This document shows, one piece after another, positions 1 through 64,000 of a stretch of DNA of 64,000 nucleotides (the stretch's first letter is position 1; every line of letters begins with the position of its first letter). The DNA comes from an uncultured Pseudomonadota bacterium (GTDB taxonomy: Bacteria > Pseudomonadota > Gammaproteobacteria > Steroidobacterales > Steroidobacteraceae), in the NCBI GenBank assembly GCA_903838705.1, contig CAILZL010000039.1, forward strand, positions 1-64,000, in the 5' to 3' direction. The notes under the pieces are model-generated. The model was not told the origin of the DNA. It ran no database searches and worked only from the letters and a program-made list of their open reading frames with translations. The translations under genes and the position numbers were made by a program.

Positions 1-870
1 AATATCTGTCAGGCCTGGGGTTATACCCGTGGTCTGCAGGGCGATGATCATGCGCTTGAAGAAGCAGTGGAGAAGGGCAAGAAGAAATATGTGGGATATG
101 AACTGCCGGGTCGCACGCTGGGAGTGATCGGACTGGGTGCCATCGGCGTGGAAGTGGCCAACGCAGCGCACTTGCTTGGTATGAAGGTGCTGGGGTTTGA
201 TCCGGCCATTACCGTGCAGCGCGCATGGCAGCTGTCGTCCGGCGTAGAGCAGGCATTGTCACTGGATGATCTGTTCGCCCGCTCGGACATGGTTACTGTG
301 CATGTGCCGTTGATTGAAGCCACCAAGGGCATGGTGAATGCTGCACGCCTGAAACTGATGCGCAAAGGCAGTGTGATCCTGAATTTTTCACGTGCCGGTA
401 TTGTGGATGAGGCTGCAATGATTGCTGCACTGGACAGTAATCATATCGGTTCTTACGTCTGTGACTTTCCGACCAATGCGGTCAAAGATCATGCAAAAAT
501 TATTGCTTTGCCGCATCTCGGTGCTTCCACTCATGAGGCCGAAGAAAACTGCGCCATCATGGTGGCCGATACCCTGCGTGAGTTTCTTGAACACGGCAAT
601 GTGCGCAATGCTGTGAATTTTCCTGAGTCGGTTCTGCCCCGCACCCAGAACTCGGTACGGTTGGCCATTGCAAATGAAAATGTGCCCAACATGGTGGGGC
701 AGATTTCCAGCGCACTGGCCAGTGCCAGTCTGAATATTGCCGACCTGCTCAACAAGTCGCGGGGAGATCTGGCGTACAGTCTGATTGATGTAGATGGTGC
801 AAACATCCCGGACTCTGTGGTGCAGCAATTGCGTGCGATTCCGGGTGTCCTGTCAGTGCGCGTACTGTAA
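1..870 (+). CDS. serA: D-3-phosphoglycerate dehydrogenase, 3' part (5' end outside window)
   Basis: This enzyme oxidises 3-phosphoglycerate with NAD, the first step of serine synthesis. The frame is open from base 1, so the N-terminal part lies outside the window and about 289 residues are visible. The Rossmann motif GLGAIG (about 133-150), the substrate-site stretch NFSRAGIVDE and the catalytic-His region PHLGASTHEAEEN are all present. The last 75 residues look like an ACT regulatory domain (NVPNMVGQISSALASASLNI), so this is the short serine-sensitive type. pheA follows 14 bases after the stop, which suggests cotranscription with the aromatic amino acid genes. Confidence 0.93.
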   Translation, partial: NICQAWGYTRGLQGDDHALEEAVEKGKKKYVGYELPGRTLGVIGLGAIGVEVANAAHLLGMKVLGFDPAITVQRAWQLSSGVEQALSLDDLFARSDMVTVHVPLIEATKGMVNAARLKLMRKGSVILNFSRAGIVDEAAMIAALDSNHIGSYVCDFPTNAVKDHAKIIALPHLGASTHEAEENCAIMVADTLREFLEHGNVRNAVNFPESVLPRTQNSVRLAIANENVPNMVGQISSALASASLNIADLLNKSRGDLAYSLIDVDGANIPDSVVQQLRAIPGVLSVRVL

Positions 871-884
871 GCGAGTGAAGTAAC

Positions 885-2075
885 GTGGCGACCCGCAAGA
901 CCAAAGCGAAAGCAGCAGCTCTCAAGCCGGTTGGCAAAGGCAGCAGTCGAAAGACCTCTGCTAAATCTGCGGATGTTCCGGCAGTGGTGCCGCCGCTGAG
1001 TGAGATACGCGCACGCATTGACGGAATAGACAACCGCTTGCTGGAGTTGCTCAGCGAACGCGCACGACTTGCTCAGGTGGTGGGGCAGTCCAAGCGGCAG
1101 CAGGAAAACATCAGTACAGCTGATTTATATCGGCCTGAACGCGAATCGCAGGTACTGCGGCGCGTACTCGAAAACAATAACGGCCCTTTGCGCAATGAGG
1201 AAGTCGCGCGCTTGTTCCGGGAAATCATGTCGGCCTGTCTTGCCCAGCAGGAGCCGTTGAAGGTCGGGTTTCTTGGCCCCGAAGGTACATTCACGCAGCA
1301 GGCGGTATACAAGCATTTCGGTCATTCTGTACGCGGTGTATCGCTGTCTTCCATTCCTGAAGTTTTTCATGAAGTCGAAGCCGGGCACACAGACTTTGGC
1401 GTGGTGCCAATCGAGAACTCCACGGGTGGAGTGGTTGAGTTCGCCATCGACATGTTCCTCAACACGCCCCTGAAAATCTGTGGCGAGATTGAGCTGCGCG
1501 TGCATCAGAATCTGATGGGCAGAATGAACGGGCTGAAAGCAATCAAGCGTGTCTGTTCACATCCGCAATCGTTATCGCAATGCCAGCAGTGGCTGCATGA
1601 ACATCTGCCGGACGTGGAGCTGATTCCTGTTGTCAGCAATTCCGAGGCCGCCCGACGTGCGCGCGATGAAGAGGGAACAGCTGCAATTGCCGGGCAGATT
1701 GCTGCCGAGATTTACAAGCTGGATATCATCGTGCCGGAAATTGAAGATCGTGCAGATAACACCACACGGTTTATCGTTCTGGGTCGCAAGTCATTTGCTC
1801 CGAGTGGCCACGATAAAACTACATTGATGGTGTCATCCGGGGATACCCAGTCGCCGGGGACTCTGCATCGCCTGCTGGCGCCTCTGGCGCGTAATCAAAT
1901 CAGCATGTCGCGTATCGAGTCACGTCCTTCGCGTCGCAAAAAGTGGGACTATGTTTTCTTCATGGATGTGGAAGGTCATATGGACACTGAGCCATTGCGT
2001 TCTGCCTTGCAGGAATTGAAGCAGCATTCGTCGCTGTTCAAGGTGCTGGGTTCGTATCCTGCTGCGGTGCTGTAA
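885..2075 (+). CDS. pheA: Bifunctional chorismate mutase / prephenate dehydratase (P-protein)
   Basis: This protein converts chorismate to prephenate and then to phenylpyruvate, the committed route to phenylalanine. It has 396 residues with a GTG start. A Lys/Ala-rich N-terminal extension of about 30 residues is followed by an AroQ-type chorismate mutase (SEIRARIDGIDNRLLELL), a prephenate dehydratase domain beginning KVGFLGPEGTFTQQA with the TTRF motif, and a C-terminal ACT domain carrying the ESRPS phenylalanine-binding motif. It is slightly longer than typical P-proteins because of the N-terminal extension. An internal start would remove that extension and cannot be excluded. serA lies immediately upstream and hisC downstream. 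Confidence 0.95.
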   Translation: MATRKTKAKAAALKPVGKGSSRKTSAKSADVPAVVPPLSEIRARIDGIDNRLLELLSERARLAQVVGQSKRQQENISTADLYRPERESQVLRRVLENNNGPLRNEEVARLFREIMSACLAQQEPLKVGFLGPEGTFTQQAVYKHFGHSVRGVSLSSIPEVFHEVEAGHTDFGVVPIENSTGGVVEFAIDMFLNTPLKICGEIELRVHQNLMGRMNGLKAIKRVCSHPQSLSQCQQWLHEHLPDVELIPVVSNSEAARRARDEEGTAAIAGQIAAEIYKLDIIVPEIEDRADNTTRFIVLGRKSFAPSGHDKTTLMVSSGDTQSPGTLHRLLAPLARNQISMSRIESRPSRRKKWDYVFFMDVEGHMDTEPLRSALQELKQHSSLFKVLGSYPAAVL

Positions 2076-2149
2076 TTGCAGACGTGCTGTGACTTTATCC
2101 GGATGAATGCCGGCCCAGACCGGCTTGTCCCGTTGCTTGCTCCCGGAAA

Positions 2150-3274
2150 ATGGCCATGACTTTCAATGCACTTGCTCTCGCCACCAGGTCAGTGCGAGCG
2201 ATCGCCCCGTACATTCCCGGCAAGCCGCTATCCGAACTGGAACGTGAATACGGCATCAGCGACAGCATCAAACTGGCTTCTAACGAAAATCCTCTGGGCC
2301 CCGGCCCGAAGGCGCGCGCTGCGATGTTGCAGGCTGCGCAGAACATCGGGCTTTATCCGGACGGCAATGGTTTTGATCTGAAGCAGGCGCTTGCAGCAAA
2401 GCATGGCTGTGACATTGATCAGATCACACTGGGTAATGGCTCCAATGATGTGCTGGTCATGCTTGCCGAGGCATTCCTCGACGCTGGCGTTGAAGCAGTT
2501 TATTCGCAATATTGCTTTGCAATTTATCCGATCGTTGTTCAGGCGACGGGGGCAACCGCGAAAATGGCTGCTGCCTGTCCGGATACACATCCGATGGCTC
2601 TGGGGCACGATCTGGAAGCCATGCTCAGTCTGGTGAATACCAGCACCCGGCTGGTGTTTATTGCCAACCCGAATAACCCGACCGGTACATGGGTGCAGGC
2701 TGCTGCTCTGAAGCGATTTATTGCGTCGGTGCCGGCTACGACACTGGTGGTGGTGGATGAGGCCTATATTGAGTATGTGCAGGACGGCGACTTTGCCGAT
2801 GCAAGTCAGTGGCTCCGTGAGTTCACGAATCTGATCGTCACGCGCACCTTCTCAAAGGCCTATGGTCTGGCGGGGCTGCGTGTTGGTTATGCTCTGTCGC
2901 ATGCGGATGTCGCGGCGGTACTCAATCGCGTCCGTCAACCATTTAATGTCAACTCCATCGCCTTGTCAGCAGCAACGGCTGCGCTGGAAGATGTGGATCA
3001 TCTGCAAAAATCCATACAACTTACCGCCAGCGGAATGCAGCAGGTTGAAAGTGGGCTGAAGAAAATGGGGCTGCGTGTATATCCATCGAAGGGCAATTTC
3101 GTATTGGTGGATTGCGGTCGTCCCGCTGCTGCAGTGAATGAAGCTCTGCTGCGGCAGGGAGTAATCGTAAGACCGGTTGCGGGATATGGTCTGCCTGCTC
3201 AGTTGCGTATCACCATTGGCACCGAGCATGAAAATGCCCGTATGCTGGCTGCACTGGCTATCGCCTTGAAATAA
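2150..3274 (+). CDS. hisC: Histidinol-phosphate aminotransferase family protein
   Basis: This is a PLP-dependent fold-type I aminotransferase of 374 residues. The PLP-lysine motif is TFSKAYGLAGLRVGY. The NPNNPTGTW and VVDEAYIEY motifs mark the cofactor pocket. Its place between pheA and aroA, away from a his operon, is that of the HisC2 paralogue of other gammaproteobacteria, which often serves tyrosine or phenylalanine transamination as well as histidine synthesis. ATGs at 2150 and 2156 are both possible starts. The aroA start codon follows the stop after 6 bases, so the genes are very likely cotranscribed. Confidence 0.93.
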   Translation: MAMTFNALALATRSVRAIAPYIPGKPLSELEREYGISDSIKLASNENPLGPGPKARAAMLQAAQNIGLYPDGNGFDLKQALAAKHGCDIDQITLGNGSNDVLVMLAEAFLDAGVEAVYSQYCFAIYPIVVQATGATAKMAAACPDTHPMALGHDLEAMLSLVNTSTRLVFIANPNNPTGTWVQAAALKRFIASVPATTLVVVDEAYIEYVQDGDFADASQWLREFTNLIVTRTFSKAYGLAGLRVGYALSHADVAAVLNRVRQPFNVNSIALSAATAALEDVDHLQKSIQLTASGMQQVESGLKKMGLRVYPSKGNFVLVDCGRPAAAVNEALLRQGVIVRPVAGYGLPAQLRITIGTEHENARMLAALAIALK

Positions 3275-3280
3275 GACACT

Positions 3281-4570
3281 ATGGAATTTCTCGATCTTCC
3301 CCCGCTGCGACGAGCCCAAGGCACGATACGACTGCCTGGCTCAAAGAGCATTTCGAACCGAACGCTGCTGCTGGCGGCCTTGTCGCAGGGAACGACCGAT
3401 ATCTGCGATCTGCTGGCTTCCGATGACACCGATCGCATGCTTGATGCCTTGCGGGTGCTGGGTCTGTCGATCGATAAGACTGGCGAGCGTGATTATCGCG
3501 TGACGGGTGCGCCGCATGGTTTTCCCAGCCAAAACGCGGAATTATTTCTGGGTAATGCCGGTACCGCTTTTCGTCCACTCACCGCAGTGCTGGCGTTGTC
3601 AGGCGGACACTACACACTCTCGGGTGTTGCCCGTATGCATGAGCGACCGATTGGTGATCTGGTGGATGCATTGCGTCAGGTGGGCGCGGATATTACTTAT
3701 CTGGGTCATGAAGGATTTCCACCACTGTTGATCAAGCCCGCTACCATCAAGCCTGCTGGTCTGGTACGTATCAGGGGCAATGTATCAAGTCAGTTTCTGA
3801 CAGCTTTGCTGATGGCTTTGCCGATGGCGGGTGTTGCAACAACGGTGGAAGTCATCGGTGAACTGATTTCAAAACCGTACATCGAGATGACTTTGAATCT
3901 CATGGCGCAGTTTGGTGTGCAGGTTCGTCGAGAAGGCTGGCAGCGCTTCACCGTACCAGGTGGGCAGCACTATGTTTCTCCCGGCCGGATGTATGTAGAA
4001 GGCGATGCGTCTTCTGCGTCCTATTTTCTTGCAGCCGGAGTTATAGCGGGCGGTCCTGTGCGTGTTGAAGGCGTAGGACGTAACAGCATTCAGGGTGATG
4101 TGGCCTTTGCCGCAGCACTGGAAAAAATCGGTGGTCAGATCAGGATGGGCGACAACTGGATAGAAGCGAGCGCGCCCGGCAGCGGCAGACTCAGCGCCTT
4201 CGATATGGATTGCAACCAGATTCCCGATGCTGCCATGACATTGGCAGTGGCAGCATTGTTCTGTGATGGTCCATCAAGGCTCACTAACATAGGTAGCTGG
4301 CGCGTCAAAGAAACAGATCGCATTGCCGCGATGGCGACTGAACTTCGCAAAGTCGGCGCTGTGGTTGAAGAGGGCAGTGACTGGTTGCGCATCACACCAC
4401 CTGCTCAGCTTACCGCGAATGCCGTGATTGATACTTATGATGATCATCGCATGGCGATGTGTTTTTCACTGGTTGCACTCGGGGGCGTGCCGGTGCGCAT
4501 CAATGATCCGAAGTGTGTGGCGAAGACCTTTCCGGAATACTTTGAAAAATTTCATACGATATCCGGTTAG
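3281..4570 (+). CDS. aroA: 3-phosphoshikimate 1-carboxyvinyltransferase (EPSP synthase)
   Basis: AroA transfers enolpyruvate from PEP to shikimate-3-phosphate, the sixth shikimate-pathway step. It has 429 residues, normal for a standalone enzyme. The N-terminal motif [18 protein letters not shown] binds substrate. The [15 protein letters not shown] segment is the PEP/glyphosate loop of class I enzymes. The later [19 protein letters not shown] and [14 protein letters not shown] motifs complete the active site. In Pseudomonas relatives aroA is fused to tyrA at this locus. Here it is not fused, and no tyrA is present between hisC and aroA. Confidence 0.96.
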
Positions 4571-4690
4571 GGCAGTAGCCAAGCTTGTGACGATCAGGGC
4601 AATGAGTAACGCGCTATTCTCACGCCCTTGTGCGGCTTGCAATGGCTTACCTTACACTGCTGATATCGCTGATTTGTTCTGGCAGGTTTC

Positions 4691-5374
4691 ATGAGCTCCG
4701 TACCCGTTCTCACCATTGATGGTCCCAGTGGCTCCGGCAAGGGCACGCTGGCGCGGCGCGTGGCGGAAAAGCTGGGCTGGAACCTGCTGGACAGCGGGGC
4801 GTTGTACCGTCTGCTGGCGCTGGCCGGATCCCGCTACGGGCTGGAGCCCCATGATGAGGCCGGTCATGCGGCGCTGGCCGGAACCATGAATATCCGCTTC
4901 TCCGGCGATGCTTCCGGGGAAGAGCAGATCTGGCTGGGAAATGATGAGGTCAGCCGGGAATTACGCACCGAAACCGCCGGTGAGGGGGCCTCACGGGTGG
5001 CGGTAATGCCCTCGGTCAGGGCGGCGCTGACCGAGCGTCAGCGGCAATTTGCCCAGGAGCCTGGACTGGTCGCCGACGGGCGGGATATGGGCACGGTCAT
5101 TTTTCCGGACGCCCCGCTCAAGATTTTTCTGACCGCCAGTGCCGAGGAACGGGCCAGCCGCCGTTATAAGCAGTTGAAGGGCAAGGGCTTCGATGTTAGC
5201 CTTGCCGCCCTTTCGCAGGAGCTGGCCGAACGTGATCACCGCGATGCAAATCGCGCCGTGTCACCACTGAAGCCTGCCGATGACGCCGAGTTGCTGGACA
5301 GCACCGGATTGAGCATTGAGCAGGTCGAGCAGGCGGTACTGGCCTTGGCGAAAGCTCGTCAGTTGTTTCGCTGA
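4691..5374 (+). CDS. cmk: Cytidylate kinase
   Basis: Cmk phosphorylates CMP and dCMP to the diphosphates. It has 227 residues. The P-loop TIDGPSGSGKGTLARR lies at the N-terminus, followed by the LDSGALYR motif. The DGRDMGTVIFPDA stretch binds CMP, and the lid region is RASRRYKQLKGKGFDV. The gene sits between aroA and rpsA, the conserved position in gammaproteobacteria. The 120-base gap from aroA could hold its own promoter, but none stands out. Confidence 0.96.
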   Translation: MSSVPVLTIDGPSGSGKGTLARRVAEKLGWNLLDSGALYRLLALAGSRYGLEPHDEAGHAALAGTMNIRFSGDASGEEQIWLGNDEVSRELRTETAGEGASRVAVMPSVRAALTERQRQFAQEPGLVADGRDMGTVIFPDAPLKIFLTASAEERASRRYKQLKGKGFDVSLAALSQELAERDHRDANRAVSPLKPADDAELLDSTGLSIEQVEQAVLALAKARQLFR

Positions 5375-5540
5375 TTTCTGCCCACTCTCCCGTTACTCAG
5401 GGATCGAGTCGCGCCTTCGCGCCGGCAATCTCGAAGCCACACGATTTCCAGACGTCATGCAGGATGCGTGACGATTTTAACTACCCCTGGTTCAGCCGGA
5501 TGCGGGCCTGGGAAAATGCGGGTTTTGCCCAAGAGTTCAC

Positions 5541-7214
5541 ATGTCAGAAAGTTTTGCCCAGATGTTGGAAGAGAGTTTTGCCACCCAGGCGATCAAGCCC
5601 GGTGCAATTCTCACAGGTGTGGTTGTTTCCGTCAGCGATGCAGTGGTCATTATCAATGCAGGCCTGAAGAGTGAAGCCGTTATCGACGTGTCTCAGTTCA
5701 AGAACGAGGCAGGTGAAGTTGAAGTACAGGTAGGCGATGAAGTTGAAGTCGCCCTGGAAAGCATGGAAGACGGCTCAGGCGAAACTCGCCTGTCGCGTGA
5801 AAAGGCCAAGCGTGCCCGTACCTGGACCCGTCTGGAGCAGGCTTTCGAAAAGCAGGAGGTCATCAAGGGCCTCGTCAACGGTCGCGTCAAAGGCGGCTTT
5901 ACGGTGGAAATCGATTTCGTGCGGGCATTCCTGCCTGGTTCACTGGTTGATGTCCGTCCGGTTCGTGACCCGAGCTATCTGGAAGGCAAGGTACACGAGT
6001 TCAAGATCATCAAGCTCGACCAGAAGCGCAACAACGTGGTGGTTTCACGCCGCGCAGTAGTTGAGCAGGAATACAGTGCCGAGCGCTCGGAGTTGCTGGA
6101 AAAACTGCAGGAAGGCGCGATGGTGCGCGGTACCATCAAGAACCTCACCGACTACGGTGCGTTCGTGGATCTGGGTGGTATCGACGGTCTGCTGCATATC
6201 ACCGATATGGCCTGGAAGCGTGTTAAGCATCCTTCTGAAGTGGTGCAGGTCGGTCAGGAAATCGACGTGCGTATTCTCAAGTTCGACCGCGAACGTCAGC
6301 GCGTCAGTCTGGGTATCAAGCAGCTGGGCAGCGATCCATGGGAAAACATTGCCCGTCGCTACCCTGCCAATACCCGCATCTTCGGCAAGGTCACCAACAT
6401 TGCTGACTACGGCTGCTTCGTTGAAATCGAAGAAGGCGTGGAAGGTCTGGTTCACGTGTCTGAAATGGACTGGACCAACAAGAACGTTGCCCCGGCCAAG
6501 GTGGTGCACGTTGGTCAGGAAGTGGAAGTCATGGTGCTGGATATCGACGAAGAACGTCGTCGTATTTCCCTCGGCCTCAAGCAGTGCCAGACCAATCCGT
6601 GGAAGGACTTCGGCGACAGTTTCAATCGTGGCGATCATGTCAGCGGTCAGATCAAGTCGATCACCGACTTCGGCATTTTCATCGGCCTGAATGGCGGAAT
6701 TGATGGCCTGATTCATCTCTCAGATATCTCCTGGGATATCCCGGGTGAAGAAGCTGTCCGTAACTACCAGAAAGGTCAGACAGTGGATGCCATGGTGCTG
6801 GCCATTGATCCCGAGCGTGAGCGTATCTCGCTGGGCATCAAGCAGCTGGCCAAGGATCCGTTCTCGACCTGGATCGCCGAACATCCGAAGGGCACCATCG
6901 TCACCGGCAAGGTGCGTGAAGTGGATGCCAAGGGTGCCATTATCGACCTGGGTGGCGGTGTAGATGGTCACCTGCGTGCTTCTGAGCTGTCACGTGATCG
7001 CGTGGAAGATGCACGTACCCTGCTGAAGGTGGATGATGAAGTCGAAGCCAAGTTCACGGGTGTGGATCGCAAGTCGCGGACAATCGCTCTGTCGATCAAG
7101 GCCAAGGACATGCATGAAGAAGCAGAAGCGATGCAGAGCTATCGCACTGATTCTCCAAGCGGTACCAGCCTCGGCGATCTGTTGAAGGAACACATTGCCG
7201 GGCAGGATAACTAA
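5541..7214 (+). CDS. rpsA: 30S ribosomal protein S1
   Basis: S1 unwinds mRNA and helps load it on the 30S subunit. It has 557 residues, the length of the Escherichia coli protein. Six OB-fold S1 domains are visible, the last four as clear repeats containing variants of [20 protein letters not shown]. The start ATG is preceded by the purine-rich AAGAG about 6 bases upstream. A leader of about 166 bases follows cmk and may carry the autoregulatory site known for rpsA in enterics, though I could not identify a specific structure. Confidence 0.97.
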
Positions 7215-7229
7215 TCGGTAATGGATGGT

Positions 7230-7262
7230 CTGGCTATTGGTTGATTCATGATCAATAGCCAG
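7230..7262 (+). terminator. Hairpin between rpsA and ihfB
   Basis: A 10-bp perfect inverted repeat (CTGGCTATTG / CAATAGCCAG) lies 16 bases after the rpsA stop, with a 13-base loop. There is no U-tract after it, so it may be an RNA-processing or stabilising hairpin or a weak terminator rather than a full intrinsic terminator. Confidence 0.45.
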
Positions 7263-7311
7263 TCATCAGCACTTCAGCAGATTTGATGGTGAGCGTAACA
7301 AGAGTCAAGCC

Positions 7312-7614
7312 ATGACCAAGTCAGAACTGATTGAACTCCTTGCTGCCAAACAGAAGCACTTGCCTGCCAAGGATGTGGAGCTGGCGGTCAAGCAGGTGCT
7401 GGAAATCATGGGTGATGCGTTGGCTGAAGGTGAACGTATCGAGATTCGTGGTTTCGGCAGTTTCTCACTGCACTATCGTCCGGCGCGTCAGGGACGCAAT
7501 CCCAAGACGGGTGATGCCGTTGCCCTGTCAGGGAAGTATGTGCCGCACTTCAAGCCAGGCAAGGATTTGCGTGAGCGAGTCGATGCCAGTGCCGGGTTAC
7601 CAATCAGGGATTGA
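7312..7614 (+). CDS. ihfB: Integration host factor subunit beta
   Basis: IHF-beta pairs with IHF-alpha to bend DNA at specific sites. It has 100 residues, typical of HU/IHF proteins. The N-terminal helices start [23 protein letters not shown]. The DNA-binding signature [22 protein letters not shown] contains the conserved Arg and Pro-bearing arm. Location directly after rpsA fixes it as the beta subunit rather than HU or IHF-alpha. A strong intrinsic terminator follows at 7656-7689. Confidence 0.96.
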
Positions 7615-7655
7615 GGCTCGGATTGCAGTTGAGTTGATCCTTGTGATGATTTCGG

Positions 7656-7689
7656 GGCGAATTCAGGAAAATCTGGATTCGCCTTTTTT
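7656..7689 (+). terminator. Rho-independent terminator after ihfB
   Basis: GGCGAAT (7656-7662) pairs with ATTCGCC (7677-7683). The stem is extended by a T-G wobble and by CAG/CTG to 11 pairs with a 6-base loop (GAAAAT). Six T residues follow directly. This is a textbook intrinsic terminator separating ihfB from lapA. Confidence 0.9.
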
Positions 7690-7731
7690 CTGGCTTCTGC
7701 TTTGTCATCCGGCAACGTACACTTCCCTGCC

Positions 7732-8019
7732 ATGAGCCGGACAACATTCATTGTGCTATTGCTGCTGGCAAGCGTGCTGGCCATGGTGTTCGTTGCTTTG
7801 AATCCCCAGCTGGTTACAGTCGAAATTGCTGTTCAGCAATTGCATGTCCGTCAGGGTGTGGTCTTGATGATTGTCTTTGTACTGGGCTTGCTTGCTGGTG
7901 TGTTGTTGCGCATCCAGTGGATAGCGGAACTGTTACGCGAGCGTGGCAGGTTGAGGCGTGCATTGAAAATTGCCGAGACCAGAGTACGTGCTGCCACAAC
8001 TGCTGAACCGGATCGCTGA
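7732..8019 (+). CDS. lapA: Lipopolysaccharide assembly protein A domain protein (LapA, DUF1049)
   Basis: This is a small inner-membrane protein that works with LapB in controlling LPS synthesis. With the ATG at 7732 it has 95 residues. An in-frame ATG at 7702 would add ten residues but lies close to the terminator. Two membrane segments are visible (FIVLLLLASVLAMVFVALNP and GVVLMIVFVLGLLAGVLL), followed by a charged cytoplasmic coil (LLRERGRLRRALKIAE). The lapB start codon overlaps the stop region (8019), so the two genes are translationally coupled. Confidence 0.87.
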   Translation: MSRTTFIVLLLLASVLAMVFVALNPQLVTVEIAVQQLHVRQGVVLMIVFVLGLLAGVLLRIQWIAELLRERGRLRRALKIAETRVRAATTAEPDR

Positions 8020-9215
8020 TGTTCAGTGAATTTCCTGTCGATTTCTGGTTGGCCTTGATGCTGGCTGTTGCCGCCGGCTGGTTTGCCCGACAGATATGGA
8101 ACAATTCGGCCAAAGCATCTGTAAAGTCACGAACCGAGCCATTCAACATCCAGTATTTTGCCGGTCTGAATCACCTGCTTAATGAGCAGCAGGATAAGGC
8201 GCTTGAGGTCTTACGTGGCCTGGCCGAAGCGGATGCCGATACGGTTGAAACCCAGCTTGCTCTGGGGCACCTGTACCGCCGGCGCGGTGAAGTGGATCGG
8301 GCCATCCACATTCATGAAAGCATCATGCAGAGAAACGGGTTGCCGGCATTTTTGCGGGAGCAGGCCAGATTCGCTCTTGGCGAGGATTATCTTAAAGCCG
8401 GTCTGCTGGACAGAGCTGAAACCTGCTTTCAGCAATTGATTGATCAACTGGGGCATCGCAGCGTGGCATTGCGCAATCTCCTGAGCATCTATGAACAGCA
8501 GGGAGACTGGCAGCAGGCTATCAGCACGTACCAGCAATTATCAGGCTTCACTTCACCTGAACATCCAACCGCATTAGCACACTATTATTGCGAGCTGGCA
8601 GAGCATGCGCAGCAGGAAGGATTGATGCAGCAGGCCAGGGACAATCTCGATAAGGCATTTATGGCGCAGCGGAATTTTCCGCGTGGCAATCTGATTAATG
8701 CTGATTTCTTTCTCGCAGCAGGTGATGCACGCAATGCTGCAGCATTGTGTAAGCGGGTGATGGAGTTGCATCCCCATTTGTTGCCGATTGCATTGCCGCG
8801 TTTCATAAAGGCGTTGCGATCACTCGGATTGAGTATGGATAACACCGATGGTGAATTGAGTCTGTCCAGTGCTGATACCAGTCAACGTGCGGCGCTGGCT
8901 TATGCTGCCATTGTGGCAAATGTGCTTGATGAACCTTATCTGTTGCAATGTTTGCCGGATTTTCTCCGGCAGGACGCCACACTTGGCGAGATGGTGCAGG
9001 CGCTGGTGGGTGAGCCTGCAACCTTGAATGCGTCGCAATTACAGAGTGTTGCGGCTGCTCTGGCTAAGATTTTTCGCCGTACTCAGCGCTATCGCTGTGT
9101 GAGCTGTGGAGTTAATACAGGATCGCACTTCTGGCAGTGTCCGGGGTGTCATAGCTGGGATACCCTGGCACCTGTAAGCCGCCTGGAATTGTCGCCGGTC
9201 AGTCGACGCGGCTGA
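8019..9215 (+). CDS. lapB: Lipopolysaccharide assembly protein B (TPR adaptor)
   Basis: LapB is a membrane-anchored TPR protein that in Escherichia coli directs LpxC to FtsH and so limits LPS synthesis. It has 398 residues. An N-terminal membrane segment (FWLALMLAVAAGWFARQI) is followed by TPR repeats such as ALGHLYRRRGEVDRAIHIHE. A C-terminal rubredoxin-like knuckle has Cys360, Cys363, Cys374 and Cys377 (CVSC and CPGC). The length and both domains match the family. The gene overlaps lapA. Confidence 0.94.
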   Translation: MFSEFPVDFWLALMLAVAAGWFARQIWNNSAKASVKSRTEPFNIQYFAGLNHLLNEQQDKALEVLRGLAEADADTVETQLALGHLYRRRGEVDRAIHIHESIMQRNGLPAFLREQARFALGEDYLKAGLLDRAETCFQQLIDQLGHRSVALRNLLSIYEQQGDWQQAISTYQQLSGFTSPEHPTALAHYYCELAEHAQQEGLMQQARDNLDKAFMAQRNFPRGNLINADFFLAAGDARNAAALCKRVMELHPHLLPIALPRFIKALRSLGLSMDNTDGELSLSSADTSQRAALAYAAIVANVLDEPYLLQCLPDFLRQDATLGEMVQALVGEPATLNASQLQSVAAALAKIFRRTQRYRCVSCGVNTGSHFWQCPGCHSWDTLAPVSRLELSPVSRRG

Positions 9216-9241
9216 GTTTTATCTTCCGGAAAGACGTGTCT

Positions 9242-9266
9242 ATTTCTGGGTTCAAAACCCAGAAAT
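9242..9266 (+). terminator. Hairpin after lapB
   Basis: An 11-bp perfect inverted repeat (ATTTCTGGGTT / AACCCAGAAAT) has only a 3-base loop and lies 27 bases after the lapB stop. It lacks a run of T afterwards, so the terminator role is likely but not certain. Confidence 0.5.
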
Positions 9267-9353
9267 GCATGTGCACACCTGCTGCCGGCGCTGTCACTAT
9301 TTCTCCCGCAGCAATGCACAAACCAATGTAACGGAAACCCCGGGAGAATAGAC

Positions 9354-9647
9354 ATGACCAATTCGATTCGTGGCTTGAAATATCTGTTGATCACCTGCCT
9401 GTCGATGATGCTGGCAGTGCCCTGCATGGCTTCAGTTGATATCAACAAGGCGGATGCAGTCACCATCGCCAAGGAGCTCAAGGGAGTAGGCCCTGCCAAG
9501 GCGAAGGCCATTGTTGACTATCGAAACAAGAATGGTGCTTTCAAGTCGGTAGATGAGCTGCTCAAGGTGAGTGGCATCGGTGAGAAGCTGTTGATACAGA
9601 ATCGCAGCAATATCGTGCTGGGTGGGGCTGAGGCGGCCAAGAAGTAA
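9354..9647 (+). CDS. ComEA-like helix-hairpin-helix protein
   Basis: This is a 97-residue exported protein. A signal peptide (about residues 1-25, ending CMASVD) is followed by a single ComEA-type tandem HhH domain: VDINKADAVTIAKELKGVG, then the second hairpin VDELLKVSGIGEKLL. Such proteins bind DNA in the periplasm, and in naturally competent bacteria ComEA pulls DNA in. Many gammaproteobacteria carry short versions of unproven role. No other competence gene is beside it. The ATG follows a purine-rich stretch (GGGAGAATAGAC). Confidence 0.85.
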   Translation: MTNSIRGLKYLLITCLSMMLAVPCMASVDINKADAVTIAKELKGVGPAKAKAIVDYRNKNGAFKSVDELLKVSGIGEKLLIQNRSNIVLGGAEAAKK

Positions 9648-9991
9648 TCAGCCAGGACTGGCAAGGGAGCGCAGGGAAGCGCATGCCATTCAGGGCAGTC
9701 GAGGTGTTCTTGGTACTGGTAAGGATTTCCCGACGCACCGGCTTGAGGAGGCCGGTGAGTCTCCCGGATCTGGACGTCCGGGGTGACGACAGGATGTGCA
9801 GTTCAAATTCAGGAAATTTTTGTCAGGCTGACAGGAGTTAGCGCATCAAGAATACCTCGACTGCCCTGGATTTCAGGAGATATGGTTGGCATAAGGTCGG
9901 TAAATGGATGTAAGACATTGTTCACAGAAAGGCAGGCGGAGTCGGCTATGATTGCAATATCTTGAACTTTGGTTTTGCATGGAGATGGGTT
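9648..9991. promoter_or_regulatory. 344-base gap between comEA-like gene and galU, with two adjacent hairpins
   Basis: No gene is seen here. Two GC-rich inverted repeats sit close together: CACCGGC/GCCGGTG (9736-9742 with 9751-9757) and CCCGGA/TCCGGG (9763-9768 with 9777-9782). Neither is followed by a T run. A TATGAT hexamer at 9947-9952 could be a galU -10 element, but no well-spaced -35 partner is evident. Confidence 0.4.
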
Positions 9992-10882
9992 ATGACGACC
10001 GCAAAGATTCAATACGCAGTGTTTCCCGTTGCGGGCCGTGGCACTCGTTTCCTGCCTGCGACCAAAGCCAGTCCCAAGGAAATGCTGCCGATTGTGGACA
10101 AGCCTCTTATCCAGTATGCAGCCGAAGAAGTGCTCTCCGCTGGTGTCAGCAAACTTGTGTTCATTACCGGAAGTACCAAGCGCGCCATTGCCGATCACTT
10201 TGATACCGATCATGAACTGGAAGCGGAACTGGAGCAGCAGGGCAAGGAAGAATTGCTTCAAGCGGTGCGTGGTATCGTTCCTTCCTGGGCCAGCTGTATT
10301 TTCATTCGCCAGTCCTCGCCTTTGGGACTGGGGCATGCCGTGTTATGCGCTAAGCCGGTAGTAGGCAATCATCCATTTTTTGTACATCTGGCTGACGACC
10401 TGATTGACTCGCCTGTTGCTTGTCTGAAACAGATGGCCCAAGTTTATGATGAACGTGAATCCAGTGTGCTGGGCGTGGAAACTGTACCAATGGAGGAAAC
10501 GTACAAGTACGGTATCGTGGCTACCGAAGGCCGTGATGGACGTTTGAGTCGTGTCACTAAAATTGTAGAAAAACCCAAGCCAGTAAATGCCCCTTCCAAT
10601 CTGGCAGTAGTTGGTCGCTATATACTGACTGGCAGGATTTTTGAAAAACTCGAGCGTACGGGACGAGGAGCAGGTGGCGAAATTCAACTCACTGATGCCA
10701 TTGCTGATCTGCTGGCAGATGAAGCCGTCTATGCATATGAATTTGAAGGTAAGCGCTATGACTGTGGCAGCAAGCTGGGTTACCTGCAGGCTACAGTGGA
10801 ATATGCGTTGAAGCATGAGGCGCTCGGCACCCCTTTCAGGCAGTATCTGAGCGAGTTGACGGGCAAGCTATCAGTCAAGTGA
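9992..10882 (+). CDS. galU: UTP-glucose-1-phosphate uridylyltransferase
   Basis: GalU makes UDP-glucose for LPS, capsule and glycolipid synthesis. I choose the ATG at 9992 (296 residues) because GGAG lies 7 bases upstream and the protein then begins [19 protein letters not shown] at 9962 is an unlikely longer start. The nucleotidyltransferase motif [19 protein letters not shown] is complete, as are [12 protein letters not shown] and the metal-binding region [10 protein letters not shown]. The C-terminal motif [20 protein letters not shown] is typical. It is a single gene, convergent with the protease downstream. Confidence 0.96.
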
Positions 10883-10897
10883 TACGCGACGAGTATT

Positions 10898-10917
10898 GAC
10901 TGCTGAACCTAGCAGTC
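10898..10917. terminator. Short hairpin between convergent galU and protease genes
   Basis: GACTGCT (10898-10904) and AGCAGTC (10911-10917) form a 7-bp stem with a 6-base loop in the convergent gap. No good T run follows on either strand, so the call is tentative. Confidence 0.35.
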
Positions 10918-10952
10918 CGGTTTCAGAAAGGATTTCTATTTCAGGATGGTTG

Positions 10953-12701
10953 TTAGGATTGATGATAGCTTGGGAGTTTGGCTCTTCGCTGCAACACACT
11001 GAGCCAACCCAAAACCAGCAGATTGATCAAGCCCAGCGATCCACCGCCGCCACTACTACTCTTGGTGCTTGCACTGGTTGCCGCACTACTGCTTACGCTA
11101 CTTGAGCTGGCGAATGAATTATTCGTTGCTGCCAGTACAGCCTGGTACGCATTGACCATTCCTGCACCACAGGTACTGCCTGTGCAGTTGCACTCCGATT
11201 CATTGATTGCGACGCTGGTGTTGCTGGTAGGCACGGTACAGCTATTAGCTGCCGTGCTGGGAAAAGGGGTGGCAGTGTTGCGCAAGATACTGGTGATATG
11301 GTCTGGAGTCAGATCAGGTCGAGCACCGAGCATCAGTGCAATCGTGCCTGAGACAATCGGCGCTGAAAAACTGGTACCAAGGTTATAGTTGTATTGATCC
11401 GTGTAGTCATTCTGGCCGGGGTTGGTCGTACCCAGATTGACGGTGGTGTCCAGAGAAAACAGGCACGGGCCAGGCGCAGGATTAATACAGTTGCCGGCGG
11501 GTGCAGCAATTGTGGCTTCGGTGCCGAGGCTGCTGAAGCCTACCTTTGTGCCAGTGTTGCGTACCCCCACCACTGCAATCACACCGCTGCAATTGGCGGG
11601 TGTATTGATCTTGGCACTGTCATTGCCGGCTGAGGCGACCACGGATACACCCGCTGCTCGAATCTGATTGATCGCATCTGTATAGGCTAGGTTACAGCTG
11701 CTTGCACTGCCCAGACTGAGATTGATTACCTTGGCTGGATTGGGGTTGGCAGGAGCGCCACTGACGGGTAAGCCCGCAGCCCAGCGCATGCCGGCGATGA
11801 TGTCCGAATCCCAGCCGCCACACTTGCCCAGCACACGCACCGGCAGAATACGAGCGTTCCAGCCGATACCCGCAATACCACTGGTGTTGTTGGTGGCTGC
11901 GCCGATGATTCCAGCTACTCGTGTGCCATGCCAGGAGCTATCACTGATTTCACACTTGGTTGAATCAAATGTTGAAGGGTGATTCTGCATATCCAGACTG
12001 CTGACCCAGTCGCCGGGGTCGGACGCATCGGCATCCCAGCCATCACCATCGTTCGCAGTCAGAAAAGTCAGGCCAGAACCTGAACAGACATTCTGCTCGC
12101 AGTCCACGAAGTCGTAGCCGGGTAACAATTTACCTGCAAGGTCGGGATGATCGTAACGAACCCCGGTATCGATCACGGCCACAATTACGCCGTTACCCAT
12201 GCTGCCACCTTGCGAGTAATCCCACGCCTCGAAGGCATTGATCGAGGCAGGTTCTGAGTTGAGCAAATACCATTGACCTGTGCGACCCGTAGTGGCTGTT
12301 ATCAAAGGATCATCGGGAAGGATACCTAGTGCATGGCGGCGCTGATCCACTACCGCATATTCCACATCGTCCTGAGCATTAAGGTCAGTTAATGTTTGAT
12401 TCATTACTGACGCGGATACGTCACGATCCAGTTGCAGGACATCCATGTGCTCATTCAGATTGCGGCGATGTTTCAGATTCATGCCGGTACGATTGTGAAT
12501 TTCATCGCCCGTAGCACTCAAGGCCTGGGCTCTGGTGCGCTTGCTATCTGCTTTCCATTTGACGATGAAACGTGGTGCGCTGGTCGTCTGGGCCAGAGTC
12601 GGAGGACAGGTAACGCTGAGCAGCAAAAGTGCAGCCACCATAGCTCTCAGGATGCTGGTCACAGACCAGCGGTGATGCGCGTTGTTGATATGAGCAGCCA
12701 T
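10953..12701 (-). CDS. Secreted subtilisin-like (S8) serine protease with GlyGly-CTERM-like tail
   Basis: This is an exported peptidase S8. From the ATG at 12701 it has 582 residues; an upstream ATG at 12752 adds 17. A signal peptide (LRAMVAALLLLSVTCPPTLAQ) is followed by an inhibitor-I9-like propeptide and the catalytic domain. The catalytic Asp is in VIAVIDTGVRYDHPD, the His in SSWHGTRVAGIIGA and the Ser in NLGTSFSAPIVSG (about D178, H258, S444). The C-terminus has a Ser-rich linker, a GGGGSLG stretch, one hydrophobic segment and a terminal basic cluster (LQRRAK). This is the layout of GlyGly-CTERM proteins processed by rhombosortase. No rhombosortase lies in the window. Confidence 0.92.
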   Translation of the reverse strand: MAAHINNAHHRWSVTSILRAMVAALLLLSVTCPPTLAQTTSAPRFIVKWKADSKRTRAQALSATGDEIHNRTGMNLKHRRNLNEHMDVLQLDRDVSASVMNQTLTDLNAQDDVEYAVVDQRRHALGILPDDPLITATTGRTGQWYLLNSEPASINAFEAWDYSQGGSMGNGVIVAVIDTGVRYDHPDLAGKLLPGYDFVDCEQNVCSGSGLTFLTANDGDGWDADASDPGDWVSSLDMQNHPSTFDSTKCEISDSSWHGTRVAGIIGAATNNTSGIAGIGWNARILPVRVLGKCGGWDSDIIAGMRWAAGLPVSGAPANPNPAKVINLSLGSASSCNLAYTDAINQIRAAGVSVVASAGNDSAKINTPANCSGVIAVVGVRNTGTKVGFSSLGTEATIAAPAGNCINPAPGPCLFSLDTTVNLGTTNPGQNDYTDQYNYNLGTSFSAPIVSGTIALMLGARPDLTPDHITSILRNTATPFPSTAANSCTVPTSNTSVAINESECNCTGSTCGAGMVNAYQAVLAATNNSFASSSSVSSSAATSASTKSSSGGGGSLGLINLLVLGWLSVLQRRAKLPSYHQS

Positions 12702-13028
12702 TTGTGCCTGTATCCCAGAAATGGTTTCTGGAAGCAAGCAACTGTGTACCATGTTTGAGGCTTTGTTCAGATGGTATCTTTCCCCTGTGTTGCACGGTCT
12801 GCTGGATATTCTGCTGTGTGAACGGGGTCACATCTTGGGGTGCGGTTCAGGCCGGGTGGATGCTCGATAAAGCGGGACGGTTTTGGCATAGATACGCATG
12901 AGCATGCTCGGGGTATACTTTGCAAAGTAAAAGGGGCCAATCAGGTGGTCAGAGTGGGTACTCTGCTGCCTTGGGTTGAATTCGGTTTCGAATTTTTTCT
13001 TAATGTTCAGGAATCTCCGGGGGTTGAA
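12702..13028. promoter_or_regulatory. Divergent gap between protease and dsbA-like gene, with palindromes
   Basis: This region of about 330 bases has no convincing gene. It holds a 10-bp palindrome GAGCATGCTC (12900-12909) and a perfect 14-bp palindrome TACTTTGCAAAGTA (12916-12929), which overlaps a TATACT hexamer. These are candidate operators for either flanking gene. The reading frame upstream of dsbA stays open here but has no clear signal peptide or coding character. Confidence 0.4.
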
Positions 13029-13685
13029 ATGCTTGGATACTTAAAGCGCCTGATGCTGGTGTTGATCATGGGCTCTGGTATGTCGGTTATGGCCGCAACA
13101 CCAGCGGCTTCGGTAGCGGTAGAGGGTGCGGATTACAAGTTGCTCACACCTGCTCAGCCTACAATCGATCCGAAAAAAATCGTGGTAACCGAGTTTTTCT
13201 CATATCAATGTTCGCATTGCTATGTGTTCTATCCGCTGGTGAGCAGCTGGGCTGCCAAGCTTCCCAAGGATGTGCTGTTTGAGCGTGTGCCGGTGTCGCT
13301 GGGACGGGCAGCATGGCAACCGGTTGCTCAGGCATTCTATGCCTTGCAATCCATGAACAAGCTGGAGCAGATGGAGTCACTGCTTTACAGTGCGATCCAT
13401 ACTCAGAAAACCTTGATGTACGATGAAGCCAGCGTCACCAAGTTCGTATCACAGCATGGTGTGAATGCAGCAGAGTTTACGGCTGCATATAACTCCTTCG
13501 GGGTGAAGTCGAGTCAGCTGGCCGCTGAACAGAAAATGAAAACCCACATGATTCAAGGTACGCCTACGATGGTGGTGAATGGCAAGTACATCGTGAATGG
13601 TGAGGGCACCAAGGGATATGAAGAGCTGCTGCAACGCACCGACCGCGTTATCGCAATGGCCCGTGCAGAGCAGGCGCGTAAGTAA
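13029..13685 (+). CDS. dsbA: Thiol:disulfide interchange protein, DsbA family
   Basis: This is a periplasmic oxidoreductase that introduces disulfide bonds. The ATG at 13029 gives 218 residues with a good signal peptide ending SVMA-ATPAA; an upstream in-frame ATG at 12840 would hide the signal. The thioredoxin fold begins KIVVTEFFSYQCSHCYVF, with active-site CSHC (Cys61, Cys64) instead of the common CPHC. The cis-proline loop is QGTPTMVVNGKY. The length matches DsbA. It stands alone, convergent with the DUF2069 gene. Confidence 0.93.
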   Translation: MLGYLKRLMLVLIMGSGMSVMAATPAASVAVEGADYKLLTPAQPTIDPKKIVVTEFFSYQCSHCYVFYPLVSSWAAKLPKDVLFERVPVSLGRAAWQPVAQAFYALQSMNKLEQMESLLYSAIHTQKTLMYDEASVTKFVSQHGVNAAEFTAAYNSFGVKSSQLAAEQKMKTHMIQGTPTMVVNGKYIVNGEGTKGYEELLQRTDRVIAMARAEQARK

Positions 13686-13701
13686 ATCAGGATTTTTTAC
13701 T

Positions 13702-13732
13702 GGTTGATGCACCCGCGTAGTTGCTGCGTGCA

Positions 13733-13738
<6 letters not shown>
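13702..13738. terminator. Hairpin between convergent dsbA and DUF2069 genes
   Basis: An 11-bp perfect stem (GGTTGATGCAC at 13702-13712, GTGCATCAACC at 13728-13738) with a 15-base loop lies just after dsbA and overlaps the DUF2069 stop. There is no T run on either side. It probably ends transcription from both directions. Confidence 0.5.
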
Positions 13739-14805
<1,067 letters not shown>

Positions 14806-14909
14806 TTACGGTCAAATCTGAGTGGAAGATTGTGATTATTCTGTCATAGCGACCACGCGCAGTAATATCAGCAGAGCGCTGCCTGCACAGTCGGGGATAA
14901 GGGTTGCAG

Positions 14910-15200
14910 ATGAATGAATCGTCAAAAAAAGTGATATATCGATTCCTGATTTCCGGTCGTGTTCAGGGTGTGTTTTACCGCGCCAGTACCCGTGAGCAGG
15001 CACACAAACTGAATCTGACAGGCCATGCGAAAAATCTGCCTGACGGCAGAGTTGAAGTGCTGGCCTGTGGTGACCTCATATCCATCGCCAATCTTGAACA
15101 GTGGTTATGGCAGGGCCCGATGGGCGCAGAAGTCATGGACGTGGAAAAACAGGTTGTAGAGTCGGTGGCTGAATCAATCAATGGTTTTGGTATCTACTGA
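14910..15200 (+). CDS. Acylphosphatase
   Basis: This enzyme hydrolyses acyl phosphates such as carbamoyl or 1,3-bisphosphoglycerate phosphates. It has 96 residues from the ATG at 14910, which is preceded by AAGGG 6 bases away; a TTG at 14904 is less likely. The signature GRVQGVFYRASTREQA contains the catalytic Arg24. The Asn42 region KNLPDGRVEVLACG is present, and the family C-terminus FGIY is intact. The integron cassette lies just downstream on the other strand. Confidence 0.94.
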   Translation: MNESSKKVIYRFLISGRVQGVFYRASTREQAHKLNLTGHAKNLPDGRVEVLACGDLISIANLEQWLWQGPMGAEVMDVEKQVVESVAESINGFGIY

Positions 15201-15215
15201 AGCCGATAGCGATCG

Positions 15216-15229
15216 TTTGGTTAACCAAA
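15216..15229. repeat. Perfect 14-bp palindrome TTTGGTTAACCAAA
   Basis: This self-complementary sequence lies between the acylphosphatase stop and the attC site. There is no loop, so it is more like a protein-binding site than a terminator. Confidence 0.45.
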
Positions 15230-15284
15230 TAATAACTACGGACTCGTGCTTCAATCCTTTCAAACACGTCGTGTACATATGACC

Positions 15285-15344
15285 ACCCAACGTCTGAATT
15301 AACCGGCGCGCTTCAGTGCGTCCGGGTTGAATGATGGGTTGGGC
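15285..15344 (-). other. Integron attC recombination site (60 bp)
   Basis: Read on the minus strand, the site starts with GCCCAAC (R'' box, matching RYYYAAC) and ends with GTTGGGT (R' box, matching GTTRRRY), exactly 60 bases in all. The inner arms TCAACCCGGACGC and GCGCGCCGGTTAATTCA pair with one or two extrahelical bases, leaving a small loop near ACTGAAG. The 3' arm TTAATTCAGACGTT resembles the TTAACTCAAGCGTT arm of classic attC sites. The stop codon of the unknown gene falls inside the site, as in many cassettes. Confidence 0.9.
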
Positions 15345-16239
15345 TCTGCACCAGACTTGATGATGATTAAGTTTTTCGCACCGAAGGAACTGGAGCTAGT
15401 TTGCCTTTCTTCTGGTTCCAGTAGATCTAACAATTCTCGCGCAAGGTCTGATGATCTATCTGCTTCTCTGGCACTCTCAATTTGAGACCTAAGGTTAGCT
15501 GCAAGCCAGTTTCTCGTAGATAAGCTCTGGGGTATTGCGCTATGTACTGGCGTCCCAATTTCCAAGCGGTATAGGCTTTTTGCAAAGGATGTGTTCCCGC
15601 ATGCAGCCAAGCATTCTGCATGACCTGCTGTATTGACAACCATGCACGGGCCAACTGCCTGTAGCTTCCCATATCGTTGGGAATAAGTTGCTGGCGGTGA
15701 CATATGATTTGCTGCGGCATAGTACGTCTGAAAATCACCAGCCCCATCTTTATAGAAAAAAGCGAAAGAGCCTACTGACGGCAACAGAGCATTTGATAAT
15801 AAATCTGAGGGCGGATTAAACGATCCAGCACCCACAATAAGCGGCCGCGTTGAGAGCAGGAACCACTGTTCGAGATTTGCAGAAAAGGTCCTTCCGCAAA
15901 CGGAGTGTAGTGTTGCCCTTTCTGATTTTGCTTGTAGATAAGTTAGCCGTGCATGGTGAGAAATTGACGAGTAAGTGACTATCAATAAATCACTTAACTC
16001 ACAACGAGCGTGCGTTCGCGCATAGGTGCCATTGCCAGTAAACGTAACCTGATGTGAGGTGCCGTGGTATTCCTCAATTTGGAAATTTCCGCTAAGTCCT
16101 ACTAAGGCAGAATGCATCGCCTGGAACAGTGGGATTTCGTTATGGGAAAGTCCATGCGTCAGTGATCGGAAACTGGCGTCAAAGTTGCTGGCGAAGACAG
16201 TCGCGGGATCAGCCATCACATCTCCATATTAAGGCCCAA
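15291..16239 (-). mobile_element. Single integron gene cassette (949 bp)
   Basis: The cassette begins at the TTGGGC of a core site GTTGGGC (minus strand, 16240-16234), 24 bases before the gene's ATG, and ends at the G of the attC R' box (15291). The gene fills nearly all of it, as is normal for cassettes. No integrase gene and no second attC site were found, so this is a solitary cassette, either stranded or inserted from elsewhere. The flanking chromosomal genes are ordinary housekeeping genes. Confidence 0.82.
15299..16216 (-). CDS. Integron cassette protein of unknown function, possible PD-(D/E)xK nuclease fold
   Basis: This protein has 305 residues from the ATG at 16216, with GGAG 5 bases upstream; a GTG at 16219 is an alternative. 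I do not recognise the family. Residues 71-100 read as a strand-rich core with Glu73, Asp76 and a Gln95-Ala-Lys97 motif (CELSDLLIVTY, then LTYLQAKSER). This resembles the E/D...QxK variant of PD-(D/E)xK nucleases, which is inference. The middle contains LSNALLPSVGSFAFFYKD and GHAECLAACG. The last 18 residues (from SGAEPNPSFNPDALK onward) are encoded by the attC region. No signal peptide or membrane segment is seen. Confidence 0.85.
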   Translation of the reverse strand: MADPATVFASNFDASFRSLTHGLSHNEIPLFQAMHSALVGLSGNFQIEEYHGTSHQVTFTGNGTYARTHARCELSDLLIVTYSSISHHARLTYLQAKSERATLHSVCGRTFSANLEQWFLLSTRPLIVGAGSFNPPSDLLSNALLPSVGSFAFFYKDGAGDFQTYYAAANHMSPPATYSQRYGKLQAVGPCMVVNTAGHAECLAACGNTSFAKSLYRLEIGTPVHSAIPQSLSTRNWLAANLRSQIESAREADRSSDLARELLDLLEPEERQTSSSSFGAKNLIIIKSGAEPNPSFNPDALKRAG

Positions 16240-16262
16240 CTAGAAATAGACGACGGTGATAT

Positions 16263-16290
16263 GGGACTACATGTCCCTTTACAAAGGGAC
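16263..16290. repeat. Alternating GGGAC inverted repeats upstream of the cassette
   Basis: GGGAC (16263-16267), GTCCC (16273-16277) and GGGAC (16286-16290) alternate. The right pair extends to a perfect 8-bp stem, GTCCCTTT/AAAGGGAC, with a 2-base loop (16273-16290). The element lies about 25-50 bases outside the cassette boundary, on the side where its promoter or an attI site would be expected. No gene is seen in 16240-16476. Confidence 0.5.
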
Positions 16291-16476
16291 TTAGTACTGT
16301 ATGCGTCAGCAGCCATTCCAGTGTCTCCTTTGATTTTCAGTTGGTTAGATCTTTGTAGCACGCACTATCAGAAAACAGCAAGTACGACATTGGGGGCAAT
16401 GGAAGAGCCCAGCCTCGTACATTGGGACAAAGGTAATGCAGGTTGCTGCTGAGTGAAGCTCAGCCCGCTGATGGCG

Positions 16477-17061
16477 CTACTTGAACTGCCAGTTGTTGGC
16501 CAGTCGCACCAGTACCAGATCTGAATAATTGCGTCGCCCGAGGCTGCCGTTATAGCGGGCCAGTGCACGGGCGTAATCGCCGTGCTCATTTTCAAGGTAG
16601 TACTTCAGAATGGTACAGCCCATGCGAATGTTGTGAGGAATTTCTACCAGCTGATGATTCTGCATGCCCAGCTTGCTCGGCCAGAATGGCATCACCTGCA
16701 TCAGACCTACCGCGCCTGCTGAAGAAGTGGCCCAGCGATTGAAGCGGCTTTCCACATCAATCACTGCCATCACCAGGCCGGGTGGTAATTGCAGGCGTTT
16801 GGCTTCACATTGAACCTGTTCAAGTATCAGAGTGCGTTCAGTGTCGTTTGAAATGATCCGCCGCAGACGCGGTTCCATGGCGGCAAACCAGACCGCCCGA
16901 TCAAATTTATCATCAAAGCACTTACCATCAGATAATGCTTTTTCCAGCAGCGGGCCCAGTGCGGGGTCTTTCTGTTGATTGGCCTGCGCAGCCACGGGTG
17001 CCAGCGCCAGACCGGTGATGAGGCAGAAAGCGGCAAAGAGTGTTGGCAGACAACGGTTCAT
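16477..17061 (-). CDS. Lytic transglycosylase (SLT domain)
   Basis: This is an exported peptidoglycan-cleaving enzyme of 194 residues. A signal peptide (LFAAFCLITGLALAPVAAQA) is followed by a short helical linker and an SLT domain. The catalytic Glu104 is in VIDVESRFNRWATSS, followed by the family motif AGAVGLMQVMP and the ARYNGSLGRRNYSDLV C-terminal motif. It is small compared with MltC or Slt70 and lacks other domains, so it is a minimal periplasmic SLT. It stands alone on the minus strand. Confidence 0.92.
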   Translation of the reverse strand: MNRCLPTLFAAFCLITGLALAPVAAQANQQKDPALGPLLEKALSDGKCFDDKFDRAVWFAAMEPRLRRIISNDTERTLILEQVQCEAKRLQLPPGLVMAVIDVESRFNRWATSSAGAVGLMQVMPFWPSKLGMQNHQLVEIPHNIRMGCTILKYYLENEHGDYARALARYNGSLGRRNYSDLVLVRLANNWQFK

Positions 17062-17239
17062 GGATAACGGCTGCTGGTTTGGGGTAAAACTGCCTCAAAC
17101 CTTATGATTGTGCTGTGAAGTGCATCTCGCAGGGTGATTTTGGCAGGATTCTAGCCTGACTGTTAGATGGATGGACTGGCAGTCCTGATATTATTCACGG
17201 GCCTGAAGTACCAGGTGACCACAAGTTACAAGGCCATAC

Positions 17240-18019
17240 ATGAATCTGGAACCTGAGACCCGTGAAACTGAAGACGAAGCCAGGCCCGGCAGAGGCGTCT
17301 ATCTGCTGCCCAACCTGCTGACCACGGGGACATTGTTTTCCGGCTTCTACGCCATTGTGGCTGCCATTGATGGCAACTTCTCCCGCGCCGGTATGGCTGT
17401 GTTTGTCGCAATGCTGTTCGATGGACTGGACGGCCGGGTAGCTCGCTGGACCAACACCCAGAGTGACTTCGGCAAGGAATACGACAGCCTCTCTGACATG
17501 GTGGCCTTCGGTCTGGCACCTTCCATCGTCGTGTATCAATGGGGTGTGGAACGGATTGCTGAATACGGCAAATTGTGGGGCCGTTTCGGCTGGCTGGCTG
17601 CTTTCTTCTACGCCGTTTGTGCGGCCCTGCGTCTTGCAAGATTCAACGTCAAATCGGCCAGCGGCGATAAGCGTTACTTCGAGGGCTTGCCCAGTCCTTC
17701 CGCTGCGGCCTGCGTGGCCGGCTTCATCTGGGTGGCCAGCGAATATGGTGTAGACCGGTTGACGGCTCTGATATTGGGCTTTGTGGTGACGGCTTCCATC
17801 GGCGCATTGATGGTCAGCCGCTTCGCTTTCTGGAGTGGCAAGGATCTCAATATGCGCGGCAAGGTGCCTGTTGCTTATCTGGTGATTGTGCCCATGGTTT
17901 ATATCTTCATATCAATGGGCCCGCCTGAGACCTTGCTGGCCACTTTCGGTACTTACGCATTGTCTGCGCCGCTGTGGTGGGTATGGCGCAAGCTGCGTCG
18001 CAACCGTGCTTCAGTCTGA
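17240..18019 (+). CDS. pssA: CDP-diacylglycerol-serine O-phosphatidyltransferase
   Basis: PssA makes phosphatidylserine, the precursor of phosphatidylethanolamine. It has 259 residues with about seven hydrophobic segments. The CDP-alcohol phosphotransferase motif is complete: Asp64-Gly65, Ala68-Arg69, Gly78, Asp82 and Asp86 (DGRVAR through YDSLSD). The N-terminus (YLLPNLLTTGTLFSGFYA) and the KRYFEGLPSPSAA loop are typical of the membrane-integral type II enzyme, unlike the peripheral Escherichia coli type. Confidence 0.95.
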   Translation: MNLEPETRETEDEARPGRGVYLLPNLLTTGTLFSGFYAIVAAIDGNFSRAGMAVFVAMLFDGLDGRVARWTNTQSDFGKEYDSLSDMVAFGLAPSIVVYQWGVERIAEYGKLWGRFGWLAAFFYAVCAALRLARFNVKSASGDKRYFEGLPSPSAAACVAGFIWVASEYGVDRLTALILGFVVTASIGALMVSRFAFWSGKDLNMRGKVPVAYLVIVPMVYIFISMGPPETLLATFGTYALSAPLWWVWRKLRRNRASV

Positions 18020-18043
18020 TCCGGTTTAACTGAACACAGCTCT

Positions 18044-18763
18044 ATGAATACTCGGCGCCTGAATTATCTGAAAGCAATGGACATTGATGTCTGGATGCGC
18101 AGAGACAGACCGGAACCAGGCTTCGGTGCAGCTGTTGCAGATTCCGGATCGCCAGTGCTTCCGATTCAGGATCAGCCTGACCCGCTGGCGACAACCAGCT
18201 GGGATCAGCTTGCGGAAATGGTGCGTCACTGCACTCGTTGCGACCTGCATAGCAGCCGCAAGCAGACAGTATTCGGCACAGGCAATCTGCGTGCTGAGTG
18301 GATGATCATCGGTGAAGCGCCGGGTGCAGATGAAGATACGCAGGGCGAACCTTTTGTGGGTCGTGCTGGGCAATTGCTCAATTCGATATTGCAGGCAATG
18401 GGGTTTCCCCGTGAACAGGTTTACATTGCCAATGTACTCAAGTGCCGCCCGCCGGGGAATCGCGATCCTAAACCGGATGAAGCCGCTTGTTGTGCGCCGT
18501 ATCTGGCCAGACAGATCGAGCTGGTTAATCCGCGCATGATTCTATGTCTGGGGCGTATTGCTGCACAGAACCTGCTAAACACTGAAACACCGATCGGCAA
18601 ACTGCGTGGACAGTTGCATCATCTTGGCGAGAAGCAGCGGCCGGTGGTGGTGACTTACCATCCTGCTTATCTGCTGCGCAGTCCGGGTGAAAAGCGCAAG
18701 GTCTGGCAAGATCTGCAATTCGCACTCGCTGCTTACGCACAGACCCGGCCGAGGTCTGCGTGA
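18044..18763 (+). CDS. Uracil-DNA glycosylase, iron-sulfur type (family 4)
   Basis: This enzyme removes uracil from DNA. It has 239 residues. After an N-terminal extension of about 55 residues, the core has the [4Fe-4S] ligands CTRC, a third Cys in LKCRPPGNRDP and a fourth in DEAACC. Motif I is GEAPGADEDTQGEPFVGRAG. Motif III is the TYHPAYLLRSP stretch. These match thermophile-type UdgA rather than Ung. The extension is common in proteobacterial members. The rimI start overlaps the stop by 4 bases (GTGA), so the two genes are coupled. Confidence 0.92.
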   Translation: MNTRRLNYLKAMDIDVWMRRDRPEPGFGAAVADSGSPVLPIQDQPDPLATTSWDQLAEMVRHCTRCDLHSSRKQTVFGTGNLRAEWMIIGEAPGADEDTQGEPFVGRAGQLLNSILQAMGFPREQVYIANVLKCRPPGNRDPKPDEAACCAPYLARQIELVNPRMILCLGRIAAQNLLNTETPIGKLRGQLHHLGEKQRPVVVTYHPAYLLRSPGEKRKVWQDLQFALAAYAQTRPRSA

Positions 18764-19269
18764 GCGCCCGCTTGAATGAACCGGTGGCAGGACTGGCGAA
18801 AGTCCGGCCGATGACGCTGGCGGATGTTCACGACATCATTGAAATCGAACGCAGTGCCTATCCCTATCCGTGGAGTGAAGGCATCTTTCGTGATTGTGTA
18901 CGTGTAGGGTATTACTGCCGCGTTGTCGAGTTGCGTGGCTTGGTGCAGGGCTATGGCATCATGTCATTTGCAGCTGACGAAGCACACCTGCTCAATATCT
19001 GTATTCATCAGGAAATACGCGAACACGGAGTAGGCCGGCGCTTGTTGCAGTACCTTATGGACCATGCGCGCAGTATCGGTATGCGTTATGCGTATCTGGA
19101 AGTGCGTCCCTCCAACCCGGTGGCGATTTATCTGTACGAGTCCATGGGTTTTGAAAGAGTGGGCATCCGTAAAGGCTACTATCAGGGCAGTCCCGTCCGG
19201 GAAGATGCCTGGGTTTACAAGCTTGAATTGACGCACGATGTCCACAAGCAGATAGATGAGAACGCCTGA
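18760..19269 (+). CDS. rimI: Ribosomal protein S18-alanine N-acetyltransferase
   Basis: RimI acetylates the N-terminal alanine of S18. It has 169 residues and a GTG start overlapping the glycosylase stop. The GNAT fold shows the acetyl-CoA loop EIREHGVGRRLLQYLMDHA and the C-terminal motif EVRPSNPVAIYLYESMGFERVGIRKGYY. The YPYPWSEGIFRDC motif near the start is specific to RimI. Pairing with a uracil-DNA glycosylase gene is common in proteobacteria. Confidence 0.94.
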   Translation: MSARLNEPVAGLAKVRPMTLADVHDIIEIERSAYPYPWSEGIFRDCVRVGYYCRVVELRGLVQGYGIMSFAADEAHLLNICIHQEIREHGVGRRLLQYLMDHARSIGMRYAYLEVRPSNPVAIYLYESMGFERVGIRKGYYQGSPVREDAWVYKLELTHDVHKQIDENA

Positions 19270-19379
19270 CCCTGTTCAGCAGAAGTTAGTGTGTGCAGCG
19301 GGGTGATTTCACTTCTGTGCGGTTACTGACTCTCTGCTCTGACAGTGCCGATTTGCAAGCCTGCTGCTTCGTGATTCGC

Positions 19380-19385
19380 TACAAT
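19380..19385 (+). promoter_or_regulatory. Possible -10 element for prfC
   Basis: TACAAT lies 30 bases before the prfC ATG in the phrase GCTACAATCCCGC, a common sigma-70 start context. No clear -35 at 16-18 bases was found; TTGCAA lies 21 bases upstream. Confidence 0.35.
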
Positions 19386-19414
19386 CCCGCACCTACTTAA
19401 GCCAGTTCCTGCCC

Positions 19415-21004
19415 ATGTCTGTTCTACAAGAAGAAATCAGCCGTCGTCGCACTTTCGCCATCATCTCGCACCCTGACGCAGGAAAAACCACGCTCACTGA
19501 AAAGCTGCTGCTGTTTGGCGGTGCGATTCAGCTGGCTGGAACTGTAAAAGGCCGCAAGGCGGCGCGACATGCTACTTCCGACTGGATGGCGCTGGAGCAG
19601 CAGCGTGGTATCTCCGTTACCTCTTCGGTGATGCAGTTTCCCTATCGCGGCCGGATGGTCAATCTGCTTGATACGCCCGGGCACGAAGATTTCTCTGAAG
19701 ATACCTACCGCACACTGACAGCAGTGGATTCCGCGTTGATGGTGATTGACTGTGCCAAGGGTGTGGAAGACCGCACCATCAAATTGATGGAAGTCTGCCG
19801 GTTGCGTGACACTCCCATTATGACCTTCATCAACAAGCTGGATCGTGAGGGCCGCGAGCCCATCGAACTGCTGGATGAAATTGAAACCGTGCTGAAAATA
19901 AAGTGTTCACCGGTTACCTGGCCGATCGGCATGGGCCGGGAACTGCAAGGCGTATATCACCTGCTGGAAGACCGGATTTATGTGTATCAGGCAGCGGACA
20001 AAGGTCGCGCTGGCACCACGGATGTGATTGATCATCTGGATAGCGACGCAGCTTCCGAGTTTCTGGGTGGGCGGGCGCAGGCATTCCGGGATGAAGTGGA
20101 GCTGGTGCGGGGTGCTGCACCATCATTCGATCTGGATGAGTACCTGGCAGGCAGGCAATCGCCTGTATTCTTCGGCTCTGCCATCAACAACTTTGGTATT
20201 ACGGAGTTGCTGAATACATTTGTGGAATTCGCCCCGGCTCCCATGCCTCGCCCGACTAACGGGCGTGAAGTTGTTGCCAGTGAAGAAAAGCTGAGCGGGT
20301 TCGTATTCAAGATTCAGGCAAACATGGATCCGGGACATCGTGATCGTATTGCCTTCATGCGCATCTGCTCCGGGAAATACACCAAGGGTATGCGCTTCTT
20401 TCATGTGCGGCTGAAAAAAGAAATGCGTGTCAATGACGCGCTGACCTTCCTTGCGGCTGATCGTCAGCATACTGAAGAGGCTTTCGCCGGGGATATTCTC
20501 GGTCTGCATAATCACGGCACAATCAATATCGGCGACACATTCACGGAAGGCGAATCGCTGATGTTCACGGGTATTCCCAACTTCGCACCAGAGTTGTTCC
20601 GGCGCGTGGTACTGCGTGATCCACTGCGAATGAAGGCCCTGCAAAAAGGGCTTGATCAGTTATGTGAGGAGGGGGCTACTCAATTGTTTCGCCCCCTGCG
20701 CAATAATGATTTGATTCTGGGTGCGGTGGGGCAGCTGCAATTTGAAGTGGTTGCGTTCCGTTTGCAGGATGAATATGGCGTGCAATGCAGCTTTGATAAC
20801 ATCAATGTTCATACAGCACGCTGGGTCTATGGTGATGACAAGAAGCTGGATGAATTCCGTAACAAGGCGTATGACAATCTGTCCATGGATCATTCGGGCG
20901 CATTGGTCTATCTGGCGCCAACCCGGGTGAATCTGGGTCTGACGCTGGAGCGCTGGCCTGAGCTGAGTTTCAGAGAAACACGCGAACATCTGGCTGGCAT
21001 GTAG
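19415..21004 (+). CDS. prfC: Peptide chain release factor 3
   Basis: RF3 is the GTPase that removes RF1/RF2 from the ribosome after termination. It has 529 residues, the usual length. The G1 P-loop is [16 protein letters not shown]3 is [17 protein letters not shown] and G4 is [10 protein letters not shown]. Domain II and the RF3-type C-terminus ([21 protein letters not shown]) distinguish it from EF-G and LepA. It is a single gene with its own leader of 145 bases. Confidence 0.97.
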
Positions 21005-21082
21005 TCAGTCCGGGTGTGATTGAAACGTTGAGATCAGGCTGCAAGCCTGCTTCTATTGGCTAATGGGATAACAAAGATTGCC

Positions 21083-22369
21083 ATGAGTTCCGGTGCTGGC
21101 GGCGTCTTTACCACTCTGCGACAGAGGCCCGTCATCTACTGGGCTCTCTATGACTGTGCCAACTCTGCCTTCGCAACGACCATCATGGCAGGGTTTTTCC
21201 CGATTTTTTTCAAGCAGTACTGGAGTGCTGGTGATGCCAGTCTCAGTACCTTCAGGCTGGGATTGGCTAACAGTCTTGCCAGTTTCATATTGGCGCTGCT
21301 GGCTCCACTGCTAGGCGCAATGGCGGATCAAGGGAAATCACGTCTGCGATTTCTGCTGGCTTTTACTGTGTTGGGAGTGATCGCCAGTGCCGGGTTGTAT
21401 TGGGTACAAATGGGCGCATGGCATTGGGCGGCCGCGATGTATGTGGCAGCTTCGATGGGTTTCTGGGGCGGCCTGATCTTTTATGATTCTCTGCTGCTGG
21501 ATGTATCCCCACCTGAAAAATTTGATCTGGTGTCCGGGTTCGGATACGGCATGGGCTATCTGGGTGGTGGAGTGCTGTTCGCACTGAATGTGTGGATGAC
21601 ATTGCAACCATCACGCTTTGGTCTGGCTGATGCAGCCGCCGCAGTACGTGTGTCATTCCTGACAGTTGCCATCTGGTGGAGTGTGTTTTCTATTCCGCTT
21701 TTGTTCGGCGTGAAAGAAAAAAAATCTGCTCCATCACTTTCATTTGACCGGTCGCTGACAGCCGCCTTCAGGGAGCTGGTCAGAACATTCCATGAAATCC
21801 GTCGCTATCGTGCGTTGTTGATCTTCCTGCTGGCGTACTGGCTATATATTGATGGAGTGAATACGGTCATCAAGATGGCCATCGACTATGGGCTGGCACT
21901 GGGCTTTCCGACGGCCAGCCTGATCCAGGCATTGTTGATCGTACAGTTCGTTGGTTTTCCCGCTGCCATATTGTTTGGCTGGCTTGGCAATCGTTACGGC
22001 ACACTGGGCGGAATATTCATCGGACTCACGGTATACGTTGGTGTGACCATCTATGCTGTATCCATGGATGATGTGCGTGACTTTTACTACATGGCCATCG
22101 CAATCGGCATGGTGCAGGGTGCGGTGCAGAGTCTTAGCCGGTCCTGGTTCGGTGCACTTGTGCCCTTGGATCGCGCAGGTGAGTTTTTCGGGTTTTATAA
22201 CATGGTGGGCAAGTTCGCTTCGGTGCTGGGCCCGGCCTTGATGGGTATATCAGCCCTGTTAATCGGTAGCCGTTACTCGATCCTGTCTCTGGTTGTGCTG
22301 TTTGTGGCGGGAAGTGCCTTGTTATTGAAAGCCCGCAATGCCGCGAGATTGAACTCGCATGCTGAATGA
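21083..22369 (+). CDS. MFS transporter, UMF1/Atg22-like family
   Basis: This is an integral membrane carrier with about 12 membrane segments. I prefer the ATG at 21083 (428 residues); the TTG at 21056 gives 437. The diagnostic UMF1 motif WALYDCANSAFATTI lies near the N-terminus. The second half has IYAVSMDDV and VQSLSRSWFGALVP, also typical. Yeast Atg22 exports vacuolar amino acids, but the substrate of bacterial members is unknown. The mutarotase gene overlaps by 11 bases, so they form an operon and the carrier may serve sugars or related solutes. Confidence 0.87.
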   Translation: MSSGAGGVFTTLRQRPVIYWALYDCANSAFATTIMAGFFPIFFKQYWSAGDASLSTFRLGLANSLASFILALLAPLLGAMADQGKSRLRFLLAFTVLGVIASAGLYWVQMGAWHWAAAMYVAASMGFWGGLIFYDSLLLDVSPPEKFDLVSGFGYGMGYLGGGVLFALNVWMTLQPSRFGLADAAAAVRVSFLTVAIWWSVFSIPLLFGVKEKKSAPSLSFDRSLTAAFRELVRTFHEIRRYRALLIFLLAYWLYIDGVNTVIKMAIDYGLALGFPTASLIQALLIVQFVGFPAAILFGWLGNRYGTLGGIFIGLTVYVGVTIYAVSMDDVRDFYYMAIAIGMVQGAVQSLSRSWFGALVPLDRAGEFFGFYNMVGKFASVLGPALMGISALLIGSRYSILSLVVLFVAGSALLLKARNAARLNSHAE

Positions 22370-23186
22370 AGAATTTGACCCGGTCATATTAAAAACATCT
22401 GGTGGCGACACGGCAAAGCTGTATCCCTATGGTGCCCATCTGACCAGTTGGTGTACAGCAGATGGCATCGAACGCCTGTTTCTAAGTCAGCGTACAAAAT
22501 TGCAGTCAGGTATTGCGATCCGCGGCGGGGTGCCGCTGATTTTTCCGCAATTTGCCGGGCTGGGTCCATTAACCAAACACGGGTTTGCCCGTACCAATAG
22601 CTGGAAGCGGGTCAAAGAGCCCGGTGAATCATCCAGTGCTACATTGTTCAGATTGCAGGATAGTGACATCACAGATTCAGAATGGTCGAATCATTTTGTT
22701 GCTGAGTACGCGGTAACTCTTGGCACAGATGAATTGAACATGAGGTTATCCATCCATAACACGGGCAGGCAGACGTTTTCGTTTACCGCTGCGTTGCACA
22801 CCTACCTTCGGGTCCATGACATCTCCCGGGTGAGCATTACAGGCCTGCAAGGGTTGCGCTACAGCGATAGCGCAGCGGGAGGAACGGAAGCAATCGAATC
22901 CGCGCCTCTGTTGTATATAGCAGATGAGCTGGATCGAATTTATTTTTCCACTGTTAATCCGCTGAGGGTAATTGAACCGGGGCAGCGTACTGTTGAGTGC
23001 AAGGCAGTCGGGTTTGCTGATACGGTCATATGGAATCCAGGTGCGGAAAAATCCGCGGCACTGGCGGATATGGAACCGGATGGTTTCCGCCACATGATCT
23101 GCGTGGAATCCGCAGCTATCGGCGTGCCTGTTGAATTGAGCCCGGGAGCAAACTGGTCAGGGACGCAGCAACTGAAAATGGTTTGA
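22359..23186 (+). CDS. D-hexose-6-phosphate mutarotase (YeaD-like)
   Basis: This is an aldose-1-epimerase fold enzyme, 275 residues, that interconverts alpha and beta glucose-6-phosphate. Family motifs include GVPLIFPQFAGLG near residue 55, KHGFARTNSW, the AALHTYLRVHDI His motif and the WNPGAEKSAALADM stretch containing the catalytic Glu region near the C-terminus. The start overlaps the preceding transporter gene. The next gene is convergent and begins only 15 bases beyond the stop. Confidence 0.92.
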   Translation: MLNEEFDPVILKTSGGDTAKLYPYGAHLTSWCTADGIERLFLSQRTKLQSGIAIRGGVPLIFPQFAGLGPLTKHGFARTNSWKRVKEPGESSSATLFRLQDSDITDSEWSNHFVAEYAVTLGTDELNMRLSIHNTGRQTFSFTAALHTYLRVHDISRVSITGLQGLRYSDSAAGGTEAIESAPLLYIADELDRIYFSTVNPLRVIEPGQRTVECKAVGFADTVIWNPGAEKSAALADMEPDGFRHMICVESAAIGVPVELSPGANWSGTQQLKMV

Positions 23187-23201
23187 ATACGGATCGCTTG
23201 A

Positions 23202-24401
23202 TCAATAGCGAATGGAATATTGGGCCATGTAGACATTCGCTCCATAGCTGTAAAGCGGCTGGCTACCCGGAGAGGCTTTGACTGTGGCGTCCCTGAAGTC
23301 ATGGAAGTTGTACTGGTAGTGATCAATATAGGCGCTGATGACGCTGCTCACCTTGGGGGTATGGTGCCAGTTCCAGCTGGCACCGAGTCGCACTGACCAG
23401 TCATTGAATGTGGAAAGCAGTTTGTCGCGAGCCAGAAAGTTCTGCGCATCAATGAACGGGAACAGATCCGAGTAGAAGTCAGCATGCTTCTGTGTGTAGT
23501 AGCGTGCAGTACCCTCAAATGTCCAGTTGTTGCCTATCGGGTGTACATACTCAAGATCGCCATTGTTCGACACAATGCCCCAGCTGTCTGTGTAATGGCG
23601 ATAACCGAGCTTGGCTGAGGCTCGATATGGCAGGTAGTACCGGGCATCAATTGCCACGGCATTCGATGTGCGGGTGCGAGGAAAGCGTTCACTCTGAGTG
23701 GCGGGCGTGGCATTGGCAGGGCCATACCGCACGCTGCGATACGGGTTTTGCAAGTAGCCTTCAAGCGCGCTGGATTCGTAGTTGATGCCGACCAGCATGC
23801 TCCTGGTCAGAATCTGCGAGAAGCCCAGTCGATAACTGCGCCGTTTGGCATTGCTTTCGGATTCCTTGCCAATACCCGCTGCAGGCTCATAGATGCCTTT
23901 GGAGATTCTTTTACTGATCTCGTCCTTGCCGCTGCTATAGCCCAGCGTAACTGTTGTCAGATCACCAAACATGTCTTCGTTAATGCTGAAGTTCAGGTTA
24001 TTGGAGAGGTAATCCGGTTCAGAGCTTTTGAGATAGCTGGCATTGTAGGTGGTTTTGCCGCGAAGATAGGATCCGCCACCGCTCCATTCCTTGCGCTCTT
24101 CCTTGTAGGGGCTGGCTGATGTCATGACATCAATTGAAGCACTGGAGACCATGTCGACATCGTAGGTGGCATTGGCAGCGATGTTTTCACTGAACTTCTT
24201 GCGTACAAAAAGCGAGGGACCTTTTACTTCGACGCCGCCACCGTCATATACATGATAGAGCAGGTCGGCACGGTCTTCGGGCAGTACACCTGCCTCGGTC
24301 GAAAGACTGTAAGTGGCTGATAACAACAGCAACGCACTACGCGCCACCAGCTTCAGTATGAATGGCAGGCGAATCCAGTTGATGAAACTCTGATTACACA
24401 T
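23202..24401 (-). CDS. DUF3570 outer-membrane beta-barrel protein
   Basis: This is a predicted outer-membrane barrel of 399 residues from the ATG at 24401, whose A is shared with the stop of the upstream DUF4266 gene (TAATG); an ATG at 24416 lies within that gene. A signal peptide (LKLVARSALLLLSATYSLS) precedes the DUF3570 signature: VEVKGPSLFVRKKF, then DVDMVSSASIDVMTSASPY. Alternating aromatic strands run to the C-terminal YMAQYSIRY, a classic terminal strand ending in Tyr. Function is unknown. It is the last gene of a six-gene operon. Confidence 0.88.
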   Translation of the reverse strand: MCNQSFINWIRLPFILKLVARSALLLLSATYSLSTEAGVLPEDRADLLYHVYDGGGVEVKGPSLFVRKKFSENIAANATYDVDMVSSASIDVMTSASPYKEERKEWSGGGSYLRGKTTYNASYLKSSEPDYLSNNLNFSINEDMFGDLTTVTLGYSSGKDEISKRISKGIYEPAAGIGKESESNAKRRSYRLGFSQILTRSMLVGINYESSALEGYLQNPYRSVRYGPANATPATQSERFPRTRTSNAVAIDARYYLPYRASAKLGYRHYTDSWGIVSNNGDLEYVHPIGNNWTFEGTARYYTQKHADFYSDLFPFIDAQNFLARDKLLSTFNDWSVRLGASWNWHHTPKVSSVISAYIDHYQYNFHDFRDATVKASPGSQPLYSYGANVYMAQYSIRY

Positions 24402-24643
24402 TAGAGACAACCACAACCGCCGCCTGCGCCGCCTGTTGCACCGTGTGCGCCTTCTCTTACCTCACGGATATGATCTGTATACGCACTGATGGCGGGGTTG
24501 CGATCAGCTGACATGATTTCATCCGCCATCGCCGCACGTTCATACGGCTTGACCCATGGTTGCAGTGAGCTGCATGCATTCAGGATCATGCTGATGCATA
24601 TCAGGCAGGCCATGCGAATCGTGACGGATCTATTCAGCATCAT
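24401..24643 (-). CDS. DUF4266 small lipoprotein with Gly/Cys-rich tail
   Basis: This lipoprotein has 80 residues. The lipobox MILNAC puts the lipidated Cys at residue 24. The core motif LQPWVKPYERAAMADEIM is the DUF4266 signature, and the tail is HIREVREGAHGATGGAGG followed by GCGCL at the C-terminus. DUF4266 and DUF3570 genes are regular neighbours, and here they share the overlapping TAATG. The CxC tail suggests metal or thiol chemistry, but no function is established. The preceding gene ends 3 bases upstream. Confidence 0.87.
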   Translation of the reverse strand: MMLNRSVTIRMACLICISMILNACSSLQPWVKPYERAAMADEIMSADRNPAISAYTDHIREVREGAHGATGGAGGGCGCL

Positions 24644-24646
24644 AGA

Positions 24647-25162
24647 TCACTCCTTGAGCAGTGCGCGTATCTGCGCAAGATATTCGGCTTCATCACCGGG
24701 TTTGTAGCCACGATGCAGCGCCCGCACATTACCTTTTCGGTCAATGAATACAGTGCTTGGCATGGCACTGACTTCGTAAAGTTTGCTTACATTGTTCGTG
24801 CGGTCAAATGCGATAGGGAAACTGACAGGCACCTGTGACAGAAATTTCTGCGCATCAGTGGAATCTGTGTCTACGTTTACACCCAGCATGGTGAAGCCAA
24901 GGCTGCTGTATTTCTTGTAGATCTGATCCATGAGTGGCATTTCAGTACGACATGGGCCACACCATGATGCCCAGAAGTTCAGCATGACAACCTGGCCTTT
25001 CAGTTTTGCCAGTTCAATTGCTTCGCCGGACTTTCCGGGCAGACTGAATGCGGGGGCGGCGCTGCTTGTGCCGGTGCCATGAGCGGGCGAAATGAGAGTG
25101 AACAGCAGCAGACTCAGGCAGGTTGCGGCCTTGATGAATGCGGAATTAGAGGTTGCCTTCAT
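24647..25162 (-). CDS. TlpA-like periplasmic thioredoxin-fold protein
   Basis: This is a secreted thiol-disulfide protein of 171 residues from the ATG at 25162; an ATG at 25195 would add 11. A signal peptide (TCLSLLLFTLISPAHG) is followed by an AhpC/TSA-type redoxin fold with the active site NFWASWCGPCRTEMP (Cys68, Cys71) and the cis-Pro segment YEVSAMPSTVFIDRKG. In TlpA/ResA proteins this site reduces substrates such as apocytochrome c. The neighbouring CxxCH genes make haem attachment a plausible job, by inference. Confidence 0.9.
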   Translation of the reverse strand: MKATSNSAFIKAATCLSLLLFTLISPAHGTGTSSAAPAFSLPGKSGEAIELAKLKGQVVMLNFWASWCGPCRTEMPLMDQIYKKYSSLGFTMLGVNVDTDSTDAQKFLSQVPVSFPIAFDRTNNVSKLYEVSAMPSTVFIDRKGNVRALHRGYKPGDEAEYLAQIRALLKE

Positions 25163-25200
25163 TCGATATGCCTCCAGCAGAATTAGTGGTGCCATGTTCT

Positions 25201-25908
25201 CTAAAAGAAGAACGACAGACCAAGACTCGCTTCAAGATTATTGACGACCTTTTTCTTGCCAAGCAGATCGGTGTCATAAAGATAATCCCGTATATCAATA
25301 TGCGTGGCCAGCCAGTCAGTTAACAGAAGGCGGCAGCCGAATCCGCCGTTAAGGGTGAACCGGTCATCGCCAGCGAAGTGAGTGGATCCTGCGCCAATCA
25401 GGAAATACAGCGCTGTGTTGTAAGCGCGGTTTTCACCGACGAATACTTCGCCGGGAAGTGCATTCCAGCCTGCGGAGAGTGCGTAGTAGTTGTACTTGCG
25501 CTGCGGTTCGGTGATGACCTGGATATTGAACAGGGATTCGGCACTTGAAATGCCGGCCTTGCTTTGTCCATACGACCCTTCAACGAAGAAAGATTCGGTG
25601 ACATGGTAAGCAAGGCGTGCACCCACAACTGGGTGACTACCGAAGTCTTCGATACTGATTACGCCACCGTAGGCACCGAGCTCGAAGTTTTCAGAGTCGA
25701 TACGGGGTGTTTTGATCGTACGCCGTTCAACTTTGGGTTCAATCACCGGTTCGGTAATTTCTGCGCTGGTCGGGCTGCTGGCATTACTGACAACGGGTGC
25801 ATTGTTGGGTTCGCTGTCAGGTACCTCGTTGCGATGCAGCAAGGCACAACCGCTGCTCAGCAGGACAAGCAGCGGGATCAGAAGAAAAAGGCGAAGCCGG
25901 TTTTCCAT
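25201..25908 (-). CDS. Outer-membrane beta-barrel lipoprotein-like protein
   Basis: This protein has 235 residues. An N-terminal signal with a lipobox-like LSSGC (Cys21) is followed by a low-complexity Ser/Glu/Pro linker, then a barrel domain starting FELGAYGGVISIEDFGSHP and ending SLGLSFFF with a terminal Phe. It resembles the outer-membrane barrel family common in myxobacteria that occurs beside SH3-barrel proteins. It overlaps the upstream SH3 gene by 31 bases and lies in the same operon. Its function is unknown. Confidence 0.8.
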   Translation of the reverse strand: MENRLRLFLLIPLLVLLSSGCALLHRNEVPDSEPNNAPVVSNASSPTSAEITEPVIEPKVERRTIKTPRIDSENFELGAYGGVISIEDFGSHPVVGARLAYHVTESFFVEGSYGQSKAGISSAESLFNIQVITEPQRKYNYYALSAGWNALPGEVFVGENRAYNTALYFLIGAGSTHFAGDDRFTLNGGFGCRLLLTDWLATHIDIRDYLYDTDLLGKKKVVNNLEASLGLSFFF

Positions 25909-26609
25909 TCTGTAGATTCCTCGTTTTCATTGCGACTGGTATAGGTGTAGTTGTTGTGATACTCGGCACGGGCGATGAACCGGCGGCTGATATACAGCCG
26001 AACACCTGCGCCAAAAAAACTCATCTGGTCAGTGGTGTCCACTTCCTGAACCTGAGTGGTATGCGGTCGCGTCCGGATCAATCCCGTACCGATGGAAAGA
26101 TATGGGCTGACACGCCACTCCGGAAACAGAGTATGGGTGATATCAAGAGTTGCCATTTCCATATTCGAGATATTGCCCAGGGCATGATTCAGCGTCAGCT
26201 GTACTGACATGTGGTCGGTTAATCCATAGCTGCCACTCAGGGAGATCAGACTGGCACCGTCGAAATCGCCCAGCATCAGGCTGCCCTGGAACCGGCTTCG
26301 GCTCAGGCTTTCAAGTGTCGGAGCGTCCAGTTTGATCACATTGCCATCCGGGTCCAGTGTATGCAGCAACTGCTGTTCGGTCACCCAGCCTTCACGACCC
26401 TGGTGTTCCCGAACCAGATACCAGCCTGTGCGTTCCTTCAGTACTTCAATCCTGTCGTCGCGGCTAACCACAAAGAATACCGGATAACCTTTGCCGGGGC
26501 CGGTGTGCAGCTCAATAAAGGGGTCGGCCACCACCACTTCGAGTGTGTTTGTTGCAGCGAATACTGATGTCGCGATGCATGACAGCAACAGGAAGAGCAG
26601 GCACCGCAT
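25878..26609 (-). CDS. SH3-domain outer-membrane barrel protein
   Basis: This is an exported protein of 243 residues. A signal peptide (CLLFLLLSCIATSVFA) is followed by a bacterial SH3 domain (DPFIELHTGPGKGYPVFFVV, then WYLVREHQGREGWVTEQQL). A barrel-like region of about 130 residues ends WKTGFAFFF. Bacterial SH3 domains often bind peptidoglycan, so this protein could tie the outer membrane to the wall. Its ATG overlaps the stop of the upstream HzsA-related gene (TAATG), which shows tight coupling. Confidence 0.85.
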   Translation of the reverse strand: MRCLLFLLLSCIATSVFAATNTLEVVVADPFIELHTGPGKGYPVFFVVSRDDRIEVLKERTGWYLVREHQGREGWVTEQQLLHTLDPDGNVIKLDAPTLESLSRSRFQGSLMLGDFDGASLISLSGSYGLTDHMSVQLTLNHALGNISNMEMATLDITHTLFPEWRVSPYLSIGTGLIRTRPHTTQVQEVDTTDQMSFFGAGVRLYISRRFIARAEYHNNYTYTSRNENEESTEWKTGFAFFF

Positions 26610-29470
26610 TAATTCACCGGTGCCTTGAACGGATCATTGTAGTACTGGGCACCGATATCTACCCATTCTGAAATCAGTTTCAGTTCACCGGCAGTCAACC
26701 ATGGGGTACCTGCCGTGGCGTGTGAGCCCGAGCTGGTGAACTTGTTGAAAAAGCGCGAGGCGGCAGCATTTCGGGCTATCAATGAAGGACTCACAGTTTC
26801 GAAAAGGGTGCAGGTCTGCACCATGGTAACGGGATCAGTGACAAATTGCAGGCAGTGATCCTGCAGCACATTGCCCACCAGTTCCTGTGCGTTGTAACCG
26901 AACAGCAGTTCCTGGTAAGACATCACCCGTAAACCGTTGTTGTTTGATGCATCGCTAGTCAGATCCAGTTGTCCTGCAGGTACGCGTGTAGCATTAGTTG
27001 CATCGGTTCGGCTATGGCAGGCCAGACAATTATCTTTTGCATCGATCACATTATCACCGTTGGCATCAAAACCCAGCGGACGTTCCCAGATGGGCTGGAT
27101 ATGTTCCAGATAGTTGATGGTAATGCGACAGATATTGGACCAGACCGTCAGGCAGGCACTGCTGGTGGGAACCTTGGTAGTCAGACCGCCTGTGCCTGCG
27201 TAACGAATACTGAAATCGCCGCTGCGCGATGTTGTGGGGTTAACCCTGGAATCCGAGGTGCCCGCCGGCCAGACATCAGCAAAGGCCAGATTTACACCCG
27301 GTGTCATTGAGGCACATTGTTCGAAGCTGCAGCTCCATCGGGCGCGCGCCTGGGCCATCGTGTCACCGGCATTGCCGGAAATAAAACCCGGGTTGGCATT
27401 GTTGAAGGCGATGCCTGCACTGCTGGCACCACCATACACAGACGCGAACAGGCCGCTGCGTCCATGCGAGATGCCGCTTTGTCCGGCGGGTATGTTGGTA
27501 CTCCTGGTGTGACAGCCATTGCATTGCACAGTCTCTCCCGGTCGCAGGGTTAACCAGGCATTGTGAGACGGAAAACTGTTAACGTGTCTGCCGTTGGTAT
27601 CGACGACAGAAATCTGGAAGGCGACATTGGCGGGAACTTTAAAGCGCACTGAACCATCCGGTTCAACCGGAATGTAACCAAGTATTTCACGCATGAAACT
27701 GGTGGCACCGAAAGCATTGTTATCTATATTCCGTACATCCCTGTCAGGCAATGACACGGCTTTTTCAATGCGCAGGAAGCGGGCAGGCCGGTTGTCATAG
27801 CAAGTCGGGTTGGCAGGATCGGAATTCGTTTCAATGGTGCAGCCTGCTCCCGTCGCATTGGCCACTCCATCAAAGTCATACACGCTGCGTATATCCAGTA
27901 TGCCCACTCCTTCACCCTTCAGCGTCTGGTCTACGCTCGTATTGTTTGCAAGGCTGTATGGTCTGAAGCTGGGTGCCGTGCGTGGTTGTGCAACAGCCAG
28001 GTCAGATACCATCACGCCGGAAGTGGGGGTGACTACTGGTTGCTGTGTACCATCGCCGGGGTTAAGCATCCACACGCTGTAAGTAGGAGCTGCGGCAAGA
28101 TAGGCAGGATTAGACAGAGTGCTGTCGGTACATAGCACAGGTGCCTTACTTACCGGATCAATCAGGCGGCACTGCGACCAGGACACCAGCAGACGATTTG
28201 TACCATCCCACAATGGTACTGCCGACACGAACCGTCCCCCCGGGGAGGGTGCGTTGATCAATCGAACATTAATCGGAGTGGACTTGCTTTGTGCGGGCCC
28301 GATCCAGCCTGCGCTGGTCAGTGTGGGTTGGTTGTTTTCCACATATTTCTGAGTATCGATGATGTACAGGTCGCCACCGTACTCTGTGCCATTGAAAGGT
28401 CTGATCAGTGAAAGTATCTGGCCATCGGGCATTTCTCTCGGCCTGGTGAACTGCACAGACGGAAAGGTGGTGGCGCCAGTGCTGCTCGTATCAGTGAATG
28501 TAGTGTGACTGGCTGAACCATATAGCAGTTGTGTGTTGGTGCCATCGGGGTTGGTGGTATACAGATGAACGCCATTTCGACCCGGTGCATGGTCCCAGCG
28601 GCTGAATACGATGCGGCCATCTGATAATACAGTCGGATCGAGATCATGGCTCTGGTTGAAAGTGATTTGCTGGATGTTGGTGCCATCAGCATTCATCACA
28701 TGCAGCACAAAAGCCGATTCATTGCGGTTTTCATCCTGTGCTTCAAATTGTCCCTTGTTTTCATCCAGCAATACGGCCTTGGACTGGTACTGCCGGGTAG
28801 AGGAAAAGAGAATGTGACCATCAGGCAGGTAGTGTGGTGATACATCCTGACCTTCCTCAGCTATCACGTTGGAGCTGATAATCCGTCGCAATGTATCTGT
28901 GGCGATGGTGTATTCCCAGATATTCCAGGTTGGCGGATCTTTGTCATCCTGATTGTCAGTCAATGGACCCCGCATGGCGAAAATCACCTTGCTGGCATCC
29001 GCTGAGACATCCACGTCTTTGACATCCCACAATTCGTTGGCTGGATGGATGCGTGCGGTGATGTTGTGCTCCGCAGCGCTGGGAGAGGCGCGGTCACGCA
29101 TATACAGGTCTGCGTTGGTGTTGAATACGCGCAAGCGGCGTACATCGTCCAGATTATTGCTTACCGCATGCGTTATATCCGGCGTGATTCGCTTGACGTA
29201 AAAAATGGGGAAGTCGCCAGCGCTGATCGTTCCGGTATTGCCTGTCTGGCCTGAACCAATACGTATTGTGTCCTGACTTCCACCGCCGCAGGCTGACAGG
29301 AGGAAGACAAGTGACATGCATGTCAAACCATGGATACGCAATGAGTGACTTTCGGGCATTGTGGCAGGCAAGCTGGAACCAGCTCGGCATTCTGCTGCAC
29401 GCAGTAAAAGTGCGGCAATGGATTCAATAATGAAGTGGTATATGGACCGGGCGCGCATGCACATGCTCAT
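26609..29470 (-). CDS. HzsA-related lipoprotein, PD40 repeats and two c-type haem motifs
   Basis: This is a large secreted protein, 953 residues from the ATG at 29470, which has GAGGA 7 bases upstream. An internal ATG at 29359 gives a neater lipoprotein signal (SLVFLLSACGGG). The first half has TolB-like PD40 blades (DVSADASKVIFAM, SPHYLPDGHILFSS, DPTVLSDGRIVFSRW). The second half has CNGCH near residue 645 and CLACH near 812, plus the ITINYLEHIQPIW motif of proteins annotated as hydrazine-synthase-alpha related. Such proteins outside anammox bacteria have no proven reaction. It is the first gene of the six-gene minus-strand operon. Confidence 0.85.
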   Translation of the reverse strand: MSMCMRARSIYHFIIESIAALLLRAAECRAGSSLPATMPESHSLRIHGLTCMSLVFLLSACGGGSQDTIRIGSGQTGNTGTISAGDFPIFYVKRITPDITHAVSNNLDDVRRLRVFNTNADLYMRDRASPSAAEHNITARIHPANELWDVKDVDVSADASKVIFAMRGPLTDNQDDKDPPTWNIWEYTIATDTLRRIISSNVIAEEGQDVSPHYLPDGHILFSSTRQYQSKAVLLDENKGQFEAQDENRNESAFVLHVMNADGTNIQQITFNQSHDLDPTVLSDGRIVFSRWDHAPGRNGVHLYTTNPDGTNTQLLYGSASHTTFTDTSSTGATTFPSVQFTRPREMPDGQILSLIRPFNGTEYGGDLYIIDTQKYVENNQPTLTSAGWIGPAQSKSTPINVRLINAPSPGGRFVSAVPLWDGTNRLLVSWSQCRLIDPVSKAPVLCTDSTLSNPAYLAAAPTYSVWMLNPGDGTQQPVVTPTSGVMVSDLAVAQPRTAPSFRPYSLANNTSVDQTLKGEGVGILDIRSVYDFDGVANATGAGCTIETNSDPANPTCYDNRPARFLRIEKAVSLPDRDVRNIDNNAFGATSFMREILGYIPVEPDGSVRFKVPANVAFQISVVDTNGRHVNSFPSHNAWLTLRPGETVQCNGCHTRSTNIPAGQSGISHGRSGLFASVYGGASSAGIAFNNANPGFISGNAGDTMAQARARWSCSFEQCASMTPGVNLAFADVWPAGTSDSRVNPTTSRSGDFSIRYAGTGGLTTKVPTSSACLTVWSNICRITINYLEHIQPIWERPLGFDANGDNVIDAKDNCLACHSRTDATNATRVPAGQLDLTSDASNNNGLRVMSYQELLFGYNAQELVGNVLQDHCLQFVTDPVTMVQTCTLFETVSPSLIARNAAASRFFNKFTSSGSHATAGTPWLTAGELKLISEWVDIGAQYYNDPFKAPVN

Positions 29471-29898
29471 TGCGAAATCCTCGCAGCGAAATCCATCTTG
29501 ATAATGATTAATAAATCGAGCACGTCTGATTTTCTACATAAGTCGGCCGGTCCGGGCATGATCAACGTGATCAGAGTTTGTAGCCGTTAACAAACTCACA
29601 GAAGTCGAGCATGGTATTAAGGTTCTATCCTGTCCGTTGGCGGATGGCATTTTAATAGTCATTTCACAGAGTGTGAGACGGATCACAAAACGCCTCTGGC
29701 GGCAGGGTATCTGATGCATTCATTCAGGTGCAAGCCTACCGATCATCACGGTGTAGCACAGTTGTCTCCTGTGTACGACGTGGCAACAGTGAGACAGGTG
29801 GATCGTTTCCAGGGTGGCCTTTAATCTTCAGCCACAGGTGACCAGTTCCGTTATTGATATTCGATCAGGTGATAGTTTGTGTCAGGCGGATGTCAAAG
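29471..29898. promoter_or_regulatory. Shared divergent control region of the haem-protein clusters
   Basis: No gene is seen here. It contains TTGATAATGATTAA (29498-29511), which matches the FNR/Anr box TTGAT-N4-ATCAA at 9 of 10 positions and overlaps a Fur-like GATAATGAT. It also holds paired TGATCA sites (29559-29573) and an 8-bp inverted repeat GAGTTTGT/ACAAACTC (29574-29597). A perfect CRP-type site TGTGA-N6-TCACA lies at 29672-29687. Both operons probably start here. Confidence 0.6.
29672..29687. promoter_or_regulatory. CRP/Vfr-type operator TGTGA-N6-TCACA
   Basis: Both half sites match the CRP consensus exactly with the right 6-base spacer (GACGGA). It lies about 200 bases from the start codon of each divergent operon. 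Confidence 0.6.
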
Positions 29899-31155
29899 AT
29901 GACCGTAACCAGAGTGATAAATACAGTGGCAGTACAAACCGTCATAGCTACCTTCCCTTCAGGCTGCAATAAAGTTGTCAGCAGGGTCATATATTCGACA
30001 CTGATGGCAGTGTTGTCAGTTGTGCTGGCGGGCGCATGGCAGTCCACGGTACAGGCGGCTCCCCGGGATCAGGCCAAACGTATTCATGATCGCCTGACCG
30101 GTACACCACCATCTGACAGTTTGCTCACGCAGATGACCGCGATGGTTCAGGCCAATAATGCACTGGGTGCCGCACAGCTGGCCATCAATCCGGCCAATGC
30201 CGAATCGAAGGGTTTTTACAATGTGACATTGAAGAACTTTGCTACGCCATGGACTAACCGTGACCGTACGGTGTTTGCTCCTTTGAATGATTACACGGCA
30301 ACCGTGATCGGAATGGTGCGTGACAATGTGCCATTCAACACCCTGCTGTCAGCCGATCTGGTCTATATCGGTAATACTGCTGGCGTACCTGCATTTGCCG
30401 CCACTAATAACAATCACTATCAGTTTCTGGAAGACACCGATGCTGACCTGCGAACAGTGCTGGTCTCAAGAACACAATCTTCCCTGACCGGCATTCCCGC
30501 CGCCGCTACTGCCGGAGTAATTACCTCACGCGCTGCAGCAGAGGCATTTTTTATTGATGGTACCAATCGCGCCATGTTCCGCTTCACAATGCTGAATCAT
30601 CTGTGTCATGACATGGAGCAGGTGCATGACACTACTCGTCCACCTGACCGGATACGTCAGGATGTCAGCCGTAGTCCGGGTGGCGACAGTCGAGTGTTCC
30701 TCAACGGTTGCATAGGTTGTCACAGCGGTATGGATCCACTGGCACAGGCCTTTGCATTTTATGACTTTGACAAGACGGCGGGGCGACTGGTTTATACCGG
30801 TGAAGCGGTGCAGCAGAAATACGGCATCAATATTGATAACTTCAAGCCCGGTTTCGTCACACCGAATGACAATTGGGAGAATCGCTGGCGTGAAGGTCCC
30901 AACAAGGCATTGGGATTCAGTGCCTCCCTGTCTGGATCCGGGGCAGGTGCCAAGTCAATGGGGCAGGAGCTTGGCGACAGCAACGCCTATGCACAGTGCC
31001 AGGTTGAGAAGGCCTTCAAGGCAGTGTGTTTGCGCGAACCGGGAAATTCTGCAGATCGCAACAAGGTCACGGAAATAACATCGTCATTCAAAACCAGCAA
31101 CTACAGCATGCGTGAAGTGTTTGCTGAGGCAGCGGTTTACTGCATGGGGAATTGA
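29899..31155 (+). CDS. Exported protein with one c-type haem motif, DUF1588/DUF1585-like
   Basis: About 418 residues. The start is uncertain: the ATG at 29899 has AGGCGG 9 bases upstream, and the frame is open from a TTG at 29854. A basic stretch and a hydrophobic run (LMAVLSVVLAGAWQ) ending VQA-APRD form the signal. The central motif SRVFLNGCIGCHSGMDPLA holds the single CxxCH, with context like the haem region of DUF1588/DUF1585 proteins of planctomycetes and gammaproteobacteria, where a haem site precedes AFxFYDFDKTAGR-like text. The rest has no recognised domain. It is the first gene of the plus-strand operon. Confidence 0.78.
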   Translation: MTVTRVINTVAVQTVIATFPSGCNKVVSRVIYSTLMAVLSVVLAGAWQSTVQAAPRDQAKRIHDRLTGTPPSDSLLTQMTAMVQANNALGAAQLAINPANAESKGFYNVTLKNFATPWTNRDRTVFAPLNDYTATVIGMVRDNVPFNTLLSADLVYIGNTAGVPAFAATNNNHYQFLEDTDADLRTVLVSRTQSSLTGIPAAATAGVITSRAAAEAFFIDGTNRAMFRFTMLNHLCHDMEQVHDTTRPPDRIRQDVSRSPGGDSRVFLNGCIGCHSGMDPLAQAFAFYDFDKTAGRLVYTGEAVQQKYGINIDNFKPGFVTPNDNWENRWREGPNKALGFSASLSGSGAGAKSMGQELGDSNAYAQCQVEKAFKAVCLREPGNSADRNKVTEITSSFKTSNYSMREVFAEAAVYCMGN

Positions 31156-31222
31156 GTTACCGCTCAATCTACCTGACGGAACATTGAATATGATCTTAAC
31201 GAGCTTAATTGAGGATGGCCGC

Positions 31223-33697
31223 ATGCGAACTGCATACAGAGCTGTAACTGGCGGCTTGTTCAGGCTGATAGCTGGAGGTGCACTGCTTGTCGTTCTGTCA
31301 GCATGCAGTGGCGGTGCTAATACTGAAAAGAATGTGGATACAGCTGCTGCTGCGCTGTCGCTCAATTATGCCGGACCTGCCCCCGGCTCTGCTGATGTAC
31401 AGGCATTCAAGAATGAGTTCTGGGTTAATGTGGTCTCATCACAGCGTTGCGGTGGGTGTCACAACCAGATTACCGGCCAGTCACCAGCGTTCGCACGCAG
31501 TGATGATGTGAATCTTGCCTATCAGGCTGCATTGCAGGTAGTAAATCTGGCGCAACCTGATCAGTCCCGTGTTGTGGCAAAGGTGGCGGGTGGGCATCAC
31601 TGCTGGACCAGCAGTACTTCAGTGTGTGCAGACATCCTGACAACCTGGATTCGTAACTGGGCCAGCGCCTCGGGTAACACAGGCAGTGGCACTCAGATAC
31701 AGCTGGTGGCACCGGTGGATAAGAATGTGGGTTCAACCAGGACATTTCCGGCAGCTGCAACCGGGTTCTCCACCACGGTGTATCCATTGCTGACACAGTA
31801 TTGCTCGGGCTGTCATGCTGCGAACGCAGCCACGCCGCAGAAACCCTATTTCGCCAGTAATGATGTGAATGAAGCTTATGCGGAGGTTCATTCCAAAATA
31901 AATCTGGACTCACCTTCTCTGTCACGTCTGGTGGTCAGGCTGCGCGACGAGTCGCATAACTGCTGGAGCGATTGCGCTGCTAATGCCGCAACCATGTTAA
32001 GTGCCATCAATGCCTTTGTGGGTACCATACCGGTTACACAGATTGATCCAACGCTGGTGTTGTCAAAAGCCCTGACCATGTATGACGGCACAGTGGCATC
32101 GGGCGGCAATCGCTATGAAGCACACACGATTGCTCGTTATTTCTTCAAGGAGGGAACGGGCTCTACAGCATTTGATACCAGTGGTGTTGAACCTGCCGCC
32201 AATCTCACTCTGACCGGTGCAATTGCGTGGTCAGGCGGCTGGGGGTTAAGTGTCGCCACAGGTGGTAAGGCGCAAGCTACAACTTCTTCCAGCAAGAAGT
32301 TGTCAGATCGCATCAAGGTTTCAGGTGAATACACCATTGAAGCCTGGGTTGCACCTGCCAATGTGGCTCAGGAAAATGCCAATATCGTCAGTTATTCTGG
32401 CGGCAATGCTTCCAGAAATATGACGTTAGGGCAGCATGGCTACCAGTATGAAGCTTATGCACGTAGCAGTAACAGTGATGGCAATGGTGAGCGGGTGCTT
32501 ATCACGAATGCCGCAGACCGTGATGCCCAGGCTTCTTTGCAGCATGTAGTGATGACCTATGATCCGGCCGGCGGTCGCAAGCTCTACGTAAATGGAGTAT
32601 TTACGGGTGATGCGGATTCTCTGTGTGGTGGCTCGTTGAGCAATTGGGATGACACTTTCGCACTGGTACTGGGAAATGAGACATCCGGTACCCGTCAATG
32701 GACCGGGTTGCTCAAGTTTGTGGCCATACACGATCGCGCATTGACTCTGGAGCAGGTTCAGCAGAACTTTGCCGCAGGAGTGGGCGAGCGTTACTTTATG
32801 CTGTTTAATGTCAGCACTTTGACCAATGTGACGCAAAGCTACATCATGTTCGAAGTGTCACAGTACGACAGCTATTCGTATCTGTTCAACAAGCCTACCT
32901 TCATTAGTCTGGCGCCTGATGCTCAACCGGGCAGCATTCAGATCAAGGGTATGCGTATTGGTATCAATGGAACTGAAGCCCCGGTTGGACAGGCCTATAT
33001 CCCGCTTGATGTTACGGTCTCAAATGCCAACTACAATGCTGTCACGGGCCAGCTGCTGTCCAGTGTAGGGACTGTTATCAGTCTTGAAAAAGGACCGAAT
33101 GCAGATCTGTTCTTTCTGACATTCGAAAAGATTGGGTCACATTCCCGTGTCTATACAGATACGACAGTGCTGAGTTCTGTGGCAGCACCTGATGTCGCGC
33201 CCGTGTCGGATATCGGTTATCGGGTATTCGAACAGATAGATGCCACGATGTCGAAGATCACCGGCGTGCCACGAACTAACTCAACTGTGAGAGCCACATA
33301 TGGACTGGTCAAACAGCAGTTGCCGACAGTGGCCGGCATCGATGCATTCCTCAGTTCACATCAGATCGGCATCGCCCAGTTGGGCAGTTCGTACTGCAGT
33401 GCACTGGTTGAGGACAATACGATGCGCTCGAGTTTCTTTCCGGGTCTGGATCTCAATGTCAGTAGCCTTGCAACAACTACTGAAAGGAATGCAGTGATTG
33501 ATCCGCTACTCAGTCGTGCTGTGGGATCAGGCCTGGTGTCGCAGCCTGTGAGTACAGATGTGCGCAGCGAACTGAATAACCTGATGGATCGTCTGTGCAC
33601 GGGCGGTAGTTGTACTGCTGGCAGTACGCGCGTCAAGGTGGTTGTCAAGGCGGTCTGTACCGCTGCCCTCGCCAGTGCGGTTACAACTGTTCAGTAA
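31223..33697 (+). CDS. LamG-domain lipoprotein with two duplicated c-type haem modules
   Basis: 824 residues from the ATG at 31223, chosen because GAGGA lies 7 bases upstream and the upstream frame runs into the previous gene. The lipobox is VLSAC (Cys28). Two similar modules of about 75 residues follow, each with CxxCH (CGGCH 76-80; CSGCH 194-198), a DDVNxAY-type segment and a closing HxCW...C. A LamG/concanavalin-like domain (about residues 320-490, with YTIEAWVAP and LYVNGVFTG) comes next, then about 300 residues without recognised domains. It probably sits on the cell surface and may bind a polymer or partner protein. Function is unknown. Confidence 0.83.
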   Translation: MRTAYRAVTGGLFRLIAGGALLVVLSACSGGANTEKNVDTAAAALSLNYAGPAPGSADVQAFKNEFWVNVVSSQRCGGCHNQITGQSPAFARSDDVNLAYQAALQVVNLAQPDQSRVVAKVAGGHHCWTSSTSVCADILTTWIRNWASASGNTGSGTQIQLVAPVDKNVGSTRTFPAAATGFSTTVYPLLTQYCSGCHAANAATPQKPYFASNDVNEAYAEVHSKINLDSPSLSRLVVRLRDESHNCWSDCAANAATMLSAINAFVGTIPVTQIDPTLVLSKALTMYDGTVASGGNRYEAHTIARYFFKEGTGSTAFDTSGVEPAANLTLTGAIAWSGGWGLSVATGGKAQATTSSSKKLSDRIKVSGEYTIEAWVAPANVAQENANIVSYSGGNASRNMTLGQHGYQYEAYARSSNSDGNGERVLITNAADRDAQASLQHVVMTYDPAGGRKLYVNGVFTGDADSLCGGSLSNWDDTFALVLGNETSGTRQWTGLLKFVAIHDRALTLEQVQQNFAAGVGERYFMLFNVSTLTNVTQSYIMFEVSQYDSYSYLFNKPTFISLAPDAQPGSIQIKGMRIGINGTEAPVGQAYIPLDVTVSNANYNAVTGQLLSSVGTVISLEKGPNADLFFLTFEKIGSHSRVYTDTTVLSSVAAPDVAPVSDIGYRVFEQIDATMSKITGVPRTNSTVRATYGLVKQQLPTVAGIDAFLSSHQIGIAQLGSSYCSALVEDNTMRSSFFPGLDLNVSSLATTTERNAVIDPLLSRAVGSGLVSQPVSTDVRSELNNLMDRLCTGGSCTAGSTRVKVVVKAVCTAALASAVTTVQ

Positions 33698-33734
33698 TTA
33701 CCCGGTCACACGAATAGCGTTCAGAGAGTCAGTC

Positions 33735-35312
33735 ATGATAATTCGCAAGCCACAGCCGAAAGCATTGGGATTGAATGAACCTCTGCGCCACAACGATCAC
33801 AAGCGACCGGTATCACGCCGCGACTTTATCGCGCAGGGATTCATGACGGGAGGCGCCACGCTGGTGGCTTCGCCACTGCTGGGCATGATGATGAGTCCCG
33901 GCAAGGCCATGGCGCTATCAGCTGATGTCTGGCGCAACAATATCTGCAATATCCAGCAGGGAGCAGGCAAAGTGCCGTTCATCTGTTTTGATCTGGCGGG
34001 CGGTGCAAATATTGCCGGGTCCAATGTACTGGTGGGCAATCAGGGCGGACAGATGGATTTCCTCTCGACTGCCGGATATTCCAAGCTCGGCCTGCCCGGC
34101 AACATGATTCCGAATACATCTGTTGGCGGTACGTTCATTGATACGCAATTCGGGCTGGCTTTCCATAGCGACAGTGCTTTTCTCAGGGGCATGTTAATGA
34201 CCACCTCTGCAACCACGCGTGCCATGGTGAATGGTGCGGTGATTCCGGCGCGCTCTGAAAATGATACCGGCAACAATCCGCACAATCCTATGTACGGGAT
34301 TGCCAGAGCAGGTGCACGGGGTGAATTGCTTTCATTGATTGGTTCACAAAGCTCGGAGTCAGGAGGTAATTCTGCTGCCCCGTCGATGCTGATAGATCCC
34401 ACTGTTCGACCTACCAAGGTAGACCGTCCTTCGGATGCGACTGGGCTGGTCGATACGGGTGAGCTGTCGACCTTGTTTCCGAAACCGGCTGATACAGTTG
34501 CAGTGATGGAGTCGATTGAGCGATTGAGTCGCGACAAGCTGGCGGCAGTGGATACCAGGTTGACCAATGATGCCGCTATGAAGCAACAGGTGGATTGCAG
34601 CTATGTAAAGGCAGCGGATCTGGCAGAGCGCTTCAGCAGTCCATCAGTTCTGGATGCGACCAAGGATGCAAACATCACCAGCATCTTCTCCCCACTGGGT
34701 GGAATTGCTGCTGATGCTGAGTTTGGTAAAACGGCTGCGGTCATGAAGCTGGTGGTCGATGGTATGGCTGGAGCTGGCACCATTACCATGGGCGGGTTTG
34801 ACTATCACACCGGTAATCGCTCCACAGGTGAAGCACGCGATTTTCGCGCCGGGCTGTGTATGGGGGCCTGTCTGGAATATGCCGCACGTACCGGCAAGCC
34901 ATTAATGCTGTATGTGTTCAGTGATGGTTCACTCAACTCTAACGGCATGATCGACAATTCAGTCGGCGGGCGCGGCAAGGGTCAGTGGACCGGGGACAAT
35001 CAGTCGACAGCTGCATCATTCTTTCTGGTACTGAATCCGGCCGGCAAGCCTACTACTTATCCTGTAGGCCCGGTACCTGCTGCGCGTCGTCAGCAGCTGG
35101 GCTACTTCCGTGCATCAGGTGATGTTGAAACCTCGGGCAGCCCGGGCGCGAACTCCGTGGTCACACTGGTAGACATGGTGCTGCTGAATTATATGGCGTT
35201 GCATGGCGAGCAGAATCAGTTTGCCACCAGATTTCCCGTCAGCGTGTTGAATGGTCAGATTGATAACTGGATTGCATTTAATCCGGTCGTGAATGGCAAG
35301 ATCGGTGGCTGA
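33735..35312 (+). CDS. Tat-exported DUF1501-like protein
   Basis: 525 residues from the ATG at 33735; the frame upstream overlaps the LamG gene and is not needed. The twin-arginine signal is VSRRDFIAQGFMTGG. The mature part contains ICFDLAGGANIAGSNVLVG near the start, GFDYHTGNRSTGEARDF, YVFSDGSLNSNG and the C-terminal SVVTLVDMVLLNYMALHGE, resembling DUF1501 (sulfatase-fold-like) secreted proteins that pair with DUF1800 or haem proteins. Tat export suggests it folds or binds a cofactor before transport. The gene lies 37 bases after the LamG gene, in the same operon. Confidence 0.8.
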   Translation: MIIRKPQPKALGLNEPLRHNDHKRPVSRRDFIAQGFMTGGATLVASPLLGMMMSPGKAMALSADVWRNNICNIQQGAGKVPFICFDLAGGANIAGSNVLVGNQGGQMDFLSTAGYSKLGLPGNMIPNTSVGGTFIDTQFGLAFHSDSAFLRGMLMTTSATTRAMVNGAVIPARSENDTGNNPHNPMYGIARAGARGELLSLIGSQSSESGGNSAAPSMLIDPTVRPTKVDRPSDATGLVDTGELSTLFPKPADTVAVMESIERLSRDKLAAVDTRLTNDAAMKQQVDCSYVKAADLAERFSSPSVLDATKDANITSIFSPLGGIAADAEFGKTAAVMKLVVDGMAGAGTITMGGFDYHTGNRSTGEARDFRAGLCMGACLEYAARTGKPLMLYVFSDGSLNSNGMIDNSVGGRGKGQWTGDNQSTAASFFLVLNPAGKPTTYPVGPVPAARRQQLGYFRASGDVETSGSPGANSVVTLVDMVLLNYMALHGEQNQFATRFPVSVLNGQIDNWIAFNPVVNGKIGG

Positions 35313-35417
35313 TCGATCCGTCAGTCAGGGGCGTCCAGCCTCTCTTTCCCCTTAAACACGTCATTAAATTTTCTGCCGCTTCGTATACCATGCGCATCAA
35401 CTCACTTCGGTGCGCCA

Positions 35418-37694
35418 ATGTTCCGCTTTTTCTCACGACAACCATGCCTTCACTCTGATAGTGGTACGTTCAGTAAGCGTGCGCGTATCGGCATGCTCTT
35501 TGTCTTTATTCTGACTCAGCTGACGAGCCTGACTTCGTTTGCACAAGCGCCGGTAGAGAATCAGGCAACCCGCCCACGTATCGGTCTTGTGCTCAGTGGT
35601 GGCGGTGCACGGGGCATCGCCCATGTCGGCGTACTGAAAGTACTGGAAGAGCTGCAGGTGCCCATTGATGCCATCGCCGGTACCAGCATGGGAGCATTGG
35701 TGGGTGGCTTATATGCTTCAGGCCTGAGTGCAAACCAGATTGAAGCCCTGGTGAATTCATTGGACTGGCAGGCAGCATTTCGAGACCGTCCCTCACGCAC
35801 CACACTTGGCTTTCGCCGCAAGCAGGATGATCGAAATTTTCTGGTACGTTATTCACTGGGTGTGGGCAAGGAAGGCGTTGAACTGCCTACAGGCTTGATA
35901 CAAGGTCAGAACCAGACGCAGATCCTGCGTGGTGCAACCCTGCCGGTGGCAGACATCACCAACTTCGATCAATTACCGATACCGTTCCGTGCCATTGCTA
36001 CAGACCTTGAATCTGGCAAGGAAGTGGTCATGGATTCCGGAGACCTGGTAACAGCCATGCGTGCCAGCATGTCGGCTCCGGGTGTATTTACCCCAGTGGA
36101 ATTGAATGGACGGCTGCTGGTGGATGGAGGGCTGGTGAACAACCTGCCTACTGATATTGCCCGTCAGATGCATGTCGATGTGCTGATAGTGATTGATGTC
36201 AGTTTTCCGTTGTACGCGCGTGATGAGCTGACCTCGCCCCTGTCTGTCACTAATCAGTCCACAGCAATCATGGTTCGCAATCGAACTCTGGAGAAGCGAG
36301 CCGGGCTGGATGCGGATGACATCATTATTGACCCGCAGCTGGGTACCATGAGTTCAGCCGATTTTTCGCGCGCACCACGTGCATTGGCAGCAGGTGAGGC
36401 GGCAGCACACGCCATGCAGGAACAGCTCAGGGAGCTGTCACTGAGCACAGCTGACTATCAGCGCTATCTAGCGGCTCGTACTCCTGATCTGAAGCAGACA
36501 CCACGGATCGATTTCATTCGAACCGATGCGGGATCATCACGATATGCGGCTGCGGTGCAGTCGGTGGTGGGGGACTTGCAGGGACAGCCGCTGGATCGGG
36601 CCAGAATCAATCAAGGACTGTCAGATTTGTATTCACTCGATCTGTTTGAAGCTATTGATTACAAACTGGTCAATGATGATGATCAGACAGGAGTTGAATT
36701 TCATCTGAAGCCAAAAAGCTGGGGGCCGGACTATGTTCGGGTTGGTATCAATCTGGAAGATGACTTTGCAGGTAACAGTCGTTACAACCTGGCGGGTCGG
36801 CTGATCATGACCGACATCAATAAACTGGGTGCGGAATGGCTGACAGATGTCCAGATTGGCGACCGGCCACGATTTGCTACTGAATTTTTCCAGCCTCTTT
36901 CCTGGCAGCAGCGTTACTTCATAGCGCCACGTCTTGAATACGGGGTGCACAATTTGCCGCTGCTCAGCGATGACAAACCCGTTGCTGAATATCGTGTGCG
37001 CAACGCGGCGGCCAGTCTTGATGTGGGTCGAGAATTGTCCAATTGGGGAGAGCTGCGGTTCGGGTTGCAGCGGGGGACGGGGACATCCTATGTGCTGGTA
37101 GGAGATCCGTCTTTACCGACTGAACATTATGGAACGGGTGGGCTCGTCGCACGTTTCGCTTACGACACGCTTGATAATGTGTTTTTCCCAAGGCGCGGTC
37201 AGCAGTTCAGTTTGCAATGGAACCGTGGTCGCACTTCTCTGGGTGCGGATCAGGATTCCACCAGGGTTTCAGCAGAGTGGCAGCTGGCGAAAACATTCGG
37301 TCGCTACACCATGATTCTTTCGACCGATGTCGGCTCGGTACTTTCCGACAAAGCCGCAACGCATGATTATTTTACTCTGGGTGGATTCCTGAATTTGTCC
37401 GGTATGACAAGCAACTCCATATCTGGGCCGCATTACGGAATCGCACGATTTATTTACTACCGTCAGATCGGCAGGGGGGGTACGGGCGTACTTGAATTGC
37501 CAGCTTATGCGGGTATTTCAATTGAAGCAGGGAATGTCTGGAGTAAACGCAGTGATGCGAGCTTTGCATCGCTGCGCCACGACGGCAGCCTGTTTTTTGC
37601 AGCGGATTCGCCATTAGGCCCTTTATACCTGGCTGCCGGTCTGGATGACCGTCGCCGGACGGCCTTTTATCTCTTTCTTGGGCGTTCCTTTTAG
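35418..37694 (+). CDS. Patatin-like phospholipase with C-terminal outer-membrane barrel (type Vd autotransporter, PlpD-like)
   Basis: 758 residues. A signal peptide (MLFVFILTQLTSLTSFA) is followed by a patatin domain with oxyanion motif GGGARG, nucleophile elbow GTSMG and catalytic Asp in VDGGLVNNLP. A POTRA-like segment (GQPLDRARINQGLSDLYSL) and a BamA-type surface-antigen barrel follow, ending FYLFLGRSF with terminal Phe. This is the single-chain layout of PlpD: the barrel exports the lipase. Substrates are probably phospholipids. The gene stands alone and is convergent with folE2 downstream. Confidence 0.93.
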   Translation: MFRFFSRQPCLHSDSGTFSKRARIGMLFVFILTQLTSLTSFAQAPVENQATRPRIGLVLSGGGARGIAHVGVLKVLEELQVPIDAIAGTSMGALVGGLYASGLSANQIEALVNSLDWQAAFRDRPSRTTLGFRRKQDDRNFLVRYSLGVGKEGVELPTGLIQGQNQTQILRGATLPVADITNFDQLPIPFRAIATDLESGKEVVMDSGDLVTAMRASMSAPGVFTPVELNGRLLVDGGLVNNLPTDIARQMHVDVLIVIDVSFPLYARDELTSPLSVTNQSTAIMVRNRTLEKRAGLDADDIIIDPQLGTMSSADFSRAPRALAAGEAAAHAMQEQLRELSLSTADYQRYLAARTPDLKQTPRIDFIRTDAGSSRYAAAVQSVVGDLQGQPLDRARINQGLSDLYSLDLFEAIDYKLVNDDDQTGVEFHLKPKSWGPDYVRVGINLEDDFAGNSRYNLAGRLIMTDINKLGAEWLTDVQIGDRPRFATEFFQPLSWQQRYFIAPRLEYGVHNLPLLSDDKPVAEYRVRNAAASLDVGRELSNWGELRFGLQRGTGTSYVLVGDPSLPTEHYGTGGLVARFAYDTLDNVFFPRRGQQFSLQWNRGRTSLGADQDSTRVSAEWQLAKTFGRYTMILSTDVGSVLSDKAATHDYFTLGGFLNLSGMTSNSISGPHYGIARFIYYRQIGRGGTGVLELPAYAGISIEAGNVWSKRSDASFASLRHDGSLFFAADSPLGPLYLAAGLDDRRRTAFYLFLGRSF

Positions 37695-37739
37695 TCATGA
37701 AGAGATAAGTGCAGCCCTCGGGGAGCTGTCGATGCCCTC

Positions 37740-38543
37740 TCAAGTCACATCTTTGTCATTCTCGATTAATGCATAGGCCGAGTGATTATGGATTGATTCA
37801 AAGTTCTCGGTCTCGATCGAGTAAGCGCGGATGCGTGGTTCATCGTTCAGACGCACTGCCAGGTCACGCACGATGTCTTCAACGAATTTCGGATTGTCAT
37901 AGGCTCGTTCGGTGACAAACTTCTCATCAGCACGTTTCAGGATGCCATACACCTCGCACGAGGCTTCCTGTTCGGCGATATCAATCAGTTCTTCCAGCCA
38001 CATGTGTTCGGCAATGCGTGCCGTCAGCGTGATGTGTGAGCGCTGGTTATGTGCGCCATATTGCGAAATGGCTTTTGAGCAGGGGCACAGGCTGGTGGCT
38101 GCTACAACAACCTTTAACCATAGTCTGGTTGTGCCATGACTGTATTCGCCAATCAGTGAGGCCTGATAGTTCATCAGGCTTTCAACACCACTCATCGGTG
38201 CTTTTTTCATGACGAAGAACGGGAAGCTCATTTCTATATGACCCACTTCTGCGTTGAGATGTGTGGTCATTTCCCTGAGCATGCTGCCGAATGAATCTAC
38301 AGAAATTTCCCGTTCGTGATTGTGCAGAATTTCCACGAAGCGCGACATGTGTGTGCCCTTGAAATTGTGGGGCAGGGCGACATACATGTTGAAGTTGGCA
38401 ATGGTCTGCTGTTCACCGCCGGAACGGTTTCTGATGCGCACCGGGTGATAGACATCCTTGATGCCTACTTTGTTGATGGGTAACCGGCGTGTATCGGCGC
38501 GATTCTGGACATCCTCGATGGTCGAGGGTTTCTTGGTCGTCAT
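37740..38543 (-). CDS. folE2: GTP cyclohydrolase I type 2 (FolE2)
   Basis: FolE2 makes dihydroneopterin triphosphate from GTP, the first step of folate and pterin synthesis. 267 residues from the ATG at 38543; the longer frame reaches into dxs. The signature [21 protein letters not shown] carries the metal-binding Cys, and [15 protein letters not shown] and [11 protein letters not shown] are typical. FolE2 works with several metals and in many bacteria replaces zinc-dependent FolE1. The gene begins 16 bases after the dxs stop, so it is probably the last gene of the xseB-ispA-dxs operon. Confidence 0.95.
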
Positions 38544-38559
38544 GAAATGCTCTGAATTG

Positions 38560-40446
38560 CTAGCTGCCCGCAGCGCGAGCTGGGGCAGGCCACCATTGGC
38601 TGATGGTGGCAGTGAGAGACTGTGAATCAAGGCCCGCTGCAACCAGACAATCCTGGCGAGAGCCGTGTTCGATGAAGCGATCCGGAATGCCGATATGCAG
38701 CATGGGCAGGGTAATGCCGTGTTCGTTCAAAAACTCTGCAACAGCGCTGCCCGCACCACCGGCAACCGTATTTTCCTCCACGGTGATGACAGCCTTGTGC
38801 TTTGCTGGAAGCTTAAGCAGCAGTTCTTCATCAAGGGGTTTGATAAAGCGCATGTTGACCAGTGTGGCATCCATCTGTTCTGCAATCTCGACGCAGAATC
38901 CAGCCATCGGTCCCCAGGCGAGTATGGCTAATCCGCTGCGGCCTTCCCTGATGACCTGAGCCTTGCCGACCGGCAATGGTTTCATCTGACGCTCAATCAT
39001 CACACCAGTGCCCTGTCCGCGTGGATAGCGCACTACTGCAGGTGATCCGAGCTGTATGGAGGTGTACAGCATTTGCCGGCATTCATTTTCATTGGCGGGT
39101 GCCATGATGGTCAGGTTCGGAATGCAACGCAGAAAACTGAGGTCGAAACTGCCTTGATGTGTTGCACCATCGCCACCGACCAGGCCCGCTCGATCCAGAG
39201 CGAAGGTCACTGGCAGGTTCTGCAATGCCACGTCGTGAATCAGTTGATCGTAACCGCGCTGCAGGAAACTGGAATAGATCGCCACAACGGGACGCAGTCC
39301 ATCGCAGGCCATGCCGGCGGCCAGTGTTACCGCATGTTGTTCGGCAATCGCCACATCAAAGTAGCGGGTCGGAAAGCGTCGTGAGTATTCCACCATGCCG
39401 GAGCCTTCACGCATGGCCGGAGTGATGCCCACCACCCGCAGATCTGCTTCAGCTATGTCACACAGCCAGTCACCGAACACCTGAGAGTAGCTTGGACCCG
39501 GTGCTGTTTCCTTGAAGATCACACCACTCTTCGGATCGAAGGGTCCCGGTCCATGCCACTTGATCGGATCGGCTTCCGCAGGTGCGTAGCCTTTACCTTT
39601 GCGGGTCGTAACATGCAGGAACTGCGGACCGTGCAGGTCACGCACATTGCTTAAAGTCGCCACAAGTGCTTCCACATCATGACCATCTATCGGGCCGATA
39701 TAGTTGAAGCCCATTTCCTCAAAGATGGTACCGGGCAGAATCATGCCTTTCATATGTTCTTCAGAGCGTCGCGCCAGTTCCCACATGGGCGGAACACGAC
39801 TCAGGATTTTCTTTCCGCCTTCCCGCAGATGCGCATACAGCTTGCCGGACAGAACGCGTGCGAAGTAGTTGGAAAAAGCACCCACGTTTTCCGAAATGGA
39901 CATGTCATTGTCGTTAAGTACTACCAGCAGGTTGGCATCGAGTGAGCCGGCATGATTCAACGCCTCGAAGGCCATGCCCGCAGTGATTGCACCATCACCA
40001 ATAATGGCGACTGCCCGTCGCTGGATACCGCATTGTCTGGCAGCCAGCGCCATGCCCAGTGCCGCACTGATGGAAGTGCTCGAATGCCCTACGCCAAAAG
40101 TGTCGTATTCACATTCGCTACGCGACGGGAACGGCGCCAGCCCATCCTTGTGCTTGATGGTGTGTAGCTGCTCGCGTCGGCCGGTCAGCACCTTGTGTGG
40201 ATAGGCCTGATGACCTACATCCCAGACCAGCCGGTCATCGGGGGTGTTGAACACATAGTGCAGGGCAATGGTCAATTCCACGGTACCCAGTCCCGCCGCA
40301 AAATGCCCGCCTCGCTGGCTGACGGTTTCGATCAGAAACTGACGCAGTTCTGCGGCCAGGGGTTTCAGTTGCGTGACGGCCAGTTCGCGCAGATCGGCAG
40401 GCGAATTGATGGCAGTCAGCAGGGGATATGAGGAGGACTGGGTCAT
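38560..40446 (-). CDS. dxs: 1-deoxy-D-xylulose-5-phosphate synthase
   Basis: Dxs condenses pyruvate and glyceraldehyde 3-phosphate, the entry step of the MEP isoprenoid route. 628 residues from the ATG at 40446; an upstream start would add 17. Thiamine-diphosphate sites are the [17 protein letters not shown] His motif and the [18 protein letters not shown] to NDNDMSIS stretch. The transketolase pyrimidine domain has [15 protein letters not shown], and the C-terminal domain ends in the usual [10 protein letters not shown]. It follows ispA by 58 bases on the same strand. Confidence 0.96.
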
Positions 40447-40504
40447 TGGGCGAGCAGTGTACCGAAGGCAGGCTGCAAACGCTCGCCGCCCGATCAAATT
40501 GAGA

Positions 40505-41419
40505 TCAGTGCTGGCGTAAAACCAGCCAGTTGGCCAGATCCCTTAATGAATCTGCCTGTGACCCGAAATGCGCGATGGCAGCCAGCGTCTGTTGATGCAG
40601 TTCAGCCACTTTCCTGTGAGCGGCCTCAACGCCGACTACCGACGGGTAGGTGAGTTTTTGCAGGGCCTGATCTGCACCGGTGGCCTTGCCCAGCAGCAGC
40701 GGATCACCTTCGATATCGAGCAGGTCATCCTGAATCTGGAATGCCAGTCCGACGCAGCGGGCGTAACGATCCAGCGCATCGTGATCTTCACGACTCAGAT
40801 CGGGCTGGCAGGCGGCAGCAAGCAGGACACTGACACGGATCAGCGCGCCTGTCTTGCGTGCATGGATGTCAGTGATGGTTGCCAGATCAGCGGGTTGGCC
40901 TTCTGCAGCCAGATCCAGTGCCTGTCCACCCGCCATGCCTGCTGTGCCGCTGGCCTGAGTGAGCAGCCGCACCAGCTCCAGACGAATCGCCGGTTTGGCA
41001 GGCAGGTCTGAGTCTGTGGTCAGCAATTCGAATGCCAATGCCTGCAACGCGTCTCCAGCCAGTACCGCCGTGGCTTCATCGAAAGCCTTGTGGCAGGTAG
41101 GACGGCCACGGCGCAGGTCATCATCATCCATAGCCGGCAGATCGTCATGAATCAGTGAGTAGGCGTGGATGATCTCTACCGCGCAGGCTGCGGCCATGAC
41201 GGTGTGCTGTGGCAGCGACAAAGCGGCGGCAGTTGCATATACCAGCGCCGGCCGGACCCGCTTGCCGCCACCCAGTACGCTGTAACGCATGGCTTCGTGC
41301 AGTCTGGCCGGGCTGCTTGTGCTGGCCGGAAGGCAGCGGTCAAGCGCATGTTCGGTGTCCGCCTGCCAGCGACTCAGACGTTCAGCAAAGGTGATCGACA
41401 CGTTACGCATCATCGTCAT
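40505..41419 (-). CDS. ispA: Polyprenyl diphosphate synthase (farnesyl/geranyl type)
   Basis: IspA makes farnesyl diphosphate for quinones and undecaprenyl phosphate. 304 residues, starting at one of three clustered ATGs (41419, 41413, 41410), all overlapping the xseB stop. The first aspartate-rich motif is [15 protein letters not shown] and the second [12 protein letters not shown]. The [12 protein letters not shown] and [10 protein letters not shown] motifs are also present. The position between xseB and dxs is the standard proteobacterial order, supporting the IspA call over other prenyl synthases. Confidence 0.95.
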
Positions 41420-41666
41420 CGGCGCTGAATGGCATGGTTTCCAGCTTGCTGTTTGTGTCGCTATTGCGCAGAAGAATTTCCACTTTCTGTTCTGCCTGTT
41501 GCAGTGAACTCTGGCAGCTGCGTGTCAGGGCAATGCCCCGTTCAAACTGTTTCAGGGATTCATCCAGCGACAAGTCGCCAAGTTCCAGACGTTCGACGAT
41601 CTGTTCCAGTTCGGTCAGCGATTTCTCGAAATCCGGGGTGTCGGCTGTGCGGGATTTCTTGCTCAT
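41403..41666 (-). CDS. xseB: Exodeoxyribonuclease VII small subunit
   Basis: XseB is the small, helical subunit of exonuclease VII, which degrades single-stranded DNA. 87 residues from the ATG at 41666; an upstream open frame has no coding character. The family core [19 protein letters not shown] and the following [19 protein letters not shown] are clear. It opens the xseB-ispA-dxs-folE2 operon and overlaps the ispA start. The large subunit gene xseA is not in the window. Confidence 0.93.
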
Positions 41667-41790
41667 GTCACGGGTCGAGGGGAAAGTTGGGCAGCAAGTG
41701 TGCGCAGCTATGTGTCTAGCGTCAATTGCCAGTTTTGAATTCGTATATTGAATGGCCGATGAAGCTGGCCGCATGTGCAGCAACTTCGGG

Positions 41791-41799
41791 TGCTAGAAT
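41791..41799 (+). promoter_or_regulatory. Possible extended -10 promoter for parE
   Basis: TGCTAGAAT fits the TGn-TAtAAT extended -10 form and lies about 37 bases before the parE ATG. No good -35 hexamer is seen, which is usual for extended -10 promoters. Confidence 0.35.
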
Positions 41800-41835
41800 C
41801 CGCGCGCATTTTTCCTGATGGAATGACTGACTGAA

Positions 41836-43722
41836 ATGGCCCAATCCTATAATGCTGCCGATATTGAAGTTCTGAGCGGTCTCGACCCGGTGCGACGTCG
41901 CCCGGGCATGTATACCGACACCAGCCGGCCCAATCACCTGGCTCACGAAGTTATCGATAACTCGGTGGATGAGGCGCTGGCTGGACATGCAAAACATATT
42001 CAGGTCACAGCCTGCAAGGACGGTTCGCTGGAAGTAGTGGACGATGGTCGCGGCATGCCGGTGGATATCCACCCGATCGAGAAAGTCAGCGGCGTGGAAC
42101 TGATTCTGACCCGTCTGCACGCCGGTGGAAAGTTTTCGGACAAGAATTACGAGTTTTCCGGCGGCCTGCACGGCGTCGGTGTGTCGGTGGTGAATGCCCT
42201 GTCCAGTTTGCTGGAATGCCGGGTGCGTCGCGGTGGCAAGGAATATCTGATCAGCTTCAACGACGGGCGTATGAAGTCCGCGTTGCAAGTGGTGGGCGAG
42301 GTGGGGCAGAAAAATACCGGCACCACGGTGCGCTTCTGGCCGGATGCCAAGTATTTCGAGACACCGACCTTTTCCATTCCCAAGTTGCGCCATGTGTTGC
42401 GTGCCAAGGCGGTGATGTGTGCAGGTCTGCACATCACGTTTATCAATGAAGCGACTGGTGAAACTGATGAATGGCAGTACAGCGGCGGGGTCAGCCAGTA
42501 CCTGCAGGAAAGTCTGGGTAATGGTGAGTGGCTGCCGGCCGAAATGTTCTGCGGCAAGGTAGCAGGTCAGCAGGAAGGTGCGGAATGGGCGCTGGTCTGG
42601 CGTGTCGATGAAGGCGAGCGTATTGAAGAAAGCTACGTCAATCTGATTCCTACTGCGCAGGGCGGCACGCATGTAAATGGCTTGCGTCTGGGACTGACCG
42701 ATGCCCTGCGTGAGTTCTGCGAGTTCCGCAATCTGTTGCCGCGTGGAATCAAGCTGGCGCCGGAAGATGTATGGGATGGTGTCAGCTTCGTGCTGTCCAC
42801 CAAGATGAAGGAACCTCAATTCGCGGGTCAGACCAAGGAGCGTCTTTCCTCCCGCGAGGCGGCGGCATTTGTCAGCGGTGTAGTAAAAGATCAGCTAGCG
42901 CTGTGGCTGAATCAGCATCCCGATTCGGGTCAGAAGATTGCACAACTTGCGATTGAATCTGCGCAGGTGCGCATGAAGGCTTCCAAGATTGTGGCGCGCA
43001 AGCGTTCTGTCAGCGGTCCGGCCTTGCCTGGTAAACTGGCTGACTGCACGGCGCAGGATCCGGAACGCAGCGAGCTGTTCCTGGTAGAAGGCGATTCTGC
43101 AGGCGGTTCAGCCAAGCAGGCACGTGATCGTGAGTTTCAGGCCGTCATGCCCTTGCGTGGCAAGATTCTGAACACATGGGAAGTGGAGTCAGCGCAGGTG
43201 TTGCAGTCGCAGGAAGTGCATGACATTGCGGTGGCGCTGGGCGTGGATCCGGGCTCCGACAAGATTGATGGGTTGCGTTATCACAGGATCTGCATACTGG
43301 CTGATGCGGATTCGGACGGCCTGCATATTGCTACGCTGTTGTGTGCGCTGTTCCTGCGTCACTTCCGGCCGCTGGTGCTGGCGGGACATGTGCATGTAGC
43401 CATGCCGCCGTTATTCCGTGTGGATGTGGGCAAGCAGGTGTATTACGCGCTGGATGAGGCCGAGAAACAGGGCATCCTTGATCGCATTGCTGCTGAAAAC
43501 TCCCGTGCCAGACCGACTGTCATGCGCTTCAAGGGATTAGGTGAGATGAATCCACTGCAATTGCGTGAAACCACCATGGCCCCTGAAACGCGGCGTCTGG
43601 TGCAACTCACGATTGAAGCGGCGGATGAAACTGATCAACTGCTCGACATGCTGCTGGCCAAGAAGCGCGCCGGTGATCGCCGTGAGTGGCTGGAAGACAA
43701 GGGCAATCTGGCACAGATCTGA
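41836..43722 (+). CDS. parE: DNA topoisomerase IV subunit B
   Basis: ParE is the ATPase subunit that powers chromosome decatenation with ParC. 628 residues, short like ParE and without the GyrB insertion. The GHKL ATPase has EVIDNSVDEALAGHA, DDGRGMPVDIHP and GGLHGVGVSVVNALS. The Toprim domain has EGDSAGGSAKQARDRE and DADSDGLHIATLL. The C-terminal MRFKGLGEMNPLQLRETTM motif is typical. parC follows after 65 bases in the same direction. Confidence 0.96.
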   Translation: MAQSYNAADIEVLSGLDPVRRRPGMYTDTSRPNHLAHEVIDNSVDEALAGHAKHIQVTACKDGSLEVVDDGRGMPVDIHPIEKVSGVELILTRLHAGGKFSDKNYEFSGGLHGVGVSVVNALSSLLECRVRRGGKEYLISFNDGRMKSALQVVGEVGQKNTGTTVRFWPDAKYFETPTFSIPKLRHVLRAKAVMCAGLHITFINEATGETDEWQYSGGVSQYLQESLGNGEWLPAEMFCGKVAGQQEGAEWALVWRVDEGERIEESYVNLIPTAQGGTHVNGLRLGLTDALREFCEFRNLLPRGIKLAPEDVWDGVSFVLSTKMKEPQFAGQTKERLSSREAAAFVSGVVKDQLALWLNQHPDSGQKIAQLAIESAQVRMKASKIVARKRSVSGPALPGKLADCTAQDPERSELFLVEGDSAGGSAKQARDREFQAVMPLRGKILNTWEVESAQVLQSQEVHDIAVALGVDPGSDKIDGLRYHRICILADADSDGLHIATLLCALFLRHFRPLVLAGHVHVAMPPLFRVDVGKQVYYALDEAEKQGILDRIAAENSRARPTVMRFKGLGEMNPLQLRETTMAPETRRLVQLTIEAADETDQLLDMLLAKKRAGDRREWLEDKGNLAQI

Positions 43723-43787
43723 TTTCTGATGCTCTCCCGTGCAGTAGCGGGCGGGCCAGGTAAAACTTTCGCGATACTCTATAAACA

Positions 43788-46040
43788 ATGTCTCCAACAC
43801 AACCCACTCTGAATTTTGAAGGTGTCGAGCGCCAGCCGTTACGCACCTTCACTGAAAAAGCCTACCTCGATTACTCGATGTACGTGATTCTGGATCGTGC
43901 CCTGCCGTATATCGGCGACGGATTGAAACCCGTGCAGCGTCGAATCACCTATGCAATGAGTGAGCTGGGTCTGTCAGCCACCAGCAAGCCGAAAAAGTCT
44001 GCACGTACCATCGGCGATGTGATCGGCAAGTTCCATCCGCATGGTGACTCAGCCTGTTATGAAGCGATGGTATTGATGGCGCAGCCATTCTCATATCGCT
44101 ATCCGCTGGTTGATGGCCAAGGCAATTTCGGTTCACCGGATGACCCCAAGTCATTTGCTGCAATGCGTTACACGGAGTCCAAGCTGACCAAATACGCAGC
44201 CTTGCTGCTATCTGAATTGGGGCAGGGCACTGTCGACTGGACGCCCAACTTTGACGGTACGCTGGAAGAGCCCGCATTACTGCCGGCGCGCGTGCCGAAT
44301 TTATTGCTCAATGGCACCACGGGTATCGCGGTGGGCATGGCAACGGATATTCCGCCGCATAACCTCAAAGAAGTGGTCACTGCCTGCATTCATTTGCTGG
44401 ATGATCCAACGCTGTCCGTGCGCGAGCTATGCAAGTACGTGCAGGGTCCGGATCTGCCCACGGGAGCCGAAATTATTACACCGCGCGGTGATCTTAAAGC
44501 ACTGTATGAAAGTGGTAATGGCACATTCAAGGCGCGTGCAGTTTATGAAGTTGAGGATGGGGATATTGTCATCACCCAGTTGCCGTACCTTGTGTCCGGC
44601 TCGAAAGTGGTTGAGCAGATAGCCGGACAGATCAACAACAAGAAGTTGCCGATGGTGACGGATATTCGCGATGAATCCGATCATGAATGTCCGACGCGTA
44701 TTGTGATTACACCGCGTTCAAATCGCGTTGAAATTGAACCGCTGATGGCGCACCTGTTTGCCACTACGGATCTTGAGCGAGGCTATCGTGTCAATCTGAA
44801 TGTGATTGGTCTGGATGGTCGCCCGCGAGTCATGGATCTGAAAAGCATGCTCAGTGAATGGCTGACCTTCCGTACCAATACCGTCAAGCGCCGGTTGAAC
44901 TGGCGTCTGGAAAAAGTACAGGCACGGCTGCATATTCTTGACGGCTTGCTCATTGCTTATCTGAATCTTGATGAGGTGATCCGTATCATCCGTACTGAAG
45001 ATGAACCTAAACCTGCATTGATTGCTCGTTTCGGGTTATCGGAGCTGCAAGCCGAAGCCATACTCGAAACCAAGCTGCGTCACCTCGCGAAACTGGAGGA
45101 GATGAAGATTCGCGGTGAGCAGGATGAACTGGCGCGTGAGCGTGATGATCTGCAAAAAATTCTCGGCAGCGAAGCGATGCTCAAAAAACTGATCAAGGAA
45201 GAACTACAGGCCGTTGCTGAGGAATATGGCGATAAACGCCGAACCAGAATTGTTGAACGTGCCGCAGCCCAAGCCATTGATGAAACCGAGCTGGTGGCCA
45301 GTGAACCGGTGACTGTTGTCTTGTCCGCGCGTGGCTGGGTGCGTGCCGCAAAGGGTCATGAAGTGGATGCACGTTCCCTCGGCTATAAGACAGGTGATGA
45401 ATTCAAGGCGGCAGTCAAAGGCCGCAGTACGCAACAGGCGATATTCCTGGACAGTACGGGGCGTACCTACAGCGTGCTCGCGCATGCACTGCCTGCGGCG
45501 CGCGGACATGGTGAACCTTTATCCGGCCGTATTGATCCTCCTGATGGAGCTACCTTTGCCGGCGTGCTGATGGGCGAGCCGGTTGATAAGTGGGTTCTGG
45601 CTACTGATGCCGGTTATGGATTTGTTATCAAGATTGAAGACATGTATTCACGCAACCGTGCCGGCAAGCTGGTACTGAATGTGCCGGATGGGGCGAATGT
45701 GTTGCCACCCGTGGCCGTACCAGCTGATGGCGGCGCCCTGCTGTGTGCCGTGAATAACGATGGCAAGCTGCTGGTGTTTCCGGTGAAAGAGCTTCCTGAG
45801 CTGGCCAAGGGCAAAGGCAACAAGATATTTGGCATCGACACCAAGCGTTTTGAAAAGCGCGAAGAGTTCATGGTCAGTGTTGCAGTGATCTCGCCTGAAC
45901 AGAATCTTCTGGTGTGGTCTGGTGACCGGAAAATGACGCTCAAGTTTGCTGAGCTGAAGGAATACCGCGGTGAACGCGCGCAGCGGGGCGGTGTGTTACC
46001 GCGTGGCTGGCGCAAGGTAGAGCGGCTGGAGATTGAATAG
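43788..46040 (+). CDS. parC: DNA topoisomerase IV subunit A
   Basis: ParC cuts and rejoins DNA during decatenation. 750 residues, the usual ParC length and shorter than GyrA. The catalytic Tyr is in [11 protein letters not shown] (about Tyr128). The quinolone-pocket motif [12 protein letters not shown] has Ser88 and Glu92, the sensitive-type residues. The GyrA-box motif of gyrases is not seen, and the C-terminal blades are short, both supporting ParC. It directly follows parE. Confidence 0.96.
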
Positions 46041-46109
46041 TTCTCAGTGACTTCTGCCTATTCCGATAGGTGGGGGTCGCATTGCAGCGTGCCTTGCGTG
46101 CGCGCATCC

Positions 46110-46145
46110 TGATCCTCCGTATAGGCATTAATCTGCGGAGGGTCG
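46110..46145 (+). promoter_or_regulatory. Hairpin masking the cfa ribosome-binding site
   Basis: GATCCTCCG (46111-46119) can pair with CGGAGGGTC (46136-46144), 9 pairs including one G-U, plus one more wobble at the base, leaving a 16-base loop. The strong Shine-Dalgarno GGAGGG (46137-46142) is fully inside the stem and lies 4 bases before the cfa ATG. This is a candidate translational switch or RNA thermometer. Confidence 0.55.
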
Positions 46146-46146
46146 T

Positions 46147-47265
46147 ATGACGCTCACACGATATCAGTCTGAACTGCGAAATCTGCTGGCCGGCGCTGAA
46201 GTGACCTTGAACGGTAGCCGCCCATGGGATATTCAGGTGCGTGATCCGCTGTTCGCAAGGCGTGTGCTTTCACAGGGGTCGCTGGGTGTAGGTGAATCGT
46301 ACATGGATGCGCAATGGGACTGCGAGCGACTGGATGAAATGATGTTCCGCGTATTCCGGTCGCGTATTGATACGCACCTGCCCGGGTTGCGTCTGTTGTG
46401 GGCTGCCTTGCTGGCGAAGCTGTTTAATCCACAAACGCCCACACGATCCTACAAAGTCGGTCAGCAACATTACGATATCGGTGATGACCTTTATCAGCGC
46501 ATGCTTGATCCGCGCATGATTTATAGTTGTGCATACTGGCGCAATGCAACCACACTGGAGGCGGCACAGGAAGCCAAGCTGGATCTGGTTTGTCTCAAGC
46601 TGGGCTTGCAGCCGGGTATGAAAGTACTGGATATCGGCTGTGGCTGGGGTGGTGCAGCACAATTTGCTGCGCAGCGATATGGTGTACACGTCACTGGCCT
46701 GACCATCTCGCGCAATCAGGCGGCAGCAGCGCGTGTACGATGTGAAGGCTTGCCGGTTGAAATAATGCTATGTGATTACCGCAGCCTTAAGGGGCGTTTT
46801 GATCGCATCTATTCGCTTGGCATGTTCGAGCATGTCGGTTTGCGCAATTACCGGACTTACTTTCAGTGCGCGCGCCGTCTGCTCACTGGTGAAGGCTTGA
46901 TGCTTTTGCACACCATTGGTCAGAACACCTCCGAACAGGCCAATGATCCCTGGATTGAGCGTTATATATTCCCAAATTCTTCGATCCCTTCCATGGCGCA
47001 GATCGCGCGTGCAGCAGAAAAATCATTTGTCATAGAAGACTGGCATGGATTTGGTGTCGATTATGACCGCACTTTGATGGAGTGGTACCGTCGTTTTAAT
47101 GATCGCTGGCCTGAACTGGAGTCGCATTACGGTGAACGCTTCAGGCGCATGTGGAATTTCTGGTTGCTGGCATCAGCTGCCTACTTTCGTGCGCGGCGTG
47201 ATCAGTTATGGCAGGTGGTGCTGTCTCCTAATGGCATTCCGGGTGGCTATCAGGAAGTTCGCTGA
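46147..47265 (+). CDS. cfa: Cyclopropane-fatty-acyl-phospholipid synthase
   Basis: Cfa adds a methylene from S-adenosylmethionine across membrane lipid double bonds, usually in stationary phase or acid stress. 372 residues. The SAM-binding loop is KVLDIGCGWGGAAQFAA. Downstream motifs include YDIGDDLYQRMLDPRMIYSCAYW and SLGMFEHVGLRNYRTYF. The C-terminal IEDWHGFGVDYDRTLMEW segment is typical. The very strong ribosome-binding site appears sequestered in a hairpin (46110-46145), which suggests post-transcriptional control. Confidence 0.95.
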   Translation: MTLTRYQSELRNLLAGAEVTLNGSRPWDIQVRDPLFARRVLSQGSLGVGESYMDAQWDCERLDEMMFRVFRSRIDTHLPGLRLLWAALLAKLFNPQTPTRSYKVGQQHYDIGDDLYQRMLDPRMIYSCAYWRNATTLEAAQEAKLDLVCLKLGLQPGMKVLDIGCGWGGAAQFAAQRYGVHVTGLTISRNQAAAARVRCEGLPVEIMLCDYRSLKGRFDRIYSLGMFEHVGLRNYRTYFQCARRLLTGEGLMLLHTIGQNTSEQANDPWIERYIFPNSSIPSMAQIARAAEKSFVIEDWHGFGVDYDRTLMEWYRRFNDRWPELESHYGERFRRMWNFWLLASAAYFRARRDQLWQVVLSPNGIPGGYQEVR

Positions 47266-47318
47266 TATTCTGTTCACCAGCCATCTGCTGAATAACGTCC
47301 CGCAGCTGTGAGCATGAA

Positions 47319-47939
47319 ATGGATTCCATCCTGAAGTTCTTTGTGCTGTTTCTGGTGGTGGTTGAGCCGCTGTCGCTGGTTCCTATATTTGCAGTGCTGA
47401 CAGCGCAATATGATGCGGCTTACCGGCGTTATGTGGCGTCCAAGGCGGTGCTGATCTCCTTGGGTATATGTCTGTTGTTTGCAGTTGCCGGAGCGCAGCT
47501 GCTGCGCATGTTTGGTATTGGTTTGCCTGCATTCCGTATTGGCGGTGGCATTCTGTTATTTCTGATTGCTCTGGATATGGTGTTTGCGCGTGCCTCGCCG
47601 ATTCGTGCCACTACAAGTAAAGAAGAGGATGAGGTCAGGAGTCGTCAGGATATATCTGTCTTTCCTCTGGCATTTCCCCTGATTACAGGGCCGGGGGCAT
47701 TGGCCACTATCCTGCTGACATTCGGTGAGGCTGGTCATACGCCGGCAGTGTACTTGGGACTGTTATGTGCAATGGCGGTAGCACTCATTCTGACGTGGCT
47801 GGCAATGCGTCTGGCAGATCCAATGATGCGAGTGATGGGCGTGACCGGTGCCAATGTCATCAGCCGGTTGTCTGGAGTAATCCTCGCGGCGCTCGGCGTT
47901 CAGTATGTTATTGATGGCGTGCGGGGCGCATTGGCTTGA
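47319..47939 (+). CDS. MarC family integral membrane protein
   Basis: 206 residues with six hydrophobic segments. The UPF0056/MarC signature is visible: LFLVVVEPLSLVPIFAVLT at the N-terminus, FRIGGGILLFLIALDMVF, and FPLITGPGALATILL in the middle. Despite the name, MarC proteins have no proven role in antibiotic resistance and their substrates are unknown. The gene lies 53 bases after cfa on the same strand and may be cotranscribed. Confidence 0.92.
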   Translation: MDSILKFFVLFLVVVEPLSLVPIFAVLTAQYDAAYRRYVASKAVLISLGICLLFAVAGAQLLRMFGIGLPAFRIGGGILLFLIALDMVFARASPIRATTSKEEDEVRSRQDISVFPLAFPLITGPGALATILLTFGEAGHTPAVYLGLLCAMAVALILTWLAMRLADPMMRVMGVTGANVISRLSGVILAALGVQYVIDGVRGALA

Positions 47940-47977
47940 GAAATGTTGAAAGTGTCACTGCAGGCCAGTCATGAGCT

Positions 47978-47986
47978 TGCTAAAAT
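47978..47986 (+). promoter_or_regulatory. Possible extended -10 promoter for the MBOAT operon
   Basis: TGCTAAAAT fits the extended -10 pattern and lies about 75 bases before the MBOAT ATG. A -35 element at normal spacing is not obvious. Confidence 0.3.
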
Positions 47987-48060
47987 AATGGTTTTTACAA
48001 TGCAAGTTCTCGCTAATTCGCTGGTGTTGCCCGGCTGATTGAGGGTGCATCAGGATAAGC

Positions 48061-49557
48061 ATGATTTTCAGCTCGTGGCAGTTCATTCTTCTATTCTTGC
48101 CGATTACATTCACCGTCTACTTTTTACTGAATCAGAAGCAATTTTTTGTTGCCGGTAAGGTCTGGCTGGTGCTGGCGAGTGGTTTTTTCTATGCATATTG
48201 GGATACCGCCTATCTTCCGCTGATTGTTATTTCCATATTGTTCAATTATGGAATTGGTACATGGCTAGCCAAAGGGGATGGGCATCATAAAGCGGTAGAA
48301 AACAGCCGCAGTTCGGTATTCATCAGAAAACTTGTTCTTGCGGCTGGTGTTGCACTGAATCTTGTGTTGCTTGGTTATTACAAGTACACCAGCTTTGTCA
48401 TTTCAAATATCAATGCTTTGTTCGGGACGAACTATCAGCATCACAGCATCGCTTTGCCACTGGCGATCAGCTTTTTCACCTTCACTCAGATCGCTTATCT
48501 GGTGGACGGCTACAGAGAAGAAACATCTGAATATAATTTGCTGAATTACACATTGTTCGTGACATTTTTCCCGCATCTGATTGCAGGTCCTATCGTGCAT
48601 CACCGCGACCTGATGCCGCAATTTGCTGCGCGTGAAGCGGCAGTGCCATGGAGTGAAAATATCTGGAAGGGTCTGTTCATATTTTCAATCGGGTTATTCA
48701 AGAAAGTTGTCATTGCCGACACGTTTTCAATCTGGGCGAATGCAGGTTTTGATGGGGTTGCAGCGCTTGGTTTTTATCCGGCATGGGCGGCCAGCCTGTC
48801 CTATACATTCCAGCTGTACTTCGATTTCAGTGGATATTGTGACATGGCCATTGGAGCTGCCCTGCTGTTCAATATCTGGCTGCCAGTTAACTTCAATTCA
48901 CCCTATAAGGCTTCAGATATACAGGACTTCTGGCGTCGATGGCATATAACCCTCAGTAGCTTCCTGCGCGACTATCTGTACATTCCATTGGGCGGTAATC
49001 GCTGCGGAAAATTCCGCATCTATCTGAATGTCTTCATTACCTTTCTGCTTGGTGGGCTCTGGCATGGAGCGACATGGATGTATGTAATCTGGGGTGGGAT
49101 GCATGGCATTGCCCTTGTGATAAATCGATTATGGAAGACTTTGAATCGTCCGTTTCATCCGGTTGCAGGATGGCTTGTTACCTTTGTCTTCGTTAACTTT
49201 GCATGGGTTTTCTTTCGCGCCAAATCACTGGATGACGCCCGGCGTGTATTGCGTAGCATGCTGGATATTCGTTCTGCCTTTGGAGTGAACGCAGCGTCTG
49301 TTCCTGTATCTGATGTGGCATGGGGAGGCTGGCTGTCTGACCACTTGCTCAGGTTTGTGCCTGGTATGGTTGGAATGGTGCCTTCTTATCTGGCCATCAT
49401 GCTGGCTTTTGTGTTGATCGCACTGAAAAACTCAATGGAGCTGCTGCGGTCTTCGTCCGGATCTGGCGCTCCTGTTTATGCGGGCGTTCTGTTTTCGGTG
49501 GCTATGTGTTTTACCTTGGCGACGGCCAGTACGGTATTCCTTTACTTCAATTTCTGA
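48061..49557 (+). CDS. MBOAT O-acyltransferase (AlgI-like)
   Basis: This is a multispanning membrane acyltransferase, 498 residues with about ten hydrophobic segments. The MBOAT core is FNSPYKASDIQDFWRRWHITLSSFLRDYLYIPLG, here split over residues 280-320, and the catalytic His is in GGLWHGATW (about residue 334). In alginate synthesis, AlgI passes acetyl groups across the inner membrane to periplasmic transferases. The next gene is AlgJ/AlgX-like, so the pair probably acetylates an exported polysaccharide. No alginate biosynthesis genes are nearby. Confidence 0.92.
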   Translation: MIFSSWQFILLFLPITFTVYFLLNQKQFFVAGKVWLVLASGFFYAYWDTAYLPLIVISILFNYGIGTWLAKGDGHHKAVENSRSSVFIRKLVLAAGVALNLVLLGYYKYTSFVISNINALFGTNYQHHSIALPLAISFFTFTQIAYLVDGYREETSEYNLLNYTLFVTFFPHLIAGPIVHHRDLMPQFAAREAAVPWSENIWKGLFIFSIGLFKKVVIADTFSIWANAGFDGVAALGFYPAWAASLSYTFQLYFDFSGYCDMAIGAALLFNIWLPVNFNSPYKASDIQDFWRRWHITLSSFLRDYLYIPLGGNRCGKFRIYLNVFITFLLGGLWHGATWMYVIWGGMHGIALVINRLWKTLNRPFHPVAGWLVTFVFVNFAWVFFRAKSLDDARRVLRSMLDIRSAFGVNAASVPVSDVAWGGWLSDHLLRFVPGMVGMVPSYLAIMLAFVLIALKNSMELLRSSSGSGAPVYAGVLFSVAMCFTLATASTVFLYFNF

Positions 49558-49577
49558 CTTACCCCGCCAACCTGATC

Positions 49578-50690
49578 ATGAGAATGAAGGTCATAACCTT
49601 TTGTATTACGTCTGTGCTGTGCACATCAGTAATTCCTGTGCTTAATATTCTCTTTGTTCCTGACATAAATGCAGTCGAATGGAAGAGTAAGGAATTTCTT
49701 TACAACATGGATCTTGTAGATGGTTGGGTATCAGGAGTCCTCTACCGGACTGGAATCAGCACAGACTCGGAGCAGGTTATAGTGGGGCGTGATAGGTGGC
49801 TGTTTCTCGGAGACAAGTATGAACATGGTTTGTCCGCCGACAGAAGTTTGCCCTCCGATACCGATATCTTGCATGGTCAATATATAGGTGCTGCATCTAA
49901 AGCATGGGATTCATATTTTTCAAACAAGGGTGTAAAGCTTTACAGGGTAATGCTTGTGCCGAACAAAGGGGCAATCTATCCCGAGTACTTGCCGCATTGG
50001 GCTGTGCCGAGTCATCCCAACCCTACGGATGCATTGATGGCAGGCACGGGATATGCAAATTACATTGATCTCCGCCAGCCGTTACTGAGCGCGAAAGAAA
50101 GACAAGCTGTAGCGCTGTATTACAAAACCGACTCCCATTGGAATATGTTGGGTGCCGCGATTGCATTCCATGCATTTGCCGAACAGATAGGGAAATGCGT
50201 ACCGGAGTTGCGATGGCCATCGGAAAACATGTACGAGCTGGTGCGTACTGAAAAGAAGAATGGAGGGGACCTGGCGAAGTTCCTGAGAATTACAGAGTAT
50301 GTTCACGATGCTGAGCCGCATGTAAGGATTTCGGATTCGCCAGTAGAAACCTCTGAGTATGATTACAATACGAATCAGTTGCTTCATCAAGGTGGGTTTC
50401 CAACTCTTGGCGCTACGGCAAAGCCCGTACTGGTGAAATCACAGGGCGCGCTCAATAACAAGAAAGTTTTATGGTTGCGCGATTCGACTGGAAATGCACT
50501 GGCACCATGGATGGCGGTAACTTTCAGTGATGTATTGCAGCTAAGCTGGATCACAGCTACAAGTGATAGCCTTCTTATGACGCGCCTGATAGGGAAGTGG
50601 AAGCCGGATTACGTTATTTATACTGTGGTGGAACGTGATTCCAAGGTGGCGAATTTTGCGCATATGCCGCCTACAGACGATGATTCTTGA
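49578..50690 (+). CDS. AlgJ/AlgX-like SGNH acetyltransferase partner of the MBOAT protein
   Basis: 370 residues from the ATG at 49578; the frame upstream overlaps the MBOAT gene. An N-terminal hydrophobic anchor (VITFCITSVLCTSVIPVLNILFV) leads to a periplasmic domain with the AlgJ/AlgX signature VIVGRDRWLFLGD. The Asp-His motif YKTDSHWNMLG (about residues 185-187) and RDSTGNAL (about residue 300), probably carrying the serine, complete an SGNH-like active site. It probably takes acetyl groups from the MBOAT partner and places them on a polysaccharide. Confidence 0.87.
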   Translation: MRMKVITFCITSVLCTSVIPVLNILFVPDINAVEWKSKEFLYNMDLVDGWVSGVLYRTGISTDSEQVIVGRDRWLFLGDKYEHGLSADRSLPSDTDILHGQYIGAASKAWDSYFSNKGVKLYRVMLVPNKGAIYPEYLPHWAVPSHPNPTDALMAGTGYANYIDLRQPLLSAKERQAVALYYKTDSHWNMLGAAIAFHAFAEQIGKCVPELRWPSENMYELVRTEKKNGGDLAKFLRITEYVHDAEPHVRISDSPVETSEYDYNTNQLLHQGGFPTLGATAKPVLVKSQGALNNKKVLWLRDSTGNALAPWMAVTFSDVLQLSWITATSDSLLMTRLIGKWKPDYVIYTVVERDSKVANFAHMPPTDDDS

Positions 50691-50846
50691 CTCATTTCGA
50701 CTGCTTTTGTCGGTTTAATGTTCTTTGCCGATGCGGGCTGATTGGATTTTCAGGCAAAGCTTAATACGAGGATAAGCTGGTGGTTTGTTTGTGGAAGACT
50801 TGTCCATCAAGGTTCGATCAAGTCAGTAATAGTTACCCTTGCATCA

Positions 50847-51182
50847 TTAGCTTTCTATAAGGTCAATCTTCGCTGCGCAGATAAAGTCATTTTCTGACAG
50901 TCCGCTAATTGCGTGAGTGGTGTACTTGATCCGGCAGTAGTTAAAGCCGATTTCCAGGTCGGGGTGGTGATCTTCGCTGTTGGCGATGTGTGCAACGGCG
51001 TTCACAAAGCTCATGGTGCGATAGAAATTCCTGAATGTGTAATTACGCCGGATGAATTTGGCGTCCTCGCCTAATTGCCAGTCACTGGAGAGCTTTTGTA
51101 GCAGTGATTGTGCGGCACGAATATCTAATGGAATCACGCCACCTTCACAGGGAGCGCAATGCTTCTCTCTCAGGTCACTCAT
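50847..51182 (-). CDS. phhB: 4a-hydroxytetrahydrobiopterin dehydratase (pterin carbinolamine dehydratase)
   Basis: PhhB recycles the pterin cofactor of aromatic amino acid hydroxylases. 111 residues, the usual size. The signature [28 protein letters not shown], here split over residues 69-97, contains the catalytic His residues, and the [10 protein letters not shown] end is typical. The start overlaps the ispG stop as ATGA, so the genes are coupled. No phenylalanine hydroxylase is in the window. It may also act as a transcription cofactor, as described for homologues. Confidence 0.93.
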
Positions 51183-52408
51183 GGCGCCTCTTTGCGTTGA
51201 TAAGTCCGGGCAACATAGTCTTCAACCAGCGCCTGAAATTCTTCAGCGATATGTTCGCCTTTAAGTGTGGGGCCTTTTTCACCGTCGATATACACCGGCG
51301 CCACCGGTCGTTCACCAGTGCCGGGAAGGCTGATGCCGATGTTGGCGTGTTTGCTTTCACCAGGGCCGTTCACTACGCAGCCCATCACGGCCACAGTCAT
51401 ATCTGCCACGCCCACATATTGCTTGCGCCACTCGGGCATCTGATGACGGATATGTGTTTGAATGTTTTTCGCCAGTTCCTGAAAGTAGGTGGAAGTAGTG
51501 CGACCGCAGCCGGGGCACGCGACCACCATCGGTGTGAAAGAACGTAAGCCCATGGTCTGCAGAATTTCCTGAGCGACAATCACTTCATTGGTGCGATCGC
51601 CATTGGGTTCAGGGGTAAGCGACACACGTATGGTGTCACCGATGCCTTCCTGCAGCAGTACGGCCATTGCAGCTGTAGAGGCAACGATGCCTTTCGAGCC
51701 CATGCCAGCTTCGGTCAGGCCTAAATGCAAGGCGTAGTCGCAGCGCTTTGCCAGTTCCCGATAAACACTGATCAGATCCTGCACACCGCTGACCTTGCAG
51801 GAGATCACGATACGGTCCTTCGACATACCCAGTTCTACGGCGCGCGCAGCGCTGTCGATAGCCGAGCTGACCAGTGCTTCATGCATCACTTGCTGGGCAT
51901 CCAGTGGTTCGGACAGTTTCGAGTTCTCATCCATCAGACGTGCAAGCAAATCCTGATCGAGACTGCCCCAGTTCACGCCGATGCGTACAGGCTTCTGATA
52001 TTCGCAGGCAACTTCGATCATTTCGGCAAATTGAGTGTCCCGTTTGGAGCCGCGCCCGACATTACCGGGATTGATACGGTACTTGGCCAGAGCTGCTGCG
52101 CAGGCGGGATGTGCTTTCAGAAGTCTGTGTCCATTGAAGTGAAAATCACCCACGATGGGTACAGAGACATTCATCTGTGCCAGGCGTTCGCAGATATGCG
52201 GTACTGCTGCTGCTGCCTCATCAGAATTTACAGTGATGCGCACCAGCTCCGAGCCGGCGCGTGCCAGTTCTTTGATCTGTTGTGCGGTACCTTCAATGTC
52301 GGCGGTATCCGTGTTGGTCATGGATTGCACAATCACCGGCGCGCTACCGCCAAGGGTGACAGAACCGATCTGAACGGGGATGGAGGTGCGGCGCGTGATA
52401 GCTGGCAT
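51179..52408 (-). CDS. ispG: 4-hydroxy-3-methylbut-2-enyl-diphosphate synthase
   Basis: IspG performs the sixth MEP-pathway step with a [4Fe-4S] cluster. 409 residues. The N-terminal TIM barrel begins with [21 protein letters not shown], split near residues 15-35. The cluster ligands are in [15 protein letters not shown] and [15 protein letters not shown]. The length matches bacterial IspG without the plant insertion. It heads an operon with phhB. The upstream gap leads to the glycine riboswitch of the opposite strand. Confidence 0.96.
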
Positions 52409-52571
52409 GGTGCTGATAACGTGAAGGCAGTGAAGAAATGAATGCCTGATTCTAACCGACCCATGCCCGAATCAACGAGTTACTGCTACTTGTTAATGAG
52501 CGAATTGCAAATGGCCGAAATTCGGTGACCTTTCCCGATGCCTCCGCTACCATTGCCACACCCATGACAAC

Positions 52572-52848
52572 TTGACCGGAGAGAGTCGGAAAGCCGGCCG
52601 CCGAAGGCGCAACCGCCCGGAAACGCTCAGGCAAATGAACGGATCAGGTTACTTATTAAGTTATTGATGTGGGTCTCTGGAGAGCGGTCACCCCGGTTTG
52701 CAGTTCATCTGCAATTCGGGACGGTGACCCACCGAAGGGGAGCGGTGCCGGCAGCGGCACCCGATCTCTCAGGTAACCGGACAGAGGGGCGCGGCCAGGG
52801 TCATTTCGCACGTTGCGCGTGCCGGATTTCCTTGACCGCGCCTTTTTT
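52572..52848 (+). ncRNA. Tandem glycine riboswitch with terminator
   Basis: Aptamer I spans about 52572-52650, with GGAGAGAG, the GCCGAAGGCGCAA core and CGCTCAGGCAAATG. Aptamer II spans about 52672-52788, with GGAGAGCGGT, CCACCGAAGGGG and TCTCTCAGGTAACCGGACAGAGG. The two aptamers are joined by a short linker, the classic cooperative layout. P1 of aptamer II pairs TCTCTG (52674-52679) with CAGAGG, next to the terminator arm. The riboswitch lies directly before gcvT, so glycine should raise expression of the cleavage operon. Confidence 0.93.
52788..52848 (+). terminator. Expression-platform terminator of the glycine riboswitch
   Basis: GGCGCGG (52788-52794) pairs with CCGCGCC (52836-52842), followed by six T. 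The 5' arm abuts and partly overlaps the 3' strand of P1 in aptamer II, so glycine binding should compete with terminator formation. Confidence 0.8.
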
Positions 52849-52878
52849 GTTGGGTTGTGACAATAGCGGAGACACTTC

Positions 52879-53967
52879 ATGGGTTTACGTACCCCTTTAT
52901 ATGACACGCACGTGGCTGCGGGCGCGCGTATGGTTGATTTCGGCGGCTGGGATATGCCGGTCAACTACGGTTCACAGATTGATGAGCATCATGCGGTACG
53001 GCGCGATGCCGGCATGTTTGATGTCTCGCACATGTGTGTGCTGGATCTGAACGGTACACGGGTGCGTGAGTTTCTGCGTTTTCTGCTGGCCAATGATGTT
53101 GCCAAATTAAAAACCCCCGGCAAGGCACTCTACAGCTGCATGCTCAACGAGCATGGCGGTGTCATCGATGATCTGATTGTCTACTTCATGACAGACAACT
53201 GGTTCCGCATGGTGGTCAATGCCGGTACGCGCGACAAGGATATTGCATGGATCAGGCAGCAGGCGGTTGCGTTTGCAGTCGAGATCAGCGTGCGTGAGGA
53301 TCTGGCCATGATTGCCGTACAGGGGCCGCAGGCACGCGCCAAAGCAGTGAGTGTACTGGGTGCTGAAACACAGTCTGCACTGGAACTGAAGATATTTTCA
53401 GGCGGCGAATTCGGACGCTACTTCATTGCCCGTACCGGATACACCGGTGAAGATGGCTTTGAAGTCATGCTTCCTGCAGCAGACGCAGCTAAAACCTGGG
53501 TGGCCTTTCATGCGGCAGGCATCGCGCAATGCGGTCTGGGTGCACGTGATACTTTGCGTCTGGAAGCAGGCATGAATCTGTATGGCAATGACATGGACGA
53601 AACGCAGTCACCACTTGAGTCCGGGCTGTCCTGGACGATTGCCTTTGAACCTGCTGATCGCAATTTCATCGGTCGTGCAGCGCTGGAAAAACAGCAGCAG
53701 GCCGGTGTGCCACGCAAGATGGTGGGCTTGCTGCTGGAAGATCGCGGTGTGTTGCGTTCGCATCAGCCCGTGATGGTTGATGGACAGCCGGATGGTGAAA
53801 TCACCAGCGGTACATTTTCGCCCACACTGGAACGATCTATTGCCCTGGCGCGTGTACCAGCTGCTGCGCAAGGCTCTGTGAAAGTCGATATCCGTGGCAA
53901 ACACCTCGCTGCGCGCATCGTGCCGTATCCGTTTGCACGTCACGGCAAAGCCTGTATCGAATTGTAA
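52879..53967 (+). CDS. gcvT: Glycine cleavage system T protein (aminomethyltransferase)
   Basis: GcvT moves the glycine methylene group from lipoyl-GcvH to tetrahydrofolate. 362 residues. The ATG has GGAG 7 bases upstream. Motifs include [24 protein letters not shown] at the start (split over residues 6-29), GMFDVSHM, the folate site [16 protein letters not shown] and [19 protein letters not shown]. It is the first gene after the glycine riboswitch, and gcvH follows after 32 bases. Confidence 0.96.
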
Positions 53968-53999
53968 TTTCTGTATTCAACTTAATTTCAGGAACTGAC

Positions 54000-54392
54000 A
54001 TGAGCAACATTCCCGCCGATCTTAAATATCTTTCCAGTCACGAGTGGGTTCGGGTTGAAGCCGATGGCACACTCACCGTGGGTATTTCCGATCATGCGCA
54101 ATCGGCACTGGGTGATCTGGTGTTTGTCGAAACACCGGACGTGGGCCGTCAGTTGAAGGCCGGTGAAGCCTTTGCAGTGGTCGAATCGGTGAAAGCTGCG
54201 TCGGATGTGTACAGTCCTGTCAGCGGTGAAGTGCTGGCAGTGAATGATGCTCTGGGTGCAACGCCGGAGCTGATCAACCAGTCACCGTATAGCGAGGGCT
54301 GGTTGATGAAGATTCGTCCCGGTGATGCGGCTGAGGTATCTACGCTATTAGATGCAGCGGCTTATCAGGCTGTTGTTGATGCTGCTCATTAA
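54000..54392 (+). CDS. gcvH: Glycine cleavage system H protein
   Basis: GcvH carries the aminomethyl group on lipoate. 130 residues. Lys65 in [15 protein letters not shown] is the lipoylation site. The N-terminus [17 protein letters not shown] and the [17 protein letters not shown] end are typical. It lies between gcvT and gcvP in the riboswitch-controlled operon. Confidence 0.97.
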
Positions 54393-54436
54393 GTCATACC
54401 CACTCACGCTGTAATCGACAGGTTCAAGAATCTGCC

Positions 54437-57313
54437 ATGAATAATCTGACTGCCTTGCCGCTTGCTCATGTGGCCAGTGATTTTGCTTCGCGCCATATTG
54501 GTCCTTCACCTCAGGAAATCCGGCAAATGCTGGAGCTGGTGGGCGTCAAGGATATGGATGATCTGGTTGCACAGACCCTGCCCGAGAGTATTCGTATCAG
54601 ACAGCCGCTCGGCACCATGGGCGCTGCCTTGTCCGAAGTAGAAGTGCTCGATCGTCTGCGGCAACTGGCCAATAAGAATCAGGTGTTCACTTCGCTGATT
54701 GGTCAAGGCTATTACGGCACGCTGACTCCATTAGTCATCCTGCGCAACATCCTCGAAAATCCTGCCTGGTACACGGCCTACACGCCTTATCAGCCGGAAA
54801 TTTCTCAAGGCCGTCTCGAAGCATTGCTGAACTTCCAGACCATGGTCTGTGAGCTGACTGGTCTGGATGTAGCGAATGCCTCATTGCTGGATGAAGGCAC
54901 CGCCGCAGCTGAGGCGATGGCGGTCGCGCAACGAGTGGCAAAAAACAAGAGCACTAAATTCTTTGTAGACAGGCAATGTCATCCGCAATCCATTGCCGTG
55001 ATGCGTACCCGCGCCGAGCCGTTGGGTTGGGAACTGGTGGTGGGTGATCCGGAAACAGATTTATCTGCAAGCGAAGTATTCGGTGCAATTTTCCAGTATC
55101 CCGGTACTGATGGGGAAGTGCGCGATTTTCGTGGCGTGATTACTCAGCTTAAAGCAGCTGGCGCGATCAGCATCATGGCGGCCGATCCGCTGTCACTTGC
55201 AATGCTGGAATCTCCCGGTGCGCTCGGTGCAGATATGGCCATCGGCTCGATGCAGCGTTTTGGTGTGCCGATGGGCTATGGTGGTCCGCATGCGGCTTAC
55301 ATGGCGGTGCGTGATGCCATCAAGCGCGCCATGCCCGGTCGATTGATCGGCGTATCCGTCGATTCACGGGGTCAACCTGCATACCGCTTGTCATTGCAGA
55401 CGCGTGAACAGCATATCCGTCGCGAAAAGGCCACCTCAAATATCTGCACGGCGCAGGTGCTGCTGGCAGTCATGGCTTCAATGTATGCGGTGTATCACGG
55501 TCCGGAAGGATTGAGTGCGATTGCCAAAGCTGTTCATACGCGCTGCAAGGTGCTGGTGGCGGGGCTGGAGAAACTGGGTTATCGCATCAGCAACCGGAGT
55601 TACTTCGATACCATCACGCTTGATGCGGGTACAAAGCGTGCTGACATCATTGCGCGTGCTGCCGCTGAGAAAATCAATTTCGCTGTGGTTGGATCAAGCG
55701 GCCTGAGTATTGCCGTTGATGAAGCCACGACACCTGCCATCATCGAATCAGTATGGCGTGCATTCGGTGGCGAGTTATCTTTCGATCAGGTGGCTGCCGC
55801 AAATGATGTGATTCCGCTGGACTTACATCGTAAGGGTTCATGTCTGAAGCATGCTGTATTCAGCCGTTACCGGTCTGAAACCGAGTTATTGCGTTATATG
55901 CGCAAGCTGGCTGACCGTGATCTGGCGCTGGATCGCGCGATGATTCCACTGGGTTCCTGCACCATGAAACTTAATGCCACAGCCGAGATGATTCCGGTGA
56001 CCTGGCCTGAGTTTGGCGCATTGCATCCGTTTGCTCCTGTTGATCAGGCAAGTGGATACCATCAGCTGTTTGATGATCTGAAGAAGTGGCTGGTGGAAAT
56101 TACCGGTTACGATGCTGTGTCATTACAGCCTAATTCCGGTGCGCAAGGTGAGTATGCAGGATTGCTGGCTATTCGCGCCTATCATCGTGCGCGCGGTGAT
56201 TTGAAACGTAATATTTGCCTGATACCTTCTTCAGCGCATGGTACCAACCCGGCCACTGCACAGATGGTGGGTATGGAAGTAGTGGTCGTTAACTGTGATG
56301 TCGAAGGCAATGTGGATGTGGATGATCTGCGTGCCAAGGCTGCACAGCATGGCGCCAGTCTGGCTGCGCTGATGGTGACATACCCCTCAACACATGGCGT
56401 GTTTGAAGAACGAATTCGCGAAATCTGTGATATCACACATCAGCACGGCGGTCAGGTGTACATGGATGGTGCCAACATGAATGCACAGGTCGGTCTGTCA
56501 CGTCCCGGTGATTTCGGTGCCGATGTATCGCACCTGAATCTGCACAAAACATTCTGTATTCCACATGGTGGTGGCGGTCCCGGCATGGGGCCGATTGGTG
56601 TGAAGGCACATCTGGCACCGTATCTGCCCGGTCATCCATCCCTGGATGGCGGCACTTCACCCGTGGGGCCGGTGTCAGCTGCACCGTTTGGTTCTGCCTC
56701 AATCCTGCCGATCAGCTATGCCTACATTCTGATGATGGGCGGTGCAGGATTGAAGCTGGCAACCGAAGTAGCCATCCTCAGTGCTAACTACATGGCTGCA
56801 CGGTTGCATCCACATTTTCCGGTGTTGTTCCGTAATCACAATGGCCGGGTGGCCCATGAATGCATCATTGATCCGCGTGCATTGAAAGATGCCTGTGGCG
56901 TGACCGTGGATGACATTGCCAAGCGCTTGATCGATTTCGGCTTCCATGCGCCCACCATGAGTTTCCCTGTGCCGGGTACGCTGATGATTGAGCCCACTGA
57001 ATCTGAAGCCAAGGTGGAACTGGATCGTTTCTGCGATGCCATGATTGCCATACGCGAAGAAATTGCTGATGTTCAGGCGGGTCGTCTGGCCATTGAGCAA
57101 AGTCCGCTGCGGCATGCCCCGCACACGGTGCATGATCTGGCCGATGCGGAATGGAAGCGTGCCTATACACGCGAGCAGGGTGTGTTCCCCAAGGGCTCAT
57201 CCCGTAACGATAAATACTGGAGTCCGGTGGGTCGTGTAGACAATGTCTACGGGGACCGCAATCTGATCTGTATCTGTCCGACCCCGGATGAATATCGCGA
57301 TGCAGTCGCGTGA
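54437..57313 (+). CDS. gcvP: Glycine dehydrogenase (decarboxylating), P protein
   Basis: GcvP decarboxylates glycine with PLP. 958 residues as one chain, as in Escherichia coli, rather than the split GcvPA/GcvPB form. The N-terminal motif is [19 protein letters not shown]. The PLP lysine is in [21 protein letters not shown], near residue 705. The internal duplication of the aminotransferase fold is complete. It is the third gene of the gcvTHP operon, and dgkA follows within 11 bases. Confidence 0.97.
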
Positions 57314-57323
57314 TGAGAGCCAG

Positions 57324-57689
57324 ATGAATAACCGTAACAAACCTTCAGGTATGACACGTCTGTTCAAGGCGTTCGGCAATTCCATGAAAGGCTTCGTCGG
57401 CGTGTACCGGCATGAAGCGGCTTTCCGTCAGGAACTCTTGCTTGCTGTGATACTGGTGCCGGCAGGATTTTATCTGGGTCATAACGGCATCGAGCGTGCG
57501 CTGCTGGTCGGCAGTGTGTTGCTGGTGCTGGTTGTCGAGATTCTCAACAGTGCCATCGAAGCCGTTGTGGATCGCGTCGGACTGGAGCGCCATGAACTAT
57601 CCGGTCTGGCCAAGGATCTTGGCTCGGCAGCGGTGTTTCTGTCGCTGGCGATGGTGGCCGTCATCTGGGCATTGGTATTGCTGGGCTAA
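57324..57689 (+). CDS. dgkA: Diacylglycerol kinase
   Basis: DgkA rephosphorylates diacylglycerol left by periplasmic glucan and LPS modification. 121 residues from the ATG at 57324; the longer frame overlaps gcvP by 26 bases. Three membrane helices are visible, with the catalytic region LLVLVVEILNSAIEAVVDRVG and the RHEAAFRQELLLA segment. It is an integral-membrane enzyme unrelated to soluble DAG kinases. It follows gcvP closely but has no functional link to glycine cleavage. Confidence 0.94.
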   Translation: MNNRNKPSGMTRLFKAFGNSMKGFVGVYRHEAAFRQELLLAVILVPAGFYLGHNGIERALLVGSVLLVLVVEILNSAIEAVVDRVGLERHELSGLAKDLGSAAVFLSLAMVAVIWALVLLG

Positions 57690-57769
57690 GCGTACTTTTT
57701 GACATTTCTGTCACTGCTTTTCCGCTATGCTCATTTGACTCTGGTTTTGTTCAATAACAGGTTGCATGC

Positions 57770-58708
57770 ATGTCAGCACTGATCTGCGGTTCGATGGCGT
57801 TTGACACCATCATGGTATTCAAGGGGCAATTCAAGGAACACATCCTGCCCGACAAGATACATATGTTGAATGTCTCTTTTCTTGTGCCGGATATGCGCCG
57901 CAATTTCGGTGGCTGTGCCGGGAACATTGCCTACAACCTCAACATGCTGGGTGGGCAGGGCGCGCCGATGGCCACTGTGGGTCACGACTTCGCGCCCTAC
58001 AAGGAATGGCTGAAGCAGCAAGGTATTGAATTGAAGTACCTGTTGCCTGTTGCCAACGAATTCACGGCGCAGGCATTTATTACGACTGATCTGGATGACA
58101 ATCAGATCACTGCATTTCATCCGGGTGCGATGATGCAGGCACACATGCAGAAAGTGCCCACAGATGGCGGCGTTACTCTGGGTCTGATTTCTCCGGATGG
58201 ACGAGATGGCATGCTGCAGCATGCGGCGCAGTTTGCGGCAGCAAAGATTCCATTCATCTTCGATCCCGGTCAGGGCTTGCCGATGTTCAACGGTGAAGAG
58301 CTGCTCAACTTTGTTGACCAGGCAACCTGGGTGACGGTCAATGAATATGAAGGTCAGTTGCTGTCAGAGCGCACGGGCTTGAGTCATGAACAGCTTGCGC
58401 AGCGGGTAGAGGCGCTGATTGTGACCCATGGTGCACAGGGTTCGGTTATTCATACTCAGGGCCGCACACTGACAATACCCACCGCCAAACCCGCGGCTGT
58501 GAGTGATCCAACCGGTTGTGGTGACGCTTACCGTGCCGGTCTGATTTACGGGTTGATGAACAAACTGGGCTGGGAAGTCACGGGCCGTATTGCGTCATTG
58601 ATCGGTGCCATCAAGATTGAATCGCATGGACCACAGAATCATCGCTTTATCCGTGAAGAGTTTGCGACCAGATACAAGCAGTCATTCGGTCAGACACTGG
58701 TCTGGTAA
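57770..58708 (+). CDS. PfkB-family sugar/nucleoside kinase (probable adenosine kinase)
   Basis: 312 residues. The ribokinase fold shows the N-terminal glycine motif NFGGCAGNIAYNLNMLGG and the C-terminal catalytic motif DPTGCGDAYRAGLIYGL, where Asp is the base. The substrate loop CGSMAFDTIMVF and DLDDNQITAFHPGAM match proteobacterial proteins annotated as adenosine kinase, but ribose or other sugars are possible. The gene is flanked by unrelated single genes. An upstream TTGACT-like and weak -10 region may drive it. Confidence 0.87.
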   Translation: MSALICGSMAFDTIMVFKGQFKEHILPDKIHMLNVSFLVPDMRRNFGGCAGNIAYNLNMLGGQGAPMATVGHDFAPYKEWLKQQGIELKYLLPVANEFTAQAFITTDLDDNQITAFHPGAMMQAHMQKVPTDGGVTLGLISPDGRDGMLQHAAQFAAAKIPFIFDPGQGLPMFNGEELLNFVDQATWVTVNEYEGQLLSERTGLSHEQLAQRVEALIVTHGAQGSVIHTQGRTLTIPTAKPAAVSDPTGCGDAYRAGLIYGLMNKLGWEVTGRIASLIGAIKIESHGPQNHRFIREEFATRYKQSFGQTLVW

Positions 58709-58785
58709 CCGCCAGGCTGAAGTGTGGTGTTCAAATGCTTCAGCTCAGAGCAGCCGAAGCAGGTTCAGATAGTCGGGTGTACACA

Positions 58786-61581
58786 ATGCGTCAATTAGTG
58801 GCTCTGGCCTTTTGTTTCATGCTCTGCATCACCACGCACGCTGCGGAGGTTGATAACAGCCAGTGGGCAAAAACTCTGGAGCGCATTACCAATAGCGTAG
58901 TGAGTATCCAGATTGATCAGACCCGTTCATTCGATACTGAATCAAACAGTTCCGGTCAGGCGACGGGATTCATTGTGGATGCCAGACGCGGACTGATCCT
59001 GACCAACCGGCATGTGGTCACGCCGGGGCCGGTGACTTCGCAGGCGGTATTTCAGAATCGTGAAGAAGTCACGCTGTATCCGGTGTATCGCGATCCGGTG
59101 CATGACTTCGGCATCTATCGTTACGATCCCAGCAAGCTGCGTTTCATTCAGCCGGCAGCACTGCCGCTGTATCCGCAGGGTGCGACCATTGGCCGTGAAA
59201 TTCGCGTAGTGGGTAATGATGCGGGCGAACAGTTATCCATTCTGTCCGGCACGCTGGCGCGTCTGGATCGTCAGGCGCCTGAATACGGTTCGTTCAAGTT
59301 CAACGACTTCAACACCTTCTACATTCAGGCTGCATCCGGCACATCGGGCGGTTCATCCGGATCACCTGTACTCGATATCGAAGGCCGCGTAGTGGCACTC
59401 AATGCCGGTGGCAGCAATCAGGCGGCATCCAGCTTTTATCTGCCGCTCAATCGCGTGGTGCGTGCGCTGCGGTTGATTCAGGAAAACAAACCGGTGACGC
59501 GTGGCACGCTGCAAACGGTGTTTACTTACACGCCTTATGATGAACTGGATCGTCTGGGACTGGACACCAGCACCGAAGCCGAAGTACGCCGCAAGTTTCC
59601 CAGCCAGACCGGCATGCTGGTCGCAAGTGAAGTGCAGCCCGGTTCGGCAGCGGCGCAGATACTGGAGCCGGGCGATATTCTGCTGCGCGTGAATGGCGAG
59701 TTACTGTCAACTTTTGAACCGCTGGAACAGATTCTGGATGACTCGGTTGATCAGCAGATCACACTGGAATTCCAGCGTGGCGGTCAGGTGCGTAAGGCAC
59801 AGATCAAGGTACAGAATCTGTATGAGATCACGCCTGATCGTTATCTGAGTTTTGGTGATGGTGTGGTGCATACACTCAGCTGGCAGATGGCGCGTCATTA
59901 CAACAAGCCGGTGGCAGGTGTATTCGTTGCCAGTCCGGGATATGCGCTGGGTGCAGCAGGTGTACCGCGCGGTGCAGTCATCACCGAAATCAATGAAGCC
60001 CCGGTCAATAACCTCGAAGACTTCAGTGCAGTAGTGCGGACACTCAAGGATGGCGAACGTGCAACGCTGCGTTTCTTCACCATGGAAGACACGCGCGCTT
60101 CACGTATTGCCGTGTTGCGCATGGACCGGCGCTGGTATGCCGCTTCCGAATGTCATCGTGATGATGAACAGGGCATCTGGCCATGCGAAACCTGGCCGGC
60201 TGATGGCGTGGCGGCACCACCTGAACCTGCCAGTACGCAGTTTGCTCAATCATCTGATCCGGTCATCAATCGCCTGTCGCCATCACTGGCACTGGTGAGA
60301 TTCGACATGCCTTATGCCGTGTCAGGCTATACCGACCGCAGCTTTTACGGCACAGGCATTGTGCTGGATGCCGTGAAGGGATTGGTGGCCGTTGATCGCA
60401 ACACCATTCCAGTGCCGGTGGGCGATGTGCGGCTGATCTTTGCGGGTGAGCTGGAAATACCCGGCAAGGTGGAATACATCCATCCCTTGCACAACCTCGC
60501 GGTGGTGTCTTACGACCCGAAGCTGCTGGGCAACACACCCGTGCGTGCTGTGAAGTTGAATACCAAAGATATTCAGGCTGGTGATGCGCTATGGGCTGTG
60601 GGTCTGGATGGCGATGCCAAGGTGAAATCGCAATCTGCCACAGTGGCAGAGATCGAGCCTGCTGAATTTCCGCTGTCACGTTCACTGCGTTTTCGTGAGA
60701 CAAATCTTGAGCTGATCAATCTGGTCAACGGGCCGGATAATTTCGATGGCGTGCTGGTGAACAAGAAGGGTGAGGTAGTCTCCACCTGGTCAAGTTATAT
60801 GATCGAGCAGGGTCGCGAGCCGCAGCAGGCCATGCGCGGCATTCCAGCCGACATTCTTGCCGAGACCTTGCAGCTCGCCAGCAGCGGCGCAGCTGTGCGT
60901 TCACTGGAAGCAGAGCTGTCACCTGTGTCGCTTGCAGATGCGCGTCGACTGGGATTACCTGATCAGTGGTCACAGGCGCTGGCAAAGCATGATGCTGCAC
61001 ATCGTCAGGCACTGGTGGTCAGTCGTCTGGTGGCCGGCTCGCCTGCGGCCAAAGTACTGCGCACCGGTGATGTGATTCTGGCCATTGATGGTCAGACGGT
61101 TTCGCGTTTCCGTGAGGTGGAACGTGCCGCGCAGCAACCACGGGTCACACTCACGATCCTGCGCAACAAGAAAGAACAGCAGATTGAGGTTGAGACGGCT
61201 GCGCTGAGTGGTCGTGACATCGAGCAGCTGGTGTTCTGGGCCGGTGCCATTTTGCAAACCCCGCATCGTGCGCTGTCGGCACAGCGTAATACACCGATTG
61301 AAGGTGTGTTTGTCGCCTACTTCGCCTATGGCTCACCCGCTTCGCGTTATCAGTTGTGGGCCGGTCGTCGTATTCTGGAAGTGGATGGTCAGCCCACACC
61401 GGATCTGCAAGCCTTCACCAGAGCCATTGCCAACCGGGAAGATCGAAGTTCAGTACGGTTACGCACGGTGACACTCAATGGCGCACCTGAAGTAATCACG
61501 CTCAAGCTGGATAACCGTTACTGGCCTGCCTATGAGCTGAACTGGACCGGTCAGGGCTGGCAACGCACTGCGTTGCACTAG
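58786..61581 (+). CDS. Tandem trypsin-PDZ protein with a degenerate second protease half (Nma111-like)
   Basis: 931 residues from the ATG at 58786; an upstream ATG at 58735 weakens the signal peptide. A secretion signal (LVALAFCFMLCITTHA) precedes a trypsin-like domain with His76 (TNRHVVTPG), Asp107 (VHDFGIY) and Ser191 (SGGSSGSPV). PDZ domains follow (GSAAAQILEPGDILLRVNG, then LGAAGVPRGAVITEINEAP). The second half repeats the fold, but His becomes Asn (AVDRNTIPV), Asp becomes Asn (HPLHNLAVV) and the Ser site is NGPDNFDGVL. Another PDZ-like module (GSPAAKVLRTGDVILAIDG) and a last one follow. Yeast Nma111 has the same double architecture. It is likely a periplasmic quality-control protease. 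Confidence 0.9.
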   Translation: MRQLVALAFCFMLCITTHAAEVDNSQWAKTLERITNSVVSIQIDQTRSFDTESNSSGQATGFIVDARRGLILTNRHVVTPGPVTSQAVFQNREEVTLYPVYRDPVHDFGIYRYDPSKLRFIQPAALPLYPQGATIGREIRVVGNDAGEQLSILSGTLARLDRQAPEYGSFKFNDFNTFYIQAASGTSGGSSGSPVLDIEGRVVALNAGGSNQAASSFYLPLNRVVRALRLIQENKPVTRGTLQTVFTYTPYDELDRLGLDTSTEAEVRRKFPSQTGMLVASEVQPGSAAAQILEPGDILLRVNGELLSTFEPLEQILDDSVDQQITLEFQRGGQVRKAQIKVQNLYEITPDRYLSFGDGVVHTLSWQMARHYNKPVAGVFVASPGYALGAAGVPRGAVITEINEAPVNNLEDFSAVVRTLKDGERATLRFFTMEDTRASRIAVLRMDRRWYAASECHRDDEQGIWPCETWPADGVAAPPEPASTQFAQSSDPVINRLSPSLALVRFDMPYAVSGYTDRSFYGTGIVLDAVKGLVAVDRNTIPVPVGDVRLIFAGELEIPGKVEYIHPLHNLAVVSYDPKLLGNTPVRAVKLNTKDIQAGDALWAVGLDGDAKVKSQSATVAEIEPAEFPLSRSLRFRETNLELINLVNGPDNFDGVLVNKKGEVVSTWSSYMIEQGREPQQAMRGIPADILAETLQLASSGAAVRSLEAELSPVSLADARRLGLPDQWSQALAKHDAAHRQALVVSRLVAGSPAAKVLRTGDVILAIDGQTVSRFREVERAAQQPRVTLTILRNKKEQQIEVETAALSGRDIEQLVFWAGAILQTPHRALSAQRNTPIEGVFVAYFAYGSPASRYQLWAGRRILEVDGQPTPDLQAFTRAIANREDRSSVRLRTVTLNGAPEVITLKLDNRYWPAYELNWTGQGWQRTALH

Positions 61582-61642
61582 GTTTGCGTTGATAGATGCA
61601 TTGATGATGATTTGCTGCTGTTCAGCCCACGATGGACGATAG

Positions 61643-62239
61643 ATGACCGAAGCACACTCACTGGTGGCAGCACGTCAGCTGTTTGTCCGTTATGGCGATG
61701 CGTCTGGCCTGTTGCTTGATCCGGTTAACCCTAGCGCTGGCCAGGCAGGACCGGTTATCTATATCTGCGATGTGGAAAGCAGCCGCTCGCTGTTGCTGGA
61801 AACTGCGCAGGATGCCTTGCACAAGCTGTCGGAACGGGCAGAGCTGGATGAGCCTGCATATGAAAAAATCCGCGCAGCATTCCTGATATTACTCGGCGAT
61901 CTGTTGAGCAGCACTCAGCTCATTCATCCCGATACCCGGCGCGGCGTGATTTTCGGTGCGGCGTTCTGCGTCAGCGAAACCCGTGGGTTTAATATCACCC
62001 GGCATCATGGCAAGGAAGTGCAACATGTACTGCTGCGTTATCCGGATGCAGTGACTGACAAACACAGACTGACGCCCATGCCGGTGTTCAAATCACATCC
62101 GATCATGGCGACAGAACTGGAAGCAACGGTGAACCACATGCTGCTGAGTGAGCAGCTGAATTTTCCAGAGCGATTCCCGGCCCATCCGCCAACCCAGTTC
62201 AGACAGGTGCGACGCAATGTGTTGTCGGGGAAGATCTGA
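61643..62239 (+). CDS. Protein of unknown function
   Basis: 198 residues. No family was recognised. There is no signal peptide or membrane segment, so it is probably cytoplasmic. Visible segments include PVIYICDVESSRSLLLETAQ, a helical AFLILLGDLLSSTQ and NITRHHGKEVQHVLLRYPDA. The C-terminus is basic (FRQVRRNVLSGKI). It lies 61 bases after the tandem PDZ protein on the same strand and may be cotranscribed. Base use resembles the neighbours, so recent transfer is not indicated. Confidence 0.75.
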   Translation: MTEAHSLVAARQLFVRYGDASGLLLDPVNPSAGQAGPVIYICDVESSRSLLLETAQDALHKLSERAELDEPAYEKIRAAFLILLGDLLSSTQLIHPDTRRGVIFGAAFCVSETRGFNITRHHGKEVQHVLLRYPDAVTDKHRLTPMPVFKSHPIMATELEATVNHMLLSEQLNFPERFPAHPPTQFRQVRRNVLSGKI

Positions 62240-62300
62240 GGTATGTCTTTGCGTGAGCAGTGGTTGAGAACAGGAAGTCCTTCAGCTCGACCAATATTAC

Positions 62301-63674
62301 TCAACGTATATTCCGCACCCTGAACTTCCTGCCTTTGATGGTGCCTTCGCGCAGTCGCTTGATTGCCTTTTCATGCCAGTCACGCGCAATGGCCACGTAG
62401 CTGCGAGTTGGAAAGACATCAATCTTGCCCACTGCTTCACCCGGCAGCCCGGCAGTACCTGTTAATGCACCCAGCAGATCACCGGGTCTTAATTTGTCCT
62501 GACGGCCGGCATCCACCGCAATCGTCATGAAAGGCGCAGCTGTCACCGAAGCGGAATGACTCACACGCGGCAGCTTGCTCCAGTGCAGTGTCATGTTGTG
62601 CTGTTCGGCAATAGCGCGCGCACGCATGGCATCGCGTGGCGCGACCAGTGTCAGTGCTATCCCGCGACTGCCCGCACGTCCGGTGCGGCCGATGCGATGC
62701 AGGTGTGTATCTGCATCAGTGGCAATGTCGAAGTTGATCACCATGGGCAATTCCTTGATGTCCAGACCTCTTGCTGCGACATCTGTAGCGATCAGCACAT
62801 TGCAACTGCGATTGGCGAATCGCACCAGCATTTCTTCGCGTTCGCGCTGTTCCAGCTCACCATGCAGTGCCAGCGCCGAAAAACCCTGTTCAACCAGTCC
62901 TTCATGAACATCACGCACTTCCTGCCGGGTATTGCAGAACACCACCACTGATTCAGGTTGAAACTGCAACAGCAAACTTGTCAGTGCATCCAGTTTGTCC
63001 TGTGGCTGCATCTCATAGAATGTTTGCTCGATCATTACTTCATCGTGATCACTTCTGATAGTGACATCCAGCGACTCACGCTGAAACTGCCGGCTGAATT
63101 GCCGGATCGGGTCAGGCATGGTGGCAGAGAACAGCAGCGTCTGCCGCTGCGTGGGGAGATGCGTAATGATTTCTTCAATGGCTTCAGCAAAGCCCATGTC
63201 CAGCATGCGGTCGGCTTCATCCAGCACCAGCATTTGCAGTGCCTGCACGGGCAGTGCCTTCTTGTTGATCAGATCCAGAATACGACCCGGTGTGCCCACG
63301 GCAAGATGCGGTTCGTGACTCAGCGAATTGATATGCGTGCGACGCGGCACACCGCCACAGAGGGTAAGTACTTTGACATTGGGAATGAACGCAGCCAGTC
63401 GCCTTATCTCACGACTGACCTGATCGGCCAGTTCACGCGTTGGGCATAACACCAGCCCTTGTACCTTGCTCACCGATACATCAAGCGATGACAACAAGCC
63501 CAGCGCAAACGCGGCGGTTTTACCGCTGCCGGTCTTGGCCTGGGCCAGCACATCGCGCTTTTCCAGAATGGCGGGCAGGCTTGCCGCCTGAACCGGCGTC
63601 ATCTCAGTGTATTGAAGTTCGGCCAGTGCCTTCAGCAGCGGCGGGTTGAGGGACAGATCAGCAAAAGAGTTCAT
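62301..63674 (-). CDS. dbpA: ATP-dependent RNA helicase DbpA
   Basis: DbpA is a DEAD-box helicase that acts on 23S rRNA hairpin 92 during 50S assembly. 457 residues. Motifs: Q motif EMTPVQAASLP, motif I AKTGSGKTAAFALG, motif II LDEADRMLDMGF, motif III FSATMP, motif VI HRIGRTGRAGSRG. The C-terminal RNA-binding domain (KLRPGDLLGALTGTAGLPG and VGKIDVFPTRSYVAI) is the DbpA type that confers rRNA specificity. It is divergent from the restriction gene at the right edge. Confidence 0.95.
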   Translation of the reverse strand: MNSFADLSLNPPLLKALAELQYTEMTPVQAASLPAILEKRDVLAQAKTGSGKTAAFALGLLSSLDVSVSKVQGLVLCPTRELADQVSREIRRLAAFIPNVKVLTLCGGVPRRTHINSLSHEPHLAVGTPGRILDLINKKALPVQALQMLVLDEADRMLDMGFAEAIEEIITHLPTQRQTLLFSATMPDPIRQFSRQFQRESLDVTIRSDHDEVMIEQTFYEMQPQDKLDALTSLLLQFQPESVVVFCNTRQEVRDVHEGLVEQGFSALALHGELEQREREEMLVRFANRSCNVLIATDVAARGLDIKELPMVINFDIATDADTHLHRIGRTGRAGSRGIALTLVAPRDAMRARAIAEQHNMTLHWSKLPRVSHSASVTAAPFMTIAVDAGRQDKLRPGDLLGALTGTAGLPGEAVGKIDVFPTRSYVAIARDWHEKAIKRLREGTIKGRKFRVRNIR

Positions 63675-63738
63675 GCGGACATGATCGCATTAACCACGCG
63701 ACAGGTTCAGGTATTTTGTTATCAACATGCGCAGTTGA

Positions 63739-63767
63739 TTTACACTCCAGCGGATCGTGCTGATAGT
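63739..63767 (+). promoter_or_regulatory. Candidate promoter of hsdR
   Basis: TTTACA (63739-63744, five of six matches to the -35 consensus) is separated by 17 bases from GATAGT (63762-63767). A strong GGAGGT ribosome-binding site follows at 63777-63782, 7 bases before the TTG start. Confidence 0.45.
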
Positions 63768-63789
63768 ATTCCCGACGGAGGTAGGGGGC

Positions 63790-64000
63790 TTGAATAAAAA
63801 GGAACTCACAGAAACCGACATTCGCACCAAGTTCATCACGCCCGCCATCGTGGGCGAGAACGGCCAGAAGTGGAATTGTCAGACGCAACTGCGCGAAGAG
63901 GTGTATTTCACCAAGGGCCGGGTGCTGGTGCGCGGCAAGCAGGTCAAGCGTGGTGCCGCTAAAAAGGCCGACTACGTTCTCTACTACAAACCCAATCAGC
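63790..64000 (+). CDS. hsdR: Type I restriction-modification system R subunit, N-terminal part
   Basis: The frame starts at a TTG preceded by GGAGGT at 7 bases and runs off the right edge, leaving 70 residues. The text LNKKELTETDIRTKFITPAI, then TQLREEVYFTKGRVLVRGK and RGAAKKADYVLYYKPNQ is the N-terminus of HsdR nucleases. The ADYVLYYKP stretch precedes the usual ExK of their PD-(D/E)xK site, which would be just outside. HsdR cuts foreign DNA while translocating it with HsdS and HsdM. The partner genes should lie beyond the window. Confidence 0.85.
   Translation, partial: MNKKELTETDIRTKFITPAIVGENGQKWNCQTQLREEVYFTKGRVLVRGKQVKRGAAKKADYVLYYKPNQ

Follow-up and report, generated by a model that had tools for sequence, protein, structure and literature searches.

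A conserved nine-gene locus for a putative outer-membrane redox system and its linkage, in relatives, to an Agl/Glt-like motor core

Two open questions about bacterial envelope systems are joined at the locus described here. The first concerns the Agl/Glt-like core of Gammaproteobacteria, which passages of Luciano et al. 2011 (PMC3169522) and Wartel et al. 2013 (PMC3858216) describe as being of "unknown function" or "standalone", and for which the published passages report an extra gene absent from Myxococcales. The related Agl-Glt and Nfs machines move cargo along the cell surface, and Glt and Nfs move sugar polymers (passages of PMC3858216). The second concerns the hybrid thiol/flavin module formed by DUF3570, DUF4266, a thioredoxin-like protein and ApbE (Meheust et al. 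2021, eLife, PMC8238504), whose function in electron transfer was uncertain in 2021 according to the relevant passages of that article; section 5 and the passages of PMC11334425 do not treat DUF3570. Among the titles, abstract beginnings and passages of the literature matches listed, neither the nine-gene set reported below nor its fusion with the core is described.

The window, by which we mean the whole stretch of DNA analysed (64,000 nucleotides of contig CAILZL010000039.1, assembly GCA_903838705.1, from an uncultured member of the Steroidobacteraceae), carries nine open reading frames between 23202 and 35312, arranged in two divergent operons as in the original prediction, with every ORF recovered at its coordinates. 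Protein families were assigned by Pfam and NCBIfam profile searches, and export was called by eye and by patterns rather than with a signal-peptide program. The genes, labelled A to I, are the following:

23202..24416, minus strand: A, DUF3570 outer-membrane barrel and putative flavinylation substrate (PF12094, 3.8e-41; Sec-type signal by eye)
24401..24643, minus strand: B, DUF4266 lipoprotein with a CGCL end (PF14086, 3.4e-19)
24647..25195, minus strand: C, TlpA/ResA-type redoxin with CGPC (Redoxin, 1.6e-30)
25201..25908, minus strand: D, OMP_myx_plus outer-membrane barrel with a lipobox by eye (TIGR04565, 162.8 bits, cut-off 60)
25878..26609, minus strand: E, SH3 plus outer-membrane barrel (SH3_3, 9.3e-11; OMP_myx_plus, 28.3 bits, under the cut-off of 60)
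26609..29470, minus strand: F, HzsA-like two-haem propeller lipoprotein (HZS_alpha, 1e-16; PD40; likely start 29359)
29471..29853, no strand: divergent intergenic region between F and G, taking the longest ORFs (from the ORF layout)
29854..31155, plus strand: G, PSCyt3/PSD2-like one-haem protein (weak PSD2/PSCyt3 family matches)
31112..33697, plus strand: H, LamG two-haem lipoprotein (Laminin_G_3, 6.1e-22; likely start 31223)
33642..35312, plus strand: I, Tat-exported protein with a putative alkaline-phosphatase-like fold in its model (likely start 33735)

These matches agree with the labels originally given to the DUF4266 lipoprotein, the TlpA-type redoxin, the LamG lipoprotein and the HzsA-related PD40 protein, the last two with two CxxCH motifs each, and to the three barrels, one with SH3, with DUF3570 matched in A, OMP_myx_plus in D, and SH3_3 and, under its cut-off, OMP_myx_plus in E. 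All nine products show export features, so that their predicted departure from the cytoplasm is borne out at the level of eye and pattern, and the lipobox pattern recurs in 34 of 37 F homologues and 29 of 30 H homologues. The tight operons that had been read from overlapping start and stop codons stand in part: the minus-strand overlaps are genuine for the F/E (HzsA/SH3) and E/D (SH3/OMP) pairs, and those of the plus strand hinge on over-long starts, the likelier ones, picked by eye, being ATG 31223 for H and ATG 33735 for I. The start of F is probably ATG 29359, also picked by eye among candidates. A consensus promoter scan of the cluster returned fewer promoter-like sites than shuffled sequences, and terminator-like sites were about as frequent as in shuffles.

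The nine-gene set is strongly conserved and is no peculiarity of one genome. All nine genes are present at 61 of 80 loci, and 18 of the remaining 19 are interrupted by contig ends; these 80 loci are the best-scoring ones among 587 confirmed matches and hence skewed to close relatives. They are likewise complete in 29 of 61 stretches of relatives (the window included), a set whose 61 members include 12 short clusters as well as several contig fragments and which overlaps the 80-locus set, several loci being on the same contigs. Of 45 genomes with both I and F, 37 have the two on a single contig, always divergent and with 3.8-4.9 kb between them. Synteny of the set extends over dozens of genomes, which answers the doubt, raised with the original prediction, that the homologues might never be found together. 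At one locus (L187) an overlapping ORF that is over-long puts H ahead of G in the gene order, and at another (L208) E is in two pieces. The alignments used below hold 37/42 F, 31/38 I, 31/40 G, 30/38 H, 52/52 A, 13/24 M and 16/22 K sequences; sequences were omitted by eye, from source lists already free of short F, G, H and I pieces.

In relatives, the set is linked to a motor core that resembles the Agl-Glt and Agl-Nfs core, known from the Myxococcus motors for gliding and the spore coat, in having one protein like TolQ/AglR, two like TolR, a putative GltG/TonB-like transducer with an AgmX C-terminus, and TPR proteins; it also includes a protein of about 170 aa (K), which may be the published extra core gene absent from Myxococcales, and a second redoxin (J). 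The core of the window's own genome lies on a separate contig (G000:C3, about 40.05-49.76 kb), where O matches MotA_ExbB (5e-24, TolQ-like), P and Q match ExbD (6e-14 and 5e-17, TolR-like), and R has the C-terminal domain of AgmX/PglI (70.1 bits, cut-off 40) but scores far under the GltG equivalog cut-off (52.5 against 650); three TPR proteins accompany them, with 34.5 bits against 225 for the GltE model. Unlike the published core, that of the genomes opened here is often joined to the redox outer-membrane module and ApbE. Three genomes (G140, G222, G253) have ApbE-F-E-D-C-B-A-K-L-M-N-O-P-Q-R as a single co-directional 15-gene run. In the 80-locus set, I can be succeeded by core genes in the same orientation (L and M at 25/80 each, K at 22/80), one locus (L204) has a complete core run after I, and in Microbulbifer the core is downstream of I at 8 of these loci.

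The linkage extends to co-occurrence across genomes. In a set of 98 genomes, at a threshold of 200 bits that was chosen after the scores were known (K is found in 60/98 at E 0.001 or better), K was present in 45 of 46 genomes with I and 12 of 52 without, and in 49 of 50 with F and 8 of 48 without; for 185 genomes of the class the figures were 24 of 26 with I and 14 of 159 without, and since these genomes share descent, Fisher p-values for such counts overstate independence. A phylum-level search found K in 9 of 249 genomes, all of the same class among the matches listed.

We tentatively read the nine genes, at slightly less than an even chance, as the outer-membrane redox half of a larger putative machine whose other half is the Agl/Glt-like core. 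The reading that we find best, though we place it just short of the halfway mark, is an outer-membrane thiol-flavin-haem system linked to a motor. Proton flow through TolQ/TolR would drive the GltG/TonB-like arm, which, via periplasmic TPR proteins, might engage the small barrels D and E. A thiol relay would run from DsbD or a similar donor by way of C and J, the two redoxins, to the CxC in the DUF4266 protein, and from there to one or two FMNs put by ApbE on the DUF3570 barrel; electrons could then pass, in either direction and perhaps outward, between these FMNs and the haem-binding F, H and G, for which the Tat-exported I would be a partner enzyme. It is possible, but doubtful, that a proton-motive-force-driven motor of the Agl/Glt type has a mechanical coupling to a thiol-flavin-haem chain spanning the outer membrane; that motor work and electron transfer would, in such a coupled machine, serve one surface reaction by an HzsA-fold diheme enzyme appears similarly doubtful. 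If true, the coupling would define an envelope machine of a kind not described before. A motor core described as without a known role in Gammaproteobacteria now has a candidate partner open to testing, and since core and redox set share an operon in some genomes and are found together in culturable genera such as Microbulbifer, the same deletions would test both.

Several observations count against this reading, among them the glycine missing from both sites of A, the window in which no ApbE was detected, the low GltG score of R and the long branches of two ApbE copies, all detailed in their places. In addition, DsbD and the core lie on contigs other than that of the window, the one DsbD_TM match of the genome being on C16, away from the locus; and the modules can part among relatives. 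Four genomes (G018, G037, G053, G057) have the core with E, D and A at a locus without F, G, H and I, and F and I are absent genome-wide. In G042 the core is accompanied by D and E; G068, G081, G082 and G093 have F and no I; in G140 the G-H-I block is distant from the remaining genes; and G130 has G-H-I, no K, and F split in two. None of A to I adjoins the second core copies of G045 and G065 or the cores of G115, G118 and G182.

The putative thiol-flavin part of the system is formed by A, B and C, with these sites:

24135..24155, minus strand: flavinylation-type site 1 of A, DMVSSAS, residues 88-94 (frame D-x-x-[S/T]-x-A-[S/T])
24111..24131, minus strand: flavinylation-type site 2 of A, DVMTSAS, residues 96-102 (same frame)
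24407..24415, minus strand: C-terminal CxC of B, C77 and C79 (read from the sequence)

As in the module of Meheust et al., A, B and C are adjacent, the lipoprotein has a CxC, two sites fit the flavinylation frame, and ApbE is present in the genome (window) or at the locus (relatives). The claim that no known pathway matches the locus must be narrowed accordingly: A, B and C with ApbE correspond to that thiol/flavin module, and elsewhere the set is joined to the motor core, so that the claim is correct in part. Unlike the published module, the window set also comprises D, E, F, G, H and I, and relatives have the motor core as well. The sites also differ. Among 57 cluster DUF3570 proteins (from stretches that also hold F and from loci of the 80-locus set with an uncut gene), site 1 reads [ST][GSA]AS in 57/57, but SGAS or TGAS in just 13/57, and site 2 is less conserved ([ST]xAS in 42/57); D88 of A is invariant (52/52 aligned). 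Where the published [S/T]GA[S/T] motif has Gly, both window sites have Ser, and the cluster proteins mostly have Ser, Thr or Ala. A change from Gly to Ala lowered flavinylation of a different protein, according to a passage in a review. Because the glycine is missing, we regard the window set as related to the DUF3570 flavinylation module and not as a strict member of it. A CxC lies within the last 12 residues of 114/114 DUF4266 proteins, some counted in two sets.

The 64-kb window yielded no ApbE; the genome has three copies, on C2, C4 and C2. One C2 copy groups with the cluster-adjacent ApbEs of G013 and G024 (tree, 99/86), and the two remaining copies sit on long branches. Cluster-adjacent ApbEs form a clade separate from the ApbEs of 12 short TlpA-DUF4266-DUF3570-ApbE clusters, and some of the two kinds share a genome. 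Any ApbE is present in 49 of 50 genomes with F and 24 of 48 without, and in 54 of 56 with DUF4266 and 19 of 42 without; at the best 80 of 587 loci, 22/80 have it no more than 200 bases away from the cluster and 27/80 have it somewhere in the stretch.

Proteins of the CcmG/ResA/TlpA type keep haem-binding or structural cysteines reduced. If the redoxins and DsbD do only this, no electron chain runs via the barrel, and the core could be an assembly or surface-transport machine with F, G, H and I as its cargo. We consider this rather unlikely. ResA is the best subfamily match of C (6e-36, 124 bits, under the cut-off of 170), F, H and I are large and exported, the G-H-I block is optional, Agl-Glt and Nfs carry surface cargo (passages of PMC3858216), and a CxxCH ORF lies within 3 kb of 7/12 of the short clusters. 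Yet these same 12 clusters pair redoxin and DUF4266 with DUF3570 and ApbE without F, G, H or I, 5/12 have no CxxCH ORF (>=90 aa) within 3 kb, and the redoxin still adjoins DUF3570 in G018, G053 and G057, genomes without F or I.

The motor-linked thiol-flavin-haem reading places F, G and H at the haem end of the chain. Five c-type haem sites are encoded in the window:

27509..27523, minus strand: F haem motif 1, CNGCH (aligns with CSGCH of HzsA)
27014..27028, minus strand: F haem motif 2, CLACH (aligns with the second CxxCH of HzsA)
30709..30723, plus strand: G haem motif, CIGCH (C286, C289 and H290 invariant, 31/31)
31448..31462, plus strand: H haem motif 1, CGGCH (C113, C116 and H117 invariant, 30/30)
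31802..31816, plus strand: H haem motif 2, CSGCH (C231, C234 and H235 invariant, 30/30)

Aligned F homologues have two CxxCH in 27 of 37 cases, one in 5 and three in 5; G homologues have one in 31/31, and H homologues two in 30/30. Together with the flavinylation-type barrel, the CxC lipoprotein, the redoxin and the export features, the five sites support the cell-envelope redox system that had been proposed. The DUF1588-like label of the one-haem protein G is kept in a weaker form: with E values up to 1 allowed, 29/31 members match PSD2/DUF1585 and 25/31 match PSCyt3/DUF1588, matches that are weak and that G shares with Planctomycete-type PSCyt/PSD sets, and the window protein falls under the Pfam cut-offs.

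The same five haem sites, flavinylation-type barrel and redoxin, all with export features, would also suit a respiratory or extracellular electron conduit, MtrCAB-like with flavins and few haems, to which the motor core would be a chance neighbour; extracellular electron transfer had been suggested in the original prediction, alongside an extracellular oxidase. MtrC/OmcA-type matches are very weak (in Pfam E 0.06 for H, in NCBIfam E 0.012 for F) and far under cut-offs, and, unlike the MtrCAB porin-cytochrome conduit, the window set has no multihaem cytochrome with a porin, aligned F, G and H homologues having at most three CxxCH each. Because haems are so few we rank this explanation low, as improbable; the strong core linkage and co-occurrence also speak against it, as do the host genera, which presumably differ widely in lifestyle.

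Protein I, the candidate partner enzyme, had been labelled a Tat-exported DUF1501-like protein, and the first half of this label is borne out by sequence pattern:

33816..33821, plus strand: twin arginine R59-R60 of I (columns invariant, 31/31)

The pattern RRxF[LIVAM] is present in 26/31 I homologues. We take I to resemble DUF1501 by eye, but DUF1501 (PF07394) at E up to 1 matches 0/31 members, stray weak Pfam hits in 3/31 are none of them DUF1501, and no Pfam family matches the window protein; the DUF1501 label survives solely as a resemblance, and I differs in this from the DUF1501 proteins of Planctomycete-type sets. The I model may belong to the alkaline-phosphatase superfamily by fold, as judged by Foldseek (best E 7.7e-4), and it resembles phosphodiesterases and sulfatases in VIA (best Z 12.2, 220 aligned, rmsd 4.1). 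In three stretches of relatives checked for in-frame stops in gene I, the stop falls one residue before the match end, at the C-terminus.

The phosphodiesterase/sulfatase-like fold of the I model, the LamG domain of H and the movement of sugar polymers by Glt and Nfs (passages of PMC3858216) are all compatible with a surface-polymer or adhesion machine, in which the motor would move a glycan held by H and the barrels while the redox parts modify the polymer. LamG is, however, a widespread domain, and no look-alike of polysaccharide export or synthesis was seen by eye among the top 14 families downstream of I, which leaves this explanation quite improbable.

In its structural model F has an HzsA-like fold: like hydrazine synthase alpha (PDB 5c2v), it shows a propeller, a middle domain and two c-haem sites, and its match to 5c2v_A spans 85..953 (Z 31.7, 602 residues, rmsd 3.9). 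In HzsA, the proximal ligand of haem alpha-I is a Tyr placed four residues past the CxxCH His (passage of PMC12607021). F differs in lacking this Tyr, and most F homologues have HGR after their first CxxCH. A nitrogen enzyme of the hydrazine synthase type, making or consuming a small nitrogen compound, is very improbable despite the fold match over most of the length and the alignment of both haem motifs, and F was rejected as a hydrazine synthase because the Tyr at H+4 of haem motif 1 is missing (0/37 homologues) and the equivalog score is low (53.4 bits against a cut-off of 800), no other cluster gene matching a hydrazine synthase family and no beta or gamma subunit being recognised among the nine. 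A protein modelled with the HzsA fold is hereby found far from anammox, in a gene context open to study. TolB and LRP-type proteins are also matched by F in Foldseek and VIA, through its propeller part.

The nine genes, all found as open reading frames at exactly the coordinates claimed in the original prediction, constitute a real, widespread and conserved system. They are listed here, A to F and H by their profile family matches:

A, 23202-24416, minus strand: DUF3570 protein
B, 24401-24643, minus strand: DUF4266 protein
C, 24647-25195, minus strand: TlpA redoxin
D, 25201-25908, minus strand: OMP_myx_plus barrel
E, 25878-26609, minus strand: SH3 barrel
F, 26609-29470, minus strand: HzsA-like protein
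G, 29854-31155, plus strand: PSCyt-like protein
H, 31112-33697, plus strand: LamG protein with two haems
I, 33642-35312, plus strand: Tat-exported protein

The DUF1501 label originally given to I lacks a profile basis, since none of the 31 members scanned matched DUF1501. The window protein has no Pfam match, and structure modelling suggests that I is alkaline-phosphatase-like in fold only. The DUF1588-like character proposed for G survives as a PSCyt3/PSD2 relationship, but a weak one. As for the overlapping reading frames, the F/E and E/D overlaps hold, but those on the plus strand are doubtful because the true starts of F, G, H and I, chosen by eye, probably lie downstream of the longest-ORF starts.

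The neighbourhood survey bore out the grouping. Among the best 80 of 587 confirmed matches, a set biased to close relatives, 61 loci carried the complete nine-gene set, 18 were truncated by contig ends and one (L244) was without C. The hosts of these best 80 of 587 loci included Steroidobacter, Povalibacter, Marinobacter, Microbulbifer, Paraglaciecola, Sedimenticola, Thiodiazotropha, Porticoccus and Gilvimarinus. The complete set was also present in 29 of 61 stretches from relatives' genomes, counting the window; the 61 take in 12 short clusters as well as a number of contig fragments, and some loci are common to both sets. Of 98 relatives, 46 had I, 52 had F (50 as strong matches) and 56 had DUF4266; I and F shared a contig in 37 of the 45 genomes having both, divergent in every case and spaced 3.8-4.9 kb apart. 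All nine genes also occur on a MAG contig titled Klebsiella pneumoniae (L203, CAMAVY010000010.1), a label that is probably wrong; its I is 63% identical to that of the window.

Clustering of what lies downstream of I in the best 80 of 587 loci recovered the TPR proteins L and M from 25 loci each and K from 22, always on the same strand as I. The Sedimenticola locus L204 has the order K, L, M, N, TolQ-like O, TolR-like P and Q, AgmX/GltG-like R and ApbE. This run resembles the core complex that Luciano et al. 2011 (PMC3169522) report, with gltC, D, E and G alongside aglR, Q and S, and present as a gammaproteobacterial complex of unknown function; Wartel et al. 2013 (PMC3858216) term it standalone in Gammaproteobacteria. 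K, a conserved protein of ~170 aa, serves as a marker of the core in this set of genomes and may be the additional core gene that Luciano et al. 2011 left unnamed; the copy in the window's own genome (G000:C3:40642-41175) had no match in Pfam or NCBIfam. With strong K set at 200 bits or more, a threshold chosen once scores had been seen, 57 of the 98 relatives had strong K: 45 of 46 with I versus 12 of 52 without (Fisher p 2e-15, inflated by kinship among genomes). The single exception with I, G002, is 84% complete and carries part of M. Strong K was likewise present in 49/50 genomes with strong F versus 8/48 without. A sample of 185 genomes from the class had I in 26 and K in 38, with K in 24/26 genomes having I versus 14/159 lacking it (Fisher p 3e-18, also inflated by kinship).

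I and K lay on the same contig in 31 of 45 genomes, K being at most 3.2 kb downstream of I on the same strand in 24 of these 31. In G222, G253 and G140, ApbE-F-E-D-C-B-A-K-L-M-N-O-P-Q-R all lie on one strand, the G-H-I block of G140 being elsewhere in the genome; in G111, I-H-G is divergent from F-E-D-C-B-A-ApbE-K-L-M. On its contig C3, the genome to which the window belongs (2.74 Mb in 43 contigs, the window being contig C39) carries K to R and a second redoxin, J; the system is thus split here, and the window shows one of its halves.

The genetic unit seen in many genomes combines haem proteins and a thiol-flavin module with small barrels, TPR linkers and a PMF-type motor. The system is real and conserved, but the original prediction had captured only its redox half. 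Its component parts are already known; none of the papers searched was found to describe the whole or to connect it with the orphan core. Functionally, the motor would engage outer-membrane parts, and electrons from DsbD-fed redoxins would reach F, H and G by way of DUF4266 and the flavins on DUF3570. We propose such a motor-linked thiol-flavin-haem machine tentatively as the overall explanation, rating its likelihood a little below even.

The one-machine reading is limited by the fact that the modules also occur apart. G018, G037, G053 and G057 have the core with E, D and A at a locus without F, G, H and I, and neither F nor I was found anywhere in these genomes; G042 has D, E and the core only. 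F occurs without I in G068, G081, G082 and G093, the first three having A to F but neither G nor H in the stretches examined. No gene of the A to I set adjoins the second or weak cores in G045, G065, G115, G118 and G182; the loci with diverged Agl/Glt-like cores and no adjoining redox genes are L306 (G065:C33), L309 (G045:C1), L323, L333 and L334. At L319 (G130:C1), G-H-I adjoins an F split into two broken pieces, and no K was found in the G130 genome; this system looks to be in decay.

DUF3570 is a proven ApbE substrate that occurs with DUF4266, a thioredoxin-like protein and DsbD, for which a hybrid relay has been proposed (PMC8238504). The published flavinylation motif, D-x-x-[S/T]-G-A-[S/T] (PMC12052999), has Gly where the window's DUF3570 sites, DMVSSAS and DVMTSAS, have Ser. 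The first site read SSAS in 31 of 57 cluster DUF3570s, SGAS in 10, SAAS in 8, TSAS in 5 and TGAS in 3, its Asp being invariant in 52/52 aligned sequences; the second was looser ([ST]xAS in 42/57). The C-terminal CxC was present in 114/114 DUF4266 proteins, a count that includes some proteins twice, as members of two sets.

Of the best 80 of 587 loci, 22 had ApbE no more than 200 bases from the cluster and 27 had it anywhere in the retrieved stretch; it was also present in 16/46 F-containing stretches from relatives. At the genome level, any ApbE was present in 49/50 genomes with strong F versus 24/48 without strong F, and in 54/56 with DUF4266 versus 19/42 without (Fisher p 5e-9, inflated by kinship). 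No ApbE was found within the 64-kb window; its genome has three, along with one DsbD-type gene. In a tree, the ApbE on contig C2 clusters with cluster-adjacent ApbEs of G013 and G024 (support 99/86), the other two copies being on long branches. This C2 copy falls outside the separate clade formed by ApbEs belonging to 12 short TlpA-DUF4266-DUF3570-ApbE clusters.

These short clusters (L145-L155 and L161; genomes G030, G037, G041, G056, G010, G008, G019, G046, G079, G092, G065 and G032) bear on whether the redoxin serves haem maturation instead. In all 12 it accompanies DUF3570 without F, G, H and I, and five have no CxxCH ORF within 3 kb. A place in the thiol-flavin relay is favoured, but only modestly, because the other seven do have such an ORF, real or chance, within that distance; this slightly lowers the likelihood given to the overall explanation. 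In G008, G019, G046, G065, G079 and G092 the short cluster is a second copy alongside the large system.

The structure model of F (mean pLDDT 81) matched 5c2v_A (Foldseek 7.8e-25; VIA Z 31.7, 602 aligned, rmsd 3.9). Hydrazine synthase identity was nevertheless rejected: the proximal Tyr described four residues past the CxxCH His of HzsA haem alpha-I (PMC12607021) was present in 0/37 F homologues, and F scored 53 on the HzsA equivalog model versus a cut-off of 800. Many HZS alpha fold proteins are reported outside anammox, the top hits being without confirmed function (PMC12758564).

Two neighbouring genes were also observed. A patatin-like gene (35418-37694) comes after I; among the best 80 of 587 loci, 6 have a comparable gene downstream of their I. 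At 10953-12752, a subtilisin-like protease has a Gly-rich tail, a hydrophobic stretch and a basic end, which we take to resemble a GlyGly-CTERM sorting signal.
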